64,000 bases of DNA. Origin: Draconibacterium orientale (GTDB lineage: Bacteria > Bacteroidota > Bacteroidia > Bacteroidales > Prolixibacteraceae). The stretch is from assembly GCF_000626635.1 (NCBI RefSeq), contig NZ_CP007451.1, forward strand, positions 4,942,501 through 5,006,500, in the 5' to 3' direction. A model generated the notes under the pieces. That model did no database searches. It saw only the letters and a list, made by a program, of their open reading frames with translations, and had not been told where the DNA came from. Of the stretch, positions 1 through 64,000 are shown one piece after another (the stretch's first letter is position 1; each line of letters starts with the position of its first letter). Made by a program: the position numbers and the translations under genes.

Positions 1-40
1 AAGCAACTTACTCATCAACAACTTGTTAATTCTAAAAATT

Positions 41-1822
41 CTAAACATGAGAAACATCAATTATCTGTTTACGATAGCGGGTAAACACACGTGCCCGCGA
101 AATAAATCCAATGTATTTGCCTTCTTCTATCACCGCCAGGTTGTAGCGCCCCGATGATTCAAATTTAGCAGTAACAATTTCCATGCTGTCATTCGGGTCG
201 ATCGAAAATTCAGGCATATACATCAACTCGCTTATTTTCACTGTATCGTATAGTTCATGGTTGAAGATCATCGTTCTCACGTCGTCCATTTTTACCATTC
301 CCACCATCGTTCCATCGTTTTTTACAACAGGAAACAAATCGCGGTGGCCCCTGGTAATGGCTTCAGTAAGGTCGCGCAAAGTTGCATCGGGCGACAAAAC
401 TTCAAAGTCGGTTTCAATTAAATTTTTTACTTGCATCAACTGCAACACATTGGCATCTTTATCGTGGGTTAACAATTCTTTGCGCCGTGCCAACTGAATA
501 TGATAAACCGAGTTTGGCGTAAATGCCCTGACAATAAGGTATGCAAATGTAGCCGTAACCATGAGCGGCACAAACAACTTGTACCCTCCTGAAATATCTG
601 CAATCAGGAATATTCCGGTGAGTGGCGCATGTAAAACGCCGGCAATTAACCCGGCCATTCCTATTAATGCAAAGTTATTCGAATTTAGGTCTCGTATGCC
701 CAGTCGGTTAATAAGCAGCGAAAAAAGCATTCCAGTATTAACTCCCATAAAAAGCGTTGGCGCAAAAATACCACCAACACCTCCTGCTCCAAAGGTAAGC
801 GATGTGGCTACGATCTTCAGCAAAATTACAGCTACAATAAGTAGCATGGCTGCCCACAATTCTTCACGTAACGAATAGAAAAAACTATTATCGAAAAGAT
901 AGTTTAAGTCGCCGGCCAAACATTCGTTTATCGACTCGTAACCTTCGCCGTAAAGTGACGGAAAAAGAAAGATCAGCGCTCCCAGACCGGCACCGCCAGC
1001 AAGCAAACGTATTCGGCTGCTTTTCAATTTCTCAAAAATATCGGCTACAAACAAGTACATTTTCGTAAAATATACCGATACAAAACCGGTTACAGCTCCC
1101 AAAGCAATGTAGAAAGGTAAATCGCCCAATTCAAAAGCATCAACCACATTAAACGGGTAAAGTACATCCTGCCCCAAAAATAAATACGAGGTTACCACCG
1201 CAGTTGATGACGCGAGCAAAAGCGGCACCAGCGAAAATACGGTCAGGTCGATCATTATTACCTCCACAGCAAAAACAATAGCTGCAATGGGCGCTTTAAA
1301 AATAGCTGCCATGGCTCCGGCGCAAGCACAGGCAAGCATCAAAATCGTATTTTTATAGTTGAGCCGGAAAATACTGGCAATCCACGATCCCCAGGCAGTT
1401 CCGGTGGCAACTGTTGGCCCCTCCAGCCCTACCGACCCGCCAAAACCAACGGTTAACGAAGCCGTTACAACCGATGAAAATAAGTTATGCCTTGAGATTT
1501 TCCCTTTTCGTTTTGAGATACTATACAACACATTGGGAATTCCGTGTCTGACTTCCGAGCGAACAATATATTTAATAACCAGAATTGCGAGAAAAATTCC
1601 AACAACGGGTAAAGCGAAATAGATATAATTCTGTACTTCATTCGCAACCAGATTGTGAACCATTTCTTCCGTAAAACGCACCGTATTTTTAAGAACAACA
1701 GCCGCTATTCCCGACAAAACACCAATAATAATACTTAGCACGGTTAAAAAACCCCGCTCGCCCAGGTGCTTTAACCGCCACCTGTGCAATCGTACAAAAA
1801 TATGCTGTCTGTGCTTTGTCAT
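41..1822 (-). CDS. ClC-family chloride channel with C-terminal CBS pair
   Basis: Inner-membrane voltage-gated-type chloride channel/transporter. About ten hydrophobic segments are followed by two CBS domains in the last ~130 residues. Selectivity-filter motifs are visible: a RHGIP loop, GLEGP near residue 133 that keeps the gating glutamate, and GGIFAP. The position matching the internal proton glutamate of E. coli ClC-ec1 reads FAVEV instead of IIEEM, which is the channel-like form. I chose the ATG at 1822 (MTKHRQ) because the 11 residues from an upstream start at 1855 look unlike a ClC N-terminus; the longer form is possible. The CBS pair suggests nucleotide-dependent gating, as known in the family. 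The gene is divergent from the SDR gene at 1922. Confidence 0.93.
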   Translation of the reverse strand: MTKHRQHIFVRLHRWRLKHLGERGFLTVLSIIIGVLSGIAAVVLKNTVRFTEEMVHNLVANEVQNYIYFALPVVGIFLAILVIKYIVRSEVRHGIPNVLYSISKRKGKISRHNLFSSVVTASLTVGFGGSVGLEGPTVATGTAWGSWIASIFRLNYKNTILMLACACAGAMAAIFKAPIAAIVFAVEVIMIDLTVFSLVPLLLASSTAVVTSYLFLGQDVLYPFNVVDAFELGDLPFYIALGAVTGFVSVYFTKMYLFVADIFEKLKSSRIRLLAGGAGLGALIFLFPSLYGEGYESINECLAGDLNYLFDNSFFYSLREELWAAMLLIVAVILLKIVATSLTFGAGGVGGIFAPTLFMGVNTGMLFSLLINRLGIRDLNSNNFALIGMAGLIAGVLHAPLTGIFLIADISGGYKLFVPLMVTATFAYLIVRAFTPNSVYHIQLARRKELLTHDKDANVLQLMQVKNLIETDFEVLSPDATLRDLTEAITRGHRDLFPVVKNDGTMVGMVKMDDVRTMIFNHELYDTVKISELMYMPEFSIDPNDSMEIVTAKFESSGRYNLAVIEEGKYIGFISRARVFTRYRKQIIDVSHV

Positions 1823-1921
1823 TTTTTTCGATCTGGTAAAAGTAACAATTAGCAAGCGCGATTAACAAATTTTAAGGAACTAAAAGCTAAAGATTTTGTT
1901 ATCCTAATAAACCAGGGTAAG

Positions 1922-2787
1922 ATGAAAATAAAACTCACAGGAAGTAACGGATATATTGGCCGGCTCATTTCATCAGAATTGCTGAAAAAAGGGCATGCTG
2001 TGTCAGGCATTAATCGCAACCTACTTTATGGAGCATCAACAAATCTTCAGAAAGAATTACGCAACGCCGATGTGATAATTAACCTTGCCGGTGCCCCTAT
2101 TTTACAGCGCTGGACAGCAGAAAATAAAAAAACATATACAACAGCCGGGTGGTAACCACGCGCAACCTGGTAAAAGCAATTATTGACTTACCCGAAAATG
2201 AACGCCCCAAAAAAGTAGTATCAGCATCGGCAATTGGCCTGTACAGATCAGGGGATTCGCACACCGAAGAAAGCACAAACTTTGATGACGGTTTTGTTGG
2301 AGAAGTGGTAAAGGACTGGGAAAACGAACTAAGGGTTTTACCCATGAATGTGCAAACCATTGTTTTTCGGCTCGGAATTGTTTTTGGAAAAGAGGCAAAA
2401 ACCATACACAACATGCTGCTACCCTTTAAACTGGGCCTCGGGGGTAAGATCGGGTCGGGCGAGCAGGCTTTTCCCTTTATTCACGAACAGGATGTGGTTA
2501 ATGCATTCGTTTGGGCTACCGAAACACTTGAAACAAGTGATACTTTTAATTTAACCGCCCCCGAATCGATATCAAATAAAGAATTTACCCAAACTTTTGC
2601 CCGGCAATTAAAGCGTCCTGCATTTTTTACTATTCCTGCTTTTGCTTTGAAACTGGTGTTTGGCAAGGCAGCCCAATTGCTAACACAATCACCAAATGTA
2701 TCATCCCGAAAACTGCTAAACGCAGGTTTTAATTTCGAATACCCAACAATAAAAGCTACCTTACAAAATATTATTGCTAAGAGCTAA
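1922..2787 (+). pseudogene. SDR-family epimerase (YfcH/TIGR01777-like), frameshifted
   Basis: NAD(P)-dependent sugar-nucleotide-epimerase-like protein of unknown substrate. The first frame has the Rossmann motif GSNGYIG near its start and runs to a stop at 2155. The second frame continues from about 2132 with the family block IYNSRVVTTRNLV and reaches the stop at 2787. Adding one A to the A7 run at 2126-2132 joins the two frames into a protein of about 288 residues, close to the family length of ~300. So either a one-base deletion inactivated the gene, or the assembly lost an A. The C-terminal DUF1731-like part is intact. The gene precedes the FUSC-type gene on the same strand. Confidence 0.85.
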
Positions 2788-2820
2788 AAACTTTAGTCGT
2801 TATTTTCTGTTCTCATTCAT

Positions 2821-2828
2821 TAGCTTTG
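2821..2828 (+). promoter_or_regulatory. Bacteroidota -7 box (TAGCTTTG)
   Basis: Perfect TAnnTTTG match 25 bp upstream of the FUSC-type start codon. No convincing -33 TTTG is seen. Confidence 0.5.
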
Positions 2829-2853
2829 TAAAAAACAATTTTACGCATTACCA

Positions 2854-4986
2854 ATGAAGAACCAGGAAAAAGGCCATTTGCGAACGAACATAAAATTTTT
2901 CCGCGATGTATTTCTGTTGCATCCCTACCGTTTGTTTGCCTTGCGCGCCACAATTTCAATGGGTGTATTGGCCGTACCATTTATAATTGCCGGCCTGCCG
3001 TTTTTTGGGGTAACACTGGCTTTGGGAGCTTTGGCCGGCGCTTTGTCGGAAACCGATGACCATCCGAAAGGGCGTATAAAATCGTTGTCGATAACCATTC
3101 TCAGCTTTTTTATATCAAGTTTCTCGGTAGGGCTTTTAAATAATTACACCTGGATACTTGGCGCCGGATTTATCCTCTCCACCATCATATTTATTTTAAT
3201 TGGAGGAATTGGCGAACGGTACCGCGCCATTACCTTCGGCTCTATTTTAGTAGGTATTTACGCAATGCTCGGCATCCAAATCAGTCCGGCCTGGTATTGG
3301 CAGGCAGTTTTATTACCTGCCGGAGCTTTGTTTCATGGCATACTCACTTTGATTTTGATCTTCCGAAATCCGTGGCGTTTACTCGACCAGCAAATGGCCA
3401 GCGGTTTCAGGGCATTGGGAAATTACCTCGACAAGAAAGCCCTGCTTTTTCCCAGCCTAAAAAAAGACCAGGAAGACATAAATAAAGACCTGGCTTTGCT
3501 AAACGTAAATGTGGTGAATGCACTTGAGAGCATAAAAAACGTATTGAACAACTACGCCCGCGAAATGAAGAGCACCGAGCCTCTGAACAACTATCTTCAG
3601 CGTTTTATGTTGTTGCAAAGTTTGCACGAGCGTGCCGCATCGACCCACCAGCGCCACGATAAACTGGGAAACAGCAACGAACAAATCGAGATTTTGGAAG
3701 GTTTTGGTGAAATGCTTCGCCAGTTGGCTTATGCTTCGCGAATGGTGGCAGAAAATATGCTTACCGGAAGGTCGTACAATCATCCGCCGGCTTTGGAGTG
3801 GATTTCAAAAGCCATCGACGACAAACTGCAAACCATGCCTGTGGAAGATGCCCAGGACCTGATCCTGCTACATCACAATTTACACCGTTCGCACGTTTCG
3901 TTAAAATACCTCGACAACCTGGAAGAAGGCACCTCGATTCCCCGTTTACGGCGCGACGAACGCACACCGTTTCAACGCCTAAAAGAGCAGCTTACTCTTC
4001 GTCATCCACGAATGCGCTATGCATTGCGGCTCAGCTTAACCTTTGCTCTGGGCTACATTCTCCAGATTTATCTTGATCTTGATAAAGGCCAGTGGGTAAT
4101 GCTAACCAGTTTATTTGTTAGCCAAATTACCTACAGCGACACCCGCCGCCGCCTGTTTGAGCGTTTACTGGGAACGGCCACCGGGATTGTTATCGGCGCC
4201 GCATTACTGCAAATTTTTACCACCACTGCAGCACAGGTTTTACTGATGATGGGCTCGGCGATGGCCTTTTTCTACTGGCTGCGAAAAAAATACTCGGTAG
4301 CGGTAATATTTGTAACCACTTTTGTACTGAGTGCTTTTAACATTATTTCAAACGATGGAGGCATAAACAGTATGATTCCGCGTTTGGTTGACACCCTGCT
4401 TGGGGCAACATTGTCGTTTCTCACCATTCGCTTTTTGTGGCCGGGCTGGCAATACCGGCGCATTTCCGGGCTTATTTCTGCGGCACTCGAAAAGAACAGG
4501 AACTATTTTCAAGCCATTGCCAGAGAATACCAGCAAGCAAGTAGCGACGACCTGCAATACCGCATTGCACGACGTGAAGCGCACCTGGCCGATAACGAAC
4601 TTGCACAGGCCTGGAACAGCATGAGGCAAGAGCCGAAAAGTAAACAACACAAAATGGATAGTGTACTCACCAATACTTATCTGAATCATGCTTTACTCTC
4701 GCACATTTCGGCACTGGGAGCGCATCGCGAAGCCAATATTGAGCGATTCAAAAACATTGAATCGCTGTTTCTGCAAATTCATAATAAGATGAGTGAAGCC
4801 GGAAAAGAAAGTACCTTACGCGAAGAGAAGTTGTCATCCGATCTGTCGGAACTGCTAATGACACTGCAGCAACAAATCAGAAACACCGAAGCTGGTTTAA
4901 AACGGCAACAGCTGCGCTTGTTTTATAATATTGCGGCAACAACATCAAAAATTATTGATGAGCTAAAACGAACCTCCTCCCGGTAA
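2854..4986 (+). CDS. FUSC/YccS-family membrane protein
   Basis: Putative inner-membrane transporter-like protein of the fusaric-acid-resistance (FUSC, YccS/YhfK) family, 710 residues. It has two hydrophobic blocks of about five to six segments each (residues ~25-160 and ~395-530). A long soluble region follows each block, the layout typical of YccS. Efflux of aromatic acids is known for some relatives; the substrate here is not known. The C-terminal ~180 residues are charged and probably helical. It stands alone, with its own -7 box upstream, and is convergent with pckA across the bidirectional hairpin at 5094-5127. Confidence 0.88.
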   Translation: MKNQEKGHLRTNIKFFRDVFLLHPYRLFALRATISMGVLAVPFIIAGLPFFGVTLALGALAGALSETDDHPKGRIKSLSITILSFFISSFSVGLLNNYTWILGAGFILSTIIFILIGGIGERYRAITFGSILVGIYAMLGIQISPAWYWQAVLLPAGALFHGILTLILIFRNPWRLLDQQMASGFRALGNYLDKKALLFPSLKKDQEDINKDLALLNVNVVNALESIKNVLNNYAREMKSTEPLNNYLQRFMLLQSLHERAASTHQRHDKLGNSNEQIEILEGFGEMLRQLAYASRMVAENMLTGRSYNHPPALEWISKAIDDKLQTMPVEDAQDLILLHHNLHRSHVSLKYLDNLEEGTSIPRLRRDERTPFQRLKEQLTLRHPRMRYALRLSLTFALGYILQIYLDLDKGQWVMLTSLFVSQITYSDTRRRLFERLLGTATGIVIGAALLQIFTTTAAQVLLMMGSAMAFFYWLRKKYSVAVIFVTTFVLSAFNIISNDGGINSMIPRLVDTLLGATLSFLTIRFLWPGWQYRRISGLISAALEKNRNYFQAIAREYQQASSDDLQYRIARREAHLADNELAQAWNSMRQEPKSKQHKMDSVLTNTYLNHALLSHISALGAHREANIERFKNIESLFLQIHNKMSEAGKESTLREEKLSSDLSELLMTLQQQIRNTEAGLKRQQLRLFYNIAATTSKIIDELKRTSSR

Positions 4987-5093
4987 TTTTAAACGGAGAT
5001 ATTTCTAAGCCACGTGATTTTGAGAAGTGCGAAAGGCTGCATTTTGTTGAGAAACCATTCCCTGTCGCACGTAAAAGGAACCGTTTAGGGCAC

Positions 5094-5127
5094 AAAAAAA
5101 CCTTCTGCCCAAAGACAGAAGGTTTTT
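5094..5127. terminator. bidirectional terminator between FUSC gene and pckA
   Basis: Perfect stem CCTTCTG/CAGAAGG (5101-5107 with 5116-5122), with an A-run on one side and a T-run on the other, so it can end transcription from both convergent genes. Confidence 0.9.
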
Positions 5128-5151
5128 ATAATATATAAAGATTGATCTGAA

Positions 5152-6747
5152 TTAGTCAACTTGAGGACCAGCAGCAACCAATGCTTTACCTTCTTCGTTA
5201 TCAGTGTATTTAACGAAGTTTTTAATAAAGCGAGCACCAAGATCTTTAGCCTTTTCTTCCCATTCAGAAGCATTAGCATAAGTATCTCTTGGATCAAGAA
5301 TACCAGTATCAACACCTGCTAATTCAGTAGGAATTTCAAGGTTGAAGATTGGTAAGTTCTTAGTTGGAGCTTTGTCGATTGAACCATCAAGGATAGCAGT
5401 AATGATACCGCGAGTATCTTTAATAGAAATACGTTTGCCGGTACCGTTCCATCCGGTGTTCACCAGGTAAGCTTCTGCTCCGTGTTCTTCCATTTTTTTC
5501 ACCAATTCCTCACCGTATTTAGTTGGGTGAAGTGAAAGGAAAGCACCACCAAAGCAAGCAGAGAATGTTGGCTGTGGAGTAGTAACACCACGCTCGGTTC
5601 CTGCTAATTTTGCAGTAAATCCTGATAAGAAATAATATTTAGTTTGTTCCGGAGTTAATTTTGAAACCGGAGGAGTTACACCAAATGCATCAGCAGTTAA
5701 GAAAATAACTTTTTTAGCATGACCTGCTTTTGATGGAACAGCAATATTATCGATGTGGTGAATTGGATAAGAAACACGAGTGTTTGCCGGACCTGAATTA
5801 AAGTCAATTTTTCCATCAGCATCAAGAGTAACGTTCTCCAAAAGAGCGTTACGTTTGATAGCTCCGTAAATTTCCGGCTCAGCATCTTTATCCAGGTTAA
5901 TGGTTTTTGCATAACAACCACCTTCGAAGTTGAATACACCTTCATCATCCCAACCGTGCTCATCATCACCAATCAACTGACGGTTAGGGTCAGTAGAAAG
6001 AGTAGTTTTACCAGTACCAGAAAGACCAAAGAAGATAGCAACATCACCATCTTTACCTACGTTAGCAGAACAGTGCATAGCAGCCATACCCGCTTTTGGC
6101 AAGTAGTAGTTCATCATAGCGAACATACCTTTTTTCATCTCACCACCATACCAGCTACCACCGATCACTTGCATTTTTTCTTTCAAGTTGAAAACAGTAT
6201 ATACTGGAGAGTTCATACCAAACTCTTCCCAACGGTCGTTTTGAGTTTTAGAACCATTCATGGCTACGAAATCAGGCTCACCATAGTTAGCAAGTTCTTC
6301 TTCAGTAGGACGAATAAACATGTTTTTCACAAAGTGAGCTTGCCATGCTACTTCCATAATGAAACGAATTTTCAAACGAGAGTTTTCGTTAGCACCTAAG
6401 AAAGTATCCATAACATACAATTTCTTTCCAGAAAGTTGTTTTGCTGTGATTTCTTTTAAGTAAGACCAAGCTTCCTCTGAAACTTTTTTGTTATCGTTTG
6501 GAGATTCTGGAGTAGTCCACCAAATATCTTCAGACGCTTCGTTATCTACAAGGAATTTATCTTTAGGAGAACGACCAGTGAATTCACCTGTCATTACGTT
6601 TACAGCGTCAAGCTCTGACAACTGACCTTTTTCGAATCCCTCTAAAGCAGGATTCATTTCTTCTTCATAAAGTTTCTCGTATGAAGGGTTGTGGATAATT
6701 TCCTGTACGTCAACAATTCCGTACTTGCTTAAATCTAAATTTGCCAT
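5152..6747 (-). CDS. pckA: phosphoenolpyruvate carboxykinase (ATP)
   Basis: Cytosolic enzyme converting oxaloacetate and ATP to PEP, CO2 and ADP. In anaerobic Bacteroidota it often runs in the CO2-fixing direction toward succinate. At 531 residues it has the usual length for the ATP form. TGRSPKDKF (about residues 57-65) supplies the substrate arginine. GLSGTGKTT (about 241-249) is the kinase P-loop, and [10 protein letters not shown] downstream is the metal-binding kinase-2 region. The start [10 protein letters not shown] is supported by a TAnnTTTG box 56 bp upstream. The gene is monocistronic and ends at the 5094-5127 hairpin. Confidence 0.98.
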
Positions 6748-6802
6748 AACTACCTAATAATTAACTTAATAATACAATTTTTCGTCTACTTAAATCGGGA
6801 CA

Positions 6803-6810
6803 CAAAAATA
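6803..6810 (-). promoter_or_regulatory. -7 box for pckA (TATTTTTG on minus strand)
   Basis: Perfect TAnnTTTG on the minus strand, 56 bp before the pckA start codon. The intervening leader is AT-rich. Confidence 0.5.
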
Positions 6811-6930
6811 TCATAATTTTCCAATCGGAGGGGGTCACCTCCCCCATTTGCTCTTTTTTTCACCCCAATTAAACATTAGCTTAACAATAGATTGTCATTA
6901 AGAAGGCATTTTACTCTTAATTTAGGCACA

Positions 6931-6967
6931 AAAAAAGCGCTACAAATAAGGATGTAACGCTCTTTTA
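6931..6967 (-). terminator. terminator downstream of xerD
   Basis: Imperfect 9-bp stem AGCGCTACA/TGTAACGCT (6937-6945 with 6954-6962). On the minus strand it is followed by a run of seven T, placed just after the xerD stop. Confidence 0.8.
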
Positions 6968-6984
6968 TTATTATCTTATGTCTG

Positions 6985-7884
6985 TTATGACCTTGGATGA
7001 AACTGGTGGATTGTTGACTTCAGGTAATCCTTATCCAAATGGGTATAAATCTCGGTTGTTAATATCGATTCGTGCCCTAACATTTCCTGAACGGCCCGCA
7101 AGTCGGCTCCACCATTTATCAGGTGTGTGGCAAACGAGTGACGGAAGGTATGCGGACTGATTTTCTTGTCTAAATTAACCTTTGCGGCCAGGTTTTTAAT
7201 AATGGTAAAAATCATTACCCTGCTTAATTTTCTGCCGCGGCGGTTTAAAAACAATATGTTCTCACTGTCTTTATTCACCCGAAGGTTTTTTCGGTAATTG
7301 GCCAGGTATTTATTAATCTCTTCAATTGCCCGTCCGCTAACCGGTACCAATCGCTCTTTACCTGCTTTTCCTTCAATTTTTATAAATCCCTGCTCAAAAA
7401 ACAGGTTGGTCATTTTCAGGTTTACCAGCTCCGATACGCGCAAGCCGCAACTGTACAAAGTTTCCAACATGGCTTTGTTTCGCTGCCCTTCTGATTTTTT
7501 CAAATCAATGGCATTTATTAACGTATCTATTTCTTCCATAGATAATATGTCGGGCAGTTTCCGGCCAATTTTTGGCGACTCGAGCAAAGCCGTCGGATCA
7601 CTGGTGATCTTCTCTTCGATTAACAGGTATTTATAGAAAGATTTTATGCCAGAAATAGTTCGCGCCTGAGTTCTCGGACTAACACCTTTCTCATTTAACC
7701 ATTCTACAAAGTTTTTTAACTGACTCAGCGTTACCTTTTCAGGATTTACCCCTTTGAAACTTTTTTCAAAAAAATTCTCCAACTTGTTGATATCATTAAT
7801 GTAGGCAGCTATTGAGTTCTGCGATAATGATTTCTCCAACTTTAAGTAGTTTTCATATCCTTTTTTACATTCCTCCCATTTCAT
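6985..7884 (-). CDS. xerD: tyrosine recombinase XerD
   Basis: Site-specific recombinase that resolves chromosome dimers at dif with XerC and FtsK. At 299 residues it has the usual Xer length. An N-terminal SAM-like DNA-binding domain (~1-90) is followed by the catalytic domain. The active-site set is visible: R149 (in SCGLRVSEL), K173, H245 and R248 (HTFRHSFATH), H271 (LGHES) and Y280. The run HTFRHSFATHLINGGADLRA is typical of XerD. Gene position next to aroQ supports a housekeeping enzyme and not a phage integrase. A separate ftsK lies at 13.5-16 kb. Confidence 0.95.
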   Translation of the reverse strand: MKWEECKKGYENYLKLEKSLSQNSIAAYINDINKLENFFEKSFKGVNPEKVTLSQLKNFVEWLNEKGVSPRTQARTISGIKSFYKYLLIEEKITSDPTALLESPKIGRKLPDILSMEEIDTLINAIDLKKSEGQRNKAMLETLYSCGLRVSELVNLKMTNLFFEQGFIKIEGKAGKERLVPVSGRAIEEINKYLANYRKNLRVNKDSENILFLNRRGRKLSRVMIFTIIKNLAAKVNLDKKISPHTFRHSFATHLINGGADLRAVQEMLGHESILTTEIYTHLDKDYLKSTIHQFHPRS

Positions 7885-8022
7885 AATATTGCAAATTAAG
7901 GTTACTTTTATGTCTGTTTATATCGTGCAATGTATGTTATTATACCTATGAACTATTAACACAAAAAAATATTACGTTGCATTTTGAATAAAGTTACTAT
8001 AAAATAAATTAAAATCGAAGAA

Positions 8023-8439
8023 ATGAAGCTCTTGATTATCAACGGACCGAACTTAAACCTGCTTGGGGTAAGGGAAAAGTCGATTTATGGAACAGAAAGT
8101 TTTAAAAGTTATTATGAACAATTAAAACAGGATTTCCCGGATTCAGACCTCTCCTATTACCAATCGAACGTTGAGGGAGAACTTATAAATTCCTTACACG
8201 AGCATGGTTTTAGTTACGACGGGATAATCATAAATGCCGGTGCCTACACGCACACCTCGGTGGCCATACGCGATGCCATTGCCGGAATAAAAACACCTGT
8301 TGTTGAAGTACATATATCAAATACACTTACACGCGAAGATTTCAGGCACAAATCAATCATTGGCCCGGTATGTAAAGGATGTATTATGGGATTTGGTCTG
8401 GAATCATATCGATTGGCAATTCAAAGTTTTGTAAATTGA
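8023..8439 (+). CDS. aroQ: 3-dehydroquinate dehydratase, type II
   Basis: Shikimate-pathway enzyme that dehydrates 3-dehydroquinate to 3-dehydroshikimate; forms a cytosolic dodecamer. 138 residues, the normal type II length. INGPNLNLLGVRE near the start carries the active-site lid arginine, Y22 fits the catalytic tyrosine, and NAGAYTHTSVAIRDA and VEVHISN supply the substrate-binding Asn/His residues. It is followed 102 bp later by pyk on the same strand; pyk has its own promoter-like box. Confidence 0.97.
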   Translation: MKLLIINGPNLNLLGVREKSIYGTESFKSYYEQLKQDFPDSDLSYYQSNVEGELINSLHEHGFSYDGIIINAGAYTHTSVAIRDAIAGIKTPVVEVHISNTLTREDFRHKSIIGPVCKGCIMGFGLESYRLAIQSFVN

Positions 8440-8512
8440 AACGTAATCTATACTCTCTATTAAATTTAATTGCTGATTAAATTTAATTTAACCGTTAAAT
8501 CGGGTTTTATTG

Positions 8513-8520
8513 TACTTTTG
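8513..8520 (+). promoter_or_regulatory. -7 box for pyk (TACTTTTG)
   Basis: Perfect TAnnTTTG 21 bp before the pyk start, in an AT-rich region between aroQ and pyk. Confidence 0.6.
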
Positions 8521-8541
8521 CGCCCTTAAAAATTAGAAATA

Positions 8542-9960
8542 ATGAGACAGACCAAAATTGTTGCAACGATCTCGGATCAACGATGTGACGTAGATTTTAT
8601 ACAGTCACTATATAATGCGGGGCTGAACGTAGCCCGTATTAACACTGCCCATATTACTCCCGAAAGCGGGAAAGTTATGGTTGACAATATTCGCGCGGTT
8701 TCAGATAAAATTGCAATTCTTGTTGACACGAAAGGCCCGGAAATAAGAACATGTCAAACTCTTTCGGACACTGAAGTTAAGGAAGGAGAACTGGTTACGC
8801 TTTCATACTCTACGGGAGTGATTGAGAATGTAAAAAACATTTGTGTAAACTATAAAGGTTTTGTAAACGACCTGAATGTTGGCAACAAAATTCTTGTGGA
8901 TGACGGCGAAACTGAATTCGAAGTAGTTGAAAAACACATTCAGTATTTATTGTGTAGAGTTTGCAACTCGGGCGTTATTAAAAAGCGTAAGAGTATTAAC
9001 GTTCCCGGCGTAGAAATTAAATTACCATCGCTGACGGAACGCGACGTGGAATTTATTCGCTTTGCTGCCGAAAACGAACTCGATTTTATTGCACACTCGT
9101 TTGTACGCCATAAAGAAGATGTAAAAGAAGTTCAGAAAATTCTGGATGAACATAACAGCCCGATTAAAATTATTGCCAAAATTGAAAACATGGAGGGTGT
9201 TGACAATATCGACGAGATATTGGAACACGCCTATGGTATTATGGTAGCACGTGGCGATTTGGGTATTGAACTTCCGGAATCGAAGATCCCATCTATTCAG
9301 CGTAACCTGGTTCGTCGTGCAATATTGTTCCAAAAACCGGTTATTATTGCCACACAAATGCTGCACACTATGATTGAGCACCCAAGACCAACACGTGCCG
9401 AGGTGAGCGACGTGGCAAGTGCTATTTACATGGGAACCGACGCCATCATGTTAAGTGGCGAAACAGCTTACGGAAAGTATCCTGTTGAAGCCGTTAAAGC
9501 AATGGATAAAATTGCTCAGGAAGTTGAACCAGACCGCGACCGTCGCGAGTTAACAGTTCCACTTAAAGCTGATATTCCGGCTTACCTGGCCCAGTCGGCA
9601 ATACGCGCTGCACGCGAATTAAAACCCGATGCGATTATCACATCAACCACAACCGGCAAAACAGGACGTTACCTTTCATCGCACCGCTCGTTTTACCCGG
9701 TTTTTGTTAAATGCCACTCACACCGGGTAATGCGCGAACTGGCGCTTTCATTTGGCGTTCATCCGTCGTACCTCGAAGCTAAAAAGAACAAAATGAAGAT
9801 CCAGAAAGCGGCTGTTCAGGAGTTGGTTAACGAGGGTACCGTTAACATGGACGACCTGGTAATTTATATCGGCGGCCGTTTTGGCGAAGATGCAGGTGCA
9901 TCGTTCATCGAAATATCTACTGCCGACCGCCTATTTACAAAGTCAAAAGAAATAAATTAG
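8542..9960 (+). CDS. pyk: pyruvate kinase
   Basis: Glycolytic enzyme making pyruvate and ATP from PEP and ADP. 472 residues with the A/B/A/C domain order. DTKGPEIRT, the metal-binding segment IIAKIENMEGVDNIDEI and the MVARGDLGIELP signature are all present. The first catalytic loop reads RINTAHITPE where most enzymes have RxNxSHG, a variant I associate with Bacteroidota enzymes. It is followed directly by a strong hairpin terminator. Confidence 0.97.
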   Translation: MRQTKIVATISDQRCDVDFIQSLYNAGLNVARINTAHITPESGKVMVDNIRAVSDKIAILVDTKGPEIRTCQTLSDTEVKEGELVTLSYSTGVIENVKNICVNYKGFVNDLNVGNKILVDDGETEFEVVEKHIQYLLCRVCNSGVIKKRKSINVPGVEIKLPSLTERDVEFIRFAAENELDFIAHSFVRHKEDVKEVQKILDEHNSPIKIIAKIENMEGVDNIDEILEHAYGIMVARGDLGIELPESKIPSIQRNLVRRAILFQKPVIIATQMLHTMIEHPRPTRAEVSDVASAIYMGTDAIMLSGETAYGKYPVEAVKAMDKIAQEVEPDRDRRELTVPLKADIPAYLAQSAIRAARELKPDAIITSTTTGKTGRYLSSHRSFYPVFVKCHSHRVMRELALSFGVHPSYLEAKKNKMKIQKAAVQELVNEGTVNMDDLVIYIGGRFGEDAGASFIEISTADRLFTKSKEIN

Positions 9961-9977
9961 CAACAATTTAATTCCAT

Positions 9978-10015
9978 AAAAAAAGCCTTGCTTCTTCATT
10001 GAAGCAAGGCTTTTT
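9978..10015 (+). terminator. pyk terminator
   Basis: Perfect 10-bp stem GCCTTGCTTC/GAAGCAAGGC (9985-9994 with 10001-10010), with flanking A- and T-runs. Nearly the same sequence recurs at 12718-12757. Confidence 0.95.
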
Positions 10016-10669
10016 CATTTTGGATAAAACCGGAATGCCGGATGTCCCGACACTTGCGGTCGGGATTTGGCTGTGGCCGATTTTCAATTCACTTCGTTCA
10101 TTCGGATACTGGATGCTGGATACTGGATGCTGGATGCTGGATGGATAAAATTGTTAAACGGATAAATTGTAATATTGTAGCTCTTAACGGTCGATCTTAT
10201 ACTCAGTAAAACGCTATGATTTCCAAATTTTTACTCTCTGGTAAAATCTTAAATTCCGTAATTGATAATCTGAGATTGCCCCATTAGATATTTAATGAAT
10301 TGTATTTTTATTCTTGTTTAAACGCTTTAAGGAGTTAAAAACGCTTGAAGTTTTTTTTGTGTTTTGGTAAAATCTTATTTGCTCCTCAGATAACCTTAAT
10401 AACCAATGTTTTACCCCTACAATAACCTTATTAACCTTATTTTTTGTTGATGTTTTTTTTGCGAGCTTTTCCAAAGTTTTAATTGCCTTTATTCTGAATA
10501 AATTCTAAACCTTGAACTGAAACAATGCTGATTTGCAAAATTGCAAACTGCCAGGCACAGCGCTTGCCTACTGCCAATTCATCCTTTATCAATAATCCTT
10601 TTTTTTCTTTTGCCCTGGTACCAGCCGGATATTTCGAATTCAGCACGAAATTTTATTAAATATCATTAG
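10016..10669. repeat. intergenic region with word repeats, no gene
   Basis: No credible gene. At 10103-10144 there is a tandem of GGATACT/GGATGCT units, followed by an AATTGTTAAACGGATAAATTG word that also occurs in parts around 17.75 and 17.95 kb. From about 10312 to 10446, in reverse orientation, lies a copy of the AAGGTTAATAAGGTTATT-type repeat also seen at 61.64-61.77 kb. Confidence 0.6.
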
Positions 10670-10722
10670 TGTCCGGTAAAAATTTACCGGGCAGTACATT
10701 TTAAAGAACCACCCGGTATGTC

Positions 10723-10730
10723 TACTTTTG
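10723..10730 (+). promoter_or_regulatory. -7 box of IS transposase (TACTTTTG)
   Basis: Perfect TAnnTTTG inside the left end of the IS, 24 bp before the ATG at 10755. It favours the ATG over the upstream TTG at 10728, which lies in the box itself. Confidence 0.5.
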
Positions 10731-10754
10731 AGTTACCACACCAAAAAGTTAGAC

Positions 10755-11987
10755 ATGGGTAAAAATACAATTTTTAGCGGACAGCCTATATTTAATCAGC
10801 TGTTAACGTTCATTGACAAGAGTGAGATTAGAAAAATAGCGAAGAAACACGGCAGTGATTACTATGTCAAGAAGTTTACTACTTATAATCACTTAGTAGT
10901 TATGCTCTTCGTAGTCTTTGAAGGATATCATTCCATCAGGGAGGTTATTCTTGGTTTACTTGCCAATGCCCACAAACTGTCCCATTTAGGTTTAAGTTAT
11001 CTGGTACGGCGCAGCACTTTTTCAGAAGCTAATAAACGTAGGAGCAGCAAGGTGTTCGAGGATATTTATATGACCGTTTACCAAAAGCATTCTCGTTTTT
11101 TAGCGGACAGCCGGTTAACAGACAAGGATTTGAAACGACTTTATATCATGGATTCATCTACCATATCCTTGTTTAAGGACATTTTAAAAGGAGTTGGTCG
11201 TAATCCAAAGAGTGGTAAAAAGAAAGGCGGAATTAAAGCCCATACAATTATCAAAGCCAGTGAAAATGTTCCATGTTTAGTTCGGTACAGCGAAGCAGCC
11301 AGACACGACCATATGTTTCTACAAGAAGTGGAAGCTTTGCCATCAGGATCGATTATAACTTTTGACAAAGGCTATGTTGATTATGCGCAATATGAAACTT
11401 TTTCAGAAAAGTCGATTTGGTATGTAACCCGATTGAAAGAGAATGCATTTTATACAGCCGGGAAAGAGTTTGATATACCAGACGACACAGATTTTGGTGT
11501 CCTAAAAGATGAAGAAGTGGTGCTTCTGTATGGAGATAATAAAACGCAAGAACACAAGGCTCGTAGAATTGCTTATTGGGATAATGAAAACCAACGTTTA
11601 TTTGAGTTTATAACCAATAACTTTGAACTAGCTGCCGAAAAGATAGCTTGGATTTACAAAAAACGTTGGCAAATAGAACTGCTTTTCAAACAGCTAAAAC
11701 AGAACTTCCCATTAAAATATTTTCTTGGTGACAATGAGAACGCCATTGAGATACAGATATGGGCAGCTATGCTTGCCAACTTGCTAATTACTTTGGTAAA
11801 GAGCAAACTCAAGAGAAAGTGGGCATTCTCGAATATGGTGTCCATTATAAGACAGCAATTAATGAACTACATCAACATATATGCCTTCCTGGAAAACCCA
11901 GAGAAAAGCTGGCTCATATTGATAAAGCAAGACAAATACAAATACCAACATTCGCTATTCCCAGAAGTACAGGGGGCTTACTTTTGA
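10755..11987 (+). CDS. IS4-family transposase
   Basis: DDE transposase, about 410 residues, starting MGKNTIFSGQP. It has an N-terminal DUF4372-like domain, as in many Bacteroidota IS4 elements. Catalytic residues are visible: D in IMDSSTISLF, D in TFDKGYVDY, and the YREK-type block YKKRWQIELLFKQLK carrying the glutamate. The frame is intact, so the element may still be active. Not part of any operon. Confidence 0.93.
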   Translation: MGKNTIFSGQPIFNQLLTFIDKSEIRKIAKKHGSDYYVKKFTTYNHLVVMLFVVFEGYHSIREVILGLLANAHKLSHLGLSYLVRRSTFSEANKRRSSKVFEDIYMTVYQKHSRFLADSRLTDKDLKRLYIMDSSTISLFKDILKGVGRNPKSGKKKGGIKAHTIIKASENVPCLVRYSEAARHDHMFLQEVEALPSGSIITFDKGYVDYAQYETFSEKSIWYVTRLKENAFYTAGKEFDIPDDTDFGVLKDEEVVLLYGDNKTQEHKARRIAYWDNENQRLFEFITNNFELAAEKIAWIYKKRWQIELLFKQLKQNFPLKYFLGDNENAIEIQIWAAMLANLLITLVKSKLKRKWAFSNMVSIIRQQLMNYINIYAFLENPEKSWLILIKQDKYKYQHSLFPEVQGAYF

Positions 11988-12060
11988 AAAATAAAAATAC
12001 CTGACTTGAATATCAAGAAGTTAGAGATATGAATTTAAACTAGATCCGGTTTCCCGGACA

Positions 12061-12717
12061 ACAATGATTAAATATTCAAAATTGGTTATTCAATATTGGT
12101 TATTCAGCATTTTATTATAAAAAACATTCATGATTTATGGAATCACCAACAGGGATGAAAGCGCGATCTAACGACAGCATTTCATTAAAAAAATCAGATT
12201 ACGAGGCGCATACAGCAGTTGTGCGTTGAACAACTAATTATTTGCGCCTTTGATTTACGTTCTCATCACCCCGGGTTTCACCCGAGGTTAGTCACATTTT
12301 ATCCCTTCGGGATATTGAATTGGATTACAAAGTTAAGACGACTTTATTGCCCAGCTATGTCGGAATTGCAAATTATTCATGACGCTGGAAGCGTCTAATG
12401 TGAATAACCCGGTGCCTAGCGCCGGGATGAAATGACCAAAGCGAAATCGTCCGGCGAAGAAAGCAAATCGAAGCCAGACCGTTCTCCCGGACGAAACACA
12501 AAAGGCAATACAGATAAGAATAATGGGGGACTTTCAGAAAAAACATTCATGATTTATGGAAACACCAACAGGGATGAAAGGACATTAATATTGTTTCACG
12601 CAAAGAAAAGAAGAAGCGCAAAATTCGCAAAGGTATAGAATCTGTTTTGCGTGCTTTGGGAAAACTTAGTGATCTACTCTGCGTGAACTTTTTTGTTTTT
12701 ACCAAAGTGACGTTCAG
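12061..12717. repeat. accessory intergenic region with a 43-bp direct repeat
   Basis: No credible gene. A 43-44 bp sequence (AAAACATTCATGATTTATGG onward) occurs at 12119-12161 and again at 12538-12581, 420 bp apart, with one or two mismatches. Between the copies are short dyads such as CCCGGGTTTCACCCGAGG and GACGCTGGAAGCGTC. It looks like a relic or non-autonomous element. Confidence 0.55.
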
Positions 12718-12757
12718 AAAAAAAGCCTTGCTTCTTCATTGAAACAAGGCTTTTTCT
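12718..12757. terminator. terminator downstream of lolA (near copy of pyk terminator)
   Basis: Stem GCCTTGCTTC/GAAACAAGGC with flanking A- and T-runs, usable from either side. It differs from the 9978-10015 terminator at one stem position and one tail base. Confidence 0.85.
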
Positions 12758-12774
12758 TTTGTATCGAACAATAA

Positions 12775-13425
12775 CTAACGGAAATCAATAATTTCCACAT
12801 CAGCGTGGTTAGCGGCATTAAAAACAAATTCCGAGTCATTAAAACCCGCATTGGTATCCATTTCTTTTACCAGTATTCCATATTGGTTTCCATCGGTGCT
12901 GTGTAATGTTGCCGAATGGATCATCATTTTAGCCTTGTCGATAGCCACTTCAATTTTTGTTACATCGTAGCTATCCGAATCAGGAAAAAGATTGATATGA
13001 TAAAGCGTTTTACCACCCTCTGTTTTTTCCTCTACAAACTCCGAACGGAAACCGCGCTCGTAGATACTGAATAACGATGACGGATCCATTAATTCGCTGC
13101 TTTCATCGTCGATATTCGAAATGGTTACCTGGTTACCGTCTTTCATGTAATTCCAGATGGTTTCGCCATTTGAAAACACTTCAACACCCAAATCGGGTAG
13201 TTGCACACAATATTTCTGCCCTTTAATTTTTATGGTACCGGCGTTGGTTTCGTCAATATCCATTTCTTCATTCACCATCGAGAACACAAAACTGGCCGAC
13301 ATCGATTTGATCTCTTTCGTTTTGGCACTTACCTCATCCAGAATTTTTTTTGCTTTTGCATCGCTTTGCGACCACCCCAAAGTTGCTACCATAACCAGCG
13401 CAACCATCAACACTATCCTTTTCAT
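12775..13425 (-). CDS. lolA: LolA-like outer-membrane lipoprotein carrier protein
   Basis: Periplasmic carrier of lipoproteins from the LolCDE complex toward the outer membrane. 216 residues with a clear signal peptide (MKRIVLMVALVMVATLGWSQ). The mature part fits the LolA beta-barrel fold: a SMSASFVF-like first strand and an IKGQKYCVQLPD segment. It lies 103 bp downstream of ftsK on the same strand, an arrangement common in Bacteroidota, so the two are likely cotranscribed. The family assignment is firm; transport function is inferred. Confidence 0.88.
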   Translation of the reverse strand: MKRIVLMVALVMVATLGWSQSDAKAKKILDEVSAKTKEIKSMSASFVFSMVNEEMDIDETNAGTIKIKGQKYCVQLPDLGVEVFSNGETIWNYMKDGNQVTISNIDDESSELMDPSSLFSIYERGFRSEFVEEKTEGGKTLYHINLFPDSDSYDVTKIEVAIDKAKMMIHSATLHSTDGNQYGILVKEMDTNAGFNDSEFVFNAANHADVEIIDFR

Positions 13426-13528
13426 TCGTTTTACTATTGTACTATTCGTATGTCAGAAAATGAAAACGCTACGATTTTCTCTCCGCAATGCGTGAATCCC
13501 GATCCCGTATCACCCTCAAAAATTAATT

Positions 13529-15979
13529 CTACAAACTATTCAATAACTGTTCCAAACTATACTCATCCTGCAATAAAACCTGTCGGGCTTTACTTCCTTC
13601 GCTTGGCCCTACTATTCCGGCAGCCTCCAATTGATCCATTAAACGCCCTGCACGGTTATACCCGATGGAGAATTTCCGTTGAATCATCGATGTAGATCCC
13701 ATTTGGTTCATTACCACAACGCGCGCAGCATCGTCGAACAACTCATCGCGGTTGCGCAAATCCACTTCTCCCGGTCCGGGTTCCTCGTCGCCCGCATACT
13801 CGGGTAACAAAAATGCGGTCGGATATCCGCGCTGATCGCCAATAAATCCAACAATATTTTCCACTTCAGGCGTATCAACAAAAGCACACTGCACACGCGT
13901 CATTTCACTTCCCTGCGAAATGAGCATATCTCCACGCCCGATCAGCTGGTTCGCACCCGGCGAATCGAGAATGGTACGCGAGTCGATCATCGATGCCACT
14001 TTAAACGCAATACGCGCCGGGAAGTTCGCCTTAATCACACCCGTAATAATATTGGTTGATGGGCGCTGTGTGGCAATAATCATATGAATACCCACTGCCC
14101 TTGCCAGCTGAGCAATCCGTGCAATCGGCAACTCAATCTCTTTTCCGGCAGTCATAATCAGGTCGGCAAACTCATCGATAATCACCACAATATAGGGCAT
14201 AAAACGGTGTCCTTTCTCCGGATTCAGTCGGCGCGATATAAACTTCTTGTTATACTCTTTAATATTACGTGCCTGGGCAGCTTTCAGTAAATCGTAACGA
14301 GCATCCATTTCCACGTTAATCGAATTCAGCGTATTTTTCACTTTCTGAATATCGGTGATCACCGGCTCCTCCGCATCAGGCAGTTTTGCCAGGTAATGTT
14401 TCTCCAACACCGAATAAATATTCAGCTCCACCTTTTTCGGGTCGATAAAAACAAACTTCAGTTGCGACGGGTGTTTTTTGTACAACAACGAAGTAATAAT
14501 GACGTTAATACCCACCGATTTACCCTGCCCTGTGGCACCGGCAACCAAAATATGCGGCATTTTTACCAGATCGAATATAAAAGTCTCGTTCGAAATGGTT
14601 TTCCCCAAAGCCACCGGCAATTCGGCTTTGCTTTCCTGGAAGCGCTTCGAGCGAATTATGGAGTGCATCGACACCGTTTCAGGATTTTGATTAGGCACCT
14701 CTATACCGATGGTTCCTCGCCCCGGAATCGGAGCAATAATACGAATCCCCAGCGCCGCTAAACTCAAGGCAATGTCGTCTTCCAGGTTTTTGATCTTCGA
14801 GATCCGAACACCCGGAGCCGGCACAATTTCGTATAGTGTAATTGTTGGCCCGATGGTAGCCCGAATTTTTGTGATCTCGATTTTATAATGACGCAGCGTT
14901 TCAACAATTTTATTTTTGTTGGCTACCAGCTCTTCATTTTTAACTTCGGCATTACCAAATTTATGATCTTCCAGCAATTCCAGTGTAGGAAATTTAAAAC
15001 TTGCCAGATCGAGTGTTGGATCATAGTCTTCCAGCTCCTCCGGATGCTTACCATCCGACTCCTCTTCCTCGAGTTTTGGCGCAACCGTTAAATTCAGGTC
15101 ATCCTCTTTTTTCACAGGAATCACTTCAATGTCATCGTCACTTTCCTCTTCCGGCTCCTCTATTTCAATTTCGTCGTCGATCTTCACTTCAGGCTCTACT
15201 ATCGGCAAATCATCTTCATCGTCCGACTCAAAAATGGCTTTCACCACATCATCGTCACCCTCAATAACTTTTGTAATCGATTCTTCGCCTTCAACTTCTT
15301 CATTCGAAATGGATTCTTCATCCATATCCTCATTGTCCGGCTCTGTTTCATGCGACTTTCTTTTCAACAGCCCTTTCAACATATTAAAAGCACCATCGAA
15401 ACGCACCACCACAATGGCCAGCCCCGAAATAAACAACAGAAATACCAGGCCCACAATACCAATAAGCGAACGCAGCCAGTTGCTGAGCACAAAACCGTAA
15501 TGGCCGCCCCAATAAATGGCCGATCCGGCATCGGTTTTATTAAAGAACAAACCCAGCGCCACCGAAAACCAAATCATGCAGATAACCGTGTACCATACAC
15601 TTTTCAGAAAATTCCCTGTTTTTCGTCCCAAAATCCGCGCGCCACTAATGGCCATCAAATAAACAAAACCAAACGATGCCAGTCCAAATCCGCGGTTCAT
15701 AATAACTTCCGACAGATAGGCACCAAGTTTCATCCCTTTATTCTGAGCTTTCACCTCGGTATTGAAAAGAAATTCGCGCCAGCCCGAATCCATAATACTC
15801 TGATCGGCTGCACCGTAAAATAAAAACGACACAAAGGAAATCAACAGGTAAGCAGCAGCCAAAAGCACGAACAACCCGAACAAAAACCACAGTTTCTCTC
15901 TGTTAACAAGGGGTGTACGCTTTTTTTGGGTACGTTTATTTTTTGATTTTGCCGGCTTTTTCTTCGCTCTAAATGCCAT
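13529..15979 (-). CDS. ftsK: DNA translocase FtsK/SpoIIIE
   Basis: Septal DNA pump that moves the terminus region and activates XerCD. 816 residues. Four to five membrane segments lie in the first ~200 residues, followed by a very acidic linker (~220-320). The RecA-like motor has Walker A GATGQGKSVG and Walker B VVIIDEFADL. The C-terminal winged-helix gamma domain carries GYNRAGRLMDQLEAAGIVG. The basic N-terminus (MAFRAKKKPAKSK) is cytosolic. A housekeeping gene, transcribed ahead of lolA; the xerD gene lies 6 kb away. Confidence 0.97.
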   Translation of the reverse strand: MAFRAKKKPAKSKNKRTQKKRTPLVNREKLWFLFGLFVLLAAAYLLISFVSFLFYGAADQSIMDSGWREFLFNTEVKAQNKGMKLGAYLSEVIMNRGFGLASFGFVYLMAISGARILGRKTGNFLKSVWYTVICMIWFSVALGLFFNKTDAGSAIYWGGHYGFVLSNWLRSLIGIVGLVFLLFISGLAIVVVRFDGAFNMLKGLLKRKSHETEPDNEDMDEESISNEEVEGEESITKVIEGDDDVVKAIFESDDEDDLPIVEPEVKIDDEIEIEEPEEESDDDIEVIPVKKEDDLNLTVAPKLEEEESDGKHPEELEDYDPTLDLASFKFPTLELLEDHKFGNAEVKNEELVANKNKIVETLRHYKIEITKIRATIGPTITLYEIVPAPGVRISKIKNLEDDIALSLAALGIRIIAPIPGRGTIGIEVPNQNPETVSMHSIIRSKRFQESKAELPVALGKTISNETFIFDLVKMPHILVAGATGQGKSVGINVIITSLLYKKHPSQLKFVFIDPKKVELNIYSVLEKHYLAKLPDAEEPVITDIQKVKNTLNSINVEMDARYDLLKAAQARNIKEYNKKFISRRLNPEKGHRFMPYIVVIIDEFADLIMTAGKEIELPIARIAQLARAVGIHMIIATQRPSTNIITGVIKANFPARIAFKVASMIDSRTILDSPGANQLIGRGDMLISQGSEMTRVQCAFVDTPEVENIVGFIGDQRGYPTAFLLPEYAGDEEPGPGEVDLRNRDELFDDAARVVVMNQMGSTSMIQRKFSIGYNRAGRLMDQLEAAGIVGPSEGSKARQVLLQDEYSLEQLLNSL

Positions 15980-16207
15980 GGAGTTCTTTTTAATCCGAAT
16001 TTTTATTCACAACAAGTTTCCAATATAACGATTAAGTTTTAGTTCAATTTTTGAGATCCTAAAAATCATTCAACAAAACCGACTTTAACCGCTAAACCAA
16101 AACATTATCCCTCTTAAAACTGAATAATGTGGGTTAAATTGCCCGCAAATTTAACTAAAAAAACTTAGCCTGATTAATTCATAAAAATGAATTAATTACC
16201 CGCAGGG

Positions 16208-16241
16208 CTGACGAAATAATTGAGATACAATTATTTGTCAG
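16208..16241. repeat. long hairpin
   Basis: CTGACGAAATAATTG (16208-16222) and CAATTATTTGTCAG (16228-16241) form a 14-bp stem with one bulge and a 5-base loop. There is no T-run, so it is more likely a structured leader or protein site than a terminator. Confidence 0.65.
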
Positions 16242-16554
16242 GGCTAACCTTGACATTGAAAATCATAAATATATTTTTTGAAAGCATGTATCGTGCAGAT
16301 TTTCAATCGTCAACACTTCGTGTGAAAGATTTCTCGAATTTTTTCAGGTTAGGTAGAAGTTATGCCTGCCTGCTAATTCAGGTAATCATTTCAAGAAAAA
16401 ACTGTTAACAAAATTCACTCAATTTCTTGCAATTCGTAAGTAAGCATCCCACCTGTTTTCCGAATTAATAAATCAATCAAAAAAAGCTGTTTTAAAATAG
16501 CACAAACAACACAAAACCAAGCGCTAACACATTTCTTTTTATGCTTTGTTTTTC

Positions 16555-16562
16555 TATGTTTG
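16555..16562 (+). promoter_or_regulatory. -7 box for arcC (TATGTTTG)
   Basis: Perfect TAnnTTTG 43 bp before the arcC start. Confidence 0.5.
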
Positions 16563-16605
16563 TTAGGCGCCTGATCTTTCGTCAGGGCACTAACTAATTC
16601 CAACA

Positions 16606-17577
16606 ATGAAAAAAAGAGCTGTTGTTGCTTTGGGCGGAAACGCCATCCTGCGCGGTAACGAAGAAGGAACCATCGTTCAGCAGGAAAAAAATGTAACCGA
16701 CACCCTTGAAAACCTGGTGCCACTGTTGCGCGAGGGTTACGAACTGGTACTGACACACGGCAACGGACCGCAGGTAGGAAATATACTAATGCGAAACGAC
16801 GCCGGCGAACAACTTTACGGCATTGCTCCTATGCCGCTGAATATTTGCGTGGCCGACTCGCAGGGTGGTATTGGTTTTATGATTGAGCGAATGATGCGAA
16901 ATGTGCTGAACAAATACGGCATTGATAAAAACGTAATTTCAATGGTTACGCTGGTGGAGATTGACGCCAACGATCCGGCTTTTCAAAACCCATCGAAACG
17001 AATTGGCAAAGTTTACAGCAAAACAGAAGCCGACCGGCTGGCTCAACAAAAAGGCTGGGATTTTAAGCCCACATCAAAAAGCAAAGATGGCTACCGGCGG
17101 GTGGTCCCCTCGCCCACTCCCGTTGACATAGTAAACAAAGAGATCATCCGACAACTGCTTGAAAACGGCAATATCGTTATTGCTGCCGGTGGCGGTGGCA
17201 TTCCTGTTTATTTCGACGAGAACAACGATGTGCGCACTTTGGATGCTGTAATCGACAAAGATATGGCTTCGGGTATGCTGGCCACCAATATCGGTGCCGA
17301 CGAGCTGTACATCCTCACCGACGTGCCATTTATTTACAAAGATTTTGGAGAGGAAACGCAGGAAAAGCTTGAATTTCTAAATTATTCCGACACCTTACAG
17401 CATCTTAAAAACGGCACATTTGCTGAAGGAACGATGGAGCCCAAAATAAAAGCCTGCCTTAACTTTATAAAAAACGGCGGCAGCAAAAGTATCATCACCG
17501 AAGCCACAAAACTGGCCGATAAAAGTTATGGCTCGAAGATTACGATGGAATACGATATTGAAGACAAGATTGTTTGA
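16606..17577 (+). CDS. arcC: carbamate kinase
   Basis: Cytosolic enzyme making ATP and carbamate from carbamoyl phosphate and ADP (last step of the arginine deiminase pathway), or the reverse. 323 residues of the amino-acid-kinase fold. ALGGNAIL at the start, LTHGNGPQVGN, and AAGGGGIPV carry the phosphate-binding glycines and lysines. It is followed, after a 582-bp repeat-filled spacer, by ornithine carbamoyltransferase on the same strand, which points to catabolic use of citrulline or arginine. No arginine deiminase gene is in the window. Confidence 0.96.
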   Translation: MKKRAVVALGGNAILRGNEEGTIVQQEKNVTDTLENLVPLLREGYELVLTHGNGPQVGNILMRNDAGEQLYGIAPMPLNICVADSQGGIGFMIERMMRNVLNKYGIDKNVISMVTLVEIDANDPAFQNPSKRIGKVYSKTEADRLAQQKGWDFKPTSKSKDGYRRVVPSPTPVDIVNKEIIRQLLENGNIVIAAGGGGIPVYFDENNDVRTLDAVIDKDMASGMLATNIGADELYILTDVPFIYKDFGEETQEKLEFLNYSDTLQHLKNGTFAEGTMEPKIKACLNFIKNGGSKSIITEATKLADKSYGSKITMEYDIEDKIV

Positions 17578-18060
17578 GATTGAATAGAAGATTGAATAGA
17601 AGATTGATGGAGATTGAATAGGAGATTGATGAGAGATTGTTGAGAGATTGTTGAATTGTAAAACTAAGAACTGAGACGGTGAGACGGTGAGAACTGAGAC
17701 TGAGACTGAGATTATCTCCTTCTTACAGCCTGAAAGAATTGTTAAATTGTGAACCGGATAAATTGTATTGAAACTTTTGACTTTACTCTTTTTTCTTTTG
17801 CCTTGTTCTCCGTGAAACTCCGTGATTTCTCGGTGCAACTCTGCGGTAGAAATAATTACAAGCTGAAACTGAGAACTGAGACGGTGAGAATGTAAGAGCC
17901 GGGCCCAGGCTATTCTTCTTGTAAATTGAAAGGATTGATAAATTGCAAAAACTGTTAAATTGTTAAACTGATAAATTGTAAACTGCACCTGCCCACTGAG
18001 ACTGCAAACTGAGACTGCAAACTGAGACTGAGAACTGAGAACTAAGACCGGAGCCCGGCA
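17578..18060. repeat. low-complexity word array between arcC and argF
   Basis: No gene. Starts with repeated GATTGAATAGAA / GATTGATGGA words (17578-17650). AACTGAGAC and GGTGAGACGGTGAG words follow (17665-17715, 17870-18050), together with AAATTGTTAAACTGATAAATTG words. The units are similar but not identical. Reverse-complement words (CAATCTCCAT, GTCTCAG) occur at 19.85-20.11 kb on the other side of argF. Confidence 0.75.
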
Positions 18061-18071
18061 AAAACGTTCTT

Positions 18072-18121
18072 TACTTTTGCCTTTGTACTTTGTACTTTTG
18101 CCTTGATACTTTTTACTTTTG
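18072..18121 (+). promoter_or_regulatory. three phased -7 boxes upstream of argF
   Basis: TACTTTTG occurs at 18072-18079, 18093-18100 and 18114-18121, exactly 21 bp apart. All match TAnnTTTG and lie 38-80 bp before the start codon. They are part of the CTTTTGCCTT word repeat. Confidence 0.5.
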
Positions 18122-18159
18122 CCTTGATACAATAACGACTAATAAAAACAAATAAGATA

Positions 18160-19158
18160 ATGACGAATAATCTGAAAAACAAAAACTTCCTCAAACTACT
18201 GGATTTTACACCCGAAGAAATAAACCAACTGCTCGATCTGGCGGCAAGTTTAAAAAAAGCAAAAAAGGAAGGCACCGAGAAACCGCTGCTTTCCGGTAAA
18301 AACATCGCCCTGATTTTTGAAAAAGCCTCTACCCGCACCCGTTGTGCTTTTGAAGTAGCAGCTTACGACCAGGGAGCGCGGGTTACCTACCTGGGGCCTT
18401 CCGGTTCGCAAATCGGACAAAAAGAAACAATGAAAGACACAGCCCGAGTGTTGGGAAGAATGTACGACGGGATTGAATACCGCGGATTCGGACAGGACAT
18501 TGTAGAAGAATTAGGCGAATTTGCCGGCGTTCCGGTATGGAACGGCCTCACCAACGAATTTCACCCGACTCAGATTCTGGCTGATTTCCTTACCATGAAA
18601 GAACACAGCAACAAACCTTTATCAGAAGTAAAATTCTGCTACCTGGGCGATGCCCGAAACAATATGGGTAATTCGCTTATGGTTGGCGCTGCAAAACTGG
18701 GAATGGACTTTCGGGCTGCTGCACCGAAAGCCTGCCAGCCTTTAGAGGAACTACAGGCCGAATGCCGTGAAATTGCCACTCAAACAGGTGGTAAAATAAC
18801 AATTACCGAAGACCTTGCCACCGCCGTAAAAGACTGCGATTTTCTATATACCGATGTTTGGGTGTCGATGGGCGAACCCGACGAAGTATGGCAGGAGCGG
18901 ATAAAACTACTGCTCCCCTACCAGGTAAACCAAAAAGTGATGGAACTTACCGGAAATCCGGATGTAAAATTCCTGCACTGCTTACCTGCTTTCCATAACC
19001 GCGACACAAAAATTGGCGAGCAGATTTTTCAGAAATTTGGTTTGGAAGCCATGGAAGTTACCGAAGATGTTTTTGAGAGCAAAGCATCGCTGGTATTCGA
19101 TGAAGCCGAAAACCGCATGCACACCATAAAAGCCGTTATGGTTGCCACCCTGGCTTAA
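18160..19158 (+). CDS. argF: ornithine carbamoyltransferase
   Basis: Makes citrulline from ornithine and carbamoyl phosphate, or the reverse in catabolism (arcB-type). 332 residues. The carbamoyl-phosphate motif STRTR (in [12 protein letters not shown]), the FHPTQ motif and the ornithine motif HCLPAFH are all present. These mark true OTC and not the acetyl- or succinyl-ornithine enzyme used by many Bacteroidota for biosynthesis. With arcC upstream a catabolic role is likely, but the sequence alone does not decide between arcB and argF. Confidence 0.95.
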
Positions 19159-19178
19159 GCAAAACCACCATAGATTTT

Positions 19179-19219
19179 AAAGCATTATCTTCCAATTTTG
19201 GAGGTAGTGCTTTTTTTTT
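19179..19219 (+). terminator. argF terminator
   Basis: Imperfect stem (AAAGCATTATCTTCC with GGAGGTAGTGCTTT) around a short AATTTT loop, followed by a long T-run. Confidence 0.85.
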
Positions 19220-20203
19220 GCACAAAAAGGCAAAAGGCAAAAGGCAAAAGTATAAAGACAAAAAAAAAGATCAGATGCTTTTTTACAACTCCGGCCCTAA
19301 ACTGTTTGCTGTTCCCTTCTTCTGCAATCAAAAATCATTAAACACGAAGAGGCAAAGACACAAAGTTCTGAAGTACAGCATCTACGCGCTAAGCGCATAG
19401 AATTGGCGCTGTTCATTTTTTCTATTACTGAATTTTTCAACTGTAAACTGTAAACTGTTTGCTTTTCCCTACTTCTCCGATCAAAAATTGCTAATCAGCG
19501 TTTGTCAATCTTTATTCTTTTATCAGCTGTCCGGACCTCTTGCTCCAAACTGCTTTTTGATCGTTGATCATTGCCCCATCGTGGAGCGCGGTAGAATTCT
19601 GGCTTTTATCCCCGGAGCTAAAGCACCGGACTAATAATACCAAATTGACCACAAAATACCGCATATAAATTTGTTCTTTTCCGTTTCTACTGCGTTGAAA
19701 AATTATAACGTAGCTCGGCTATGCTAAAATTTATCGCCTTGTACAAACGGAAAATAACCGGCATATCCAATACGGCATTTTATCATCAAATTGGTATTAT
19801 ATTTCGTCCTTCCTGGTTCTGCAATTTTAAATTGCTAATTACCCTTCGTCAATCTCCTCCAATCTCAGTGCTCAGCGCTCAATCTCCTTTCCCGTTTTCC
19901 CATTCACCAATTTACTGGTTCAATCTCCATCAATCTCCATCAATCTTTATTTCAATCTCTATTCAACTCAGCTCCCATTAATCCTTCATCCTTAATCACA
20001 AATCCTTTCATCCTCTTTCAAGCTACATCAATCTGCTTCAATCTCCATCAATCTCATAGTCTCAGCTCCCATTAATCCTTCATCCCTAATCACTAATCCT
20101 TTTCATCCTTTCAACCTCCACCATTCTCACCGTCTCAATGCCCCTCCTTTTGCCTTCACACTTTTTCCTTTTGCCTTGCAAAACCTTTTCCTATTTTTGC
20201 CTC
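19220..20203. repeat. repeat-rich intergenic region before PAP2 gene
   Basis: No gene. GGCAAAA tandem words at 19224-19255. A MITE-like element at 19635-19799. CAATCTCCAT-type word arrays at 19850-20060. A longer direct repeat starting CTCCCATTAATCCTTCATCC occurs at about 19970 and again at about 20065. The array is the reverse complement in kind of the words at 17.58-17.65 kb. Confidence 0.7.
19635..19799. mobile_element. MITE-like element, 165 bp
   Basis: Terminal inverted repeats TAATACCAAATTGA (19635-19648) and TCAAATTGGTATTA (19786-19799), 13 of 14 matching, enclose non-coding DNA with internal dyads. Related ends occur at 28117-28234 and 38624-38797. Confidence 0.6.
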
Positions 20204-21013
20204 GTGAAAAATCATTCAGCATTCATAACAAATTTACTGCTCGCAGGCCTGCTACTATTCTCCATACAAGGGATAGCGTCTGACGGGAAAACCCCGAAAC
20301 CGATCTCACGGCTAACTTTCCCGACAACTTCTGACTTTGCATTTCACAACGATTCCATCCATCATATCAATTTTCGGTATGCTGACAAAAAACGGGGATT
20401 CAAACCTTTTATCGCACCATCGCTCCTGGTTGCCGGTGGAACGATATTGCATTTTTCGGACTGGAAATACGATATTAATGAGTGGAGCAGAGAACATTTC
20501 AACTATACCGGCCACCTCGACGATTACCTGCGTTTTGCACCAATTGCCGCCGTTTATTCCTTAAACGCTTTGGGCATACAGGGGAAAAACAATATCGGTA
20601 ACCAAACCGCAATTCTGGGCAAAAGTATGGTATTGACTACCCTTATCACCAAAAGCCTAAAAAGTATTTTGGATGTAGAACGCCCCACAGGCCAAACACA
20701 ATCGATGCCCTCGGGACATACAGCCATTGTATTTGCAGCAGCCCAATGGATGCACCGCGAATACGGCGAAACAAACCCCTGGTACAGCATAGGTGCTTAT
20801 ACCTGTGCCGCCACCGTGGGAATCATGCGTATTTCAAAAGGCAAACACTGGGCTTCCGACGTACTGGTTGGCGCAGGAGTAGGAATGATCTCCACCGAAC
20901 TCATCTACTTCACTCATCAATTCAAATGGGATCGCGAACACCTGAATAACCTTGATATTTTTCCGTTTAAAACCGGCCACCAAAAAGGGCTTGCACTGGT
21001 CTATACCTTTTAA
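20204..21013 (+). CDS. PAP2-family membrane phosphatase
   Basis: Type 2 phosphatidic-acid phosphatase, possibly acting on undecaprenyl pyrophosphate or lipid phosphates on the periplasmic side. The three-part signature is complete: KSILDVERP, then PSGHT, then SKGKHWASD. I chose the GTG at 20204 (VKNHSAFITN), which gives a 269-residue protein with a good signal peptide ending near QGIASDG. A TATTTTTG box sits at 20192-20199, so the mRNA would be almost leaderless. A longer frame begins at 20138 but its first residues come from repeat DNA. The exact substrate is unknown. Confidence 0.85.
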   Translation: MKNHSAFITNLLLAGLLLFSIQGIASDGKTPKPISRLTFPTTSDFAFHNDSIHHINFRYADKKRGFKPFIAPSLLVAGGTILHFSDWKYDINEWSREHFNYTGHLDDYLRFAPIAAVYSLNALGIQGKNNIGNQTAILGKSMVLTTLITKSLKSILDVERPTGQTQSMPSGHTAIVFAAAQWMHREYGETNPWYSIGAYTCAATVGIMRISKGKHWASDVLVGAGVGMISTELIYFTHQFKWDREHLNNLDIFPFKTGHQKGLALVYTF

Positions 21014-21433
21014 CCAGCCACAAGTCTCAAGCTACAAGTCTCAAGCTACAAGTATTTATTGCTCAACCACTCCCCGTCTTTTACCTTTTTACTTTTGCCT
21101 TGGTACTGGATGCTGGATTCTGGATGCTGGATACTGGATACCGGATTCTCGATGCTGGATTCTCGATACTCCAATGCCTGTGCCTGAATTTTGCTGTGCC
21201 TGATTTTCAATTCGCTACGCTCAACTTTTTACTTTTACATTTTCACTTTGTCTTACTTTTACCTTTTCACTTTTTACTTTTGCCTTTTTACTTCTGCCTT
21301 ACTTTTGCCTTTTCACTTTGTCATACTTTCGTCTTTTTACTTTTACCTTTTTACTTTTACCAACGATCTTCTTCTTTTTTACGCAGTAATTTATATTTTT
21401 GTCTCCCACGAATTTGCATTACACAACAAACTA
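21014..21433. repeat. word-repeat region upstream of upxY gene
   Basis: No gene. CTGGATGCTGGATACTGGAT-type tandem words at 21103-21175 match those at 10.10-10.14 kb. From 21220 to 21360 there are repeated CTTTTTACTTTTGCCTT words, including perfect TACTTTTG boxes at 21090, 21275 and 21300. Confidence 0.7.
21394..21401 (+). promoter_or_regulatory. -7 box for antiterminator gene (TATTTTTG)
   Basis: Perfect TAnnTTTG 32 bp before the ATG at 21434; likely head of the exopolysaccharide locus. Confidence 0.5.
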
Positions 21434-21961
21434 ATGGCATCTTTACAAACTCAAAAACAATGGCATGTAATTTACACCCGGTCCAGGGCGGAAAAGAAGG
21501 TCGTACAAGAACTTAATTTAAACGACATTGAATGCTTCCTTCCGCTGCAAAAAAGACTCCGCCAGTGGAAAGACCGCAAAAAATGGGTAGAAACCCCGCT
21601 GATCCCGGGCTATTGTTTTGTAAATATCACCCGCAAAGAATACGACAAAGTTCTGCAACTTAACAACGTGGTAAGCTATGTCACTTTCGAACGAAAAGCC
21701 GCTATTGTTAGTCAGGCCGAGATAGAGGCCCTGGAAACCATTCTCCGCCAGTTTGATTTTGAGGTGAACGTTACCATGGAGAATTTCGAACCCGGCAAAC
21801 TGGTTGAAGTAATAGAAGGGCCAATGGTAGGACTAAAAGGTGAGCTGATTGAGTGCAGGGGAAAAAATAAATTTGCGTTGCGCATTGAACAGATCAACAC
21901 TTCCTTTTTGGTTGAAATTCCGGCCTCCTGCCTGAGTGCGGTACCGGAAAATGTGATCTGA
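21434..21961 (+). CDS. UpxY-type NusG-family transcription antiterminator
   Basis: NusG paralogue expected to travel with RNA polymerase and prevent early termination in long polysaccharide operons. 175 residues from the ATG at 21434 (MASLQTQKQWHVIYTRSRAEKK). The NGN domain carries WHVIYTRSRAEKKV and LIPGYCFVNI; the KOW domain carries EGPMVGLKGELIE. An upstream in-frame extension consists of translated repeat words and is rejected. Placement at the head of the export genes matches Bacteroides capsule loci, where UpxY acts on its own locus; action here is inferred. Confidence 0.9.
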   Translation: MASLQTQKQWHVIYTRSRAEKKVVQELNLNDIECFLPLQKRLRQWKDRKKWVETPLIPGYCFVNITRKEYDKVLQLNNVVSYVTFERKAAIVSQAEIEALETILRQFDFEVNVTMENFEPGKLVEVIEGPMVGLKGELIECRGKNKFALRIEQINTSFLVEIPASCLSAVPENVI

Positions 21962-22132
21962 CAACTATCAAATACCTCATTCACGCTGGCGGTTTCCAGC
22001 AAGAAAAAACAAGCGCAAAACCAAATAATTCACCAAATAAAAACCAAATACTCTTTAGTTAAACATAAATTAACAAATAGCTTTTTTATTGGGTATTTTC
22101 CTGACACAATAAAAAATACATAATTAAATAAA

Positions 22133-22202
22133 TACTTTTGCTATTCTTTTGTCTCAACATCCTACTCGCACAATAATATGTAACCGAGGAGGCGAAGCAG
22201 TA
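22133..22202 (+). promoter_or_regulatory. conserved promoter-leader module, copy 1
   Basis: TACTTTTG at 22133-22140, then CTACTC and ACAA at fixed offsets, and a 23-nt block (GTAACCGAGGAGG then CGAAGCAGTA) at 22180-22202. The same arrangement, with the same 40-nt offset, occurs at 28461-28530. It precedes the HAD/wza/wzc genes. Confidence 0.7.
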
Positions 22203-22373
22203 TCTTTACACCTAAAAAAAACATGAATTCCGGAACAAACGATCCCTCATTTTAGTTCAAGTGATCTTTTGCTTCCGAATAGCTGATCGATAACAAAGCC
22301 CGAATAAATCTTTTGCTCAGATCATCCTAAAGCAACTAAACCAATCCAAAAACGCACAAAAAACCAATAATTT

Positions 22374-22772
22374 ATGCGAACACCACTAACGATAGCTGTT
22401 GATTTCGATGGCACCATTGTAGAACACAGATATCCCAAAATCGGAAATGAACTTCCTTTCGCCATCGAAACGCTGCGCGCCCTACAAAAAAAAGGCCACA
22501 AACTAATTTTATGGACCTACCGTTCAGAAATAGAACTGGACGAAGCAGTTGAATTCTGCCGCGAAAAAGGCCTGGAATTTTACGCCGTAAATAAAAATTA
22601 TCCGGAAGAAAAGATGAACGATAAGATCAGTCGGAAAATACTTGCCGACCTCTATATCGACGACCGAAATTATGGCGGTATGCCCGAATGGACAGATATC
22701 TTTTATAGCCTGCATCCCGAAGAAAGAGTAGCCATTGAACAAACAAAGTCGAAAAGCTGGTGGAAAAGATAG
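22374..22772 (+). CDS. HAD-superfamily hydrolase (BT0820-like)
   Basis: Small cytosolic HAD phosphatase, 132 residues. The DxD nucleophile motif VDFDGT (D10, D12) is at the start. WTYRS is motif II and LYIDDRNYGG contains the acidic motif IV. Short HAD proteins of this type occur in Bacteroidota capsule loci, perhaps dephosphorylating a sugar phosphate; the substrate is not known. It lies 172 bp after the conserved leader block and 164 bp before the Wza-type gene. Confidence 0.85.
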   Translation: MRTPLTIAVDFDGTIVEHRYPKIGNELPFAIETLRALQKKGHKLILWTYRSEIELDEAVEFCREKGLEFYAVNKNYPEEKMNDKISRKILADLYIDDRNYGGMPEWTDIFYSLHPEERVAIEQTKSKSWWKR

Positions 22773-22936
22773 AAATCCTGCAAAGAGAAAGCAGGTAAGG
22801 TCGTTTCCTTTCACCTTTTATGACGCATCGTAAAAGCATGCACGCAAACAAATTGTTGTTAATCGCCCGGAACAGAAATGCCTGAGCATCCTCTTTCGGC
22901 AAAAAAATTTAACAAAGTAAACATTATACACTTACA

Positions 22937-23737
22937 ATGAATTCAAAACAAATCCATCGTCTGATGTCATTACTAATGGTAGCTGCTTCGCTTTCGCTTT
23001 TCTCCTGCCACAGCAGCAAAGAACTGATTTACATGAAAGATGTGCAGAACAACCAGGTAATCAAAGCATTGACCGATACCATTACTGAATACATCATAAA
23101 ACCCGGCGATATACTTTACGTAAGCATCAAATCGATGAATGCCGAAGTAAATGCACTGTTTAATCCGGAATCGAATATGGAAGCCCAAAATTACAGTTCG
23201 CACCAGAAGTACACTACTCCCCAGGGAGCTTACCTCTATGGTTTTGAGGTAGATGAAAGAGGAAACCTTCAACTTCCCATAATGGGCGACATCCCCGTAG
23301 CCGGGCATCCCAATTCACACATCGAAAAGATTGTACAAAAACATGCCAACAAATACCTTAAGGAAGCCATTGTTAAGGTTAAGCTACTGAATTACAAGGT
23401 CACCATTATGGGCGAGGTTAAGCGCCCCGGTGTATATTACAATTACAATAACAACTTCACTGTGCTTGAAGCACTTGGCATGGCCAACGGAAATACCGAC
23501 TACGCAAATCTGACCAATATAATGGTTATCCGTCCACAGCCCGATGGACAAAAAGCGATGATTCTTGATCTGGCCGCCTCGGATGCCTGGCTGCAAAAAG
23601 GCTTTTACCTCCACCCCAACGATTACATTTTTGTAGAACCCAATACACATAAGAACTTCCAGCTCAACGCCCAGGTTTTTTCCATGATCATCTCGTCGGC
23701 CAGCTTATTGTTAGCAGTATTCGGGCTCCTGAAGTAG
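22937..23737 (+). CDS. Wza/BexD-like polysaccharide export lipoprotein
   Basis: Outer-membrane polysaccharide export protein, 266 residues. The signal peptide ends in a lipobox (SLSLFSC, Cys24), so it is a lipoprotein. A Poly_export domain starts around IIKPGDILYVSI. An SLBB domain follows (VTIMGEVKRPGVYY). A C-terminal hydrophobic segment (SASLLLAVFGLL) probably forms the membrane helix. It sits directly upstream of the Wzc-type kinase, its usual partner. Confidence 0.93.
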   Translation: MNSKQIHRLMSLLMVAASLSLFSCHSSKELIYMKDVQNNQVIKALTDTITEYIIKPGDILYVSIKSMNAEVNALFNPESNMEAQNYSSHQKYTTPQGAYLYGFEVDERGNLQLPIMGDIPVAGHPNSHIEKIVQKHANKYLKEAIVKVKLLNYKVTIMGEVKRPGVYYNYNNNFTVLEALGMANGNTDYANLTNIMVIRPQPDGQKAMILDLAASDAWLQKGFYLHPNDYIFVEPNTHKNFQLNAQVFSMIISSASLLLAVFGLLK

Positions 23738-23860
23738 AGAAAACCAGGCAAAACAACGTGTAACCAATACGCTACGAAAAATTCACAACAAAAAGTAGCT
23801 TCCCGGCCAAAAACAATACAACAGAAACACGCACATAAAAACAAAGAGATTTTTCACAAA

Positions 23861-26080
23861 ATGACAGCGAACAATAACAACAACCAGCCATACAACACCA
23901 TTGAGCAAGATGATGAAATAGACCTCAAACGACTGCTTTTTCTTCTGTTGCGCAAATGGTATTGGTTGGTTATGGGGCTTTTTCTGGGGATAACCGGAGC
24001 CTATTTATTTGTTAAATACACCCCCGACAAATACCAGGTAAACACCAGTTTACTGGTTACGGATGAAAGCAAAGGCTTCGACCTGGAAAATTTATTTATG
24101 GACGGGATGATGGGTAGCAGCGGTATAGCCAGCCTGCAAAACGAATTAGAATTCCTGCGTTCCTATACCCTGAACCACCAGGCAGTTGACAATCTCAACT
24201 GGCAAACCTTTTGGCAAAAAAAGAACCTGATTATTTGGAACGGTATTTACCTCAACGAGCCTTTTATCCTCAATAAATCAGGCGAAGGCTTAAACCCGGC
24301 AGGAATACCAATATATATCACCCCTCTTTCAGAAACAGAATACGATATCAGTGTGGATGGAGAAATAAAGCTAGAAGGACAGAACGTAAAAATAGAATTC
24401 AGCGAAATCGCAAAATACGGCGAGCCTTTTCGCAACGAATACTTTAATTTTACACTTACTCCAAAAGAAAATTCCAGCGACCTGCCTGGCGAGTGGTACC
24501 GTTTTTCGTTTATAAATAAAAGCAAACTCACTACAGATTACCTCAAAAGAGTTACTACCGACTATGGCAAGGAAAGTGAAGTGATCAAACTATCGGTTGA
24601 AAGCACAGAACCTCTGCGTGACATTCACTACCTGAACGAATTGGTACGCGTGTACCTGAAGCTCAAACTCAACCTGCAAACACAAACCCAGAAACGCTCG
24701 CTCGAGTTTATCGATTCGCAGCTGTCGGGTATCTCCAGCGATCTGACTGCCGCAGAAAATACCTTTACCGAGTTCCGATCGAAAAACCAGATCATCGATC
24801 TCAGCAGCCAGGGAAGCCTTATTATGGAACAGCTAAAAGAGATTGAGCAGGAAAAGTCGCAGATGCAAATGCAGCTCGATTATTTTAAAAACCTTCAGCG
24901 CTACCTCGGTAACATCCAAAGTGCCGATCAACTGGTGGCACCTTCTGTGGTTGGCATTACTGATGCTACACTGAATGCACTCGTTCTTAAGCTCAGCGAA
25001 CTGTACAGCCGCCGCAAGGTATTGGCGTTTAGCGCTTACGAAAACAATCCGTCCCTCATTCTGCTTAACCAGGAGATTGAACAGGTAAACCAACAATTGC
25101 GCGAAATACTGGTTAACCTGATCGACAATACCCAGCTATCGGTAAACACACTCAACCTTCGCTACACCCGCATCAACAATCAGTTGAACAACATGCCCGA
25201 GCAGGAACAACAGCTGATTAATATACAGCGCCAATACGAGCTCACCAACGAAATATACACCTACCTGCTGCAACGCCGTGCCGAACTGGAAATTTCACTC
25301 GCTGCTGCCATTGTTGATATACAAGTAATCGATCCGGCACAATTTGAACGCCTCATTCCACTTAACAAAAGCCCAATGCTCATCTTGCTTATAGGTGCTT
25401 TTCTGGGGCTGTTACTTCCGGGAGTACTCATCCTGCTTGTCGATTTGTTAGACAATAGTATTCACCTGCAGGAAGATATCGAGAAGCTTACTCCATTACC
25501 CATATTGGGAAATGTCTTACACAGTACCGATAAATCGGAACTGGTAGTTATACATCACCCCCGGGCCCCTATAACCGAGTCGTACCGTACCATCCGCACC
25601 AATCTTCAATTTAAATTACAGGATAAACAAAAAGTTATCGGACTACATTCGGTTCAGCCTGGCGAAGGAAAATCCTTTAATGCCACCAACCTGGCCTGCA
25701 TTATGGCTATGAACGATAAAAAAACCGTAATTATCGGTGTAGATATGCGTAAACCCCGATTAAATAACATCTTTAACCTTGCAAATACAAAGGGATTAAG
25801 TAATTATCTGGCCGGCCAGTCCAGCAGCAAAGCAATCCTTCAACAAACCGAAATCGAAAACCTGTCGGTCATCGCTTCCGGCCCCATTCCTCCAAATCCT
25901 GCCGAGTTAATCGAACGTCCGGCTTTTTCACAACTGCTGGAAGAATTAAAGGCACAATTCGACTATATCATTATTGACAATGCTCCTGTGTCGCGCGTAA
26001 CCGACGGACTAATCACCAGCCGGCACAGCGACCTGAATCTCTTCATATTACGTTATGGAGTAAGTAAAAAAGCCAGTTAA
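23861..26080 (+). CDS. Wzc-type polysaccharide copolymerase / tyrosine autokinase
   Basis: Inner-membrane chain-length regulator and bacterial tyrosine kinase that contacts the Wza channel. An N-terminal Wzz domain with its first membrane helix (~30-50) is followed by a long coiled-coil periplasmic part and a second helix (~505-530). The kinase has Walker A QPGEGKS (~600), Walker A' VIIGVDMRKPR and a YIIIDNAP Walker B. It stops at 26080 after LRYGVSKKAS. The natural end, including the Tyr-rich tail, is found just downstream in other frames (26074-26218), so the open frame is truncated by about 45 residues. Confidence 0.9.
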   Translation: MTANNNNNQPYNTIEQDDEIDLKRLLFLLLRKWYWLVMGLFLGITGAYLFVKYTPDKYQVNTSLLVTDESKGFDLENLFMDGMMGSSGIASLQNELEFLRSYTLNHQAVDNLNWQTFWQKKNLIIWNGIYLNEPFILNKSGEGLNPAGIPIYITPLSETEYDISVDGEIKLEGQNVKIEFSEIAKYGEPFRNEYFNFTLTPKENSSDLPGEWYRFSFINKSKLTTDYLKRVTTDYGKESEVIKLSVESTEPLRDIHYLNELVRVYLKLKLNLQTQTQKRSLEFIDSQLSGISSDLTAAENTFTEFRSKNQIIDLSSQGSLIMEQLKEIEQEKSQMQMQLDYFKNLQRYLGNIQSADQLVAPSVVGITDATLNALVLKLSELYSRRKVLAFSAYENNPSLILLNQEIEQVNQQLREILVNLIDNTQLSVNTLNLRYTRINNQLNNMPEQEQQLINIQRQYELTNEIYTYLLQRRAELEISLAAAIVDIQVIDPAQFERLIPLNKSPMLILLIGAFLGLLLPGVLILLVDLLDNSIHLQEDIEKLTPLPILGNVLHSTDKSELVVIHHPRAPITESYRTIRTNLQFKLQDKQKVIGLHSVQPGEGKSFNATNLACIMAMNDKKTVIIGVDMRKPRLNNIFNLANTKGLSNYLAGQSSSKAILQQTEIENLSVIASGPIPPNPAELIERPAFSQLLEELKAQFDYIIIDNAPVSRVTDGLITSRHSDLNLFILRYGVSKKAS

Positions 26081-26218
26081 AATTTATTAACGACATCGCC
26101 CGTCAAGGCACAATGGCACAACCCTGCCTTAATCATAAACGACATCAAATTACATCGTTTTGGTTACGGATATGGCCATTCCTACCAATATGCCTATGGA
26201 AAAGGATACGCGGTTTAA
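26074..26218 (+). pseudogene. detached C-terminal tyrosine tail of the Wzc kinase
   Basis: After the premature stop, frame +2 reads QLKFINDIARQGTMAQPC (26074-26130). The original frame then resumes at 26132 with IINDIKLHRFGYGYGHSY and a further Tyr-rich stretch to a stop at 26218. One missing A in the A6 run at 26066-26071 and one extra base near 26131 restore a normal BY-kinase end, including the autophosphorylation tyrosines. Confidence 0.8.
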
Positions 26219-26238
26219 CAACTTACTGCGCCCCGAAG

Positions 26239-27410
26239 CTCATCCTCCTTTTTTAAAAGGAGGTGTCCCGATCGAAGCATCGGGACGGAGGATTAAGCAG
26301 TATGGAACAAAAAGATTCCTCAGTCGTACCTCCTTCGGAATGACAGGGTTATCGAAATTAACCGGCGGCGTAGAAACAAGTTAATAATTTCAATGTCCAT
26401 CAAACGCCGCCCATGAACATAAACAAGTTGCAAGTGATAGGAATAGAGCAAATACTTATAACAACAACTAAAAATGCTCATAACCTCATCCTCCTTTTGC
26501 TAAAGGAGGTGTCCCGATCGAAGCATCGGGACGGAGGATTAAGCAGTATGGAACAAAAAGATTCCTCAGTCGTACCTCCTTCGGAATGACAGGGTTATCG
26601 AAATTAACCGGCGGCGTAGAAACAAGTTAATAATTTCAATGTCCATCAAACGCCGCCCATGAACATAAACAAGTTGCAAGTGATAGGAATAGAGCAAATA
26701 CTTATAACAACAACTAAAAATGCTCATAACCTCATCCTCCTTTTGCTAAAGGAGGTGTCCCGATCGAAGCATCGGGACGGAGGATTAAGCAGTATGGAAC
26801 AAAAAGATTCCTCAGTCGTACCTCCTTCGGAATGACAGGGTTATCGAAATTAACCGGCGGCGTAGAAACAAGTTAATAATTTCAATGTCCATCAAACGCC
26901 GCCCATGAACATAAACAAGTTGCAAGTGATAGGAATAGAGCAAATACTTATAACAACAACTAAAAATGCTCATAACCTCATCCTCCTTTTGCTAAAGGAG
27001 GTGTCCCGATCGAAGCATCGGGACGGAGGATTAAGCAGTATAGAACAAAAAGATTCCTCAGTCGTACCTCCTTCGGAATGACAGGCTTATAGGAATTACC
27101 CGGCGGCGTAGAAATACGTTATTAGTTTTAACATCCATAAAACGCCGCCCATGAACATAAACAAGTTGCAAGTGATAGGAATAGAGCAAATACAAACAAC
27201 AACTACTAAGCATGCTTAAAGCCTCATCCTCCTTTTGCTAAAGAGCCTGTCCCGATCGTAGCATCGGGACGGAGGATTAGGTAGTATCGAACAAAAAAGA
27301 TTCCTCAGTCGTACCTCCTTCGGAATGACAGGCTTATCGGAATTATCCGGCGGCGTAGAAACAAGTTAATAATGTCATTATCCATCAAACGCCGCCCATA
27401 AACATTAAAA
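26239..27410. repeat. five tandem copies of a 246-bp repeat
   Basis: Units begin at 26239, 26485, 26731, 26977 and 27223, exactly 246 bp apart. Units 1-4 are almost identical; unit 5 is diverged and incomplete. Each unit has hairpins CCTCCTTT/AAAGGAGG and GTCCCGAT/ATCGGGAC, a GGAGGATT block, a CCTCCTTCGGAATGACAGG block, and a GGCGGCGT/ACGCCGCC stem around a ~40-nt loop. No gene. A related copy lies at 32.02-32.2 kb. Confidence 0.95.
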
Positions 27411-27722
27411 ATACAGGCATTACGAGGAGTCCGCTATTCGGACGACGAAGTAATCTAATCAATTCGCGTAGTTGAAGATAAATAATCAGCGCAAATCAGA
27501 ACGATCTGTGTTATCAGCGTTCCAACAAAAGATTGCTTCGGACGACGAGTTAATCCGATAAATTTGTGAACGCGAAGGCGTTTAAGTTTTGCACCGCGGC
27601 TTTAGCCCCGTGGTAAAAAACAGATAAGTAACAGGCTTTAGCCATTAATCTTTGCATTTAAAGGCTGAAGCCATTCAAACTTCTAATCAGACCTTCACCG
27701 CACTAAAGTACGGTGCAAAACA
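27223..27722. repeat. ~490-bp duplicated block, copy A
   Basis: From the last 246-bp unit through CGAGGAGTCCGCTATTCGG, the GCGCAAATCAGAACGATCTG words and CACTAAAGTACGGTGCAAAA. This is about 95% identical to 32025-32516 in the same orientation. Confidence 0.9.
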
Positions 27723-27760
27723 AATTCTAACAAACAAGAAAAAATGATCAATATTCAATA

Positions 27761-28115
27761 ACAAATACCCAATGCAGAACAAGCTAAAACGCATCAATCT
27801 GCAGACGATTTGGACATTGATTATTCAGTATTGAATATTCCTATACTCTAACTAGTTACAATGAACATCAGCAGCAAATACTTTCCAATAAATCATTACA
27901 GGGGCAAAGCCCCGGAAAGTTACAGCATCGTCCGCAAGGGCGATGATTTGTACAATAACAAATACCCAATGCAGAACAAGCCAAAACGCATCAATCTGCA
28001 GACGATTTGAACATTGATTATTCAGTATTGGATATTTCCTACACTCTAAACAGTTACAAGATGTATCAGCAGCAAATTTCCAGTAAATCATTGTAGGGGC
28101 AAAGCCCCGGCAAGT
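27761..28115. repeat. tandem duplication, ~197-bp period
   Basis: ACAAATACCCAATGCAGAAC occurs at 27761 and again at 27958. The following ~155 bp also match (CATCAATCTGCAGACGATTT and GGGGCAAAGCCCCGG). No gene is in this part. Confidence 0.8.
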
Positions 28116-28116
28116 T

Positions 28117-28234
28117 ATACCAATTGTATTTCAAAGTGAGCCTTTGAAATTACAATGGTTAATGCCGATAGAAAATTAAAGAGGCTTTGGGAGTGAGCGA
28201 ACCAAAGCTTCAGTTTAATTTCAAATCGGTATTA
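28117..28234. mobile_element. MITE-like element, related to 38.6 kb copy
   Basis: Begins TATACCAATTGTA and ends AAATCGGTATTA, with the internal word ACAATGGTTAATGCCGATA shared with 38624-38797. The remaining stretch to 28596 has no gene apart from the promoter-leader module. Confidence 0.5.
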
Positions 28235-28460
28235 TGGCATCGTCCCTGCCTAAGGCAGGAAGACGTAAGGGCGATGATTCTTGCGAAAAATTGCAGCTCA
28301 GTAACAATACAGCTTTTGTGCGAAAACCAAACCACTAAACGCACACACTGTCAAATAATTAACCAAACAAAATCATAATGCTCATTTTCCGGCCATGAAT
28401 CAACAAATAACATTTTTGTATTTTTTTCAGGAAACGGCTTTATTAATTAAACAAATTGAG

Positions 28461-28530
28461 TAGTTTTGCTACTCAACTAATATTGATTTTCTACTCATAC
28501 AACACCTGTAACTGAGGAGGCGAAGCAGTA
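28461..28530 (+). promoter_or_regulatory. conserved promoter-leader module, copy 2
   Basis: TAGTTTTG at 28461-28468, CTACTC and ACAA at the same offsets as copy 1, and the block GTAACTGAGGAGG then CGAAGCAGTA at 28508-28530. It precedes the winged-helix regulator and SLBB genes. Confidence 0.7.
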
Positions 28531-28596
28531 CCCAAATCAGCGTATCCACCACTACTCCCAACTATTTCCAACTTCACATAACTCACTACTAGCCAA

Positions 28597-29130
28597 ATGA
28601 TAGAGTCATTAATCACAAACAAAACCCGGCTAAAACTTTTACTCAAGTTTTTTCTGAATAAGGAAACCACCAGCTACCTCAGAAACCTTGAGAATGAGTT
28701 TGGTGAATCTTCGAATGCCATACGTCTGGAACTGAACAGGTTGGAGAAAGCTGATTTACTGGTTTCGAATTTCAACGGGAACCGAAAATATTTCCGTGCC
28801 AATGATAACCACCCGCTTTACGGCGAAATCAACAGCATTTTGCAAAAAACCGTGGGCCTGGATACGGTTATCGAAAAGATCCTGAAAAATGTAGGCGACC
28901 TTAACGAGGCTTATCTTATCGGCGATCTGGCCATAGGCAAAGAATCGGGTATTATCGACCTGCTGCTGGTGGGCGACGACATCGACACTCGCTTTGTGGT
29001 GGCACTGGTAACGAAAGCAGAAAAACTGGTCAATAAAAAATACGCTACCTCATTCTTTCTGAAAACGAAAAGGCCGATTACCTGCAAAAACAAAACGCCT
29101 TACATATTTGGTCGAGAGAATAAAGTTTAG
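28597..29130 (+). CDS. winged-helix regulator with nucleotidyltransferase-like domain
   Basis: Probable DNA-binding regulator of the polysaccharide locus, 177 residues. N-terminal ArsR-like winged helix (TRLKLLLKFFLNKETTSYLRN to LVSNFNGNRKYF). C-terminal part resembles a degenerate nucleotidyltransferase (YLIGDLAIGKESGIIDLLLVG). Proteins of this form sit near upxY genes in Bacteroidota. The last ~25 residues (KTKRPITCKNKTPYIFG) look unnatural. A one-base shift near 29047 gives LILSENEKADYLQKQNALHI and ends at 29123, which fits the family better, so the 3' end is probably frameshifted. Confidence 0.75.
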   Translation: MIESLITNKTRLKLLLKFFLNKETTSYLRNLENEFGESSNAIRLELNRLEKADLLVSNFNGNRKYFRANDNHPLYGEINSILQKTVGLDTVIEKILKNVGDLNEAYLIGDLAIGKESGIIDLLLVGDDIDTRFVVALVTKAEKLVNKKYATSFFLKTKRPITCKNKTPYIFGRENKV

Positions 29131-29191
29131 CTTTGTTCTTTTGTCGAAAACCGAAAAAATAATGAACCTTTTAGATTAACGTAACACAAAT

Positions 29192-31540
29192 ATGAAGCAC
29201 TTACTAAAATCAATGTTAACAGTATTCTTTTGCGCTGCACTACTACTGTCCACTCAGGCACAGACGCAAACGCAGACGCAGGATGTAAAGAATGTTGATG
29301 TTAAATCATTGCCGCAATCCGAGATCACCAAAGCCAAAAGAGCCATGAAGGATGCCGGGTTATCGGAAGAACAAGCGATACAACTGGCCCGTCAGCGGGG
29401 AGCTACCGAGCAACAGATCATGGAAATGCGTCAACGATTAAGCGAACAGGACACCACGCAGCAAGACATGTTTGAGCTTTATGAAGAGCCCGAAATATTA
29501 CCCGAAGAACAAAAAGACGCTTACCTTTCGCAACGGAAAGTTGAATTAAAGAAGGATCTGGAAGTTTTTGGAGCCTACTTATTTAACAACGAAAACCTGA
29601 CTTTCGAACCACAGGTAAACATTCAAACACCAAAAAACTACGAAATAGGCATTGGCGATCAGTTGCTTATTCAGGTTTGGGGGAACTCACAAAACAACTA
29701 TCAGCTAAGGGTAAATAACAACGGACAGATTGTTATTCCCGACCTGGGACCGGTTTATGTGGCTGGCATGTCGTTTGACGAGGCTGAAAAGAAAATTGTA
29801 AAAAACCTTACTGCCATTTATGCCGATATGGGAGGCGACAATCCCGGCACCTTTGCCCAGTTAGACATGGGGCAGCTGCGCTCTATCCGTGTAAACCTGT
29901 TGGGCGAGGTGGTAGCACCGGGCACCTATACCCTACCCGTAACAGCAACCGTTTTTAACGGCTTGTACCTATCGGGTGGCCCTAACGAAATTGGTTCATT
30001 CCGTAACATCAAGGTTATTCGCAACAACAAAATTGAACAGGTAATCGATATATACAATTTACTGGTTAATGCTGATCCATCTGACAATATTACCTTAAAA
30101 GACGGCGATATCGTACTGGTGCCGCCTGCCGAAAAACAGGTGGTGGTAAACGGCGAATTCAAACGCAACGGTATTTTCGAAATTAAAGAAGGCGAAATGC
30201 TAAACGACCTGGTACGCTTTTCCGGAGGTTTTAACGCCGGAGCCTACCTGGGCAACACGCAAATTGTACGGCAAACACAAAAGGGACAACAGATTATCGA
30301 TGTTCCTTACGACCTGCTAAATACCACACCGTTGGTAAAAGGCGATACTATTCAGAATAACCTCACTACCGACAGGTTTGAAAACAGAGTAAGCATAGAA
30401 GGTGCCGTTTATCATCCGGGAGAGTACGAGTGGACCGAGGGGCTTACCCTCGACCTGTTAATTGAAAAATCAGGCAAGCTGCTGCCCGAAGCATTTAAAG
30501 GACGGGGATTGATTACCCGCTACAACAGCGACCGTACGACTTCTGCCATTGCCTTTGATGTGGAAGATATCAGCAGCGGTAAACAAAACATCCTGCTGCA
30601 AGCCGACGATGAAGTGCTGATAAAAACCCATTTCGATTTAAAAGAACAACCTTATATTACCGTTAACGGCGAAGTGCTGGAACCCGGCCCCTTCAACTGG
30701 TCGGAGAACATGACACTTGGCGATGCTATTTTCCTGGCCGGAGGCCTTACCGAGGGCGCCGACAGTACGTTTATCGAAATTGCCCGCCGCCTGAGTTACG
30801 ACGATGCCGCCGTACTTTCCGACACCATCGGACACGTTATTATTGCCAATATCTCGCGCGGATTACAACTGGGTAAAAACGATGCTGAAATGAAATTACG
30901 GCCCTGGGATCAGGTATCGGTGCGTACGGCTCCCAACTTCCGTCAAAACGAAACGGTAATGATTTCGGGCGAAGTAACCTATGCCGGCGCCTATGCCATT
31001 ACCAATAAACAAATGCGTATCTCCGACCTGCTGCAAATGGCCGGGGGAACTACCCCGAAAGCCTATCTTCAGGGAGCTACACTCGAACGTTTTTCCGATG
31101 AACTGGGCACCGAACGTGTGGCCATCAATCTGCAAAATATTCTTAACAACCCACGGAGCGATAAAGACCTGTTATTAAAAAATAGCGACCGCCTCAATAT
31201 TCCGGAATTTATGCAAACCGTAAAAATTACCGGAAGCGTACAAAACCCGTTCTCCATTACCTTCGAACCAAAACGTAATGCCAAATACTATATCAACCGT
31301 ACCGGAGGATTCCAGGCTGAAGCCAATAAGCGAAAAACCTATGTACAGTACCCCAACGGTGAAACAGCGGTTACCAAAGGACTTATTTTCAGACACTACC
31401 CCGATGTAACACCGGGTAGTATTGTGGTCGTTCCTGAAAAACCGGAAAAAGAACGTCAGCAGGGACTTTGGCTGGCCATAGCATCTACGATGTCATCAAT
31501 GGCCGTAGCAATCGCCGCAATTATGAACGCATCGAAATAA
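29192..31540 (+). CDS. large SLBB-domain polysaccharide export protein
   Basis: Outer-membrane/periplasmic export channel protein of the Wza superfamily, 782 residues, much longer than Wza. Signal peptide MKHLLKSMLTVFFCAALLLS, then a Gln/Thr-rich stretch and a helical N-terminal region (residues ~35-130). A Poly_export domain (IGIGDQLLIQVWGN) follows, and then about five to six SLBB repeats recognisable by G-E/E-V-x-x-PG motifs (LLGEVVAPGTYTL, IEGAVYHPGEYEW, VNGEVLEPGPFNW). The C-terminal hydrophobic helix is LWLAIASTMSSMAVAIAAI. It is a second exporter beside the 22.9-kb lipoprotein, so there may be two export systems. Confidence 0.92.
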   Translation: MKHLLKSMLTVFFCAALLLSTQAQTQTQTQDVKNVDVKSLPQSEITKAKRAMKDAGLSEEQAIQLARQRGATEQQIMEMRQRLSEQDTTQQDMFELYEEPEILPEEQKDAYLSQRKVELKKDLEVFGAYLFNNENLTFEPQVNIQTPKNYEIGIGDQLLIQVWGNSQNNYQLRVNNNGQIVIPDLGPVYVAGMSFDEAEKKIVKNLTAIYADMGGDNPGTFAQLDMGQLRSIRVNLLGEVVAPGTYTLPVTATVFNGLYLSGGPNEIGSFRNIKVIRNNKIEQVIDIYNLLVNADPSDNITLKDGDIVLVPPAEKQVVVNGEFKRNGIFEIKEGEMLNDLVRFSGGFNAGAYLGNTQIVRQTQKGQQIIDVPYDLLNTTPLVKGDTIQNNLTTDRFENRVSIEGAVYHPGEYEWTEGLTLDLLIEKSGKLLPEAFKGRGLITRYNSDRTTSAIAFDVEDISSGKQNILLQADDEVLIKTHFDLKEQPYITVNGEVLEPGPFNWSENMTLGDAIFLAGGLTEGADSTFIEIARRLSYDDAAVLSDTIGHVIIANISRGLQLGKNDAEMKLRPWDQVSVRTAPNFRQNETVMISGEVTYAGAYAITNKQMRISDLLQMAGGTTPKAYLQGATLERFSDELGTERVAINLQNILNNPRSDKDLLLKNSDRLNIPEFMQTVKITGSVQNPFSITFEPKRNAKYYINRTGGFQAEANKRKTYVQYPNGETAVTKGLIFRHYPDVTPGSIVVVPEKPEKERQQGLWLAIASTMSSMAVAIAAIMNASK

Positions 31541-32679
31541 TTTAGCTGCAAGTAACGAGTATAAAGCAGAAGCAATCTCCTCCTCAAGGAGCGGTGGGCT
31601 TTTGCGACGAAGGAGTAAAAGATCTTGGTGGTGGTTTCTTACCCTATCTCTTATCTTTCCCTCCAGGCAGGGAAAGACGATCAGCCGGCAGAAGTAACAG
31701 AGACGGTATAAACTATCCATTTAAGAGCATTGAAAAACATCATAAATTAGTGCGTACAAAACAATCAACGACTAAAAAACTTGTTGATGACTTCATCCTC
31801 CTTTTTTAAAAGGAGGTGGCTGCCAGTTGGCGGACGGAGGATTGCATAAGGTAAGTGACGAAAATTCGCTTTACCCTATCTCTTATCTTTCCCTCAGGCT
31901 GGGAAAGACGATCAGCCGGCAGAAGTAACAGCGACAATATAAAATATCTTGTTAAGAGCATTGAATTAATTTTATAACAATAGAGCAAATACTTATAACA
32001 ACAACTAAAAATGTTCATGACTTCATCCTCCTTTTGCTAAAGGAGGTGCCTGACGAAGGAAGGCGGAGGATTAGGTAGTATGGAACAAAAAGATTCCTCA
32101 GTCATACCTCCTTCGGAATGACAGGCTTATCGGAGTTACCCGGCGGCGTAGAAACAAGTTAATAATGTCATTATCCATCAAACGCCGCCCATGAACATTA
32201 AAAATACAGTCATCACGAGGAGTCCGCTATTCGGACGACGAAGTAATCTAATCAATTCGCGTAGTTGAAGATAAATAATCAGCGCAAATCAGAACGATCT
32301 GTGTTATCAGCGTTCCAATAAAAGATTGCTTCGGACGACGAGGTAATCCGATTAATTTGTGAACGCGAAGGCGTTTTTAGGTTTTGCACCGCGGCTTTAG
32401 CCCGGTGGTAAAAAACAGATAAGTAACAGGCTTTAGCCATTAATCTTTGCATTTAAAGGCTGAAGCCGTTCAAACTTCTAATCAGACCGTCACCGCACTA
32501 AAGTACGGTGCAAAATAAATACAGATCAGTTTCAATCAGCATAATCTGCGTTATCAGCGTTCCAACAAAAGATTGACTATTACAAGAGAGTGGAACAGCA
32601 GAGATTTTCAGGTAGGTTCTGTTCAATAGAGGGTTTTTGAGGATTTAATAAGCAACATTAAACTTCAAACATTTTTCTC
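31541..32679. repeat. repeat region with copy B of the ~490-bp block
   Basis: No gene. Two CATCCTCC...GGAGGATT hairpin elements at about 31793 and 32025. AGGCTGGGAAAGACGATCAG words occur twice (31.67 and 31.90 kb). From 32025 to 32516 the sequence is a near copy of 27223-27722. The flanked segment contains the regulator and SLBB genes. Confidence 0.85.
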
Positions 32680-32687
32680 TATCTTTG
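32680..32687 (+). promoter_or_regulatory. -7 box for toxin-antitoxin pair (TATCTTTG)
   Basis: Perfect TAnnTTTG 18 bp before the antitoxin ATG. Confidence 0.5.
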
Positions 32688-32705
32688 ATTAAAAGCATTA
32701 AAAAC

Positions 32706-32879
32706 ATGACAACAATTTCAAAGGGAACCAATAAAAAGGAAATCAAATTATTGCTTTTGCAGATTGACAAGAAAAAATCATCCAGAAAAAATATTGATTT
32801 AAATAAATATTGCGGAGCATTAAAACTGCAAGAAAACCCTGTTGACATCCAAAAAAAATGGAGAGATGAGTGGGAATAG
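32706..32879 (+). CDS. probable antitoxin of VapBC-like pair
   Basis: 57-residue basic protein (MTTISKGTNKKEIKLLLLQI) with no clear fold signature. Position and overlap define it: its stop at 32879 overlaps the PIN-domain gene by 14 bp. Similar small proteins precede PIN toxins in Bacteroidota. An antitoxin role is inferred from context only. Confidence 0.65.
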   Translation: MTTISKGTNKKEIKLLLLQIDKKKSSRKNIDLNKYCGALKLQENPVDIQKKWRDEWE

Positions 32880-33243
32880 CCTCGTTATTGATACCAATAT
32901 CATCCTTTACTTGTTAAATGGCGACGAAACCCTCATCCCAGTTTTGGAAGAGAAACAATTATACATCTCATTCATAACTCAAATGGAATTGCTCAGTTTT
33001 CATAAAATTAATGAGCACGATAAAAAAATAATTAAGTCATTTATTAAAGATTGTATTGTTATTGACATTCCTTACGACATCAAAAAACTAGCAATAGAAT
33101 TAAGAAAAAAATGCAATGTAAAATTACCTGATGCAATAATTGCTGCCACCTCCCTTTTCTTGAATGCACCAATTGTTACAGCCGATAGAGGTTTTAAGAA
33201 AATGGATCAGGACATCAACCTGGTTTTTTACGAAAAAGAATAA
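32866..33243 (+). CDS. PIN-domain ribonuclease toxin (VapC-like)
   Basis: Single-domain PIN nuclease of 125 residues, probably an RNase that inhibits translation when free of its antitoxin. The acidic catalytic residues are in place: D9 (LVIDTNIIL), E41 (TQMELL), D89 (KLPDAIIAA) and D107 (TADRGF). The ATG at 32866 is favoured because it overlaps the antitoxin end. An upstream start at 32842 lies within that gene. The pair lies in repeat-rich DNA between export genes and ugd, consistent with an accessory insertion. Confidence 0.88.
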   Translation: MSGNSLVIDTNIILYLLNGDETLIPVLEEKQLYISFITQMELLSFHKINEHDKKIIKSFIKDCIVIDIPYDIKKLAIELRKKCNVKLPDAIIAATSLFLNAPIVTADRGFKKMDQDINLVFYEKE

Positions 33244-33567
33244 CATTATTATTCAACTGTCATCCCGAACAAAGTGAGCCTGCCTGCAGTAGGCAGGGGA
33301 TCTGTAACAATAAAACCACTAAAAATACAATCAGCGTAATCTGCGTGAAACAAAAACGACAAGGGAATCTCTTATAATTGGTGGAATTCGTGGATAAAAC
33401 AATCAGCCCCATCGCTGGTGCGGATTTGTAATCCGTACCTCAGCCAACAGGCTGAAAACAATTATTCACAATCTGCGTTATCCGCGTTCCAACAAAAAAC
33501 CTTATCAGCATTCGAAAATACAATCAGGCGTAAATCACTATATTTGAAGCACAAAAGCAATAATCAA
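33244..33567. repeat. intergenic region with REP-like palindrome
   Basis: Contains TGTCATCCCGAACAAAGTGAG...GGATCTGTAAC, a dispersed word also at 36067. At about 33413-33456 lies a two-hairpin element: GGTGCGGATTTGTAATCCG...ACC and CAGCC/GGCTG. A TATATTTG box is at 33539-33546. No gene begins before 33568; the in-frame extension upstream is repeat DNA. Confidence 0.65.
33539..33546 (+). promoter_or_regulatory. -7 box for HEPN/MNT pair (TATATTTG)
   Basis: Perfect TAnnTTTG 21 bp before the ATG at 33568. Confidence 0.45.
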
Positions 33568-33987
33568 ATGCAGGAACAAGATATAAGGTGGAAACAACGA
33601 TTTGCCAATTACAAAAAAGCGCTGGATACGCTTTCTCAAGGTATAGAACAACACTTCGAAAAAGAACTCTCTGATCTGGAAAAACAAGGCGTTATTCAGG
33701 GATTTGAATTCACACACGAATTGAGCTGGAAGGTAATGCAGGATTTCCTGAAGGATCAGGGGGAAACAAACCTGTACGGATCAAAAGATGCTACACGCCT
33801 GGCTTTTAACCGTGGCTTAATTACCAATGGAGAAGGCTGGATGAATATGATTACAGACCGGAACCTTAGCTCGCACACCTATCAGGAAGAAATAGCTGAA
33901 CAAATTTTTAACCGGATTGTAAACGACTATTTTGAATTATTACGCCAATTTGAAAAAAAGATGGAAGAGCTATGCCATACGGACTAA
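33568..33987 (+). CDS. nucleotidyltransferase substrate-binding (HI0074/HEPN-like) protein
   Basis: 139-residue all-helical protein of the HI0074 type, which belongs to the HEPN superfamily and pairs with a minimal nucleotidyltransferase. Typical blocks are GFEFTHELSWKVMQDFL, GSKDATRLAFNRGLI and MITDRNLSSHTY. The RNLSSH run fits the R-x4-H-like HEPN motif. The start MQEQDIRWKQRF is favoured over a longer frame made of repeat DNA. It overlaps the next gene by 16 bp, so the two are translationally coupled, as in HEPN/MNT modules. Confidence 0.88.
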   Translation: MQEQDIRWKQRFANYKKALDTLSQGIEQHFEKELSDLEKQGVIQGFEFTHELSWKVMQDFLKDQGETNLYGSKDATRLAFNRGLITNGEGWMNMITDRNLSSHTYQEEIAEQIFNRIVNDYFELLRQFEKKMEELCHTD

Positions 33988-34280
33988 GCGAAAATATCCT
34001 CAGGCAATTGACAGCAGTTTTCGATAAATACATTCAGATCAATGAAGTTATTCTTTACGGATCAAGGGCAAAGGGAAATTATAACGAAGGATCGGACATT
34101 GACCTGACTATAGTTGGCGATCAGCTCGATTTTTCCATCCTTCAACAAGTAAATACCGACATCGACCAACTCAACCTTCCCTGGTTATTCGATATTTCTG
34201 ACTATAAAACCATAAATAATAAAAAACTCATCGATCATATCAATCGTGTCGGTATTACGATATACAAAGAAGAACAATAA
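33972..34280 (+). CDS. minimal nucleotidyltransferase (MNT, HI0073-like)
   Basis: 102-residue nucleotidyltransferase with the GS-x-DxD core: YGSRAKG at ~29-35 and SDIDL with D42 and D44. With the overlapping HEPN-like gene it forms a two-gene module. In characterised HEPN/MNT systems the transferase neutralises the HEPN toxin by adding AMP; for the HI0073/HI0074 subtype this is less certain. Confidence 0.88.
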   Translation: MPYGLSENILRQLTAVFDKYIQINEVILYGSRAKGNYNEGSDIDLTIVGDQLDFSILQQVNTDIDQLNLPWLFDISDYKTINNKKLIDHINRVGITIYKEEQ

Positions 34281-34619
34281 AACGTTCGGGAAGATTACAA
34301 GGGCATGAGACTGCCGCGCCTCCTTCCTCGGCTCGCGGAATCCTGCACCATAAAATGTTAAGAGTACGGGAAATCCTATTCCAAAATATTTTTTTGAAAT
34401 ACGACTCTGCGATTCAGTGACTCTCGCCTATTGGGAAACGAAGTGAACCAAAAGTCGAAAGAGGAACTAATCCCGAATCAAACTTCGGGAGGCACGAGCG
34501 ACGAAGCAGCCTCATCACTTTTACACTAAAAATACTTTACTGCACGAGTCTGCGAGCCGCAGGCGCGGCAGCCTCACTCACACTACTAAAAACATACAAA
34601 AAACAAACGAACTAAATAC
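34281..34619. other. intergenic region upstream of ugd
   Basis: 339 bp without a gene. Holds repeat-like words (GAGCGACGAAGCAGCCTCA at 34.50 kb and a GCAGGCGCGGCAGCCTCA variant at 34.56 kb). No clear promoter was seen. Confidence 0.5.
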
Positions 34620-36053
34620 ATGATACCCAACCAAGTAAAAACCATAACATGTATCGGCGCAGGCTATGTAGGCGGCCCAACCATGGCTGTAATTGCTAAA
34701 AACTGCCCGCACATTAGAGTAAACGTGGTTGACATCAATCCGGAGCGGATAGCCGCCTGGAACGATACAGACCTCGAAAAGCTTCCCATTTACGAACCAG
34801 GTTTAAAAGAAGTGGTAGCCGAAGCACGTGGGCGTAACCTCTTTTTTAGCACCGATGTCGATCAGGGCATCCGCGACGGACAAATGATATTCATCTCGGT
34901 AAACACCCCGACCAAAACCTATGGTACCGGTAAAGGAATGGCGGCCGACCTGAAATACGTGGAGCTCTGTGCGCGGCAAATTGCAAAAGTGGCACAGGAA
35001 GATAAGATCGTAGTCGAAAAATCAACTTTACCTGTACGTACCGCAGAATCTATCAAAAGAATTTTACAGGCCGAAGACACAGAACACAACTTTGCCATAC
35101 TCTCCAATCCGGAGTTTCTGGCAGAAGGTACAGCTATTGATGATCTCCAGCATGCCGACCGGATGCTCATTGGAGGAGAAGAAGATGAGAACGGACAACG
35201 TGCTATTGAAGCCCTTGTGAATGTTTACGCCAATTGGATTCCCAGGGAACGACTGATCACGACACGTGTATGGTCATCCGAGTTATCCAAGCTCACTGCA
35301 AATGCTGTACTGGCACAACGCGTAAGTTCCATCAATGCCATTTCTGCGTTGTGCGAACGTACGGGTGCCGATGTGGACGAAGTGGCACATGCCATTGGGA
35401 TGGACAGCCGTATCGGTCCAAAATTTCTAAAAGCCTCAGTAGGCTTTGGAGGCAGCTGTTTCCAGAAAGATATACTCAACCTGGTGTACCTCTGCAGGCA
35501 TTTTAACCTCCCCGAGGTAGCGGATTACTGGGAGCAGGTGGTAAAACTCAACGATTACCAGAAACACCGTTTCGCCAAAAACATTGTTGATTCCCTCTTT
35601 AATACCGTTTCCGGGAAAAAGATCACCTTCCTGGGCTGGGCCTTTAAAAAAGACACCAACGATACCCGCGAAAGTGCTGCCATATACGTAGCCAAAGAGC
35701 TCCTTGATGATCACGCCGAGATACATGTATATGATCCCAAAGTCACCAAAGAGCAAATTTTCAAAGATTTGGAGTACCTGCTGACCCAAAAGGGCGACTG
35801 TCATTCCGAAGGAAGCGAAGCGATGAGGAATCTGTTACAAAGAGTCACTGTCCACACCTCTCCCTACCCGGCGATGGACGAAGCTCACGCCATTGCCGTG
35901 TTAACCGAGTGGGATGAGTTTAAAACCTACGACTGGAAAGAAATATACAATAACATGCATAAACCTGCCTTTATTTTTGATGGACGGAATATCCTAAATG
36001 CAAAAGAATTAGCGGAAATCGGATTTTCGTACAAAGGTATCGGCAAAGGATAA
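34620..36053 (+). CDS. ugd: UDP-glucose 6-dehydrogenase
   Basis: Oxidises UDP-glucose to UDP-glucuronate with two NAD+. 477 residues, resembling the longer animal/plant-type UGDH. The Rossmann motif GAGYVGGPT, the catalytic cysteine in [10 protein letters not shown] (~279) and the C-terminal [17 protein letters not shown] are present. Between LEYLLTQ and TVHTSPYP there is an in-frame insert ([19 protein letters not shown]) encoded by a copy of the dispersed TGTCATTCCGAAGGA...GAGGAATCT repeat (about 35803-35850). It lies in a surface loop before the NAD-domain end, so activity may survive. Confidence 0.95.
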
Positions 36054-36496
36054 CCCAGCCAATGTGTCATCCCGAACACAGTGAGGGATCTGTAACAATA
36101 AAACGACTAACAATAATCAGCGCAAATCAATACAACCAGCGTTATCAGCGTTCCAACAAGATTGCTTCGGACGGTAAACTTGCCCTCAAATTACGAGAGC
36201 CTACTCATTTTTACTGGGAATAATGAGGTACTGACTGTTTTAGGCTTTACCCCTTTGACTGTAGCCATTTCCCCTCAAGAGGGGAACAGTTTAAAAGTAA
36301 GGCCGCAAATTTTGAAACAAAGCTAAATTTGATCAGCACTTGCTCCCCTCGCGAGGGGAGCTCCCGATAGGGAGAGGGGTAAAGTAAACTGATTTCTGTC
36401 ATTGGCAGCAGTCCCGACAAACCGGGACGACGAAGTAATCCAATAAAATTTGTGAAATAAGTGTAATTCGTGGACAAAAATATAAACAAGACACAA
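36054..36496. repeat. intergenic repeats between ugd and wzz
   Basis: No gene. TGTCATCCCGAACACAGTGAG...GATCTGTAAC word at 36067. Inverted pair of CCCCTC...GAGGGG hairpins with TTACCCCT/AGGGGTAA ends at 36247-36385, and CGACGAAGTAATCC words. Confidence 0.65.
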
Positions 36497-37618
36497 ATGA
36501 CCGAAGAAATAAAAAGCAACCAGCCAGCAGAAGACGAGATAGACCTCATCGCCCTCGCCAAAACCCTTTGGGACAACCGTAAATTTATAATCATAACAGT
36601 AGCCATCTTTATGTTACTGGGTGTTGCCGTAGCCCTGCTAACACCAAAGGAATATACCGCCTCTACCACGCTGGTGCCACAGGTTTCCAAGGGATCCACT
36701 AAAATGGGCGGACTCTCATCGCTGGCAGCCATGGCAGGCTTTAACCTGAACGATATGACAGGAAGCTCCGGCGAACTCTCCCCCATGGTTTATCCACAAA
36801 TTGTAAAAAGTGTACCCTTTCAGCTCGAACTGATGAACACTCCTTTCTGTTTTCCTGAGAATGAACAGCCCGTCAGCATTTACACCTACTACACTGAAGT
36901 AAAAGAAACCGGCTTCCTCGAAGGATTAAAAAAGTACACCATTGGTCTTCCCGGCGTAATCATCAAAGCCATAAGAGGCGAACAAGTGACCAGTGACCCA
37001 ATGACCAGTGACTCAATGACCAGTGACTATATAACCCTCTCTAAAGAGCAAGAGAAAATACGTAAAATGCTTAGCGACAAGGTAAATCTCGAAGTAAACG
37101 ACAAAGATGGCTACCTGACCCTCTCGGCCACCTCACTCGACCCGAAACTGGCCGCACAGCTCACCACTAAAGCACAAACACTGTTGCAGAATACCATTAC
37201 CGACTTTAAAATCGAAAAAGCAAAAACACAACTCGATTTTATACAGGAACGCTACAACGAAAAAAAGAACGAATTCGAAAACGCACAGGCCACGTTGGCC
37301 CAGTTCCGCGACCGTAATAAAAATGTGACCTCTGCCCTGGCACGCACCACCGAAGAACAGCTGCAAAACGAATACCAGCTGGCTTTTGAGGTATATTCGC
37401 AACTGGCGCAACAACTCGAACAGGCACAAATACAGGTAAAAGAAGATACACCTGTATTTTCCGTGCTTAAACCGGTTACCGTTCCTCTTGAAGATAACGC
37501 CAGTGGATTGACAATCCTGATCATTTTCACATTCCTTGGAGCAGTTATTGCTGTTGGATGGATCTTTGGAAAGGAGTTTATGGCAGGTCTAAAAGACAAA
37601 TGGGATACTGTAGAATAG
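36497..37618 (+). CDS. wzz: Wzz-type chain-length determinant protein
   Basis: Inner-membrane polysaccharide copolymerase without kinase domain. About 373 residues from the ATG at 36497 (MTEEIKSNQPAEDE); a start at 36470 is possible. First membrane helix ~25-48 (KFIIITVAIFMLLGVAVALL), long periplasmic coiled coil with a GNVR-like region, second helix near the end (GLTILIIFTFLGAVIAVGWI). At 36988-37027 a 15-bp unit (GACCAGTGAC plus five bases) is repeated nearly three times in frame, giving TSDPMTSDSMTSD. A diverged 3' copy of this gene lies at 38798-39064. Confidence 0.92.
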   Translation: MTEEIKSNQPAEDEIDLIALAKTLWDNRKFIIITVAIFMLLGVAVALLTPKEYTASTTLVPQVSKGSTKMGGLSSLAAMAGFNLNDMTGSSGELSPMVYPQIVKSVPFQLELMNTPFCFPENEQPVSIYTYYTEVKETGFLEGLKKYTIGLPGVIIKAIRGEQVTSDPMTSDSMTSDYITLSKEQEKIRKMLSDKVNLEVNDKDGYLTLSATSLDPKLAAQLTTKAQTLLQNTITDFKIEKAKTQLDFIQERYNEKKNEFENAQATLAQFRDRNKNVTSALARTTEEQLQNEYQLAFEVYSQLAQQLEQAQIQVKEDTPVFSVLKPVTVPLEDNASGLTILIIFTFLGAVIAVGWIFGKEFMAGLKDKWDTVE

Positions 37619-37728
37619 TACCAAGGCTACAGTCCCAACTCACAATGTCTCACAGTCCCAGTGCTCAGTATCCGGCATCAAAACCAAACAATAAACGTCT
37701 TACGATCATCAGTATAAAGATAAATTCG

Positions 37729-37736
37729 TAATTTTG
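37729..37736 (+). promoter_or_regulatory. -7 box for AbiE-like pair (TAATTTTG)
   Basis: Perfect TAnnTTTG only 6 bp before the ATG at 37743, implying a nearly leaderless transcript. Confidence 0.45.
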
Positions 37737-37742
37737 TTTGTT

Positions 37743-38051
37743 ATGCAACACGATTCAGGTATATTATCACAATTTTCAAAACACCTGTTTTGGGATATCG
37801 ACACCTTTGAACTGGATATAAATGTACATGCCAAATTTATCATTTCAAAGGTTATTCAATATGGTAATTATACCGATTGGAAACTTCTTGTAAAATGCTA
37901 CGGCATAAACCTTATCGTAAAAAATGCTCAAAAAATAAGAGAACTCGATAAACGAACGGCTTCATTTTTAGCTATAATTGGAGAGGTTCCCAAAGCAAGC
38001 TTTTTATGTTATTCTACGAAACCATCCACGCCCAAACATTGGGGCTTTTAA
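37743..38051 (+). CDS. DUF6922-like protein, putative antitoxin
   Basis: 102-residue protein (MQHDSGILSQFSKHLFWDID) of the small family that often precedes AbiEii-like nucleotidyltransferases. The FSKHLFWD and HAKFIISKVIQYGNYTDW blocks are typical. It overlaps the downstream gene by 46 bp. Antitoxin function is inferred from pairing. Confidence 0.7.
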   Translation: MQHDSGILSQFSKHLFWDIDTFELDINVHAKFIISKVIQYGNYTDWKLLVKCYGINLIVKNAQKIRELDKRTASFLAIIGEVPKASFLCYSTKPSTPKHWGF

Positions 38052-38626
38052 AAAAGCTGCAATCCGAAGATTTATTTTCAAATCTAAGGCTGGTTGGTGG
38101 CACATCACTGGCCTTACAAATCGGGCATCGGATCTCTGTTGATATCGATTTGTTTGGAGATTTAAAATGCGACAATATTACATTGAATAACACCTTAAAG
38201 TCGCTGGCTCAATATAGAATTATTCAACAAACCGAAAATATTCATATTTATAACATTGAAAATATTAAGGTAGATGTGGTGAACTACCCCTACCCCTGGT
38301 TGCAGGCTCCGGTTACTAAGGATGGTTTGACACTGGCAGCAATTGAAGATATCGCAGCAATGAAACTGGCGGCTATTACCGGTAGGGGAAGCAAGAAAGA
38401 CTTTATCGATTTGTATTTTTTGCTTCAACGATTTAGCCTGAAAGAAATGCTTAATCTTTATCTAAAAAAATATAACGAAGGTTCAGTATTTATGGTATTA
38501 CGAAGTTTGGCCTACTTCGACGACGCAGAAGAAGAGCTGATGCCTAAAATGCTGGTCGAGGTTACCTGGAACGAAATAAAAGCAACAATAACAGATAAGC
38601 TAAAAACCTTCCAATCAGCCCAATAA
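38006..38626 (+). CDS. AbiEii-like nucleotidyltransferase toxin
   Basis: 206-residue nucleotidyltransferase of the AbiEii/DUF1814 group. The core is LVGGTSLALQIGHRISVDIDLF, with D46 and D48 as metal ligands, and AAMKLAAITGRGSKKDFIDLYFLL follows. Known AbiEii proteins are toxins that modify RNA and protect against phage; this member's activity is inferred. The pair is inserted between wzz and a second wzz 3' end. Confidence 0.83.
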   Translation: MLFYETIHAQTLGLLKKLQSEDLFSNLRLVGGTSLALQIGHRISVDIDLFGDLKCDNITLNNTLKSLAQYRIIQQTENIHIYNIENIKVDVVNYPYPWLQAPVTKDGLTLAAIEDIAAMKLAAITGRGSKKDFIDLYFLLQRFSLKEMLNLYLKKYNEGSVFMVLRSLAYFDDAEEELMPKMLVEVTWNEIKATITDKLKTFQSAQ

Positions 38627-38797
38627 TACCAATTGTACTTTCTTTTGACGCATGGCAATAAGAAAGTTTACAATGGTTAATGCCGATAATACAACAAAGG
38701 AGGAGACTGAACGAAGTGAATTGAAAATAAGCGAAGGCATTATGTTTTTATTTTACTGAGCTAAAGTATGCGACATTTTGTTGTTAAATCGGTATAA
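38624..38797. mobile_element. MITE-like element at the AbiE/wzz-remnant junction
   Basis: Begins TAATACCAATTGTA, overlapping the AbiEii stop codon, and ends AAATCGGTATAA right at the start of the wzz remnant. Carries the internal ACAATGGTTAATGCCGATA word of the 28.1-kb element. Confidence 0.55.
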
Positions 38798-39064
38798 AAG
38801 AACAGCTGCAAAACGAATACCAGCTAGCCTTTGAAGTGTATTCGCAACTGGCACAACAGCTCGAACAGGCCCAAATACAGGTGAAAGAAGATACACCCGT
38901 TTTTTCCTGTTGAAACCGGTTACTGTTCCCGTAGAAGATAATGCCAGCGGATTTACAACATTTGTTATCTTTATCTTTTTAGGTGCTGTGGTTGGAGTTG
39001 GATGGATTTTTGGGAAAGAGTTTCTAAACAGCATAAAAGCAAAATGGAACGAACCAACAGCATA
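38798..39064 (+). pseudogene. 3' remnant of a second wzz gene
   Basis: Encodes EQLQNEYQLAFEVYSQLAQQ followed by LEQAQIQVKEDTPV, then a frameshift after VFSC, then the C-terminal helix region and a stop at 39064. It matches the last ~265 bp of the intact wzz (37351-37618) at roughly 80% identity. No start or 5' part exists. Confidence 0.9.
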
Positions 39065-39178
39065 AATGAACACCAAGGATATAATTAACAATTTAATCCC
39101 GTGTCGAAACAAAGTTCATAAAAGATGAAGATCAAAATAATAGTTCATTAATTTTCCATTCTGAATAGTTAATAATTA

Positions 39179-39186
39179 TAGTTTTG
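39179..39186 (+). promoter_or_regulatory. -7 box for wbpB-like gene (TAGTTTTG)
   Basis: Perfect TAnnTTTG 38 bp before the start codon at 39225. Confidence 0.5.
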
Positions 39187-39224
39187 CTTTGTAAAGTTCA
39201 CTTATCTGTTAATAAGTTAAAACC

Positions 39225-40070
39225 ATGGAACCAAAAACTTTTGTATTAATAGGAGCCGCAGGTTATATCGCACCAAAACATTTTAATGCCATCCAAAAAA
39301 TTGGGGGTAAACTCATCGCTGTAATCGATCCCGTTGATAATCTGGATATTTTGGATGACTATTTTCCCAATGCAGAATATTTTAGATCAATAGAGGATGC
39401 TAAACCTTTTATGAAGACAAATCTTGTTGATTACTTTGTAGTTTGTTCTCCTACACACCTTCATTTTGATCATATCAGTTTTGGCTTAAAAAATAATTGT
39501 GATGTAATCTGCGAAAGTCCATTGGTTTTAACATGGAATGAATTAGAAAAGTTAAAAGATATAGAATCTCAATCCGCCCATAAAATTTATAACCTCCTTC
39601 AATACCGTCATGATCCAGCATTTATAGAACTGAAAAAGAATTTTGACAACAAAAAACACTATTTAATCACCCTTAAAAATTTCTCTTACCGCGGAAAGTG
39701 GCTAGCCCATAGCTGGAAAGGTGATTCAAAAAAAACAGGAGGATTGATAACGGCGCTTGGATACCATTTTTTTGATGGATTTATTAATATCTATGGGAAA
39801 CCAATAGAGACCAAACTTGAAAAAAATACAAATCAACATTGTTTAGGCAATATGAAGCTAGAGAACGCCACTGTAGATTTTGAACTTGCCAACTCATTTA
39901 AACAGGAAGAAAATAGAAATGAGCTGTTTATTGAAGTGGACGAACAAATTATTGATCTGTATAAAAGCGATAAAGAACTTTTTATTCGTGCTTATCAACA
40001 TATAACAAACAACAAAGGAATTGGTATCTCCGACATAGAACCAACAATTAAATTCCTGGAGAAACGTTAG
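39225..40070 (+). CDS. WbpB/WlbA-like Gfo/Idh/MocA oxidoreductase
   Basis: Related to UDP-N-acetylglucosaminuronate 3-dehydrogenase (WbpB). 281 residues, shorter than the ~316 of WbpB. The N-terminal FVLIGAAGYIAPKHF, NLLQYRHD and the WLAHSWKGDSKKTGG...GYHFFD blocks match WbpB, and H181 fits its catalytic histidine. The usual EKP motif, whose lysine is catalytic, reads ESP here (E97-S98-P99). The aminotransferase (WbpE) and acetyltransferase (WbpD) that complete the Man2NAc3NAcA route are absent, so its present function is doubtful. It precedes wbpA. Confidence 0.8.
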   Translation: MEPKTFVLIGAAGYIAPKHFNAIQKIGGKLIAVIDPVDNLDILDDYFPNAEYFRSIEDAKPFMKTNLVDYFVVCSPTHLHFDHISFGLKNNCDVICESPLVLTWNELEKLKDIESQSAHKIYNLLQYRHDPAFIELKKNFDNKKHYLITLKNFSYRGKWLAHSWKGDSKKTGGLITALGYHFFDGFINIYGKPIETKLEKNTNQHCLGNMKLENATVDFELANSFKQEENRNELFIEVDEQIIDLYKSDKELFIRAYQHITNNKGIGISDIEPTIKFLEKR

Positions 40071-40141
40071 AACAAACACATTAAACAAACACAACGACTT
40101 ACACAAATAATAATCATTTGTAAGCATAAAAACATTTTCAA

Positions 40142-41430
40142 ATGAATACAACCAAAATCGCAGTAATCGGCCTTGGTTATGTAGGCCTGCCTTTAGCCGT
40201 AGAATTCGCTAAGAAATTTCCCGTGGTGGGTTTCGACATTAACCAATCACGTGTCGATGAATTAAATTCAGGAACCGATTCCACCCTCGAAGTGGATGAT
40301 GACAACCTTCAATCCGTTGTCAGCCTGAGCGAAGTCGAAGGGAACAACGGTCTTTACCTGACAACTAAACCCGCCGCACTGTCCGACTGCAACTACTACA
40401 TCGTAACAGTACCTACACCAACCGATAAAAACAACCGCCCGGTATTGACACCACTGATCAAAGCCTCCGAAACCATCGGCAAGGTGCTCAAAAAAGACGA
40501 TATTGTTATTTATGAATCGACAGTTTACCCGGGAGCAACCGAGGAAGACTGTGTGCCGGTTTTGGAACTCTATTCAGGCATGAAAATGAATACCGACTTT
40601 TTTGTAGGCTATTCGCCTGAACGGATCAATCCCGGCGACAAATTGCACACCGTTACCAAAATAAAAAAGTAACATCAGGCTCAACCCCAGAAACCGGAAC
40701 AAAAGTAGATGCTTTATACCGCACGGTTATCGAAGCCGGCACCCATCTCGCTCCCTCCATAAAAGTAGCTGAAGCGGCCAAAGTCATCGAAAATTCACAA
40801 CGCGATATCAACATCGCATTTGTAAACGAACTCGCCAAAATTTTTAGCAAATTGGGAATTGACACCAAAGAAGTATTGGAAGCTGCCGGAACGAAATGGA
40901 ACTTCCTCCCCTTTTCTCCTGGACTAGTTGGCGGCCACTGTATCGGTGTAGATCCCTACTATCTGGCGCAAAAAGCACAGGAAACAGGTTACAATCCTGA
41001 AATTATATTGGCAGGCCGCCGAATGAACGATGGTATGGGCGCATGGGTCGCTTCCCAAATTGTGAAACTAATGATCCACAAAGGCCATGCGGTAAAAGAC
41101 AGCAAAATATTGGTTCTGGGTATCACCTTCAAGGAAAACTGTCCGGATATCCGAAATACCAAAGCCATCGATGTAATTAACGAACTAAAGACCTATGGCT
41201 GTAAGGTGGATGTATACGATCCATGGGCTAATAACGAAGAGGTAAAACAGGAATACGGCTTAGACTTAGTTGATGACTACACAGAAAACAAGTACGACGG
41301 TGTAGTGCTGGCCGTAGCCCACAATGAATTTAAAGACCTCGACCTCTCGAAATTGCGCAATGGCCACAATGCAGTTATTTACGACATCAAAGGTATTTGG
41401 GATAAAGAACAGGTTGACGGGAGATTGTAA
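40142..41430 (+). pseudogene. wbpA: UDP-N-acetylglucosamine 6-dehydrogenase (WbpA/TviB-like), frameshifted
   Basis: Would oxidise UDP-GlcNAc to UDP-GlcNAcA. The first frame (to 40672) has GLGYVGLPLA and ends HTVTKIKK. The second frame continues [10 protein letters not shown] and holds the catalytic cysteine in [15 protein letters not shown], to a stop at 41430. Adding one A to the A6 run at 40663-40668 joins them into a ~429-residue enzyme of normal size. A dispersed repeat word (TGTCAGCCTGAGCGAAGTCG) is inserted in frame at 40318-40341, giving VSLSEVEG. Followed by its usual partner, the 4-epimerase. Confidence 0.9.
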
Positions 41431-41597
41431 GGTAAACGGGTGGCAAGACCGCTTCGGTCATTCTTCCCACGCGAAACCTTGCACAAAATAACATTTAGTA
41501 GAACAAACCTTGCATCCCAAAACAGAATAAGGAGCACTACTTCCTTAGAATCCGTCAACTGACGGAGATAAAGGGAACTCACAACGATAACACAAAA

Positions 41598-42653
41598 ATG
41601 AAAATTGAAAATAAGAAAGTATTGGTAACAGGTGGAGCCGGTTTTATCGGCTCCAACCTCGTTGACCGCTTGTTAGCCCAAAACAATATTGTGATTTGCC
41701 TGGATAACTTTGCCACCGGCAAACGGGAAAATTTGGCAAATGCACTCCAACATCCGGCATTTACCCTGATTGAAGGCGACATCCGCAATTACGAAGATTG
41801 CCAAAAAGCTGTAGAAGGCTGCCAATACGTATTGCATCAGGCAGCGCTCGGAAGTGTTCCGCGCTCCATAGCCGACCCAATGACCAGCACCGATGTAAAT
41901 ATCGGGGGCTTTGTAAAAATGCTACACGCTGCAAAAGAAGCGAATGTAAAGCGTTTTGTATATGCTGCCAGTTCTTCTACCTACGGCGATTCTAAAAAAC
42001 TGCCTAAAATTGAAAACGAAATTGGTCGCCCTCTCTCACCCTATGCAATTACGAAATATGTTGATGAACTCTATGCCGACGTATTTGCCAAGACCTACGG
42101 TATGCAGTGCATTGGACTGCGTTATTTCAATGTTTTTGGTAAACGACAAACACCCGATGGAGCATATGCGGCCGTAATCCCGTTATGGGTAAAATCTCTT
42201 ATTAAGCACGAATCTCCATACATTAATGGCGATGGCTCTTATTCGCGCGATTTCACCTATATTGAAAACGTAATACATGCCAACGAGCAAGCCATGCTAC
42301 AAAGCACCGAAACCATTTACAAAAACCGCGAAACCTATTACAACGAAGATGTAGCCAAGAGAGAGAGACTCGATATTGACGCCACCCATTTCTCCGAAGT
42401 GTTTAATGTGGCTTTTGGCGGCAACACCAACCTCAACCAGCTTTTTAACACCTTGCGCAACAACCTGGCAAAGCACGACCCTAATATTGCAAAAGTAGAC
42501 GTTATTTATCGCGATAAACGCCCAGGCGACATCCCTCATTCGCAAGCAAGTATTTTTAAAGCCCAAACAATACTCAACTATCAGCCAAAATATTCGGCCG
42601 AAGAAGGCTTTGCAAGGGCTTGTGAATGGTATTTTGAAAACATAAAAGCTTAA
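41598..42653 (+). CDS. wbpP: UDP-GlcNAc(A) C4-epimerase (WbpP/TviC-like)
   Basis: SDR epimerase interconverting UDP-GlcNAc/UDP-GlcNAcA and the galacto forms. 351 residues. NAD motif TGGAGFIGSNL, catalytic YxxxK as SPYAITKY, and the GSVPRSIADP and YGDSKKLPK segments typical of WbpP/TviC. With wbpA this gives UDP-GalNAcA. Immediately downstream lies the 3' end of a second epimerase gene. Confidence 0.93.
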   Translation: MKIENKKVLVTGGAGFIGSNLVDRLLAQNNIVICLDNFATGKRENLANALQHPAFTLIEGDIRNYEDCQKAVEGCQYVLHQAALGSVPRSIADPMTSTDVNIGGFVKMLHAAKEANVKRFVYAASSSTYGDSKKLPKIENEIGRPLSPYAITKYVDELYADVFAKTYGMQCIGLRYFNVFGKRQTPDGAYAAVIPLWVKSLIKHESPYINGDGSYSRDFTYIENVIHANEQAMLQSTETIYKNRETYYNEDVAKRERLDIDATHFSEVFNVAFGGNTNLNQLFNTLRNNLAKHDPNIAKVDVIYRDKRPGDIPHSQASIFKAQTILNYQPKYSAEEGFARACEWYFENIKA

Positions 42654-42773
42654 TACTTGCCTTTGTTCGCCTCTATTCCAAAAGGAAAACCTGTTTTGGG
42701 CTACCAACCGGAATATTCTGTAAAAAAAGGGTTGGGAGAGGCTTGTGGGTGGTATATCCAACACCTGCAATAA
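42654..42773 (+). pseudogene. 3' remnant of a second epimerase gene
   Basis: Encodes KPVLGYQPEYSVKKGLGEAC and GWYIQHLQ then a stop (42771-42773). This parallels the C-terminus of the intact wbpP (ILNYQPKYSAEEGFARACEW). No start is present. Confidence 0.85.
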
Positions 42774-42820
42774 CCTTATTCACACTTAAATTAATTGTAG
42801 AATCTAAGCTTTTATAAAAA

Positions 42821-44233
42821 GTGAGTTTAAAAAAAGATTTAATAAAAGTAGGCTTTTCAAATTTTATTGTACTCATCTCAAGCCTTGTTAATAGTTTTAT
42901 ACTACCAACCATATTAACAATTAAAGGATATGCTGATTATAAAACCTATATATTATATGCAAGTTTTATTGGTTTCCTTCATTTTGGATTTGTCGATGGT
43001 ATTAATGTTAAATACGGAGGAATTGATAAAAGAAACTTAAATATTAAAGAATTTGAGGACTATCATACCTTTTTTATTCTTTTCCAAATAATTATTGTTG
43101 GAATATTATCTGTGCTAAGCGTACTCATTAACAATAATTATTTATTTTTTATTTGTCTCGCAATAATTCCAATCAATATTCAATCATTCTTCCTGTTTTT
43201 CTATCAAGCCATTGGTGAATTCAGAATATATTCTTTAGTTACAATTATTGTCCCTTTGTGTAATACATTTATCACCTTAGCCTTACTCTTATTCAAAGTG
43301 ATGAACTTCGAAGCATTTGTGTTCTCAAATATTGCAAGTTATTACATCTCTATGATAATTTTGGAAATAAGATTCTTTCGTGAAAAGAAGGTAAAACCTA
43401 GACAGTCTTCTAATAACATACCTCAATTTTTAACAGAAAAAATTAAAGTATTCATATCTGTTTTAAAAAACCACAAAAACATATTTATTTCAGGTTTTTT
43501 CATTATGCTTGGAACTGTTCTTTTTAATCTGTTTTTTAATACGGGACGTTGGATTACAAAAATATTTACAGATGATGAGAAATTCGCAATTTATTCTCTT
43601 AGCTTATCTCTAATTGGATTTATTGTAATTTTTGTATCTGCTGTAAACAAAACATTTTACCCTTACTTATACCGCAATAATAACTTGAAAGTACTAACCA
43701 AATTAAGAAGAATTCTATATATAACCAGTACTATTGCTCTTCCTTCATATTTTATCTTAAAATACATTATCCTAAATTATTTGCCTAAATACACAAGTGC
43801 CTTGCTCATTACGGCTATTGTTATTACTTCCATACCTGGAATTTTTATTATAAAATCAATCTATGCCAATTTATACAAAATAGAAAAAAAAGAGAGTGAT
43901 TTTTTAACCGACACTATCATATACCTAGCAATTGGTTTTCTACTTAACATTAGCTCATTTTTATATTTCAAAACACTTACGTCAATTGCAATTGCTTCTG
44001 TTATTACTATATATATTTGGACTGTATTCCCCCTCTCTTTTAAGATCATTTCTGCAACTCAACGGTTCTATGAACTCTGTTATATTGTGGTAGTAATAGG
44101 CTCTTTTTTTACAATTTATTGGTTCGACTTACATTTTATTTATAGCTCTCTATTGTCATTCATATTCATTATAGGAATCAACTTCGTATTCTTCCGAGAA
44201 CAATCTCTTTCGCTTTTAAAACGTAGTTTATGA
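42821..44233 (+). CDS. wzx: Wzx-type oligosaccharide flippase
   Basis: Inner-membrane flippase of the MATE/MVF superfamily that moves lipid-linked repeat units across the membrane. 470 residues, about 12-14 hydrophobic segments, typical start SLKKDLIKVGFSNFIVLISS. GTG start. Base composition is much more AT-rich than the flanking sugar genes, typical of horizontally exchanged wzx/wzy segments. It overlaps the Wzy gene by 4 bp (ATGA). Confidence 0.88.
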   Translation: MSLKKDLIKVGFSNFIVLISSLVNSFILPTILTIKGYADYKTYILYASFIGFLHFGFVDGINVKYGGIDKRNLNIKEFEDYHTFFILFQIIIVGILSVLSVLINNNYLFFICLAIIPINIQSFFLFFYQAIGEFRIYSLVTIIVPLCNTFITLALLLFKVMNFEAFVFSNIASYYISMIILEIRFFREKKVKPRQSSNNIPQFLTEKIKVFISVLKNHKNIFISGFFIMLGTVLFNLFFNTGRWITKIFTDDEKFAIYSLSLSLIGFIVIFVSAVNKTFYPYLYRNNNLKVLTKLRRILYITSTIALPSYFILKYIILNYLPKYTSALLITAIVITSIPGIFIIKSIYANLYKIEKKESDFLTDTIIYLAIGFLLNISSFLYFKTLTSIAIASVITIYIWTVFPLSFKIISATQRFYELCYIVVVIGSFFTIYWFDLHFIYSSLLSFIFIIGINFVFFREQSLSLLKRSL

Positions 44234-45371
44234 TTTATCTTTTAATACTCATATACTCTCTCACTCTTTCATTTGTTTATGATTTCGGCAACTTGAGAAT
44301 TGGGAAAAAGATGAACCTACTGATAGTATTTATGGTATTGGTTAGTTTATCTGGATTTAGATATAGAATTGGAGGTGATTCTTACTTCTATATTAAGATG
44401 TATGAATACCTCCCAACTTTACCTGAGCTATCATCAATAGAATTAGGAGTTTCAAAACTACAACCCTTGTGGCTCTTATTAAATGCAATATCCAGAACAA
44501 TATCTCCTGACTTTTTTGTTTTTCAATTACTTCATGCTTTAATTGTAAATTCTATAATTTTTTATTTCTTCAGAAAATATACTAAGTATGTATTTACCGC
44601 AGTTTTGTTATATTTCATTGGTTTTTATGGCTATTTCAATTTTGAAATATTGAGGGAGTCTCTTGCTATTTGCGTTTTTCTTTTATCATTGGAATTTTTT
44701 GTGAAAAAAAATGGTTGCGATACTACGTCCTTGTGTTTGTTGCGTTTGGATTTCATTATTCGGCTATATTATTATTTATACTTCCACTCTTAAAAAGGAT
44801 TCCAATAAACTTTTTTAGCATTCTAATTATAATTGTCATTGGAGCTTTTTTAAATACGTTTTTTCTCTCTTTTATTAATTCATTATCTGGAAATAATGGA
44901 TTTTTTATGTCTCTGGAAAATTATGGAGATTACAATTATACCATTTGGGGTTTAGTTGGTATTATTGTTCTATATGTGTTATACCCTTTTATTGTTATGA
45001 ATGCGAGTACCAATTTTTTAAATATTAAAAACAGTTTGTATCCTTTCTTGCGTTTTTTTATATTAATAGGTGCCTTTTGTTCTCTTTTTTATATTTTTTT
45101 TAGATTTCGAAACTACTTTACACCTATCTTTTTTGTCTTTTTAACGGAAGTGGTACATAGTATTTTTAGAAATAAAAAAATTAAAGAGTTCAGAAAAATT
45201 ATTTCGTTCTTAATACTTTTCTTTTTTGCGTTTATGCATTCGTATAAATATTTTTCTGACACTTCTGAAAAGGTAGATTCCAGTCGATGGTATAGCCTCT
45301 GGTATCCATATAATTCTATCTTCGATAAGGATACTGACCCAACAAGGGAAAGGTTATTTAACGAATTATAA
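44230..45371 (+). pseudogene. wzy: EpsG/Wzy-like polysaccharide polymerase, frameshifted
   Basis: Membrane polymerase joining repeat units. The first frame (44230-44793) has SGFRYRIGGDSYFY and FNFEILRESLAICVFLLSLE, typical of the EpsG family. The rest lies in the next frame (KKWLRYYVLVFVAFGFHYSA onward) to 45371. The A8 run at 44704-44711 needs one more A to join them, giving ~380 residues and about 10 membrane segments. Probably functional if this is an assembly error. Confidence 0.82.
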
Positions 45372-45399
45372 ACCTTTCCTAATAATTATTCAATTTAAC

Positions 45400-46386
45400 A
45401 TGCAACAAACTAATAATACAATTTATATAGCATATTCATGTGATGAGGCCTATATTCACCATACAGGAATATCTTTAATTTCATTATTTGAAAATAACAA
45501 AGGAATAAACTCCATTATTATTTATTTTATTGAAAAAGGTGTCAGGCAAGAATCAATAAATCAACTACAAACTATTTGTGACAAATATAAACGTAAGCTT
45601 GAAGTAATTCCTTTCAGCAGCATTTGTAATGATTTACATCCTAGCGATACAGGGAGACACATAGAAACCATCTATTCAAAGCTTTTTTTCTCCAGAATTA
45701 GCAACATTGATAAGATGTTGTACATTGACAGCGACACTATCATAAATGGCTCTATTCATGAACTCTGGTCTATTGACCTCTCAAATTATTGTGTTGCAGG
45801 TGTTGAAACATACACTGTAAAATCGAAAGAAAGATTAAATCTATTACCAGAAGATAATTTCATTAATGATGGTATTGTATTATTAAATTTAGAAAAACTT
45901 AGAAAAAATCGTTATGACCTTAAATTTTTAGATTTCATCAATATGTTTAATGGTAATCCTCCATTGTTATCGGAAGGCACCATAAATTTCGTATGCAAAG
46001 GCTCCATACTTTCGTTGCATCCAAAGTTTAATTTAATGAGTGGATTAATATCAATTCCAAATACAAATTATACTAAAAATAAATATTTATCAAATTATTA
46101 CTCCGATGAGATAATTGATGAGGCTATAAAAAGCCCCGTCATCATACATTACTTATCAGCTTTTTATAATCGCCCCTGGGACAAAAACTGTACTCATCCG
46201 TTGAAAAATAGATACTTATTTTATAAATCACTTTCTCCTTGGAGAAACATACCACTTACGAATAAGAAACTTACTTTAAGACTACGTTTTATCAAATACT
46301 TGCAAAATATGCTACCCGAAAGGTTCTTTTTATCTTTAAGATATATTTCTATACTATTAAAAAATAAATTTAATGTCCGTAATTAG
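45400..46386 (+). CDS. glycosyltransferase family 8
   Basis: Retaining glycosyltransferase (LgtC/gspA type), 328 residues. Start IYIAYSCDEAYIHHTGISL, DxD metal motif in KMLYIDSDTI (~105), and FINDGIVLLNLEKLRKN later on, with the HYLSAFYNRPW C-terminal block. Probably transfers a hexose onto the repeat unit; donor and acceptor are unknown. AT-rich like its neighbours. Confidence 0.9.
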   Translation: MQQTNNTIYIAYSCDEAYIHHTGISLISLFENNKGINSIIIYFIEKGVRQESINQLQTICDKYKRKLEVIPFSSICNDLHPSDTGRHIETIYSKLFFSRISNIDKMLYIDSDTIINGSIHELWSIDLSNYCVAGVETYTVKSKERLNLLPEDNFINDGIVLLNLEKLRKNRYDLKFLDFINMFNGNPPLLSEGTINFVCKGSILSLHPKFNLMSGLISIPNTNYTKNKYLSNYYSDEIIDEAIKSPVIIHYLSAFYNRPWDKNCTHPLKNRYLFYKSLSPWRNIPLTNKKLTLRLRFIKYLQNMLPERFFLSLRYISILLKNKFNVRN

Positions 46387-46552
46387 TCACAACCAGAACC
46401 TCTCCCTGAACTTGTTGTAGGGTCTTTCCTGCAAATAGCTAATTAGTAAATGTGAGAGATGCTGAAACAAGTTCAGCATGACGTGTTAAACATTAATTAT
46501 GACATAGAACGGATAATCAAAAAGGTTATTTGTTTATATAAAAAACCAACAT
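46387..46552. repeat. dispersed CTGAACTTGTT repeat word
   Basis: CTCCCTGAACTTGTTGTAGG and GAGATGCTGAAACAAGTTCA form an inverted pair (about 46398-46482) of a dispersed intergenic word. No gene. Confidence 0.5.
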
Positions 46553-47586
46553 ATGAGAATAGCCATTCATCAAAACAAAGAAATATTTAATCATTCAACA
46601 TCTTGGGAAACAGAATGGATAAATTACTGCGATGAAAAAAATATTGATTATGAAATAATCGATTGTTTTTCAATAAACATTATAGAGAAACTAAGGGATT
46701 TTGATCTTTTACTTTGGCATATACAGAATTATGTATTGCAGGATATGTTATTTGCAAGAAGTATTCTTCAGAGTGCAAAACAAATGGGCCTTAAAGTATT
46801 TCCGGATTATAATACCTCATGGCATTTTGATGACAAAGTTGCCCAAATGTTTTTATTACAGTCAATCAAAGCACCTATTCCCAATCACTGGTTTTTTGCA
46901 ACAAAAGAATCATGTAAAAAATGGATAAATTCGGAAGCAGATTTTCCTGTTATAGCAAAACTAAAATGCGGAGCAGGTTCGAATAACGTTAAACTTCTTC
47001 GCACCAAATCTGAAGCGTTGATGTATGCGACTAAAATGTTTAATGGAGGATTGTCATCCTCTCCCAGTATTCTTTTTAAAGCTTCGTCAAATTATAAATC
47101 CGCACCTGATTGGTCTACAATAAAAAGAGAATTAAAAGAATCCCCGATTTTATTCAGACCTATTCCAGAGCCAAACGAATGCCGAAAGAAAAAGATTATT
47201 GTAGCTTTCAGGAATTTATACCAAATGCAGGCTACGATTTAAAAATTTATGTTATTGGTGATAAAATAAGCTTTTTGGCCAGACACACTCGCAAAGGAGA
47301 TTTCAGAGCTTCAGGGGGAGGCAACCTCTCATACGATAAATCATTGGTTCCCAAAAATGTATTAGAATCGGCATTTGAAACATCAGACAAACTAAAGCTA
47401 CAATGCATTGGTTTTGACTATGTAGTTGATAAAAGCACAAAAAAGGGTAAAATTATAGAAATGAGCTTTGGTTTTGCACATCAGGCACTAATAGGTGCTA
47501 ACGGTTATTGGGATAGGGATTTACAATGGCACAACGAACCAGTTAATGCCCCTCATGAAATTATTAAAAATCTACTCAAAAAATAA
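46553..47586 (+). pseudogene. ATP-grasp ligase-like protein, frameshifted
   Basis: ATP-dependent carboxylate-amine ligase fold, about 345 residues when joined. The first frame has a pre-ATP-grasp domain and FPVIAKLKCGAGSNNVKLL (ATP-binding lysine and glycine loop). The second frame has YCSFQEFIPNAGYDLKIYVI, LARHTRKGDFRASGGGNLSYD and the metal-binding IIEMSFGF. One more A in the A5 run at 47122-47126 joins STIK with KRIKRIPDF. It ends 3 bp before a CapA-type gene, so the two are probably coupled. Substrate unknown; amino-acid decoration of the polymer is one possibility. Confidence 0.8.
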
Positions 47587-47589
47587 ATA

Positions 47590-48669
47590 ATGAAAATTGC
47601 ATTTTTAGGAGATATAGCCCTAATTGGCAAATACGATTTAACTCAAAATCCAAATGCAAAATCAGCTCTTAAAGATATTGCAGAAGTATTAAAAGATTAT
47701 GATTTTGTTATTGGAAATTTAGAATCACCGTTAACCGACAAGGAAAGCACAATGGTTTGTAAATCAATGCATTTACGTTCACCGTCAATTAATATTAATT
47801 TACTCAAATATTTAAACATCAACATCGTTTCTTTAGCGAATAACCATACTTACGATTTTGGAAGAAAAGGAATTGAAGATACCGTAAAGATATTGACTTC
47901 TAATGGAATTGATTATTTTGGAATTGACAATAAATCAATTGATATAAACAATGCTGTAATACGAGGGTTTGTTTGCTATTCTACAAATGCTATTGGCTAC
48001 AATTCAACATCTAAAAACAAAGGCGTTAATACTTTAGATTACAAGGAAGTTATAAAACAGGTTGAAGAAGATAAAGCTGCCGGTAAAACAAGTATTTTAT
48101 CCATACATTGGGGCGATGAACATACGAATTATCCTAGACACGAGCATATTAAATTTTCTCATTTGCTGGCAAAAAAAAACGATATTATAATTAGCGGTCA
48201 TCATCCTCATGTAATTCAGGGAGTCGAAAAAATAAATAATTCACTAATTGCTTACAGTCAGGGTAATTTCTGTTTTGACGATTGCGAGGCGATTTCAGGA
48301 ACGGGTATGAAACTTACCCAAAACGATGAAAACAGAGAATCATTTATTTTTGATGTTTCAATTGATGAAAATAGAATTATTAACTACAAAACAATTGGCA
48401 TTAAAGAAATAAACAATCAAATAAAAGTTGCCTCAATAGATTCCAAACTCACAAATTTATCTAATGAAATTAAAAACATAAAAGACCCAATCAGCTACCA
48501 AAACAAAAGAGTTTCTCAATTTTCGGATAAAGATTTCAGAGAAAAGAAATTTGGAAAAAAAACATTTGGTTGGTATGTTAAAAGATTAAACTACTACGCT
48601 ATTGGTGCTTATTTAATTGGAAAAATAAATAAATACAAATACACAAAACAATTCTCCAAATTTCTTTAA
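47590..48669 (+). CDS. CapA-family (PGA_cap) metallophosphatase-like protein
   Basis: Calcineurin-like fold protein of the CapA/PgsA group, 359 residues. Motifs FLGDIALIG, VIGNLESPLTD, SLANNHTYDFG, HWGDEH and GHHPHVIQG give the usual metal ligands. No signal peptide or membrane helix, unlike classical CapA, so it probably acts in the cytosol. CapA proteins work with ATP-dependent ligases in poly-gamma-glutamate capsule synthesis, and here too an ATP-grasp gene lies directly upstream. Confidence 0.9.
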   Translation: MKIAFLGDIALIGKYDLTQNPNAKSALKDIAEVLKDYDFVIGNLESPLTDKESTMVCKSMHLRSPSININLLKYLNINIVSLANNHTYDFGRKGIEDTVKILTSNGIDYFGIDNKSIDINNAVIRGFVCYSTNAIGYNSTSKNKGVNTLDYKEVIKQVEEDKAAGKTSILSIHWGDEHTNYPRHEHIKFSHLLAKKNDIIISGHHPHVIQGVEKINNSLIAYSQGNFCFDDCEAISGTGMKLTQNDENRESFIFDVSIDENRIINYKTIGIKEINNQIKVASIDSKLTNLSNEIKNIKDPISYQNKRVSQFSDKDFREKKFGKKTFGWYVKRLNYYAIGAYLIGKINKYKYTKQFSKFL

Positions 48670-48671
48670 GT

Positions 48672-49863
48672 ATGCAAAAGAAAATACTTTATGTAGGAAA
48701 TTTTTCGTTCCCTAACGGGAATGCCTCAGGTGCCAGGGTATTAGGCAATGGCTATCTTTTCCGTGAATTAGGCTACAAAACTTTTTTTATTGGATTAGAT
48801 AAACAATTAAATGAAAATTCAAATCTTCCGGAAACCAGGAATGAATTCGAGGGGTTTGCATATTATAACTTACCATATCCCAAGGGTGTAAGAGGTTGGA
48901 TTGCATACAAACAAAGATACATTGAGGTTGCAAAATTGATTAAAGACTTAAACATTGATATAATTATATTATACGGCAGCCCCACAATATCATTATTTGG
49001 TTCACTACTAAAATCGTTTGCAAAAAAAATAACATTAAAATATTGACAGATGTTGTTGATTGGTTAGCTATCGGTTCTGGAGGCCTTATATTTCGCATTG
49101 TAAAATATTTTGACACGAATTATCAAAAACGATATCTAAATAATCAGGTAGATGGGGTGATAACTATCAGCTCTTATCTCCAAAAGTATTACAAAAAAGA
49201 GTTGACAATACGATAATTATCCCGCCGCTGGTAAACACTCTTCATTTTAACCAACTCTATAATAACATTTCAACACATAAAACACAAAATTATTTATGTA
49301 GGCGAACCATTTCCAATAAACGCGACTAATGTAAACCCAAATCTTTTAAAGACAGATTAGATAAGGTAATTGATACGCTGTATAAGCTTAAAGAACATGA
49401 TTTCATTTTTGATGTCTATGGATTAACTTATGACCAATATATTACTGTCGTTGATTATCAAAAAGATAAATTAAATGAACTAAAAGATAAAGTGATATTT
49501 CATGGTCCAATCGAAAATAGAATTGCACGTCAGAAAATTGCCCAGTCTGATTATTCAATTTTATTTAGGGATATAAATAAAATGACCAAAGCAGGTTTTC
49601 CAACAAAAGTTGTTGAGTCTATTTCATGCGGAACACCTGTAATAACAAACAATACCAGCGACCTACAAAATTATATTTTTGAAGGGGAAAATGGATTTGT
49701 TGTTGATTTATCAAAACCAGATTTACATCTGCATAAAATGAATGAAATTTTAAAAATGGATACAATGGCTATTAATAAAATGAAGCAAAACTGTGCTAAA
49801 TCCGAACTTTTTTCCTATCAAAACTTCAAAGATAAAACAGAACGTTTTCTTCAAAAAATATAA
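48672..49863 (+). pseudogene. glycosyltransferase family 4-like, four frameshifts
   Basis: Start KKILYVGNFSFPNGNASGAR is a typical GT4 N-terminus; ESISCGTPVITNNTSDLQNY near the end is the typical nucleotide-binding glutamate region. The frame breaks at about 49022-49029 (A8), 49192-49197 (A6), ~49289 (A4) and ~49343 (A3). Adding one A at each site gives a continuous ~397-residue protein (including ILTDVVDWLAIGSGGLIFRI). Either a decayed gene or repeated base loss in the assembly. Confidence 0.82.
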
Positions 49864-49903
49864 ACTTGTTGAAGGCAAACAGCAAATATCGTATCCTATT
49901 GTA

Positions 49904-51007
49904 ATGAGAATTGTTATTTCGATCAATACGGCCTGGAACATTTATAATTTCCGGCTTGGGTTAATTAAAGTTTTATTGGCTGATGGTCATGAAGTTTATG
50001 CTGTGTCTCCCCAGGATAAATATGTAAAAAAACTTGAAACGCATGGGATTAAACACTTTAAAGTCAATATAAATCATAAAGGAACCAACCCTTTCGAGGA
50101 TATAAAACTGGTCAAAGCATATAAGAGAATCTTCTTAAAAATACAGCCTGATATAATTCTCAGTTATACAATAAAGCCGAATATATATGGAAATCTGGCC
50201 GCCCAAAAAGTTGGTGTTCCGGTAATAAACAATGTGAGTGGCTTAGGTACTTTATTTATAAAAAATAGTTTTGCTTCAATAGTTGGTAAATTTTTGTACC
50301 ACTATTCTTTTAAAAACAGTAACTGGGTATTTTTCCAAAATAATACCGATAAAGAGCTTTTCATACAAGCAAAACTGGTAAAAGGTGATAAGGTTTCGGT
50401 TTTGCCCGGGTCCGGTGTAAATACACAAAAGTTTTCAATAAAAAGAAAAAGTAATTCCGGTAAACGTTTTTTATTTGTAGGTCGTCTGCTAAAAGACAAA
50501 GGTATTATTGAATATTTGAAAGCTTCACAAAATCTCTCAAAAAAATATCCAAACGTAAATTTTACAATGGTTGGCGAACTGGGTTACGCCAATAAAACAG
50601 CAATAACAGAAATAGAGTTAAAAAACTGGGTAAAAAATAAGCAAATAAAATATTTGGGTAAACAAGATGATATGGTTAAGGTTCTGGCTGAAACAGATGT
50701 TATGGTTTTACCTTCATACAGGGAAGGCTTATCAAAATCATTAATTGAAGCAGCAGCAATGAATCTTCCAATTGTAACAACTGATGTACCAGGTTGTCGA
50801 GAAGTTGTGGAACATGGTACGAATGGATTTCTCTGTCAGGTAAAAAACGCTGACGACCTCCAAAACAAAATGGAAACAATGATAAACTTATCTCAGGAAG
50901 AAAGATTAAAAATGGGAGAAGAAGGTAGAAGAATAGCTGAAAATAAATATTCGGAAGAAATTGTTATTAAATTATATAAAGACAAAATAAATGAACTTAT
51001 TTCATGA
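49904..51007 (+). CDS. glycosyltransferase family 4
   Basis: GT-B fold glycosyltransferase, 367 residues from the ATG at 49904 (MRIVISINTAWNIYNFRLGL). N-terminal acceptor domain with LSYTIKPNIYG and NNVSGLGTLF, as in the PglA/WbnH group. C-terminal donor domain with FVGRLLKDKGI and VLPSYREGLSKSLIEAAAM (EX7E). Donor probably a UDP-HexNAc. 23 bp upstream of capE, so likely one transcription unit. Confidence 0.93.
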   Translation: MRIVISINTAWNIYNFRLGLIKVLLADGHEVYAVSPQDKYVKKLETHGIKHFKVNINHKGTNPFEDIKLVKAYKRIFLKIQPDIILSYTIKPNIYGNLAAQKVGVPVINNVSGLGTLFIKNSFASIVGKFLYHYSFKNSNWVFFQNNTDKELFIQAKLVKGDKVSVLPGSGVNTQKFSIKRKSNSGKRFLFVGRLLKDKGIIEYLKASQNLSKKYPNVNFTMVGELGYANKTAITEIELKNWVKNKQIKYLGKQDDMVKVLAETDVMVLPSYREGLSKSLIEAAAMNLPIVTTDVPGCREVVEHGTNGFLCQVKNADDLQNKMETMINLSQEERLKMGEEGRRIAENKYSEEIVIKLYKDKINELIS

Positions 51008-51030
51008 TCAAATAAAAAACCACATAAATC

Positions 51031-52068
51031 ATGTTTAAAAACAAAACACTCTTAATCACAGGTGGTACAGGCTCTTTCGGCAACGCCGTACTTAACCGCT
51101 TCCTTGATACCGATATCAAAGAAATCCGTATTTTCAGTCGCGACGAGAAAAAACAGGACGATATGCGTCATCGCCTGAATAATCCCAAAGTAAAATTTTA
51201 CATTGGCGATGTCAGAGATAAAAGAAGTGTAGATGGGGCTATGATGGGAGTGGATTACATATTCCATGCTGCGGCACTCAAACAAGTCCCCTCGTGCGAG
51301 TTTTTCCCAACGCAAGCGGTACGCACCAATGTTTTTGGTACCGAAAACGTCTTGGATTCGGCCATCCAGCATGTGGTAAAAAACGTGGTGGTGCTGAGTA
51401 CCGACAAAGCCGCCTACCCCATTAATGCCATGGGTATCAGCAAAGCCATGATGGAAAAAGTGGCCATAGCCAAAGGCCGTGCTTTAGGGAAAGACGCGGC
51501 CACGACCATTTGCTGCACACGTTACGGCAACGTAATGGCCAGCCGGGGTTCTGTTATTCCTTTATGGGTGAAACAAATCAAAGAAGGTAACGATATTACC
51601 ATTACAGACCCCAACATGACTCGTTTTATGATGACGCTGGAAGATGCAGTTGATTTGGTATTATATGCCTTCCAGAATGGTGAAAACGGAGATCTGTTTG
51701 TGCAAAAAGCACCGGCTGCTACCTTGGATGTATTGGCTGAAGCATTAAAAGGGCTGTATAAAAAGGATACTACGGTTCGTGTAATTGGCACCCGCCACGG
51801 AGAAAAATTGTACGAAACACTGGTTACCCGCGAAGAGATGGCCAAACATGTGGATCGGGGCAATTATTTCCGTATCCCTTGCGATGATCGCGACTTGAAC
51901 TACGACAAATATTTTGAAGAAGGGGAAGAAAAAATTTCCAAACTGGAAGACTACCACTCGCACAACACCCGTCGCCTCGATATTAAAGGTATGCAGGAAT
52001 TGTTGTTAAAATTGCCTTTAGTCCGCAAAGATGTATTGGGCGAAGAGGGTTTTCAATACCCGGATTAG
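51031..52068 (+). CDS. capE: UDP-GlcNAc 4,6-dehydratase/5-epimerase (CapE/FnlA-like)
   Basis: First enzyme of UDP-N-acetyl-L-fucosamine synthesis. SDR of 345 residues. NAD motif TGGTGSFGNAV, FHAAALKQVPSCEF, and the short-SDR catalytic region STDKAAYPINAMGISKAMME, where MxxxK replaces YxxxK as in the CapE/FlaA1 group. Followed by capF and capG in pathway order. Cytosolic. Confidence 0.95.
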   Translation: MFKNKTLLITGGTGSFGNAVLNRFLDTDIKEIRIFSRDEKKQDDMRHRLNNPKVKFYIGDVRDKRSVDGAMMGVDYIFHAAALKQVPSCEFFPTQAVRTNVFGTENVLDSAIQHVVKNVVVLSTDKAAYPINAMGISKAMMEKVAIAKGRALGKDAATTICCTRYGNVMASRGSVIPLWVKQIKEGNDITITDPNMTRFMMTLEDAVDLVLYAFQNGENGDLFVQKAPAATLDVLAEALKGLYKKDTTVRVIGTRHGEKLYETLVTREEMAKHVDRGNYFRIPCDDRDLNYDKYFEEGEEKISKLEDYHSHNTRRLDIKGMQELLLKLPLVRKDVLGEEGFQYPD

Positions 52069-52165
52069 CAACTACACCTTACAGTACATGGTACTTTAAG
52101 AATACTATTAAAACTGAACCTCATGCAAATGCGTTCAGACGCTAATCACCTAAAATAGAAATTAG

Positions 52166-53305
52166 ATGTCAAAAATAAAAATAGGAATTACCGGACAAGC
52201 CGGATTTGTAGGAACACATCTTTACAACACACTAGGCTTGTACCCTGATAAATATGAACGAATACCTTTTGAAGACGATTTTTTTAAGTCAGAAGAATCC
52301 TTACAGCAGTTTGTAAAGCAGTGCGACGCAATTGTGCACCTGGCCGCCATGAACCGCCATAAGGATCCGGAGGTCATTTATCAAACCAATATTAAGTTGG
52401 TCAACCAGCTGATTGAAGCTTGCGAAGCTACTCAATCTGCTCCGCATATCCTTTTTTCTTCCTCCACCCAGGAAGAACGCGATAACCTTTACGGTAAATC
52501 AAAACAAGAAGGACGTGAATTGCTTGAAAAGTGGGCAGAAAATAACAATGCCCGATTTACAGGTCTGGTAATACCCAATGTGTTTGGTCCATTTGGTCAG
52601 CCCTATTACAACTCGGTGGTTGCAACCTTCTGTCATCAGCTAACCCACAACGAAAATCCGACCATTCAAACTGATGGCGAAATCAATTTAATTTATGTTG
52701 CTGAATTGGTTGCCGAAATAACAGGCCAAATTGAAAGGCCGGTAACCGATGCCCAATCTCCGGTAACCAAATATTTTGTTCCCAACACCTCACAGATAAA
52801 AGTTTCAGCCCTGCTCGACAAGCTCAGTGAATTTAAAAAGAATTACTTTGAAAAAGGAATAATTCCGAACCTTGACGAACCGTTCGAACGTAACCTTTTT
52901 AATACATTTTTGTGCTACATCGACCACAAAAACTTTTTTCCGTTCAAACTTAAGTTAAATACTGATGACAGAGGTTCATTCATTGAAACCGTAAAACTAA
53001 ACAGTGGAGGGCAGGTATCGTTTTCAACTACTGTGCCCGGCATTACGCGTGGTAATCATTTTCACACCCGTAAAGCAGAGCGTTTTGCCGTCATTAAGGG
53101 AAAAGCCAAAATTGAACTACGAAAAATAGGAACCGGCGAAGTCTATACCTTCGAATTGGATGGCAGTCAGCCTTCTTTCGTGGATATGCCCATCTGGTTT
53201 ACCCATAATATTACCAACATCGGTGAAGAAGAATTGTATACCATTTTCTGGATAAACGAACATTATAATCCGGAAGATGGCGATACTTATTTCGAAGAAG
53301 TTTAA
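52166..53305 (+). CDS. capF: CapF/FnlB-like epimerase-reductase with cupin domain
   Basis: Second enzyme of UDP-L-FucNAc synthesis, 379 residues, bifunctional. N-terminal SDR domain (GITGQAGFVGTHLYN, HLAAMNRHKDP, YGKSK) reduces the 4-keto sugar. C-terminal cupin (DDRGSFIETVK, GITRGNHFHTRKAERF, metal histidines) does the C3 epimerisation. Confidence 0.95.
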   Translation: MSKIKIGITGQAGFVGTHLYNTLGLYPDKYERIPFEDDFFKSEESLQQFVKQCDAIVHLAAMNRHKDPEVIYQTNIKLVNQLIEACEATQSAPHILFSSSTQEERDNLYGKSKQEGRELLEKWAENNNARFTGLVIPNVFGPFGQPYYNSVVATFCHQLTHNENPTIQTDGEINLIYVAELVAEITGQIERPVTDAQSPVTKYFVPNTSQIKVSALLDKLSEFKKNYFEKGIIPNLDEPFERNLFNTFLCYIDHKNFFPFKLKLNTDDRGSFIETVKLNSGGQVSFSTTVPGITRGNHFHTRKAERFAVIKGKAKIELRKIGTGEVYTFELDGSQPSFVDMPIWFTHNITNIGEEELYTIFWINEHYNPEDGDTYFEEV

Positions 53306-53406
53306 ATTTTTAGTCAGTATTACCAGCCTTAAATCCTTAAAAGTATAACAATAAAACTCTGCGCAAATCCGCAAAATCAGCGTCATCTGCGTTCCATTAA
53401 CATATC

Positions 53407-54537
53407 ATGAAAAAGCTAAAAGTACTAACTGTAGTGGGTACACGTCCCGAAATAATCCGATTATCGGAAGTACTAAAAAAGTTAGATCAATCTGAAGCCA
53501 TCCAACATATTTTAGTTCACACCGGTCAGAATTACGACTACGAGCTAAACGAAGTATTCTTTAACGACCTGGGATTACGAAAGCCTGACCACTTTCTAAA
53601 TGCCGCAGGAGGAAATGCCACAACCACGGCGGGAAAAATATTAATTAACATTGATCCTGTTTTGGAAGAGGAAAAACCCGATGCATTTTTGGTATTGGGC
53701 GACACCAATTCTTGTTTATGTGCCATAGCAGCCAAAAAGCGAAAAGTCCCTATTTTCCATATGGAAGCAGGCAACAGGTGCTTCGATCAGCGTGTCCCGG
53801 AAGAAACCAACCGTAGAATTGTTGACCATATATCCGACATTAACCTGACCTATAGCTCCATTGCCAGGGAATATTTATTACGAGAGGGACTGCCGGCCGA
53901 TCGTGTAATAAAAACCGGAAGCCCGATGTTTGAAGTGCTACAGGCGAATCGGAAACAGATTGATGAATCGGATGTTTTATCAAAATTAAAACTGGAAAAG
54001 GGCAACTACTTCGTGGTTTCAGCTCACCGTGAGGAAAATATTAATTCCACGAACTTTGATAAACTGGTACTCACCCTAAATAGGGTTGCGGAGAAATATC
54101 AGTTCCCAATAATTGTTTCCACCCATCCACGTACCCGGAATAAAATAAATGAAAAGGGAACAGAATTTAATTCGCTTATTCAATTAATGAAACCACTGGG
54201 TTTTCACGATTACAATCACCTGCAAAAAAATGCCTTTGCGGTACTGTCCGACAGCGGCACGATCTCAGAAGAATCTTCCATAATGAATTTCAGAGCATTA
54301 AATATACGCGAAGCCCATGAAAGACCGGAAGCCATGGAAGAAGCATCGGTAATGATGGTAGGCTTAAATCCTGAACGCATTTTACAAGGCCTGGTTCAAT
54401 TGCAATACCAGCATGTTGACGAAGAAAGAAATTTCAGACCAGTATATGATTATTCTATGCCAAATGTTTCTGATAAGGTTGTAAGAATAATATTGGCTTA
54501 TACGGACTATATCAATCAAAACGTATGGAGGAAATAA
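53407..54537 (+). CDS. capG: UDP-HexNAc 2-epimerase (CapG/FnlC-like)
   Basis: Last enzyme of UDP-L-FucNAc synthesis, 376 residues, WecB-like fold. TVVGTRPEIIRLSEV, VHTGQNYDYELNEVFF, HMEAGNRCFDQRVPEETNR, HREENI and SDSGTISEESS are the expected motifs. It is 6 bp upstream of the cupin gene and follows capEF. Confidence 0.95.
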   Translation: MKKLKVLTVVGTRPEIIRLSEVLKKLDQSEAIQHILVHTGQNYDYELNEVFFNDLGLRKPDHFLNAAGGNATTTAGKILINIDPVLEEEKPDAFLVLGDTNSCLCAIAAKKRKVPIFHMEAGNRCFDQRVPEETNRRIVDHISDINLTYSSIAREYLLREGLPADRVIKTGSPMFEVLQANRKQIDESDVLSKLKLEKGNYFVVSAHREENINSTNFDKLVLTLNRVAEKYQFPIIVSTHPRTRNKINEKGTEFNSLIQLMKPLGFHDYNHLQKNAFAVLSDSGTISEESSIMNFRALNIREAHERPEAMEEASVMMVGLNPERILQGLVQLQYQHVDEERNFRPVYDYSMPNVSDKVVRIILAYTDYINQNVWRK

Positions 54538-54543
54538 TTTACA

Positions 54544-54984
54544 ATGAATAATAAACAACCACTTTTAATTAGGGGGGGATTATATTCCGATGAACGAGGA
54601 GAGCTTTCGTATGTCAACGATTTCGATTTGACCAATGTAAAACGGTTCTACGTAATCAAACATCCCGATAAACGTGTTGTTCGTGCCTGGCAAGGCCATC
54701 AGCAAGAACACAAATATTTTAAATGTTTAAAAGGCAGCTTTGTGGTGGCCTGGGTTGAGATTGATAATTTTAAAAATCCTTCTGTCAAGCTTAACGCTCA
54801 ATATGAAATACTAAAAGCATCTGAAAACAACGTATTATCAGTTCCTCCTGGTAATGCCAACGGTTTAAAAGCGCTGGAGCCTGGCTCACAAATCATAGTA
54901 TTTTCTGATTACGCGCTTAATGAATCATTGGACGATAAAATCCGCTTTGAAAAAGACCTTTGGCTGGACTGGAGTCAATTTTAA
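54544..54984 (+). CDS. WxcM/FdtA-like sugar cupin
   Basis: 146-residue cupin of the WxcM-like/RmlC-like sugar isomerase group. LYSDERGELSYVNDFDL, YVIKHPDKRVVRAWQGHQQE and HKYFKCLKGSF form the barrel and metal site. May act on a nucleotide sugar or shape a capEFG product. Exact reaction unknown. Confidence 0.85.
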   Translation: MNNKQPLLIRGGLYSDERGELSYVNDFDLTNVKRFYVIKHPDKRVVRAWQGHQQEHKYFKCLKGSFVVAWVEIDNFKNPSVKLNAQYEILKASENNVLSVPPGNANGLKALEPGSQIIVFSDYALNESLDDKIRFEKDLWLDWSQF

Positions 54985-55295
54985 AACTCCATGCTTCTCT
55001 CACTTGTGCACATGTGTAATGGATGCCGCACCGCTGACGCAGATCTGCGATTCGTGTCTCTTTTGGAACAAAAGAACAAATCAACGATGAATACGGCTGT
55101 ATCGTTACGGCGCATGCAAGCTATAAGTCCGAACCGCCGCTGCCGCGCGAATCCCTTCGCGTGGTGATTGAACAAACAACATCCTTTCGTGTGGTTTAGC
55201 CGCCGCTGCCGCGCGAATCCCTTCGCGTGGTTTAGCAAAAGGCTAAGATCTTCTTAGAGTTATTGTACTATTACAATCCCGAAATAAAAAACGAT
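54985..55295. repeat. REP palindromes upstream of RAYT gene
   Basis: Two full copies of CCGCTGCCGCGCGAATCCC + TTCGCGTGGT (55134-55170 and 55200-55233) and a partial one (55189-55200). The stem is CGCGAA/TTCGCG. A different palindrome (GTGCACATGTGTAATGGATG) lies at about 55004. No gene. Confidence 0.85.
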
Positions 55296-55853
55296 ATGAG
55301 CCGTAACTATAAATTCCATAATCCCGATGGTGTATATTTTGTCAGCTTTGCAGTTGTCAACTGGTTGGATGTTTTTATCAGGAATGAATACAAGAATATT
55401 ATACTCGATAGTTTAAGCTTTTGTCAGAGAAACAAAGGCATGGAAATATTTGCATGGTGTATAATGCCTAGTCATGTGCATTTAGTTTTCAGGAGTGATA
55501 AAGATGAAGTTAAGCCAGAACAGTTACTAGGAGACTTCAAGCGGTTTACAAGTAATGCAATAATAAAAGCAATAAAAGAAAACCCACGAGAAAGCCGAAA
55601 AGAAATTTTGCTTGAACATTTTCAAAAAGCTGGGGCACTGACATCAAATGTAAGTAAGAATCAATTCTGGAGACATGACAATAGGCCGATTGAATTATGG
55701 AGCAATAAAGTGATCGATGAAAAAATTAACTACATTCACCAAAATCCAGTAGAAGAAGGATTAGTTTTTCGAGCAGAAGATTATATGTATAGTAGCGCGA
55801 TAGATTATGCCGGAGAAAAAGGATTATTAAAGAATATAATTGTAGTTAAATAA
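55296..55853 (+). CDS. REP-associated tyrosine transposase (RAYT, Y1/HUH)
   Basis: Domesticated IS200/IS605-like single-strand transposase that acts on REP palindromes, 185 residues from the ATG at 55296. HUH motif as MPSHVHLVF (H60, H62). The C-terminal INYIHQNPVEEGLV block carries the likely catalytic tyrosine. REP copies lie just upstream (54985-55295) and inverted just downstream (55858-55888); more lie at 63.8-63.9 kb. It lies inside rfb/cap DNA and cuts into a GIY-YIG gene. Confidence 0.92.
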   Translation: MSRNYKFHNPDGVYFVSFAVVNWLDVFIRNEYKNIILDSLSFCQRNKGMEIFAWCIMPSHVHLVFRSDKDEVKPEQLLGDFKRFTSNAIIKAIKENPRESRKEILLEHFQKAGALTSNVSKNQFWRHDNRPIELWSNKVIDEKINYIHQNPVEEGLVFRAEDYMYSSAIDYAGEKGLLKNIIVVK

Positions 55854-55857
55854 CTAC

Positions 55858-55888
55858 AAACCACGCGAAAGGATTCGCGCGGCAGCGG
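55858..55888 (-). repeat. inverted REP at right end of RAYT unit
   Basis: CCACGCGAAAGGATTCGCGC + GGCAGCGGGG is the reverse complement of the upstream REPs. Its end coincides with the break in the GIY-YIG remnant. Confidence 0.85.
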
Positions 55889-56085
55889 GGGAAGTTCAAT
55901 CGACAAAACATCGACGACCTTTAAAACTTATATATTTTGAAGGATGCCTCTCTCAAAAAGACGCACTAAAACAAGAAAAATACTTAAAATCATATTATGG
56001 TAAGATGTTTTTAGGGAATCGCCTCAAATCTTATTTCATAGGACGAGAAAACAATTTAGACAATAAACCAGAAGACAATCGATAA
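55888..56085 (+). pseudogene. 5'-truncated GIY-YIG gene remnant
   Basis: Open frame reading STKHRRPLKLIYFEGCLSQ, KQEKYLKSYYGKMFLGNRLK and on to a stop at 56083-56085. It is close to the C-terminal half of the intact GIY-YIG gene at 56141. The N-terminal half is missing exactly where the inverted REP begins. Confidence 0.88.
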
Positions 56086-56123
56086 TGAAAAAAATATTAA
56101 TCACCGGAGGAGCAGGTTTCACC
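56085..56123 (+). pseudogene. 5' fragment of an rfbB-like gene
   Basis: ATG overlapping the previous stop, encoding MKKILITGGAGF, then breaking off where rfbB continues with IGSH. The intact rfbB at 56442 begins MKKKILITGGAGFIGSHVV. Confidence 0.85.
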
Positions 56124-56140
56124 CTGTGAAATAAATTCAA

Positions 56141-56422
56141 ATGAAAGGGTTCTATTACACCTATATTCTTTACAGTGAAAAAGATGGTCAGAATTATGCT
56201 GGCTATACACATGATTTGAATTTAAGATTTGAGCTGCACTGTAAAGGAAATGTGCCTTCAACAAAATATAGAAGACCATTAAAGTTGATCTATTTTGAAG
56301 CTTGTCTTTCTAAAGAAGATGCCTTAAAACGAGAAAAATATTTTAAAACACACTATGGTAAGATGTTCTTAAAGAACAGGCTCAAATCTTATTTCACAGG
56401 ATTTCAACCAGAAACAAAATAA
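56141..56422 (+). CDS. GIY-YIG endonuclease-like protein
   Basis: 93-residue single-domain GIY-YIG protein (UPF0213 type). YYTYILYSEKDGQNYAGYT holds the two signature strands, R in NLRFELH is the expected arginine, and LIYFEAC the metal glutamate. Such genes are often found as small insertions in sugar loci. It lies between a broken and an intact rfbB start, 19 bp before the latter. Confidence 0.9.
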   Translation: MKGFYYTYILYSEKDGQNYAGYTHDLNLRFELHCKGNVPSTKYRRPLKLIYFEACLSKEDALKREKYFKTHYGKMFLKNRLKSYFTGFQPETK

Positions 56423-56441
56423 TTCCTCAGCAAAGAAACAT

Positions 56442-57497
56442 ATGAAAAAAAAGATACTCATAACTGGTGGTGCAGGGTTCATCGGCTCCCACGTAGTTCG
56501 TTTATTCGTAAACAACTACCCCAACTATGAAATTGTCAATCTTGATAAACTAACGTATGCCGGAAACCTGGCCAACCTGGCAGATGTAGAAGACAAACCC
56601 AATTACCGTTTTATAAAAGGTGATATTGTGGATGCGGCTTTTATACAAGAACTTTTTGAAACCGAACAGTTTGATGGTGTTATCCATCTTGCAGCTGAGA
56701 GTCATGTGGATCGTTCCATTGCCAACCCAACCGAATTTGTATTTACCAATGTAATCGGGACGGTAAACCTGCTAAATGCAGCTAAACACATTTGGAAGGA
56801 CAATAGGGAAGGCAAACGCTTTTACCATATCTCTACCGATGAAGTATACGGATCGTTGGGAAAAGAAGGCTTTTTCACCGAAGAGACCGGCTATGACCCG
56901 CATAGCCCCTACTCCGCATCAAAAGCCAGTTCCGATCATTTTGTCCGGGCCTACAACGATACCTTTGGTTTACCAACGGTGATTTCCAACTGCTCGAACA
57001 ACTATGGTTCGTTCCAGTTCCCGGAAAAGCTGATTCCACTATTTATTAATAACATCCGCAACAACAAAGCGCTGCCGGTTTATGGCAAAGGCGAAAACGT
57101 GCGCGACTGGCTGTGGGTGGTAGATCATGCCCGTGCCATTGATGTCATCTTCCATAAAGGCGAATTGGGCGAAACCTATAACATCGGAGGTTTTAACGAG
57201 TGGACCAACATCGACCTGATTAAAGTGATCTGCAAAAAAATGGATAAAAAGCTGGGGCGCGAAGCAGGCACATCAGAAAAACTAATCACCTACGTAAAAG
57301 ACCGCGCCGGCCACGATCTGCGTTACGCCATCGATGCTACCAAAATTAAAAACGAATTGGGATGGGAACCTTCACTTCAATTCGAAGAAGGTATTGAAAA
57401 GACTATTGACTGGTATCTGGCAAATGAAGAGTGGATGAATAATGTAACTTCGGGGGATTATCTAAAATACTACGAAGCCCAATACCAGGAACGATAA
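56442..57497 (+). CDS. rfbB: dTDP-glucose 4,6-dehydratase
   Basis: Second step of dTDP-rhamnose and other 6-deoxysugar pathways. 351 residues, SDR fold. TGGAGFIGSHVV, HLAAESHVDRSI, STDEVYG with the catalytic Asp-Glu pair, and YSASKASSDH giving YxxxK. Confidence 0.97.
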   Translation: MKKKILITGGAGFIGSHVVRLFVNNYPNYEIVNLDKLTYAGNLANLADVEDKPNYRFIKGDIVDAAFIQELFETEQFDGVIHLAAESHVDRSIANPTEFVFTNVIGTVNLLNAAKHIWKDNREGKRFYHISTDEVYGSLGKEGFFTEETGYDPHSPYSASKASSDHFVRAYNDTFGLPTVISNCSNNYGSFQFPEKLIPLFINNIRNNKALPVYGKGENVRDWLWVVDHARAIDVIFHKGELGETYNIGGFNEWTNIDLIKVICKKMDKKLGREAGTSEKLITYVKDRAGHDLRYAIDATKIKNELGWEPSLQFEEGIEKTIDWYLANEEWMNNVTSGDYLKYYEAQYQER

Positions 57498-57709
57498 ATA
57501 AACTGTGAATTTCCCCTCCTTCCAGGAGGGGTGGCAGTGTAAGTAAATATAATTTTGAAATAAATTAGTTGCCAACGCTGACGGGGTGGTGTCTATGATA
57601 TGCAAATTGACCACCTCACCAACTTCGTTGGTTCCCTCCTCCTCAAAAAGGAGGAGAAACATTCTTATTCCAAATCAACTCACAATATCAATACTAAAAG
57701 TCTAACTAT
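57498..57709. repeat. CCTCC/GGAGG hairpin repeats between rfbB and rfbA
   Basis: TTCCCCTCCTTCCAGGAGGG + GTGGC at 57511-57535 and, inverted, GACCACCTCACCAACTTCG to CCTCCTCAAAAAGGAGGAG at 57608-57656. Same family as the elements flanking the DUF559 gene. No gene. Confidence 0.75.
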
Positions 57710-58582
57710 ATGAAAGGAATAATTCTAGCCGGAGGTTCCGGTTCACGCCTACACCCCATTACCCTGGGAACTTCAAAACAGTTGTTACCGGTTTACGATA
57801 AACCCATGATCTATTACCCGCTGTCGGTACTCATGCTGGCAGGGATTAAAGATATTCTGATCATCACCACGCCGGATGACCAAAGCAACTTCATGAAGCT
57901 TTTGGGCGATGGCAGTCAATGGGGCATTAATTTGCAATACACCATACAACCTTCACCCGATGGATTGGCACAGGCCTTTATTCTGGGAAAGGAATTTATT
58001 GGCGATGATAATGTATGCCTGGTATTGGGCGATAATATTTTCTATGGCCATGGATTTACTTCGCTGTTAAAAAATGCAGTAACTGCGGTGGAAGAGGAAG
58101 GTAAAGCCTCTGTATTTGGTTACTACGTAAACGATCCGGAACGTTACGGGGTATGCACTTTCGATGGAGCCGGTAATGTTACCACCATCGAAGAAAAACC
58201 CGAACAGCCCAAATCAAATTATGCAGTAGTTGGTTTGTATTTTTATACCAATTCGGTTGTTCAGGTAGCCGAAACCATTCAACCTTCTGCCCGGGGCGAA
58301 CTGGAGATCACCACGGTAAACCAGGAATACCTTACACGCAACGAATTAAAAGTGGAACTGATGGGCCGGGGTTATGCCTGGCTCGATACCGGCACTCACG
58401 AATCGCTGATGGAAGCCAGTTCGTTTATTGAAACCATTGAAAAACGTACAGGTTTAAAGGTGGCCTGTCTGGAAGAAATTGCCTACCAACGCGGCTGGAT
58501 CACCAAAGAACAATTAATAGCTCAAGGTGAAAATTTAGCCAAAAACCAATATGGGCAGTATTTGTTGAGTTTGGTAAAATAA
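57710..58582 (+). CDS. rfbA: glucose-1-phosphate thymidylyltransferase
   Basis: Makes dTDP-glucose from dTTP and glucose-1-phosphate, 290 residues. [16 protein letters not shown] signature, then [17 protein letters not shown], and the [10 protein letters not shown] metal site. Confidence 0.97.
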
Positions 58583-58593
58583 ACACGATTTTA

Positions 58594-58649
58594 AAGTTTC
58601 CCCTCCTTCGAGGAGGGGGGTACCGCGTTTACTGCGGTGGGGTGGTATA
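58594..58649 (+). repeat. left hairpin element flanking DUF559 gene
   Basis: TTTCCCCTCCTTCGAGGAGG, then TACCGCG...TGCGGTG, then GGGGTGGTAT: two hairpins and a closing block. Confidence 0.75.
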
Positions 58650-58682
58650 CAAAAGTTTGTGAAATTAACGTTAATCAAAAAA

Positions 58683-59045
58683 ATGGAGCTCCACAACCGC
58701 AAGTTCTATAAACCAATTCCAAAACATTTACGCAATAATTCAACAGCCGCTGAAGCTACTTTATGGCAAATGCTAAAGAAACGTCAGCTAAATGGATACA
58801 AATTCAGAAGACAACATTCTATTGGAAACTACATAGTTGATTTCTTTTGTTACGAACTAATACTCGCGATCGAATTAGACGGCGAGGTTCATGCCGATTT
58901 GAATAGTATTGCACGAGATAGTGAAAGGGATGAGCAATTGAATAATCTGGGAGTTACAGTTTTACATTATGAAAACCGTTGGGTATATGAGTACCCTGAG
59001 ATTATAAAACAGGATATTATTGATTTTGGTGAGAAAAAGAGTTAA
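58683..59045 (+). CDS. DUF559 (Vsr-like) endonuclease-domain protein
   Basis: 120-residue PD-(D/E)xK-like protein, starting at the ATG 58683 (MELHNRKFYKP). Typical blocks: AEATLWQMLKKRQLNGYKFR, RQHSIGNYIVDFFCYEL and LAIELDGEVH (catalytic Asp/Glu), then VLHYENRWVY. Function of the family is not settled; similarity to Vsr and to restriction nucleases suggests DNA cleavage. Framed by inverted copies of a hairpin repeat between rfbA and rfbC, unrelated to sugar synthesis. Confidence 0.88.
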   Translation: MELHNRKFYKPIPKHLRNNSTAAEATLWQMLKKRQLNGYKFRRQHSIGNYIVDFFCYELILAIELDGEVHADLNSIARDSERDEQLNNLGVTVLHYENRWVYEYPEIIKQDIIDFGEKKS

Positions 59046-59154
59046 AATGAAACGAGCATGTAAAAAATTACGTCCAAGAGGAATAGTAAAATACTTGCGA
59101 GTTCCATCCGTCAGCTGACGGACTGCTAAAAACAAACAATTTTAATAGTATGAA

Positions 59155-59209
59155 AGCAACCACCTCACCAACTTCGTTGGTCCCCTCCTCCTGACCAGGA
59201 GGAGAAACG
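59155..59209 (-). repeat. right hairpin element flanking DUF559 gene
   Basis: CCACCTCACCAACTTCGTTGG then TCCCCTCCTCCTGACCAGGA + GGAG. This is the same two-hairpin design as 58594-58649 in opposite orientation. Confidence 0.75.
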
Positions 59210-59234
59210 TTCTCAGAAAATCACATATAAAAAC

Positions 59235-59816
59235 ATGCAAGTAATAAATACAACAATCCCCGAAGTACTCATCTTCGAACCAAAAGTCTTTGGTGACAAC
59301 AGAGGGTACTTTATGGAGTCCTTCCGGCAAAAAGTAATAGAAGAACATATTGGTCAGGTGAACTTCGTACAAGACAACGAATCTTTTTCGCAATACGGGG
59401 TTTTAAGGGGATTACATTTCCAGCGTCCGCCACATACCCAGGGAAAACTGGTTCGTGTACTGCAGGGAGAGGTATTGGATGTTGCTGTGGATATCCGCTT
59501 GAATTCGCCTACATACGGGCAACATGTTCCAGTGAGGCTTTCAGCAGATAACAAACGTCAGCTTTGGATTCCCCGTGGATTTGCCCATGGTTTTGCCGTA
59601 CTTAGCCCAACGGCGCTTTTTAGTTACAAATGCGACAACTATTATGCGCCGGAATTCGATGGAGGTTTAATGTGGAATGACCCTGCAATTGGCATCGACT
59701 GGCAAATACCGGACAAAGACATTCAGTTATCAGAAAAAGATACACAACATCCCTTGATAAAAGATATCAGTGATTTTGAATATGCCGTATTTTCGAGAGA
59801 AAATGTTTACCGATAA
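59235..59816 (+). CDS. rfbC: dTDP-4-dehydrorhamnose 3,5-epimerase
   Basis: Cupin epimerase of dTDP-L-rhamnose synthesis, 193 residues. FGDNRGYFMESF, VLRGLHFQRPPHTQGKLV with the catalytic histidine, and LWIPRGFAHGFAVLS. The next pathway gene, rfbD, is not in the window; an IS element lies 170 bp downstream. Confidence 0.96.
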   Translation: MQVINTTIPEVLIFEPKVFGDNRGYFMESFRQKVIEEHIGQVNFVQDNESFSQYGVLRGLHFQRPPHTQGKLVRVLQGEVLDVAVDIRLNSPTYGQHVPVRLSADNKRQLWIPRGFAHGFAVLSPTALFSYKCDNYYAPEFDGGLMWNDPAIGIDWQIPDKDIQLSEKDTQHPLIKDISDFEYAVFSRENVYR

Positions 59817-59984
59817 ACTCACTGCTTCACTCGCTGGCGCACATTTGTAATGTGTGCCTCAGCCTAAAAGGCTGACATATATATGTACCATAGTAGAGCA
59901 ATTAATTCTGCCGGAGAAAATGGCCTGTTGCATGTAAGGGTGATAAGATACTATTGTTTTCAGCAATGGCACGGATTGCAAATT
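59817..59984. repeat. two-hairpin REP-like element and IS target
   Basis: GGCGCACATTTGTAATGTGT + GCC at 59836-59858 and CAGCCTAAAAGGCTG at 59860-59874, as at 33.4 kb and 61.55 kb. A second palindrome arm (GGCACGGATTGCAAATT) at about 59968-59984 is split by the IS. Confidence 0.75.
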
Positions 59985-61359
59985 AGGAGTGTTCGGAAGA
60001 TTTTTTCTTGAAACTCAAGTGGTTTCAACATTTTTTTGATGTTGACCTTAATAACTTACTGGAATTTTGGGGTATAGCTTAAATTTTCAAATTTATTTTT
60101 GCCCTGTCACGAAGATTCATAGAATTGACAGGCAAACAATCAAAAATATCGATTACTGAACTGTTGTCATTGCTTCCAGATGAGGAACTCAATAAGATTG
60201 CCAGACGGACAAAGGTTAATTACTACGTAAAAGTATTAGATGGTAAAAGCATTTTTTGTTTAATACTTTATGCTTTGGTAGAATGTCAACGTAATAGCTT
60301 GCGTACAATGGAAGATATTTTTAATAGTGCCCAATTCAAATTTCTGTTTAACCTTGATACTACTCAAACTATTCGTCACAGTTCAATATCAGAGAGACTT
60401 AGTGTAATAAATATTGAGTTTTTCCAGCAAGCTTACGAATTAACTTACAACTATTTTAGTACTTATTACAGCCGTTTGCAGCGAGAACAGGTACGTTTGA
60501 TACGAGTTGATTCTTCGATGGTTGCCGAAGCAGCTAACAAACTTATAGAAGGCATGAACGTGGGGTGCAAAAAGGATGGAAAGAAACAAATAAAATTTAC
60601 CGTGGCATTTGATGGAGATTTGCCATGCATGACAAAAATATTTACAAACAGAAAGTGTCTTAGTGAAGACACAACTATTCCTCAGGTAGTATTTGATTAT
60701 GCCAGGAAGGATAAAAGTGCCATTTTTACATTTGACCGTGGAGTCGGTAAACGAGAAACATTCTGCAGGCTTTCACAACAGGGAACTTCTTTTGTGACAA
60801 GAATTAATCCCAAGGCAAAATATAAGCTGGTTCGCGAATTAGAAAATGGAAACAACAGACTTGTTGGCTCTCTTGAATTAATCAAAGAACTAGAGGTTCA
60901 ACTACCTAAAAACAGGAAAGAGCATTGGGTTTTCCCTGAAGAGACTTTTAGGTTAACAATTACGCGGCATCCGGAAGACGGTACAGAATATTGGTTTCTG
61001 ACCAACTTATTTGAAATTGGCGTTGAAGAGGTTCTGCAATATTACAAGAAACGTTGGGACATTGAAGTCTTTTTCAGGTTTCTGAAACAAGAATTAAATT
61101 TTAGCCACATCACCTCAACCAATCCTAACGGGATAGCAGTAATGATGTATATGACCATGATTACCGCAATGATGGTGTTGATATATAAAAAACTCAACAA
61201 TATTGGCTACAAAACAGCTGTTAGAAGAATCTCGTTAGAACTTAATGAGTTAATTATAAAAATGATAGTAAAGCACTGTGGTGGAGATCCGAGTTTAGTT
61301 TTTCGCTGAATTAGGCTTTTTGAAAATCGTGTGCCTTATGGATTCTTCCGAACACTCCT
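59985..61359 (+). mobile_element. IS4-family insertion sequence, complete
   Basis: Perfect 16-bp terminal inverted repeats AGGAGTGTTCGGAAGA at 59985-60000 and 61344-61359. 4-bp target duplication AATT at 59981-59984 and 61360-61363. Length 1375 bp. The insertion sits in the centre of a palindrome. Confidence 0.92.
60125..61309 (+). CDS. IS4-family transposase
   Basis: DDE transposase of about 394 residues. D in IRVDSSMVAE, D in FTFDRGVGKRE, and the glutamate in YYKKRWDIEVFFRFLKQEL. No ATG fits the start; a TTG at 60125 lies 23 bp after a TATTTTTG box (60094-60101). Differs clearly from the 10.7-kb transposase, so the two IS are separate acquisitions. Confidence 0.92.
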   Translation: MTGKQSKISITELLSLLPDEELNKIARRTKVNYYVKVLDGKSIFCLILYALVECQRNSLRTMEDIFNSAQFKFLFNLDTTQTIRHSSISERLSVINIEFFQQAYELTYNYFSTYYSRLQREQVRLIRVDSSMVAEAANKLIEGMNVGCKKDGKKQIKFTVAFDGDLPCMTKIFTNRKCLSEDTTIPQVVFDYARKDKSAIFTFDRGVGKRETFCRLSQQGTSFVTRINPKAKYKLVRELENGNNRLVGSLELIKELEVQLPKNRKEHWVFPEETFRLTITRHPEDGTEYWFLTNLFEIGVEEVLQYYKKRWDIEVFFRFLKQELNFSHITSTNPNGIAVMMYMTMITAMMVLIYKKLNNIGYKTAVRRISLELNELIIKMIVKHCGGDPSLVFR

Positions 61360-61363
61360 AATT

Positions 61364-61942
61364 GCAAATCCGTGCCAGCGAAGTTGCTTTTGAAGGGAAA
61401 AAGGTTTTTCCTGGCACAAGCAACCTTCAAGTGTTTACAAAACTTTGAAGGTTTAAAAACAAAAAGGGGCAACGCCCCGACAAATAACAGCGTAGTCCGT
61501 AAGGGCTACAATTAAATCATTACCAAATCATCACTGCTTCCGCTCTTGATGGCGCACATTTGTAATGTGTCCTTTTTGCTCACCTAAGAACAACAGCAAA
61601 CTTTGGAAAAAGTCTCTTAAACAATCAACAGTAAGCAATAAGGTTAATAAGGTTATTTACGATGATGATTGCCACCAACTACTAAGGTTACTTTTGGAGG
61701 GAATAAGGTTTTTCCTGGCACAAACCAACCTTCAGGCGTTTCTAAAACCTTGAAGGTTTAAAAATAAAAAGGGGCAAATACATATAACCACAGTAGCTAA
61801 ATAACAATTAGAATAATAATGTTTAACTTTGGTAATAATTTCAAGAATATGAAACGACCATGACGAAGATTAGCCACAAACAAGTATAATTAAAATCATG
61901 GGAGTTCCATCGAATACGAACGAAATAAACAATTTTAATGAG
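61364..61942. repeat. intergenic repeats before hepT/mntA pair
   Basis: No gene. Right arm of the IS-split palindrome at 61364-61377. Two copies of an AAGGTTTTTCCTGGCACAA ... CAACCTTCAA/CTTGAAGGTTTAAA element (61383-61455 and 61640-61765). TGGCGCACATTTGTAATGTG at about 61551. Confidence 0.7.
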
Positions 61943-62239
61943 ATGAAAACCCGGCAACAATATTGTAAATTATTACTCGATTTTAAACAAAATAGAGGAC
62001 AGGCCTATGGCATCTTAAAATTGGGTATTTTTGGGTCGGTGGCCAGAAAAGAACAGCATAAAAATAGCGACATTGACATCTATTACGAAGGCGCTGTTTT
62101 AAGTTTACTACAAACAGCTGCACTAAAAGAAGAGCTTGAAAAATTACTTGAGACCAGTGTAGATATAGTCCGTTTTCGAAAATCGATGAACAAACTATTA
62201 AAAAAAAGAATAGAAAAAGAAGGACTTTATGTGGGATAA
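61943..62239 (+). CDS. mntA: MntA-like minimal nucleotidyltransferase antitoxin
   Basis: 98-residue nucleotidyltransferase, starting MKTRQQYCKL. Core GIFGSVARKEQHKNSDIDI with G31-S32 and D43/D45. In characterised MntA/HepT pairs this enzyme adds AMP to a tyrosine of HepT and blocks its RNase activity. Overlaps the HEPN gene by 11 bp. A start at 61898 is possible but reads through repeat-like leader DNA. Confidence 0.88.
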   Translation: MKTRQQYCKLLLDFKQNRGQAYGILKLGIFGSVARKEQHKNSDIDIYYEGAVLSLLQTAALKEELEKLLETSVDIVRFRKSMNKLLKKRIEKEGLYVG

Positions 62240-62600
62240 GGAACTGGTTAACGACCTCATAGAATTAATTATCGAGAATCTGGATACCGTAAAAGACAGA
62301 ACCAAAGATATTTATTGCGCAGATGATTTTTCTTCAAACGAACAAGGGATGATTCTGCTTGACAGTACCTGTATGAAACTTGCCGCAATTGGGGAAAGCA
62401 TAAAAAGTCTGGACAAAATATCGAACAAGCAATTACTATCTAACTACCCCGAAGTTCCCTGGAAACAAGTTATGGGAATGCGCGATATAATAGTACACCA
62501 CTATTTTGATATTGATGCCGAAGTAATTCTAAAAACCATAAAGGAAGATGTTCCTTTTTTAATAAAAACACTCAGAAAAATCTATAAAGAATTAGAATAA
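62229..62600 (+). CDS. hepT: HepT-like HEPN ribonuclease toxin (DUF86)
   Basis: 123-residue helical HEPN protein. The R-x4-H active site is RDIIVH (R85, H90), and the Y92 that follows (HHY) fits the tyrosine modified by MntA. LAAIGESIKSL is the other family block. Together with mntA it forms a type VII toxin-antitoxin module. Confidence 0.9.
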   Translation: MWDKELVNDLIELIIENLDTVKDRTKDIYCADDFSSNEQGMILLDSTCMKLAAIGESIKSLDKISNKQLLSNYPEVPWKQVMGMRDIIVHHYFDIDAEVILKTIKEDVPFLIKTLRKIYKELE

Positions 62601-63116
62601 TTCCACCCCGCTGCCGCACCCCAAAAGTTTCGGGGCTTTCGAGTGATTTAGCCACATAGCCAACAATATTGCAATGCAACCAACAAACCTTCAAGCGTTT
62701 ACAAAACCTTGAAGCGTTTAAAAGACACAACCAGCTCCGCAAAAAAACACAAAAGCAGGGTAAAAAAAGTAGATTTAAGTGTTTTCGAGAACAAAAATAA
62801 ACCGGTGCAGCTGAGAAAATAAAAAACAGCGGTGATGACGAAAGTCCCCTGCAGCTGAAAAAATTATTTCCTGCTGAGGTGAAAAAATCATCAGCGCAGA
62901 AGATTTTCTTTTGTTCTAGCAGAAAACCAAAAAAAAGTGAAAAATAAGCGTAGAAAAAGAGTTAAAACAAAGTTTAGATTATTATTGGGGGAAGATATGT
63001 TGTAAAGTATTGTTTAAAGTCTCGGAGTTTTGTAGCTTGCCCCTGTTTACTGGAAGTAAAACAACAAAGGCCCGGCAGGTGCTGGAACACGCTGCCGAAC
63101 CCGATGGGCTTAAGAA
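62601..63116. other. intergenic region between hepT and HU gene
   Basis: No gene. A variant CCGCTGCCGCACCCC palindrome at 62609-62638, a CAACCTTCAAGCGTTT/CTTGAAGCGTTT element at 62684-62722, and a GCAGCTGA word pair near 62.8 kb. The HU terminator-like hairpin is at 63067-63112. Confidence 0.55.
63067..63112 (-). terminator. terminator-like hairpin after HU gene
   Basis: On the minus strand CGGCAGCGTG/CACCTGCCG form an imperfect stem, followed by CCTTTGTTGTTTT. Confidence 0.5.
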
Positions 63117-63497
63117 TTAGCTTGCAATGGTGTAGTCTAACATCCGCAATTTTTTCTTAAGCTCTTTTGTTGGGCGATACTGGATCTTTGCACCACGAAC
63201 CATCGTTACCGAAAGATCGTCAACACTATCCACGCCTTCGCTGCTAACAGCGGCACAAAAGCTTCCCAGTTCACCCAGGGCAACAATGTCGCCATTTAAC
63301 AACTGTTCAGGAATAATGTCCATAAGTGCAACCAAAACCCCGTGTACATCTGATCGCCTGAGCGAACAACGCTGAGATACCTTAGTAGCCAGGGCATCAA
63401 TTTCAACTCGCTCCTCATGAACTAAAGAAGCATAAAACTTAGGATCCTCTTCCGGAGCCTGTGGATTCCGCTTGGGAATCCCTTTCAATTTTGCCAT
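63117..63497 (-). CDS. HU-family (HU-like) DNA-binding protein
   Basis: 126-residue variant histone-like protein. An N-terminal basic tail (MAKLKGIPKRNPQAP) precedes an HU fold with LRRSDVHGVLVALMDIIPEQL, LLNGDIVALGELGSF (matches the HU saddle) and a C-terminal VRGAKIQYRPTKELKKKL arm. Bacteroidota often carry such long HU paralogues near capsule loci. Probably a nucleoid or regulatory protein. Confidence 0.88.
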   Translation of the reverse strand: MAKLKGIPKRNPQAPEEDPKFYASLVHEERVEIDALATKVSQRCSLRRSDVHGVLVALMDIIPEQLLNGDIVALGELGSFCAAVSSEGVDSVDDLSVTMVRGAKIQYRPTKELKKKLRMLDYTIAS

Positions 63498-63652
63498 TTA
63501 ATTATAATTTAAATTAATACTAAGACCGGATAATGGCTAATCCAATCCGTTAATTATCACGTTATAAGCACTTGACTTACAATACAAAAATACCCACAAT
63601 AAACAACTTTTAACAATTATTTAACAAAATTCTATTAACGATAATGCGTGTT

Positions 63653-63776
63653 TTATTCACATCTTATAAAAAAACAACACGATTCCACAAATAGCCAAAC
63701 ACTTGTTATACAGGCATTACAAATCAAACTTTAACTAAAAACCAGCAGCTTATTCACAAGTAATAACTTATCCACA
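63653..63776 (+). other. cluster of three DnaA-box-like sites
   Basis: TTATTCACA at 63653-63661 and 63750-63758, TTATCCACA at 63768-63776, all on the same strand in AT-rich DNA (TTAACAATTATTTAACAAAA nearby). The region 63498-64000 has no gene. Confidence 0.45.
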
Positions 63777-63817
63777 ATTGACTGTGAGTCCTAAAACCCG
63801 CTGATGGCAAGGGTTTC

Positions 63818-63935
63818 CCTGCTTCCGCGCAAATCCTTTCACTTGTTGATAAAACAGGCCAGCATAGCTATAAGTCCCCGCTGCCGCGCGAATCCTTTCG
63901 CGTGGTGATAAAACAAGCCAGCATCTATAGTTCCT
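63818..63935. repeat. two REP copies of the RAYT family
   Basis: Degenerate copy at about 63828-63848 and full copy (CCGCTGCCGCGCGAATCC + TTTCGCGTGGT) at 63878-63906. Both are followed by GATAAAACA(A/G)GCCAGCAT. Same sequence as upstream of the RAYT gene 8.6 kb away. Confidence 0.85.
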
Positions 63936-63940
63936 ACAAC

Positions 63941-63969
63941 CTTTTCCAAAGTTCCAAACTTTGGAAAAG
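63941..63969. terminator. perfect 11-bp palindromic hairpin
   Basis: CTTTTCCAAAG (63941-63951) and CTTTGGAAAAG (63959-63969) around a 7-base loop. Could be a terminator for a gene beyond the window; only short T/A runs flank it. Confidence 0.5.
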
Positions 63970-64000
63970 ATAGATGAAACATTTATTAAGCAACCAATAA

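Follow-up and report, generated by a model that had tools for sequence, protein, structure and literature searches.

A promoter-leader element shared by two polysaccharide operons of Draconibacterium orientale as a putative recruitment signal for an UpxY antiterminator

The ops element of RfaH has the sequence GGCGGTAGCGTG, and the consensus elongation pause has G at -10, a pyrimidine at -1 and G at +1. No GCGRAGC element is known to us for LoaP of Bacillus. It works through a hairpin of the non-template DNA in the case of ops. In 2020, how NusG paralogs encoded with their target operons find these operons was called unknown (PMC7593976). Each UpxY of the Bacteroides capsule loci serves its own operon, often as the first gene, and the operons are mostly located behind invertible promoters. 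The only later solution we know of, that of Saba et al. in 2024, concerns these Bacteroides capsules, in which UpxY reportedly uses hairpins of the nascent RNA, the paused polymerase, and DNA of both the non-template strand and the upstream duplex.

A 64,000-nt window of the Draconibacterium orientale genome (contig NZ_CP007451.1, positions 4,942,501 to 5,006,500) contains two sites, A (22133-22202) and B (28461-28530), that align without gaps (TACTTTTGCTA / TAGTTTTGCTA, Table 1). Both TACTTTTG and TAGTTTTG match TAnnTTTG, the -7 promoter box consensus of Bacteroidota. CTACTC and ACAA have the same offsets in the two sites, and a 23-nt block starts 47 nt past the box start in each, with a single base difference between the copies. 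Re-alignment confirmed the earlier note, which had reported these equal offsets and the one difference, and the gene calls agree with its placement of site A ahead of the HAD/wza/wzc genes and site B ahead of the regulator/SLBB genes, with upxY upstream. The element lies between the promoter and the first gene of the operon. The region 21900-29300 has seven terminator-like sites, compared with 8.7 in shuffles, and none of them separates a block from its gene on the + strand. The wzc-type open frame stops early relative to those of three relatives.

We consider it probable (about 85%) that each site is a promoter plus a leader with a signal that recruits UpxY, the antiterminator whose gene lies a short way upstream. 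The best reading of the element from its sequence is an ops/JUMPstart-like pause-and-recruitment signal for UpxY. The upxY product, presumed to be the reader of both elements, scores 156.5 bits as an UpxY (NF033644) and 63.9 bits against the RfaH model (cut-off 144.5), showing that this protein is not RfaH and that an UpxY-family gene lies in or beside the polysaccharide locus.

Table 1. Features of the two leader sites and of the neighbouring genes, in window coordinates
Feature	Position	Strand	Evidence
upxY, UpxY-family (specialised NusG paralog) antiterminator	21434..21961	+	NF033644 156.5 bits, cut-off 100; NusG domain
-7 promoter box TAnnTTTG, site A	22133..22140	+	sequence
Predicted leader-RNA hairpin, site A	22161..22192	+	CTCG 22165-22168/CGAG 22185-22188, ACA/TGT; fold p 0.086 alone
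Conserved 23-nt block, site A, ahead of HAD-wza-wzc genes	22180..22202	+	alignment, copy searches
Ops-like 12-mer GGCGAAGCAGTA, site A	22191..22202	+	logos
GCGAAGC mini-hairpin sequence, site A	22192-22198	+	mini-hairpin literature
BT0820-type HAD phosphatase, first gene past site A	22374..22772	+	NF046079 188.9 bits, cut-off 165
wza-type export protein	22937..23737	+	Poly_export and SLBB
wzc-type chain-length/tyrosine kinase	23861..26080	+	domain and profile matches
Palindrome TGAGTA-N7-TACTCA over -7 box of site B	28457..28475	+	sequence; co-occurrence with regulator gene
-7 promoter box TAnnTTTG, site B	28461..28468	+	sequence
Predicted leader-RNA hairpin, site B	28490..28520	+	CTCA 28494-28497/TGAG 28513-28516, ACA/TGT; fold p 0.156 alone
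Conserved 23-nt block, site B	28508..28530	+	alignment, copy searches
Ops-like 12-mer GGCGAAGCAGTA, site B	28519..28530	+	logos
Winged-helix (ArsR-like) + nucleotidyltransferase-like regulator	28597..29130	+	predicted structure, Foldseek, weak HMM match
Multi-SLBB polysaccharide export protein	29192..31540	+	domain and profile matches

For the logo and the swap test below, 152 distinct contexts were reduced to 139 sites (13 dropped) by a filter for a GTRACTGA-like arm, devised after the sequences had been seen. The consensus of the 139 sites is GTRACTGA[CGA]NN-GGCGRAGCTGTR. The residues G13 C14 G15 R16 A17 G18 C19 occur in 99-100% of them, giving a GC-GNA-GC arrangement; G12 and G13 are present in 95% and 100% and T22 in 100%, and position 23 is A in 45% and G in 55%. 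The second half of the consensus, a 12-mer that includes GCGRAGC, aligns gaplessly with the E. coli RfaH 12-nt ops element. The copies in the window read GGCGAAGCAGTA, with the length and start of ops and a different loop. The layout of GGCGRAGCTGTR, with GG at -11/-10, T at -1 and a purine at +1, resembles that of the consensus pause. A GNA or GNNA loop with two G-C pairs is described as giving a very stable DNA hairpin (PMC4686876), and the GCGAAGC DNA mini-hairpin as having a Tm of 78 °C. With the ViennaRNA DNA parameters, GGCGAAGC was unfolded (0 kcal/mol), though ops folds. One genome, G148, has three occurrences of a form with a 4-nt loop (GGCGGGAGCGTA plus two variants), and the four-base-loop pattern was found in 3 of 295 genomes compared with 4 of 295 for the reversed control.

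For the leader RNA, a hairpin is predicted that has the first half of the consensus as its 3' arm and a complementary 5' arm. Folding of the sites as a set supports such a hairpin upstream of the putative pause. In a swap test on the 139 sites, the mean MFE was -8.71, whereas random exchange of the upstream pieces between sites gave -7.45 (sd 0.16; -7.92 in the best of 300 permutations), with kinship and base composition uncontrolled. C or G at base 9 is associated with GTYA/CTYA 5' arms (p 3.5e-4); the relation of TTAC and TCAC words to arm type was not significant (p 0.25 and 0.12). Column-wise tests were negative: RNAalifold gave no common pair for all 34 distinct genus sites, and covariation by pair counts was not above shuffles. 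Single sites folded better than shuffles (p ≤0.05) in 11/34 genus and 26/67 order cases, and neither window copy did so at this level.

It is possible, if rather unlikely, that the RNA hairpin is what UpxY or a partner recognises, in a LoaP-like manner, and that the GGCGRAGC part acts only as a pause. The support from set-wise folding applies here too, the 3' arm sequence is kept beyond the needs of pairing, with TGTAA invariant in 34 of 34 genus sites, and LoaP with a leader hairpin is discussed in PMC12691694. However, the arm varies at positions 2, 3, 5, 7 and 9 in the 67 order sites, whereas G13, C14, G15, A17, C19 and T22 are invariant and position 18 varies once. This comparison is weak, being shaped by the search pattern and the arm filter, and the constant positions of the order and wider sites are partly built in by collection with a pattern. 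Position 20, which the pattern left free, is T in 64/67 order sites. Among the matches listed, the loop base is A or G, and a dedicated search for C or T at this base gave none among them.

Within the genus, the pattern detected 18 sites in 14 of 25 genomes. Searching by the regulator protein placed the element in 15 of 16 newly fetched genus loci, the exception having just 127 nt upstream, and three further sites came from UpxY loci, giving 36 sites, 34 of them distinct. A TAnnTTTG box lies within 140 nt upstream at 32/36 genus sites, against a background of 10%. The fixed promoter distance that the earlier note proposed to check in relatives is nearly kept at most genus sites, but not beyond the genus. 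In the order, related blocks (≤2 mismatches, N at positions 10, 11 and 20) were detected in 79 of 393 genomes and the reversed pattern in 19. Eighty order loci were analysed, one listed match from each of 77 genomes plus three more; 13 of them look like chance matches, and the 19 control genomes suggest about that many. In the phylum, related blocks occur in 48/395 genomes (control 1). A wider scan by exact pattern gave at least 116 stretches, and the 80 listed loci were examined. This set overlaps the others, L198, L214, L215, L221, L240 and L259 being genus loci and L206, L228, L230, L231, L237, L254 and L261 repeating order loci, with further overlaps possible. Draconibacterium, Maribellus, Echinicola, Algoriphagus, Pedobacter and Chitinophaga are cultured genera with named genomes that have the element.

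Seventeen of the 80 listed wider loci, all on MAG contigs, are filed under other phyla (Nitrospirota, deltaproteobacteria, Omnitrophota, Gemmatimonadota, Acidobacteriota and an anammox group). That all 17 come from MAGs weakens the cross-phylum reading. However, a GGA loop is present in 14 of these 17 and in 4 of the remaining 63, which counts against misplaced Bacteroidota contigs because such contigs would not be expected to show this skew. We offer as a tentative proposal, at slightly less than even odds, that polysaccharide antiterminators of many phyla share a single recruitment code, consisting of a GTRACTGA-ending leader hairpin and a 12-nt pause box centred on an extraordinarily stable DNA mini-hairpin. 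The enterobacterial ops (GNNA) and the GNA forms would then be two loop-size versions of one device in the same 12-nt register, with the G148 forms as apparent intermediates.

Analysis of the gene context links the element to UpxY. An UpxY above the cut-off is encoded by 70 of 79 order genomes with a site and by 159 of 314 without (p 1.3e-10), leaving nine genomes with a match and no UpxY above the cut-off. An UpxY gene lies within 7 kb in 23/80 order loci, in 22 on the same strand and in 20 of these upstream; 14 upstream UpxY genes end 49-217 nt before the site. In the overlapping wider listed set, UpxY is near in 28/80 loci, on the same strand in all 28 and upstream in 21, including 7 of the 17 loci filed under other phyla. 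In the other 57 order loci the fetched stretch contains no UpxY gene, so that these would be served in trans or be chance matches. The block was often found upstream of polysaccharide genes in related genomes: of 30 order loci scanned, 19 have a first downstream gene from a family for polysaccharide biosynthesis or export, and 11 first genes are not clearly of this kind, two being the regulator. The element is absent from 23 loci of two other genus UpxY groups (2 and 3), the groups being defined by score and not by tree. Among 16 group-1 UpxY loci fetched without the regulator gene, 13 lack the element in the fetched stretch, eight of the pieces being shorter than 5 kb.

The earlier note had also suggested a shared operator. 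It is very unlikely that a DNA-binding regulator common to both promoters uses the 23-nt block as its double-stranded operator, since the block lacks palindromic symmetry, has a fixed orientation with respect to near UpxY genes and includes a predicted hairpin arm that fits its partner. The suggestion fits instead a separate palindrome that adjoins the block over the site-B promoter and, judged from sequence, is probably the operator of the winged-helix regulator. The palindrome tracks the regulator gene, being present at 25 of 27 regulator-adjacent genus sites and at all nine regulator-adjacent sites of the wider set, among them five genus loci. Neither palindrome nor regulator accompanies the block in 67/80 listed wider and 70/80 order loci, and the block as a palindromic operator was rejected. 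The exact palindrome is not specific within the genome (seven places, five for the reversed control). The AlphaFold2 model of the regulator (pLDDT 74.6) has Foldseek matches to ArsR-type repressors and nucleotidyltransferases, and the ArsR HMM matches weakly, below its cut-off. This fold and the palindrome over the -7 box resemble ArsR-type autoregulators, unlike which the protein has an extra nucleotidyltransferase-like C-terminal part (2rff match); the comparison relates to the neighbouring operator candidate and not to the block. The final part of the regulator gene is out of frame relative to its relatives.

That the block is a Shine-Dalgarno sequence (AGGAGG) of a short leader peptide is highly improbable: GAGGAGG is present in both window copies and GTG follows in some relatives, but positions 9-11 vary and 45% of the 139 sites end with GTA as the last codon, so neither the Shine-Dalgarno sequence nor the start codon is conserved. 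A dispersed repeat word landing twice upstream of genes, raised as a caveat from the resemblance to CGAGGAG...GACGAAG repeats, is excluded for practical purposes, because the block occurs only at sites A and B, both in leaders, in the window at ≤3 mismatches (0 in 100 shuffles) and in the whole 5.13-Mb genome at ≤2 mismatches (backwards control 0), and it recurs at corresponding places in relatives. A known Rfam RNA was also rejected, the only matches in searches of site A, of 20000-36000 and of 12 loci being far below gathering scores.

The recruitment site for UpxY already suggested as ops-like in the earlier note is favoured by same-strand co-location, co-occurrence, the fit of the hairpin arms and the apparent fit to the register of ops and the consensus pause. 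These comparative tests support it, whereas column-wise covariation and the energy model of the DNA mini-hairpin do not. The sequences compared show that the layout is conserved, that the hairpin arms are complementary, in which gene context the element lies and that it co-occurs with UpxY. In the proposed mechanism, RNA polymerase would start a few bases past the TAnnTTTG box and transcribe ~30 nt, yielding a small RNA hairpin with the 3' arm GTRACTGA. The polymerase would then pause in GGCGRAGCTGTR, where, within the open bubble, the GCGRAGC mini-hairpin could form from the non-template strand at the surface of the enzyme. UpxY may read this paused complex through the mini-hairpin, the upstream DNA and/or the RNA hairpin, load, displace NusG and take the polymerase through the long polysaccharide operon. 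In Draconibacterium orientale, the HAD-wza-wzc operon and the regulator-SLBB operon would both be served by a single upxY.

A consensus common beyond Bacteroides appears to be new. No description of it was found in the passages of the topical literature that were covered, and papers with text matches to 12-mer forms look unrelated; Saba et al. 2024 may have priority. Being short and searchable, the consensus predicts UpxY target operons from sequence and makes UpxY recruitment testable in cultured genera having the element. Its sites provide natural variants of the RNA hairpin and the DNA mini-hairpin that could help to decide which of the two is read. The very stable DNA mini-hairpins with GNA/GNNA loops, known from the chemistry of oligonucleotides, may also have a natural function in transcription.

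Compared with the RfaH ops/JUMPstart system of gamma-proteobacteria (RF01707), the element shares the position in a polysaccharide-operon leader, an RNA stem-loop followed by a pause/recruitment 12-mer (both predicted here), the GGCG...GC..GTG layout of equal length, GC-loop-GC in the non-template strand and, presumably, reading by a specialised NusG paralog. It differs in the loop, which has 3 nt (GRA) and in ops 4 nt (GGTA), in one more spacer base, in the hairpin sequence and in the paralog, which is UpxY rather than RfaH. The Rfam JUMPstart model RF01707 gave no match at site A (E ≤10) or in 20000-36000 (E ≤1), and none at gathering score in 12 loci. LoaP of Bacillus is likewise a NusG paralog, and its action is on a hairpin in a 5' leader; the hairpin is different and the phyla are others. 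The Bacteroides capsule leaders (Saba et al. 2024; Chatzidaki-Livanis et al. 2009) have in common with this locus an UpxY-family factor and a polysaccharide leader. In contrast to the capsules, upxY is here a separate upstream gene, the block is common to two leaders and one consensus extends across many families.

From the TAnnTTTG box to the end of the 23-nt block, the two sites form one gapless alignment; the first half of the block is the 3' arm of a predicted leader-RNA hairpin (GTRACTGA-like) and the second half an ops-like 12-mer. Searches for the block found only these two sites, both in the window (up to three mismatches) and in the 5.13-Mb genome (up to two mismatches). The earlier note thus described a genuine repeated module that clearly exceeds chance, and the reading preferred there, an ops-like recruitment site for UpxY, is the best supported interpretation. 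For this reading, we infer the steps of transcription start, pause, DNA hairpin in the bubble and contact with UpxY. The altered C-terminal ends of wzc and the regulator could be due to decay or an assembly error, and the PIN-domain and HepT-like genes are possibly parts of a toxin-antitoxin system.

Positions of the two sites and of neighboring features in the window
Feature	Position	Remarks
UpxY-family antiterminator gene	21434-21961	~219 nt between its end and the site A block
Site A	22133-22202	block 22180-22202; followed by HAD phosphatase, wza and wzc
wzc frame	23861-26080	stops at 739 aa vs. 784-785 aa in three relatives
Tandem array	26239-27405	between wzc and the regulator; 246-nt unit x 4.7, 95% matches
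Site B	28461-28530	block 28508-28530; followed by the small regulator gene and a multi-SLBB export gene
Regulator frame	28597-29130	last part out of frame vs. relatives
PIN-domain gene	32842-33243	inside the polysaccharide locus
HepT-like nucleotidyltransferase-binding gene	33418-33987	inside the polysaccharide locus

The genus set takes in Draconibacterium and Maribellus. With up to two mismatches, the pattern matched 18 sites in 14 of 25 same-genus genomes, including the own genome, and none of 16 other-order genomes. Four of these sites lie ahead of the HAD gene and 14 ahead of the regulator, which starts 79-113 nt after the block start at the genus sites. A search with the regulator protein, a route that avoids the circularity of the pattern, matched 28 of 37 genus genomes. 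The element is present in 15 of the 16 loci newly fetched in this way, the contig of the sixteenth having just 127 nt upstream; in two of the 15, 1.8 and 5 kb separate it from the regulator downstream. Several of these loci have altered 5' arms for which pairing is still possible (AGTTACAG/CTGTAACT, GTTGCA/TGTAAC, CGGCAT/ATGTAACCG).

The arm and block of 34 distinct genus sites have a mean folding energy of -6.96 kcal/mol, compared with -4.38 after shuffling of the upstream part (lowest mean among 300 shuffled sets -5.41; 11 of 34 sites singly at p <=0.05). For the 67 order sites with a GTRACTGA-like arm, the values were -9.35 vs. -5.82 (best of 200 -6.48), with 26 sites singly significant. 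The 13 order sites lacking such an arm (-7.81 vs. -6.88, best -8.36) are probably chance hits. When the upstream pieces were swapped among 139 order and wider sites, a test that ignores the kinship of the sites, the mean rose to -7.45 (sd 0.16, best of 300 -7.92) from -8.71, indicating that on average each upstream piece matches its own block better than those of other sites. Base 9 changes in concert with its partner (22, 4, 11, 20; p 3.5e-4). Speaking against the hairpin, column-wise pair counts are not above those of shuffles, and RNAalifold, which recovered the hairpin from the first 18 genus sites, found no pair in all 34, where the 3' arm is nearly invariant and the 5' arms are not in register with one another.

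In the order, a relaxed pattern matched 79 of 393 genomes and its reversed control 19, so some of the 79 matches are due to chance. A tighter pattern matched 48 of 395 genomes sampled from the phylum, compared with one for the reversed pattern. An exact scan of one genome per species (84,980 species) found at least 116 matching stretches, with ~7 chance matches expected in the whole collection by an estimate assuming uniform base composition. Among the 80 matches listed, 17 are titled as other phyla; all 17 are MAG contigs with the phylum taken from the titles, L190 and L193 of the wider set have no phylum given, and one Ignavibacteriaceae locus is counted with Bacteroidota. A GGA loop occurs in 14 of these 17 and in 4 of the 63 other matches listed. 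The element is present in many copies in G170 (14 matches) and G408 (7 matches), two genomes from a single genus, which would mean large UpxY regulons.

Genes behind the element were surveyed in the first 30 of 49 order loci with an open frame of >=150 aa within 1 kb, drawn from the 67 with a GTRACTGA-like arm. The first gene belongs to a polysaccharide-synthesis or export family in 19 of the 30, including UDP-sugar dehydrogenases, epimerases, glycosyltransferase, flippase, Wzz, wza/SLBB, ABC-2 exporters, and acyl- and cytidylyltransferase. Among the remaining first genes, two are the regulator, two encode recombinases of the phage-integrase type, and others are from unrelated or unnamed families. 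The recombinases, at order loci L150 and L151, are perhaps promoter invertases as at Bacteroides capsule loci. Outside Bacteroidota, a gene is present in the stretch at 14 of the 17 loci; first or second genes there include nucleotidyltransferase, NeuB, ABC-2 exporter, epimerase, wza, Wzz, O-antigen ligase and UDP-glucose dehydrogenase families, as well as a sigma-54 activator, ATP-sulfurylase/APS kinase and asparagine synthase.

An UpxY gene lies near 23 of 80 order loci (flanks up to 7 kb), on the same strand in 22. Of these 22, 20 are upstream, and 14 end 49-217 nt ahead of the site, the same arrangement as in the window. In the wider set, which shares loci with the genus and order sets, 28 of the 80 loci listed have an UpxY gene, all 28 on the same strand and 21 upstream. 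UpxY-like genes are near 7 of the 17 other-phyla loci, one verified by the UpxY family model NF033644 (140.6 bits). Among the 393 order genomes, 229 have an UpxY over the cut-off: 70 of the 79 site genomes vs. 159 of the other 314 (Fisher odds ratio 7.6, p 1.3e-10), the nine site genomes lacking one being taken from best E-values. The 58 UpxY genes over the cut-off in the genus form three groups by score against the UpxY of the window, and the element was seen with the first group only, being absent from 13 group-2 and 10 group-3 loci. Of 16 group-1 loci without a regulator gene, 13 have no element in the fetched stretch (eight are pieces <5 kb); nine of these 13 genomes have it at another fetched locus, and none was found in G010, G014, G022 and G048, the last checked at one locus only. 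The second UpxY gene of the own genome (L055, G000:C1:4382519-4382986) has no such element in the fetched stretch and is followed by a sugar-nucleotidyltransferase-like gene, by reading of the sequence. The third group (L067-L076), of which up to four copies were fetched from a single genome (G052), carries a conserved stretch of its own, GTGCTAAG..AC.TGCCTTTGGCATG, within 450 nt upstream of upxY. This stretch has a possible TGCC/GGCA stem and is a candidate for a separate recruitment element.

A TAnnTTTG box occurs within 140 nt upstream of 32 of 36 genus sites (background 10%), compared with 34 of 80 order sites and 22 of 78 wider sites listed (background 8% for each). Box and block are 41-55 nt apart at most genus sites, with a broader spread at order and wider sites; a set distance is therefore a genus feature and no general rule. 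The box of site B lies inside a palindrome, TGAGTA-N7-TACTCA. With up to two mismatches, this palindrome occurs at 25 of 27 regulator-adjacent genus sites vs. 3 of 9 others, at 3 of 4 vs. 6 of 76 in the order set, and at 9 of 9 (five being genus loci) vs. 4 of 71 in the wider set listed. The model of the regulator shows an ArsR-like winged helix and a nucleotidyltransferase-like part (pLDDT 74.6), with 2rff matched by sequence. Thus, site B seems to be two-layered: a repressor would act at the promoter, and UpxY would load in the leader. The exact palindrome occurs at seven places in the genome vs. five for the reversed control and is therefore unspecific on its own.

The logo of the 139 sites, GTRACTGA[CGA]NN-GGCGRAGCTGTR, partly reflects the search patterns themselves. 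Among the 67 order sites, with up to two mismatches allowed, G13, C14, G15, A17, C19 and T22 never vary; position 20, though left free by the pattern, is T in 64. When C or T was sought at the loop base, all matches listed had A or G there. According to PMC4686876, the rule for DNA mini-hairpins of extraordinary stability is a GNA or GNNA loop closed by G-C pairs, and GCGAAGC melts at 78 C. The DNA energy model used left GGCGAAGC unfolded, so the single-strand hairpin rests on such published measurements. Genome G148 (L305-L307) has three copies with an ops-like four-base loop, GGGA, and one spacer base fewer. The hairpin is predicted in all three, and one lies directly ahead of a GDP-fucose synthase-like gene, as read from the sequence. 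The four-base-loop pattern matched 3 of 295 genomes vs. 4 for the reversed control.

Saba et al. (2024) reportedly described UpxY recruitment in Bacteroides. This work is mentioned in PMC12691694, recruitment of NusG paralogs encoded in their own target operons is given as unknown as of Wang et al. 2020 (PMC7593976), and JUMPstart has a conserved stem-loop and, in gamma-proteobacteria, an Rfam entry (PMC2864571). The kind of system is thus already known. A limited literature collection, searched with six 12-mer forms and by topic, gave no description of the common consensus, the GNA-loop mini-hairpin within it or its spread. E. coli ops has GCGGTAGC, the four-base-loop version. Both ops and the 12-mer here begin with GG and end with GTR; thus, the shorter loop here is offset by one extra spacer base. 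PMC5995543 gives the ops non-template hairpin as pair C3:G8 with loop G4-A7, and H20, R23 and Q24 as RfaH residues contacting ops. In an alignment of limited reliability owing to the distance of the two proteins, these residues stand opposite E, L and N in the UpxY of the window, which would fit UpxY reading a different loop in a different way than RfaH.
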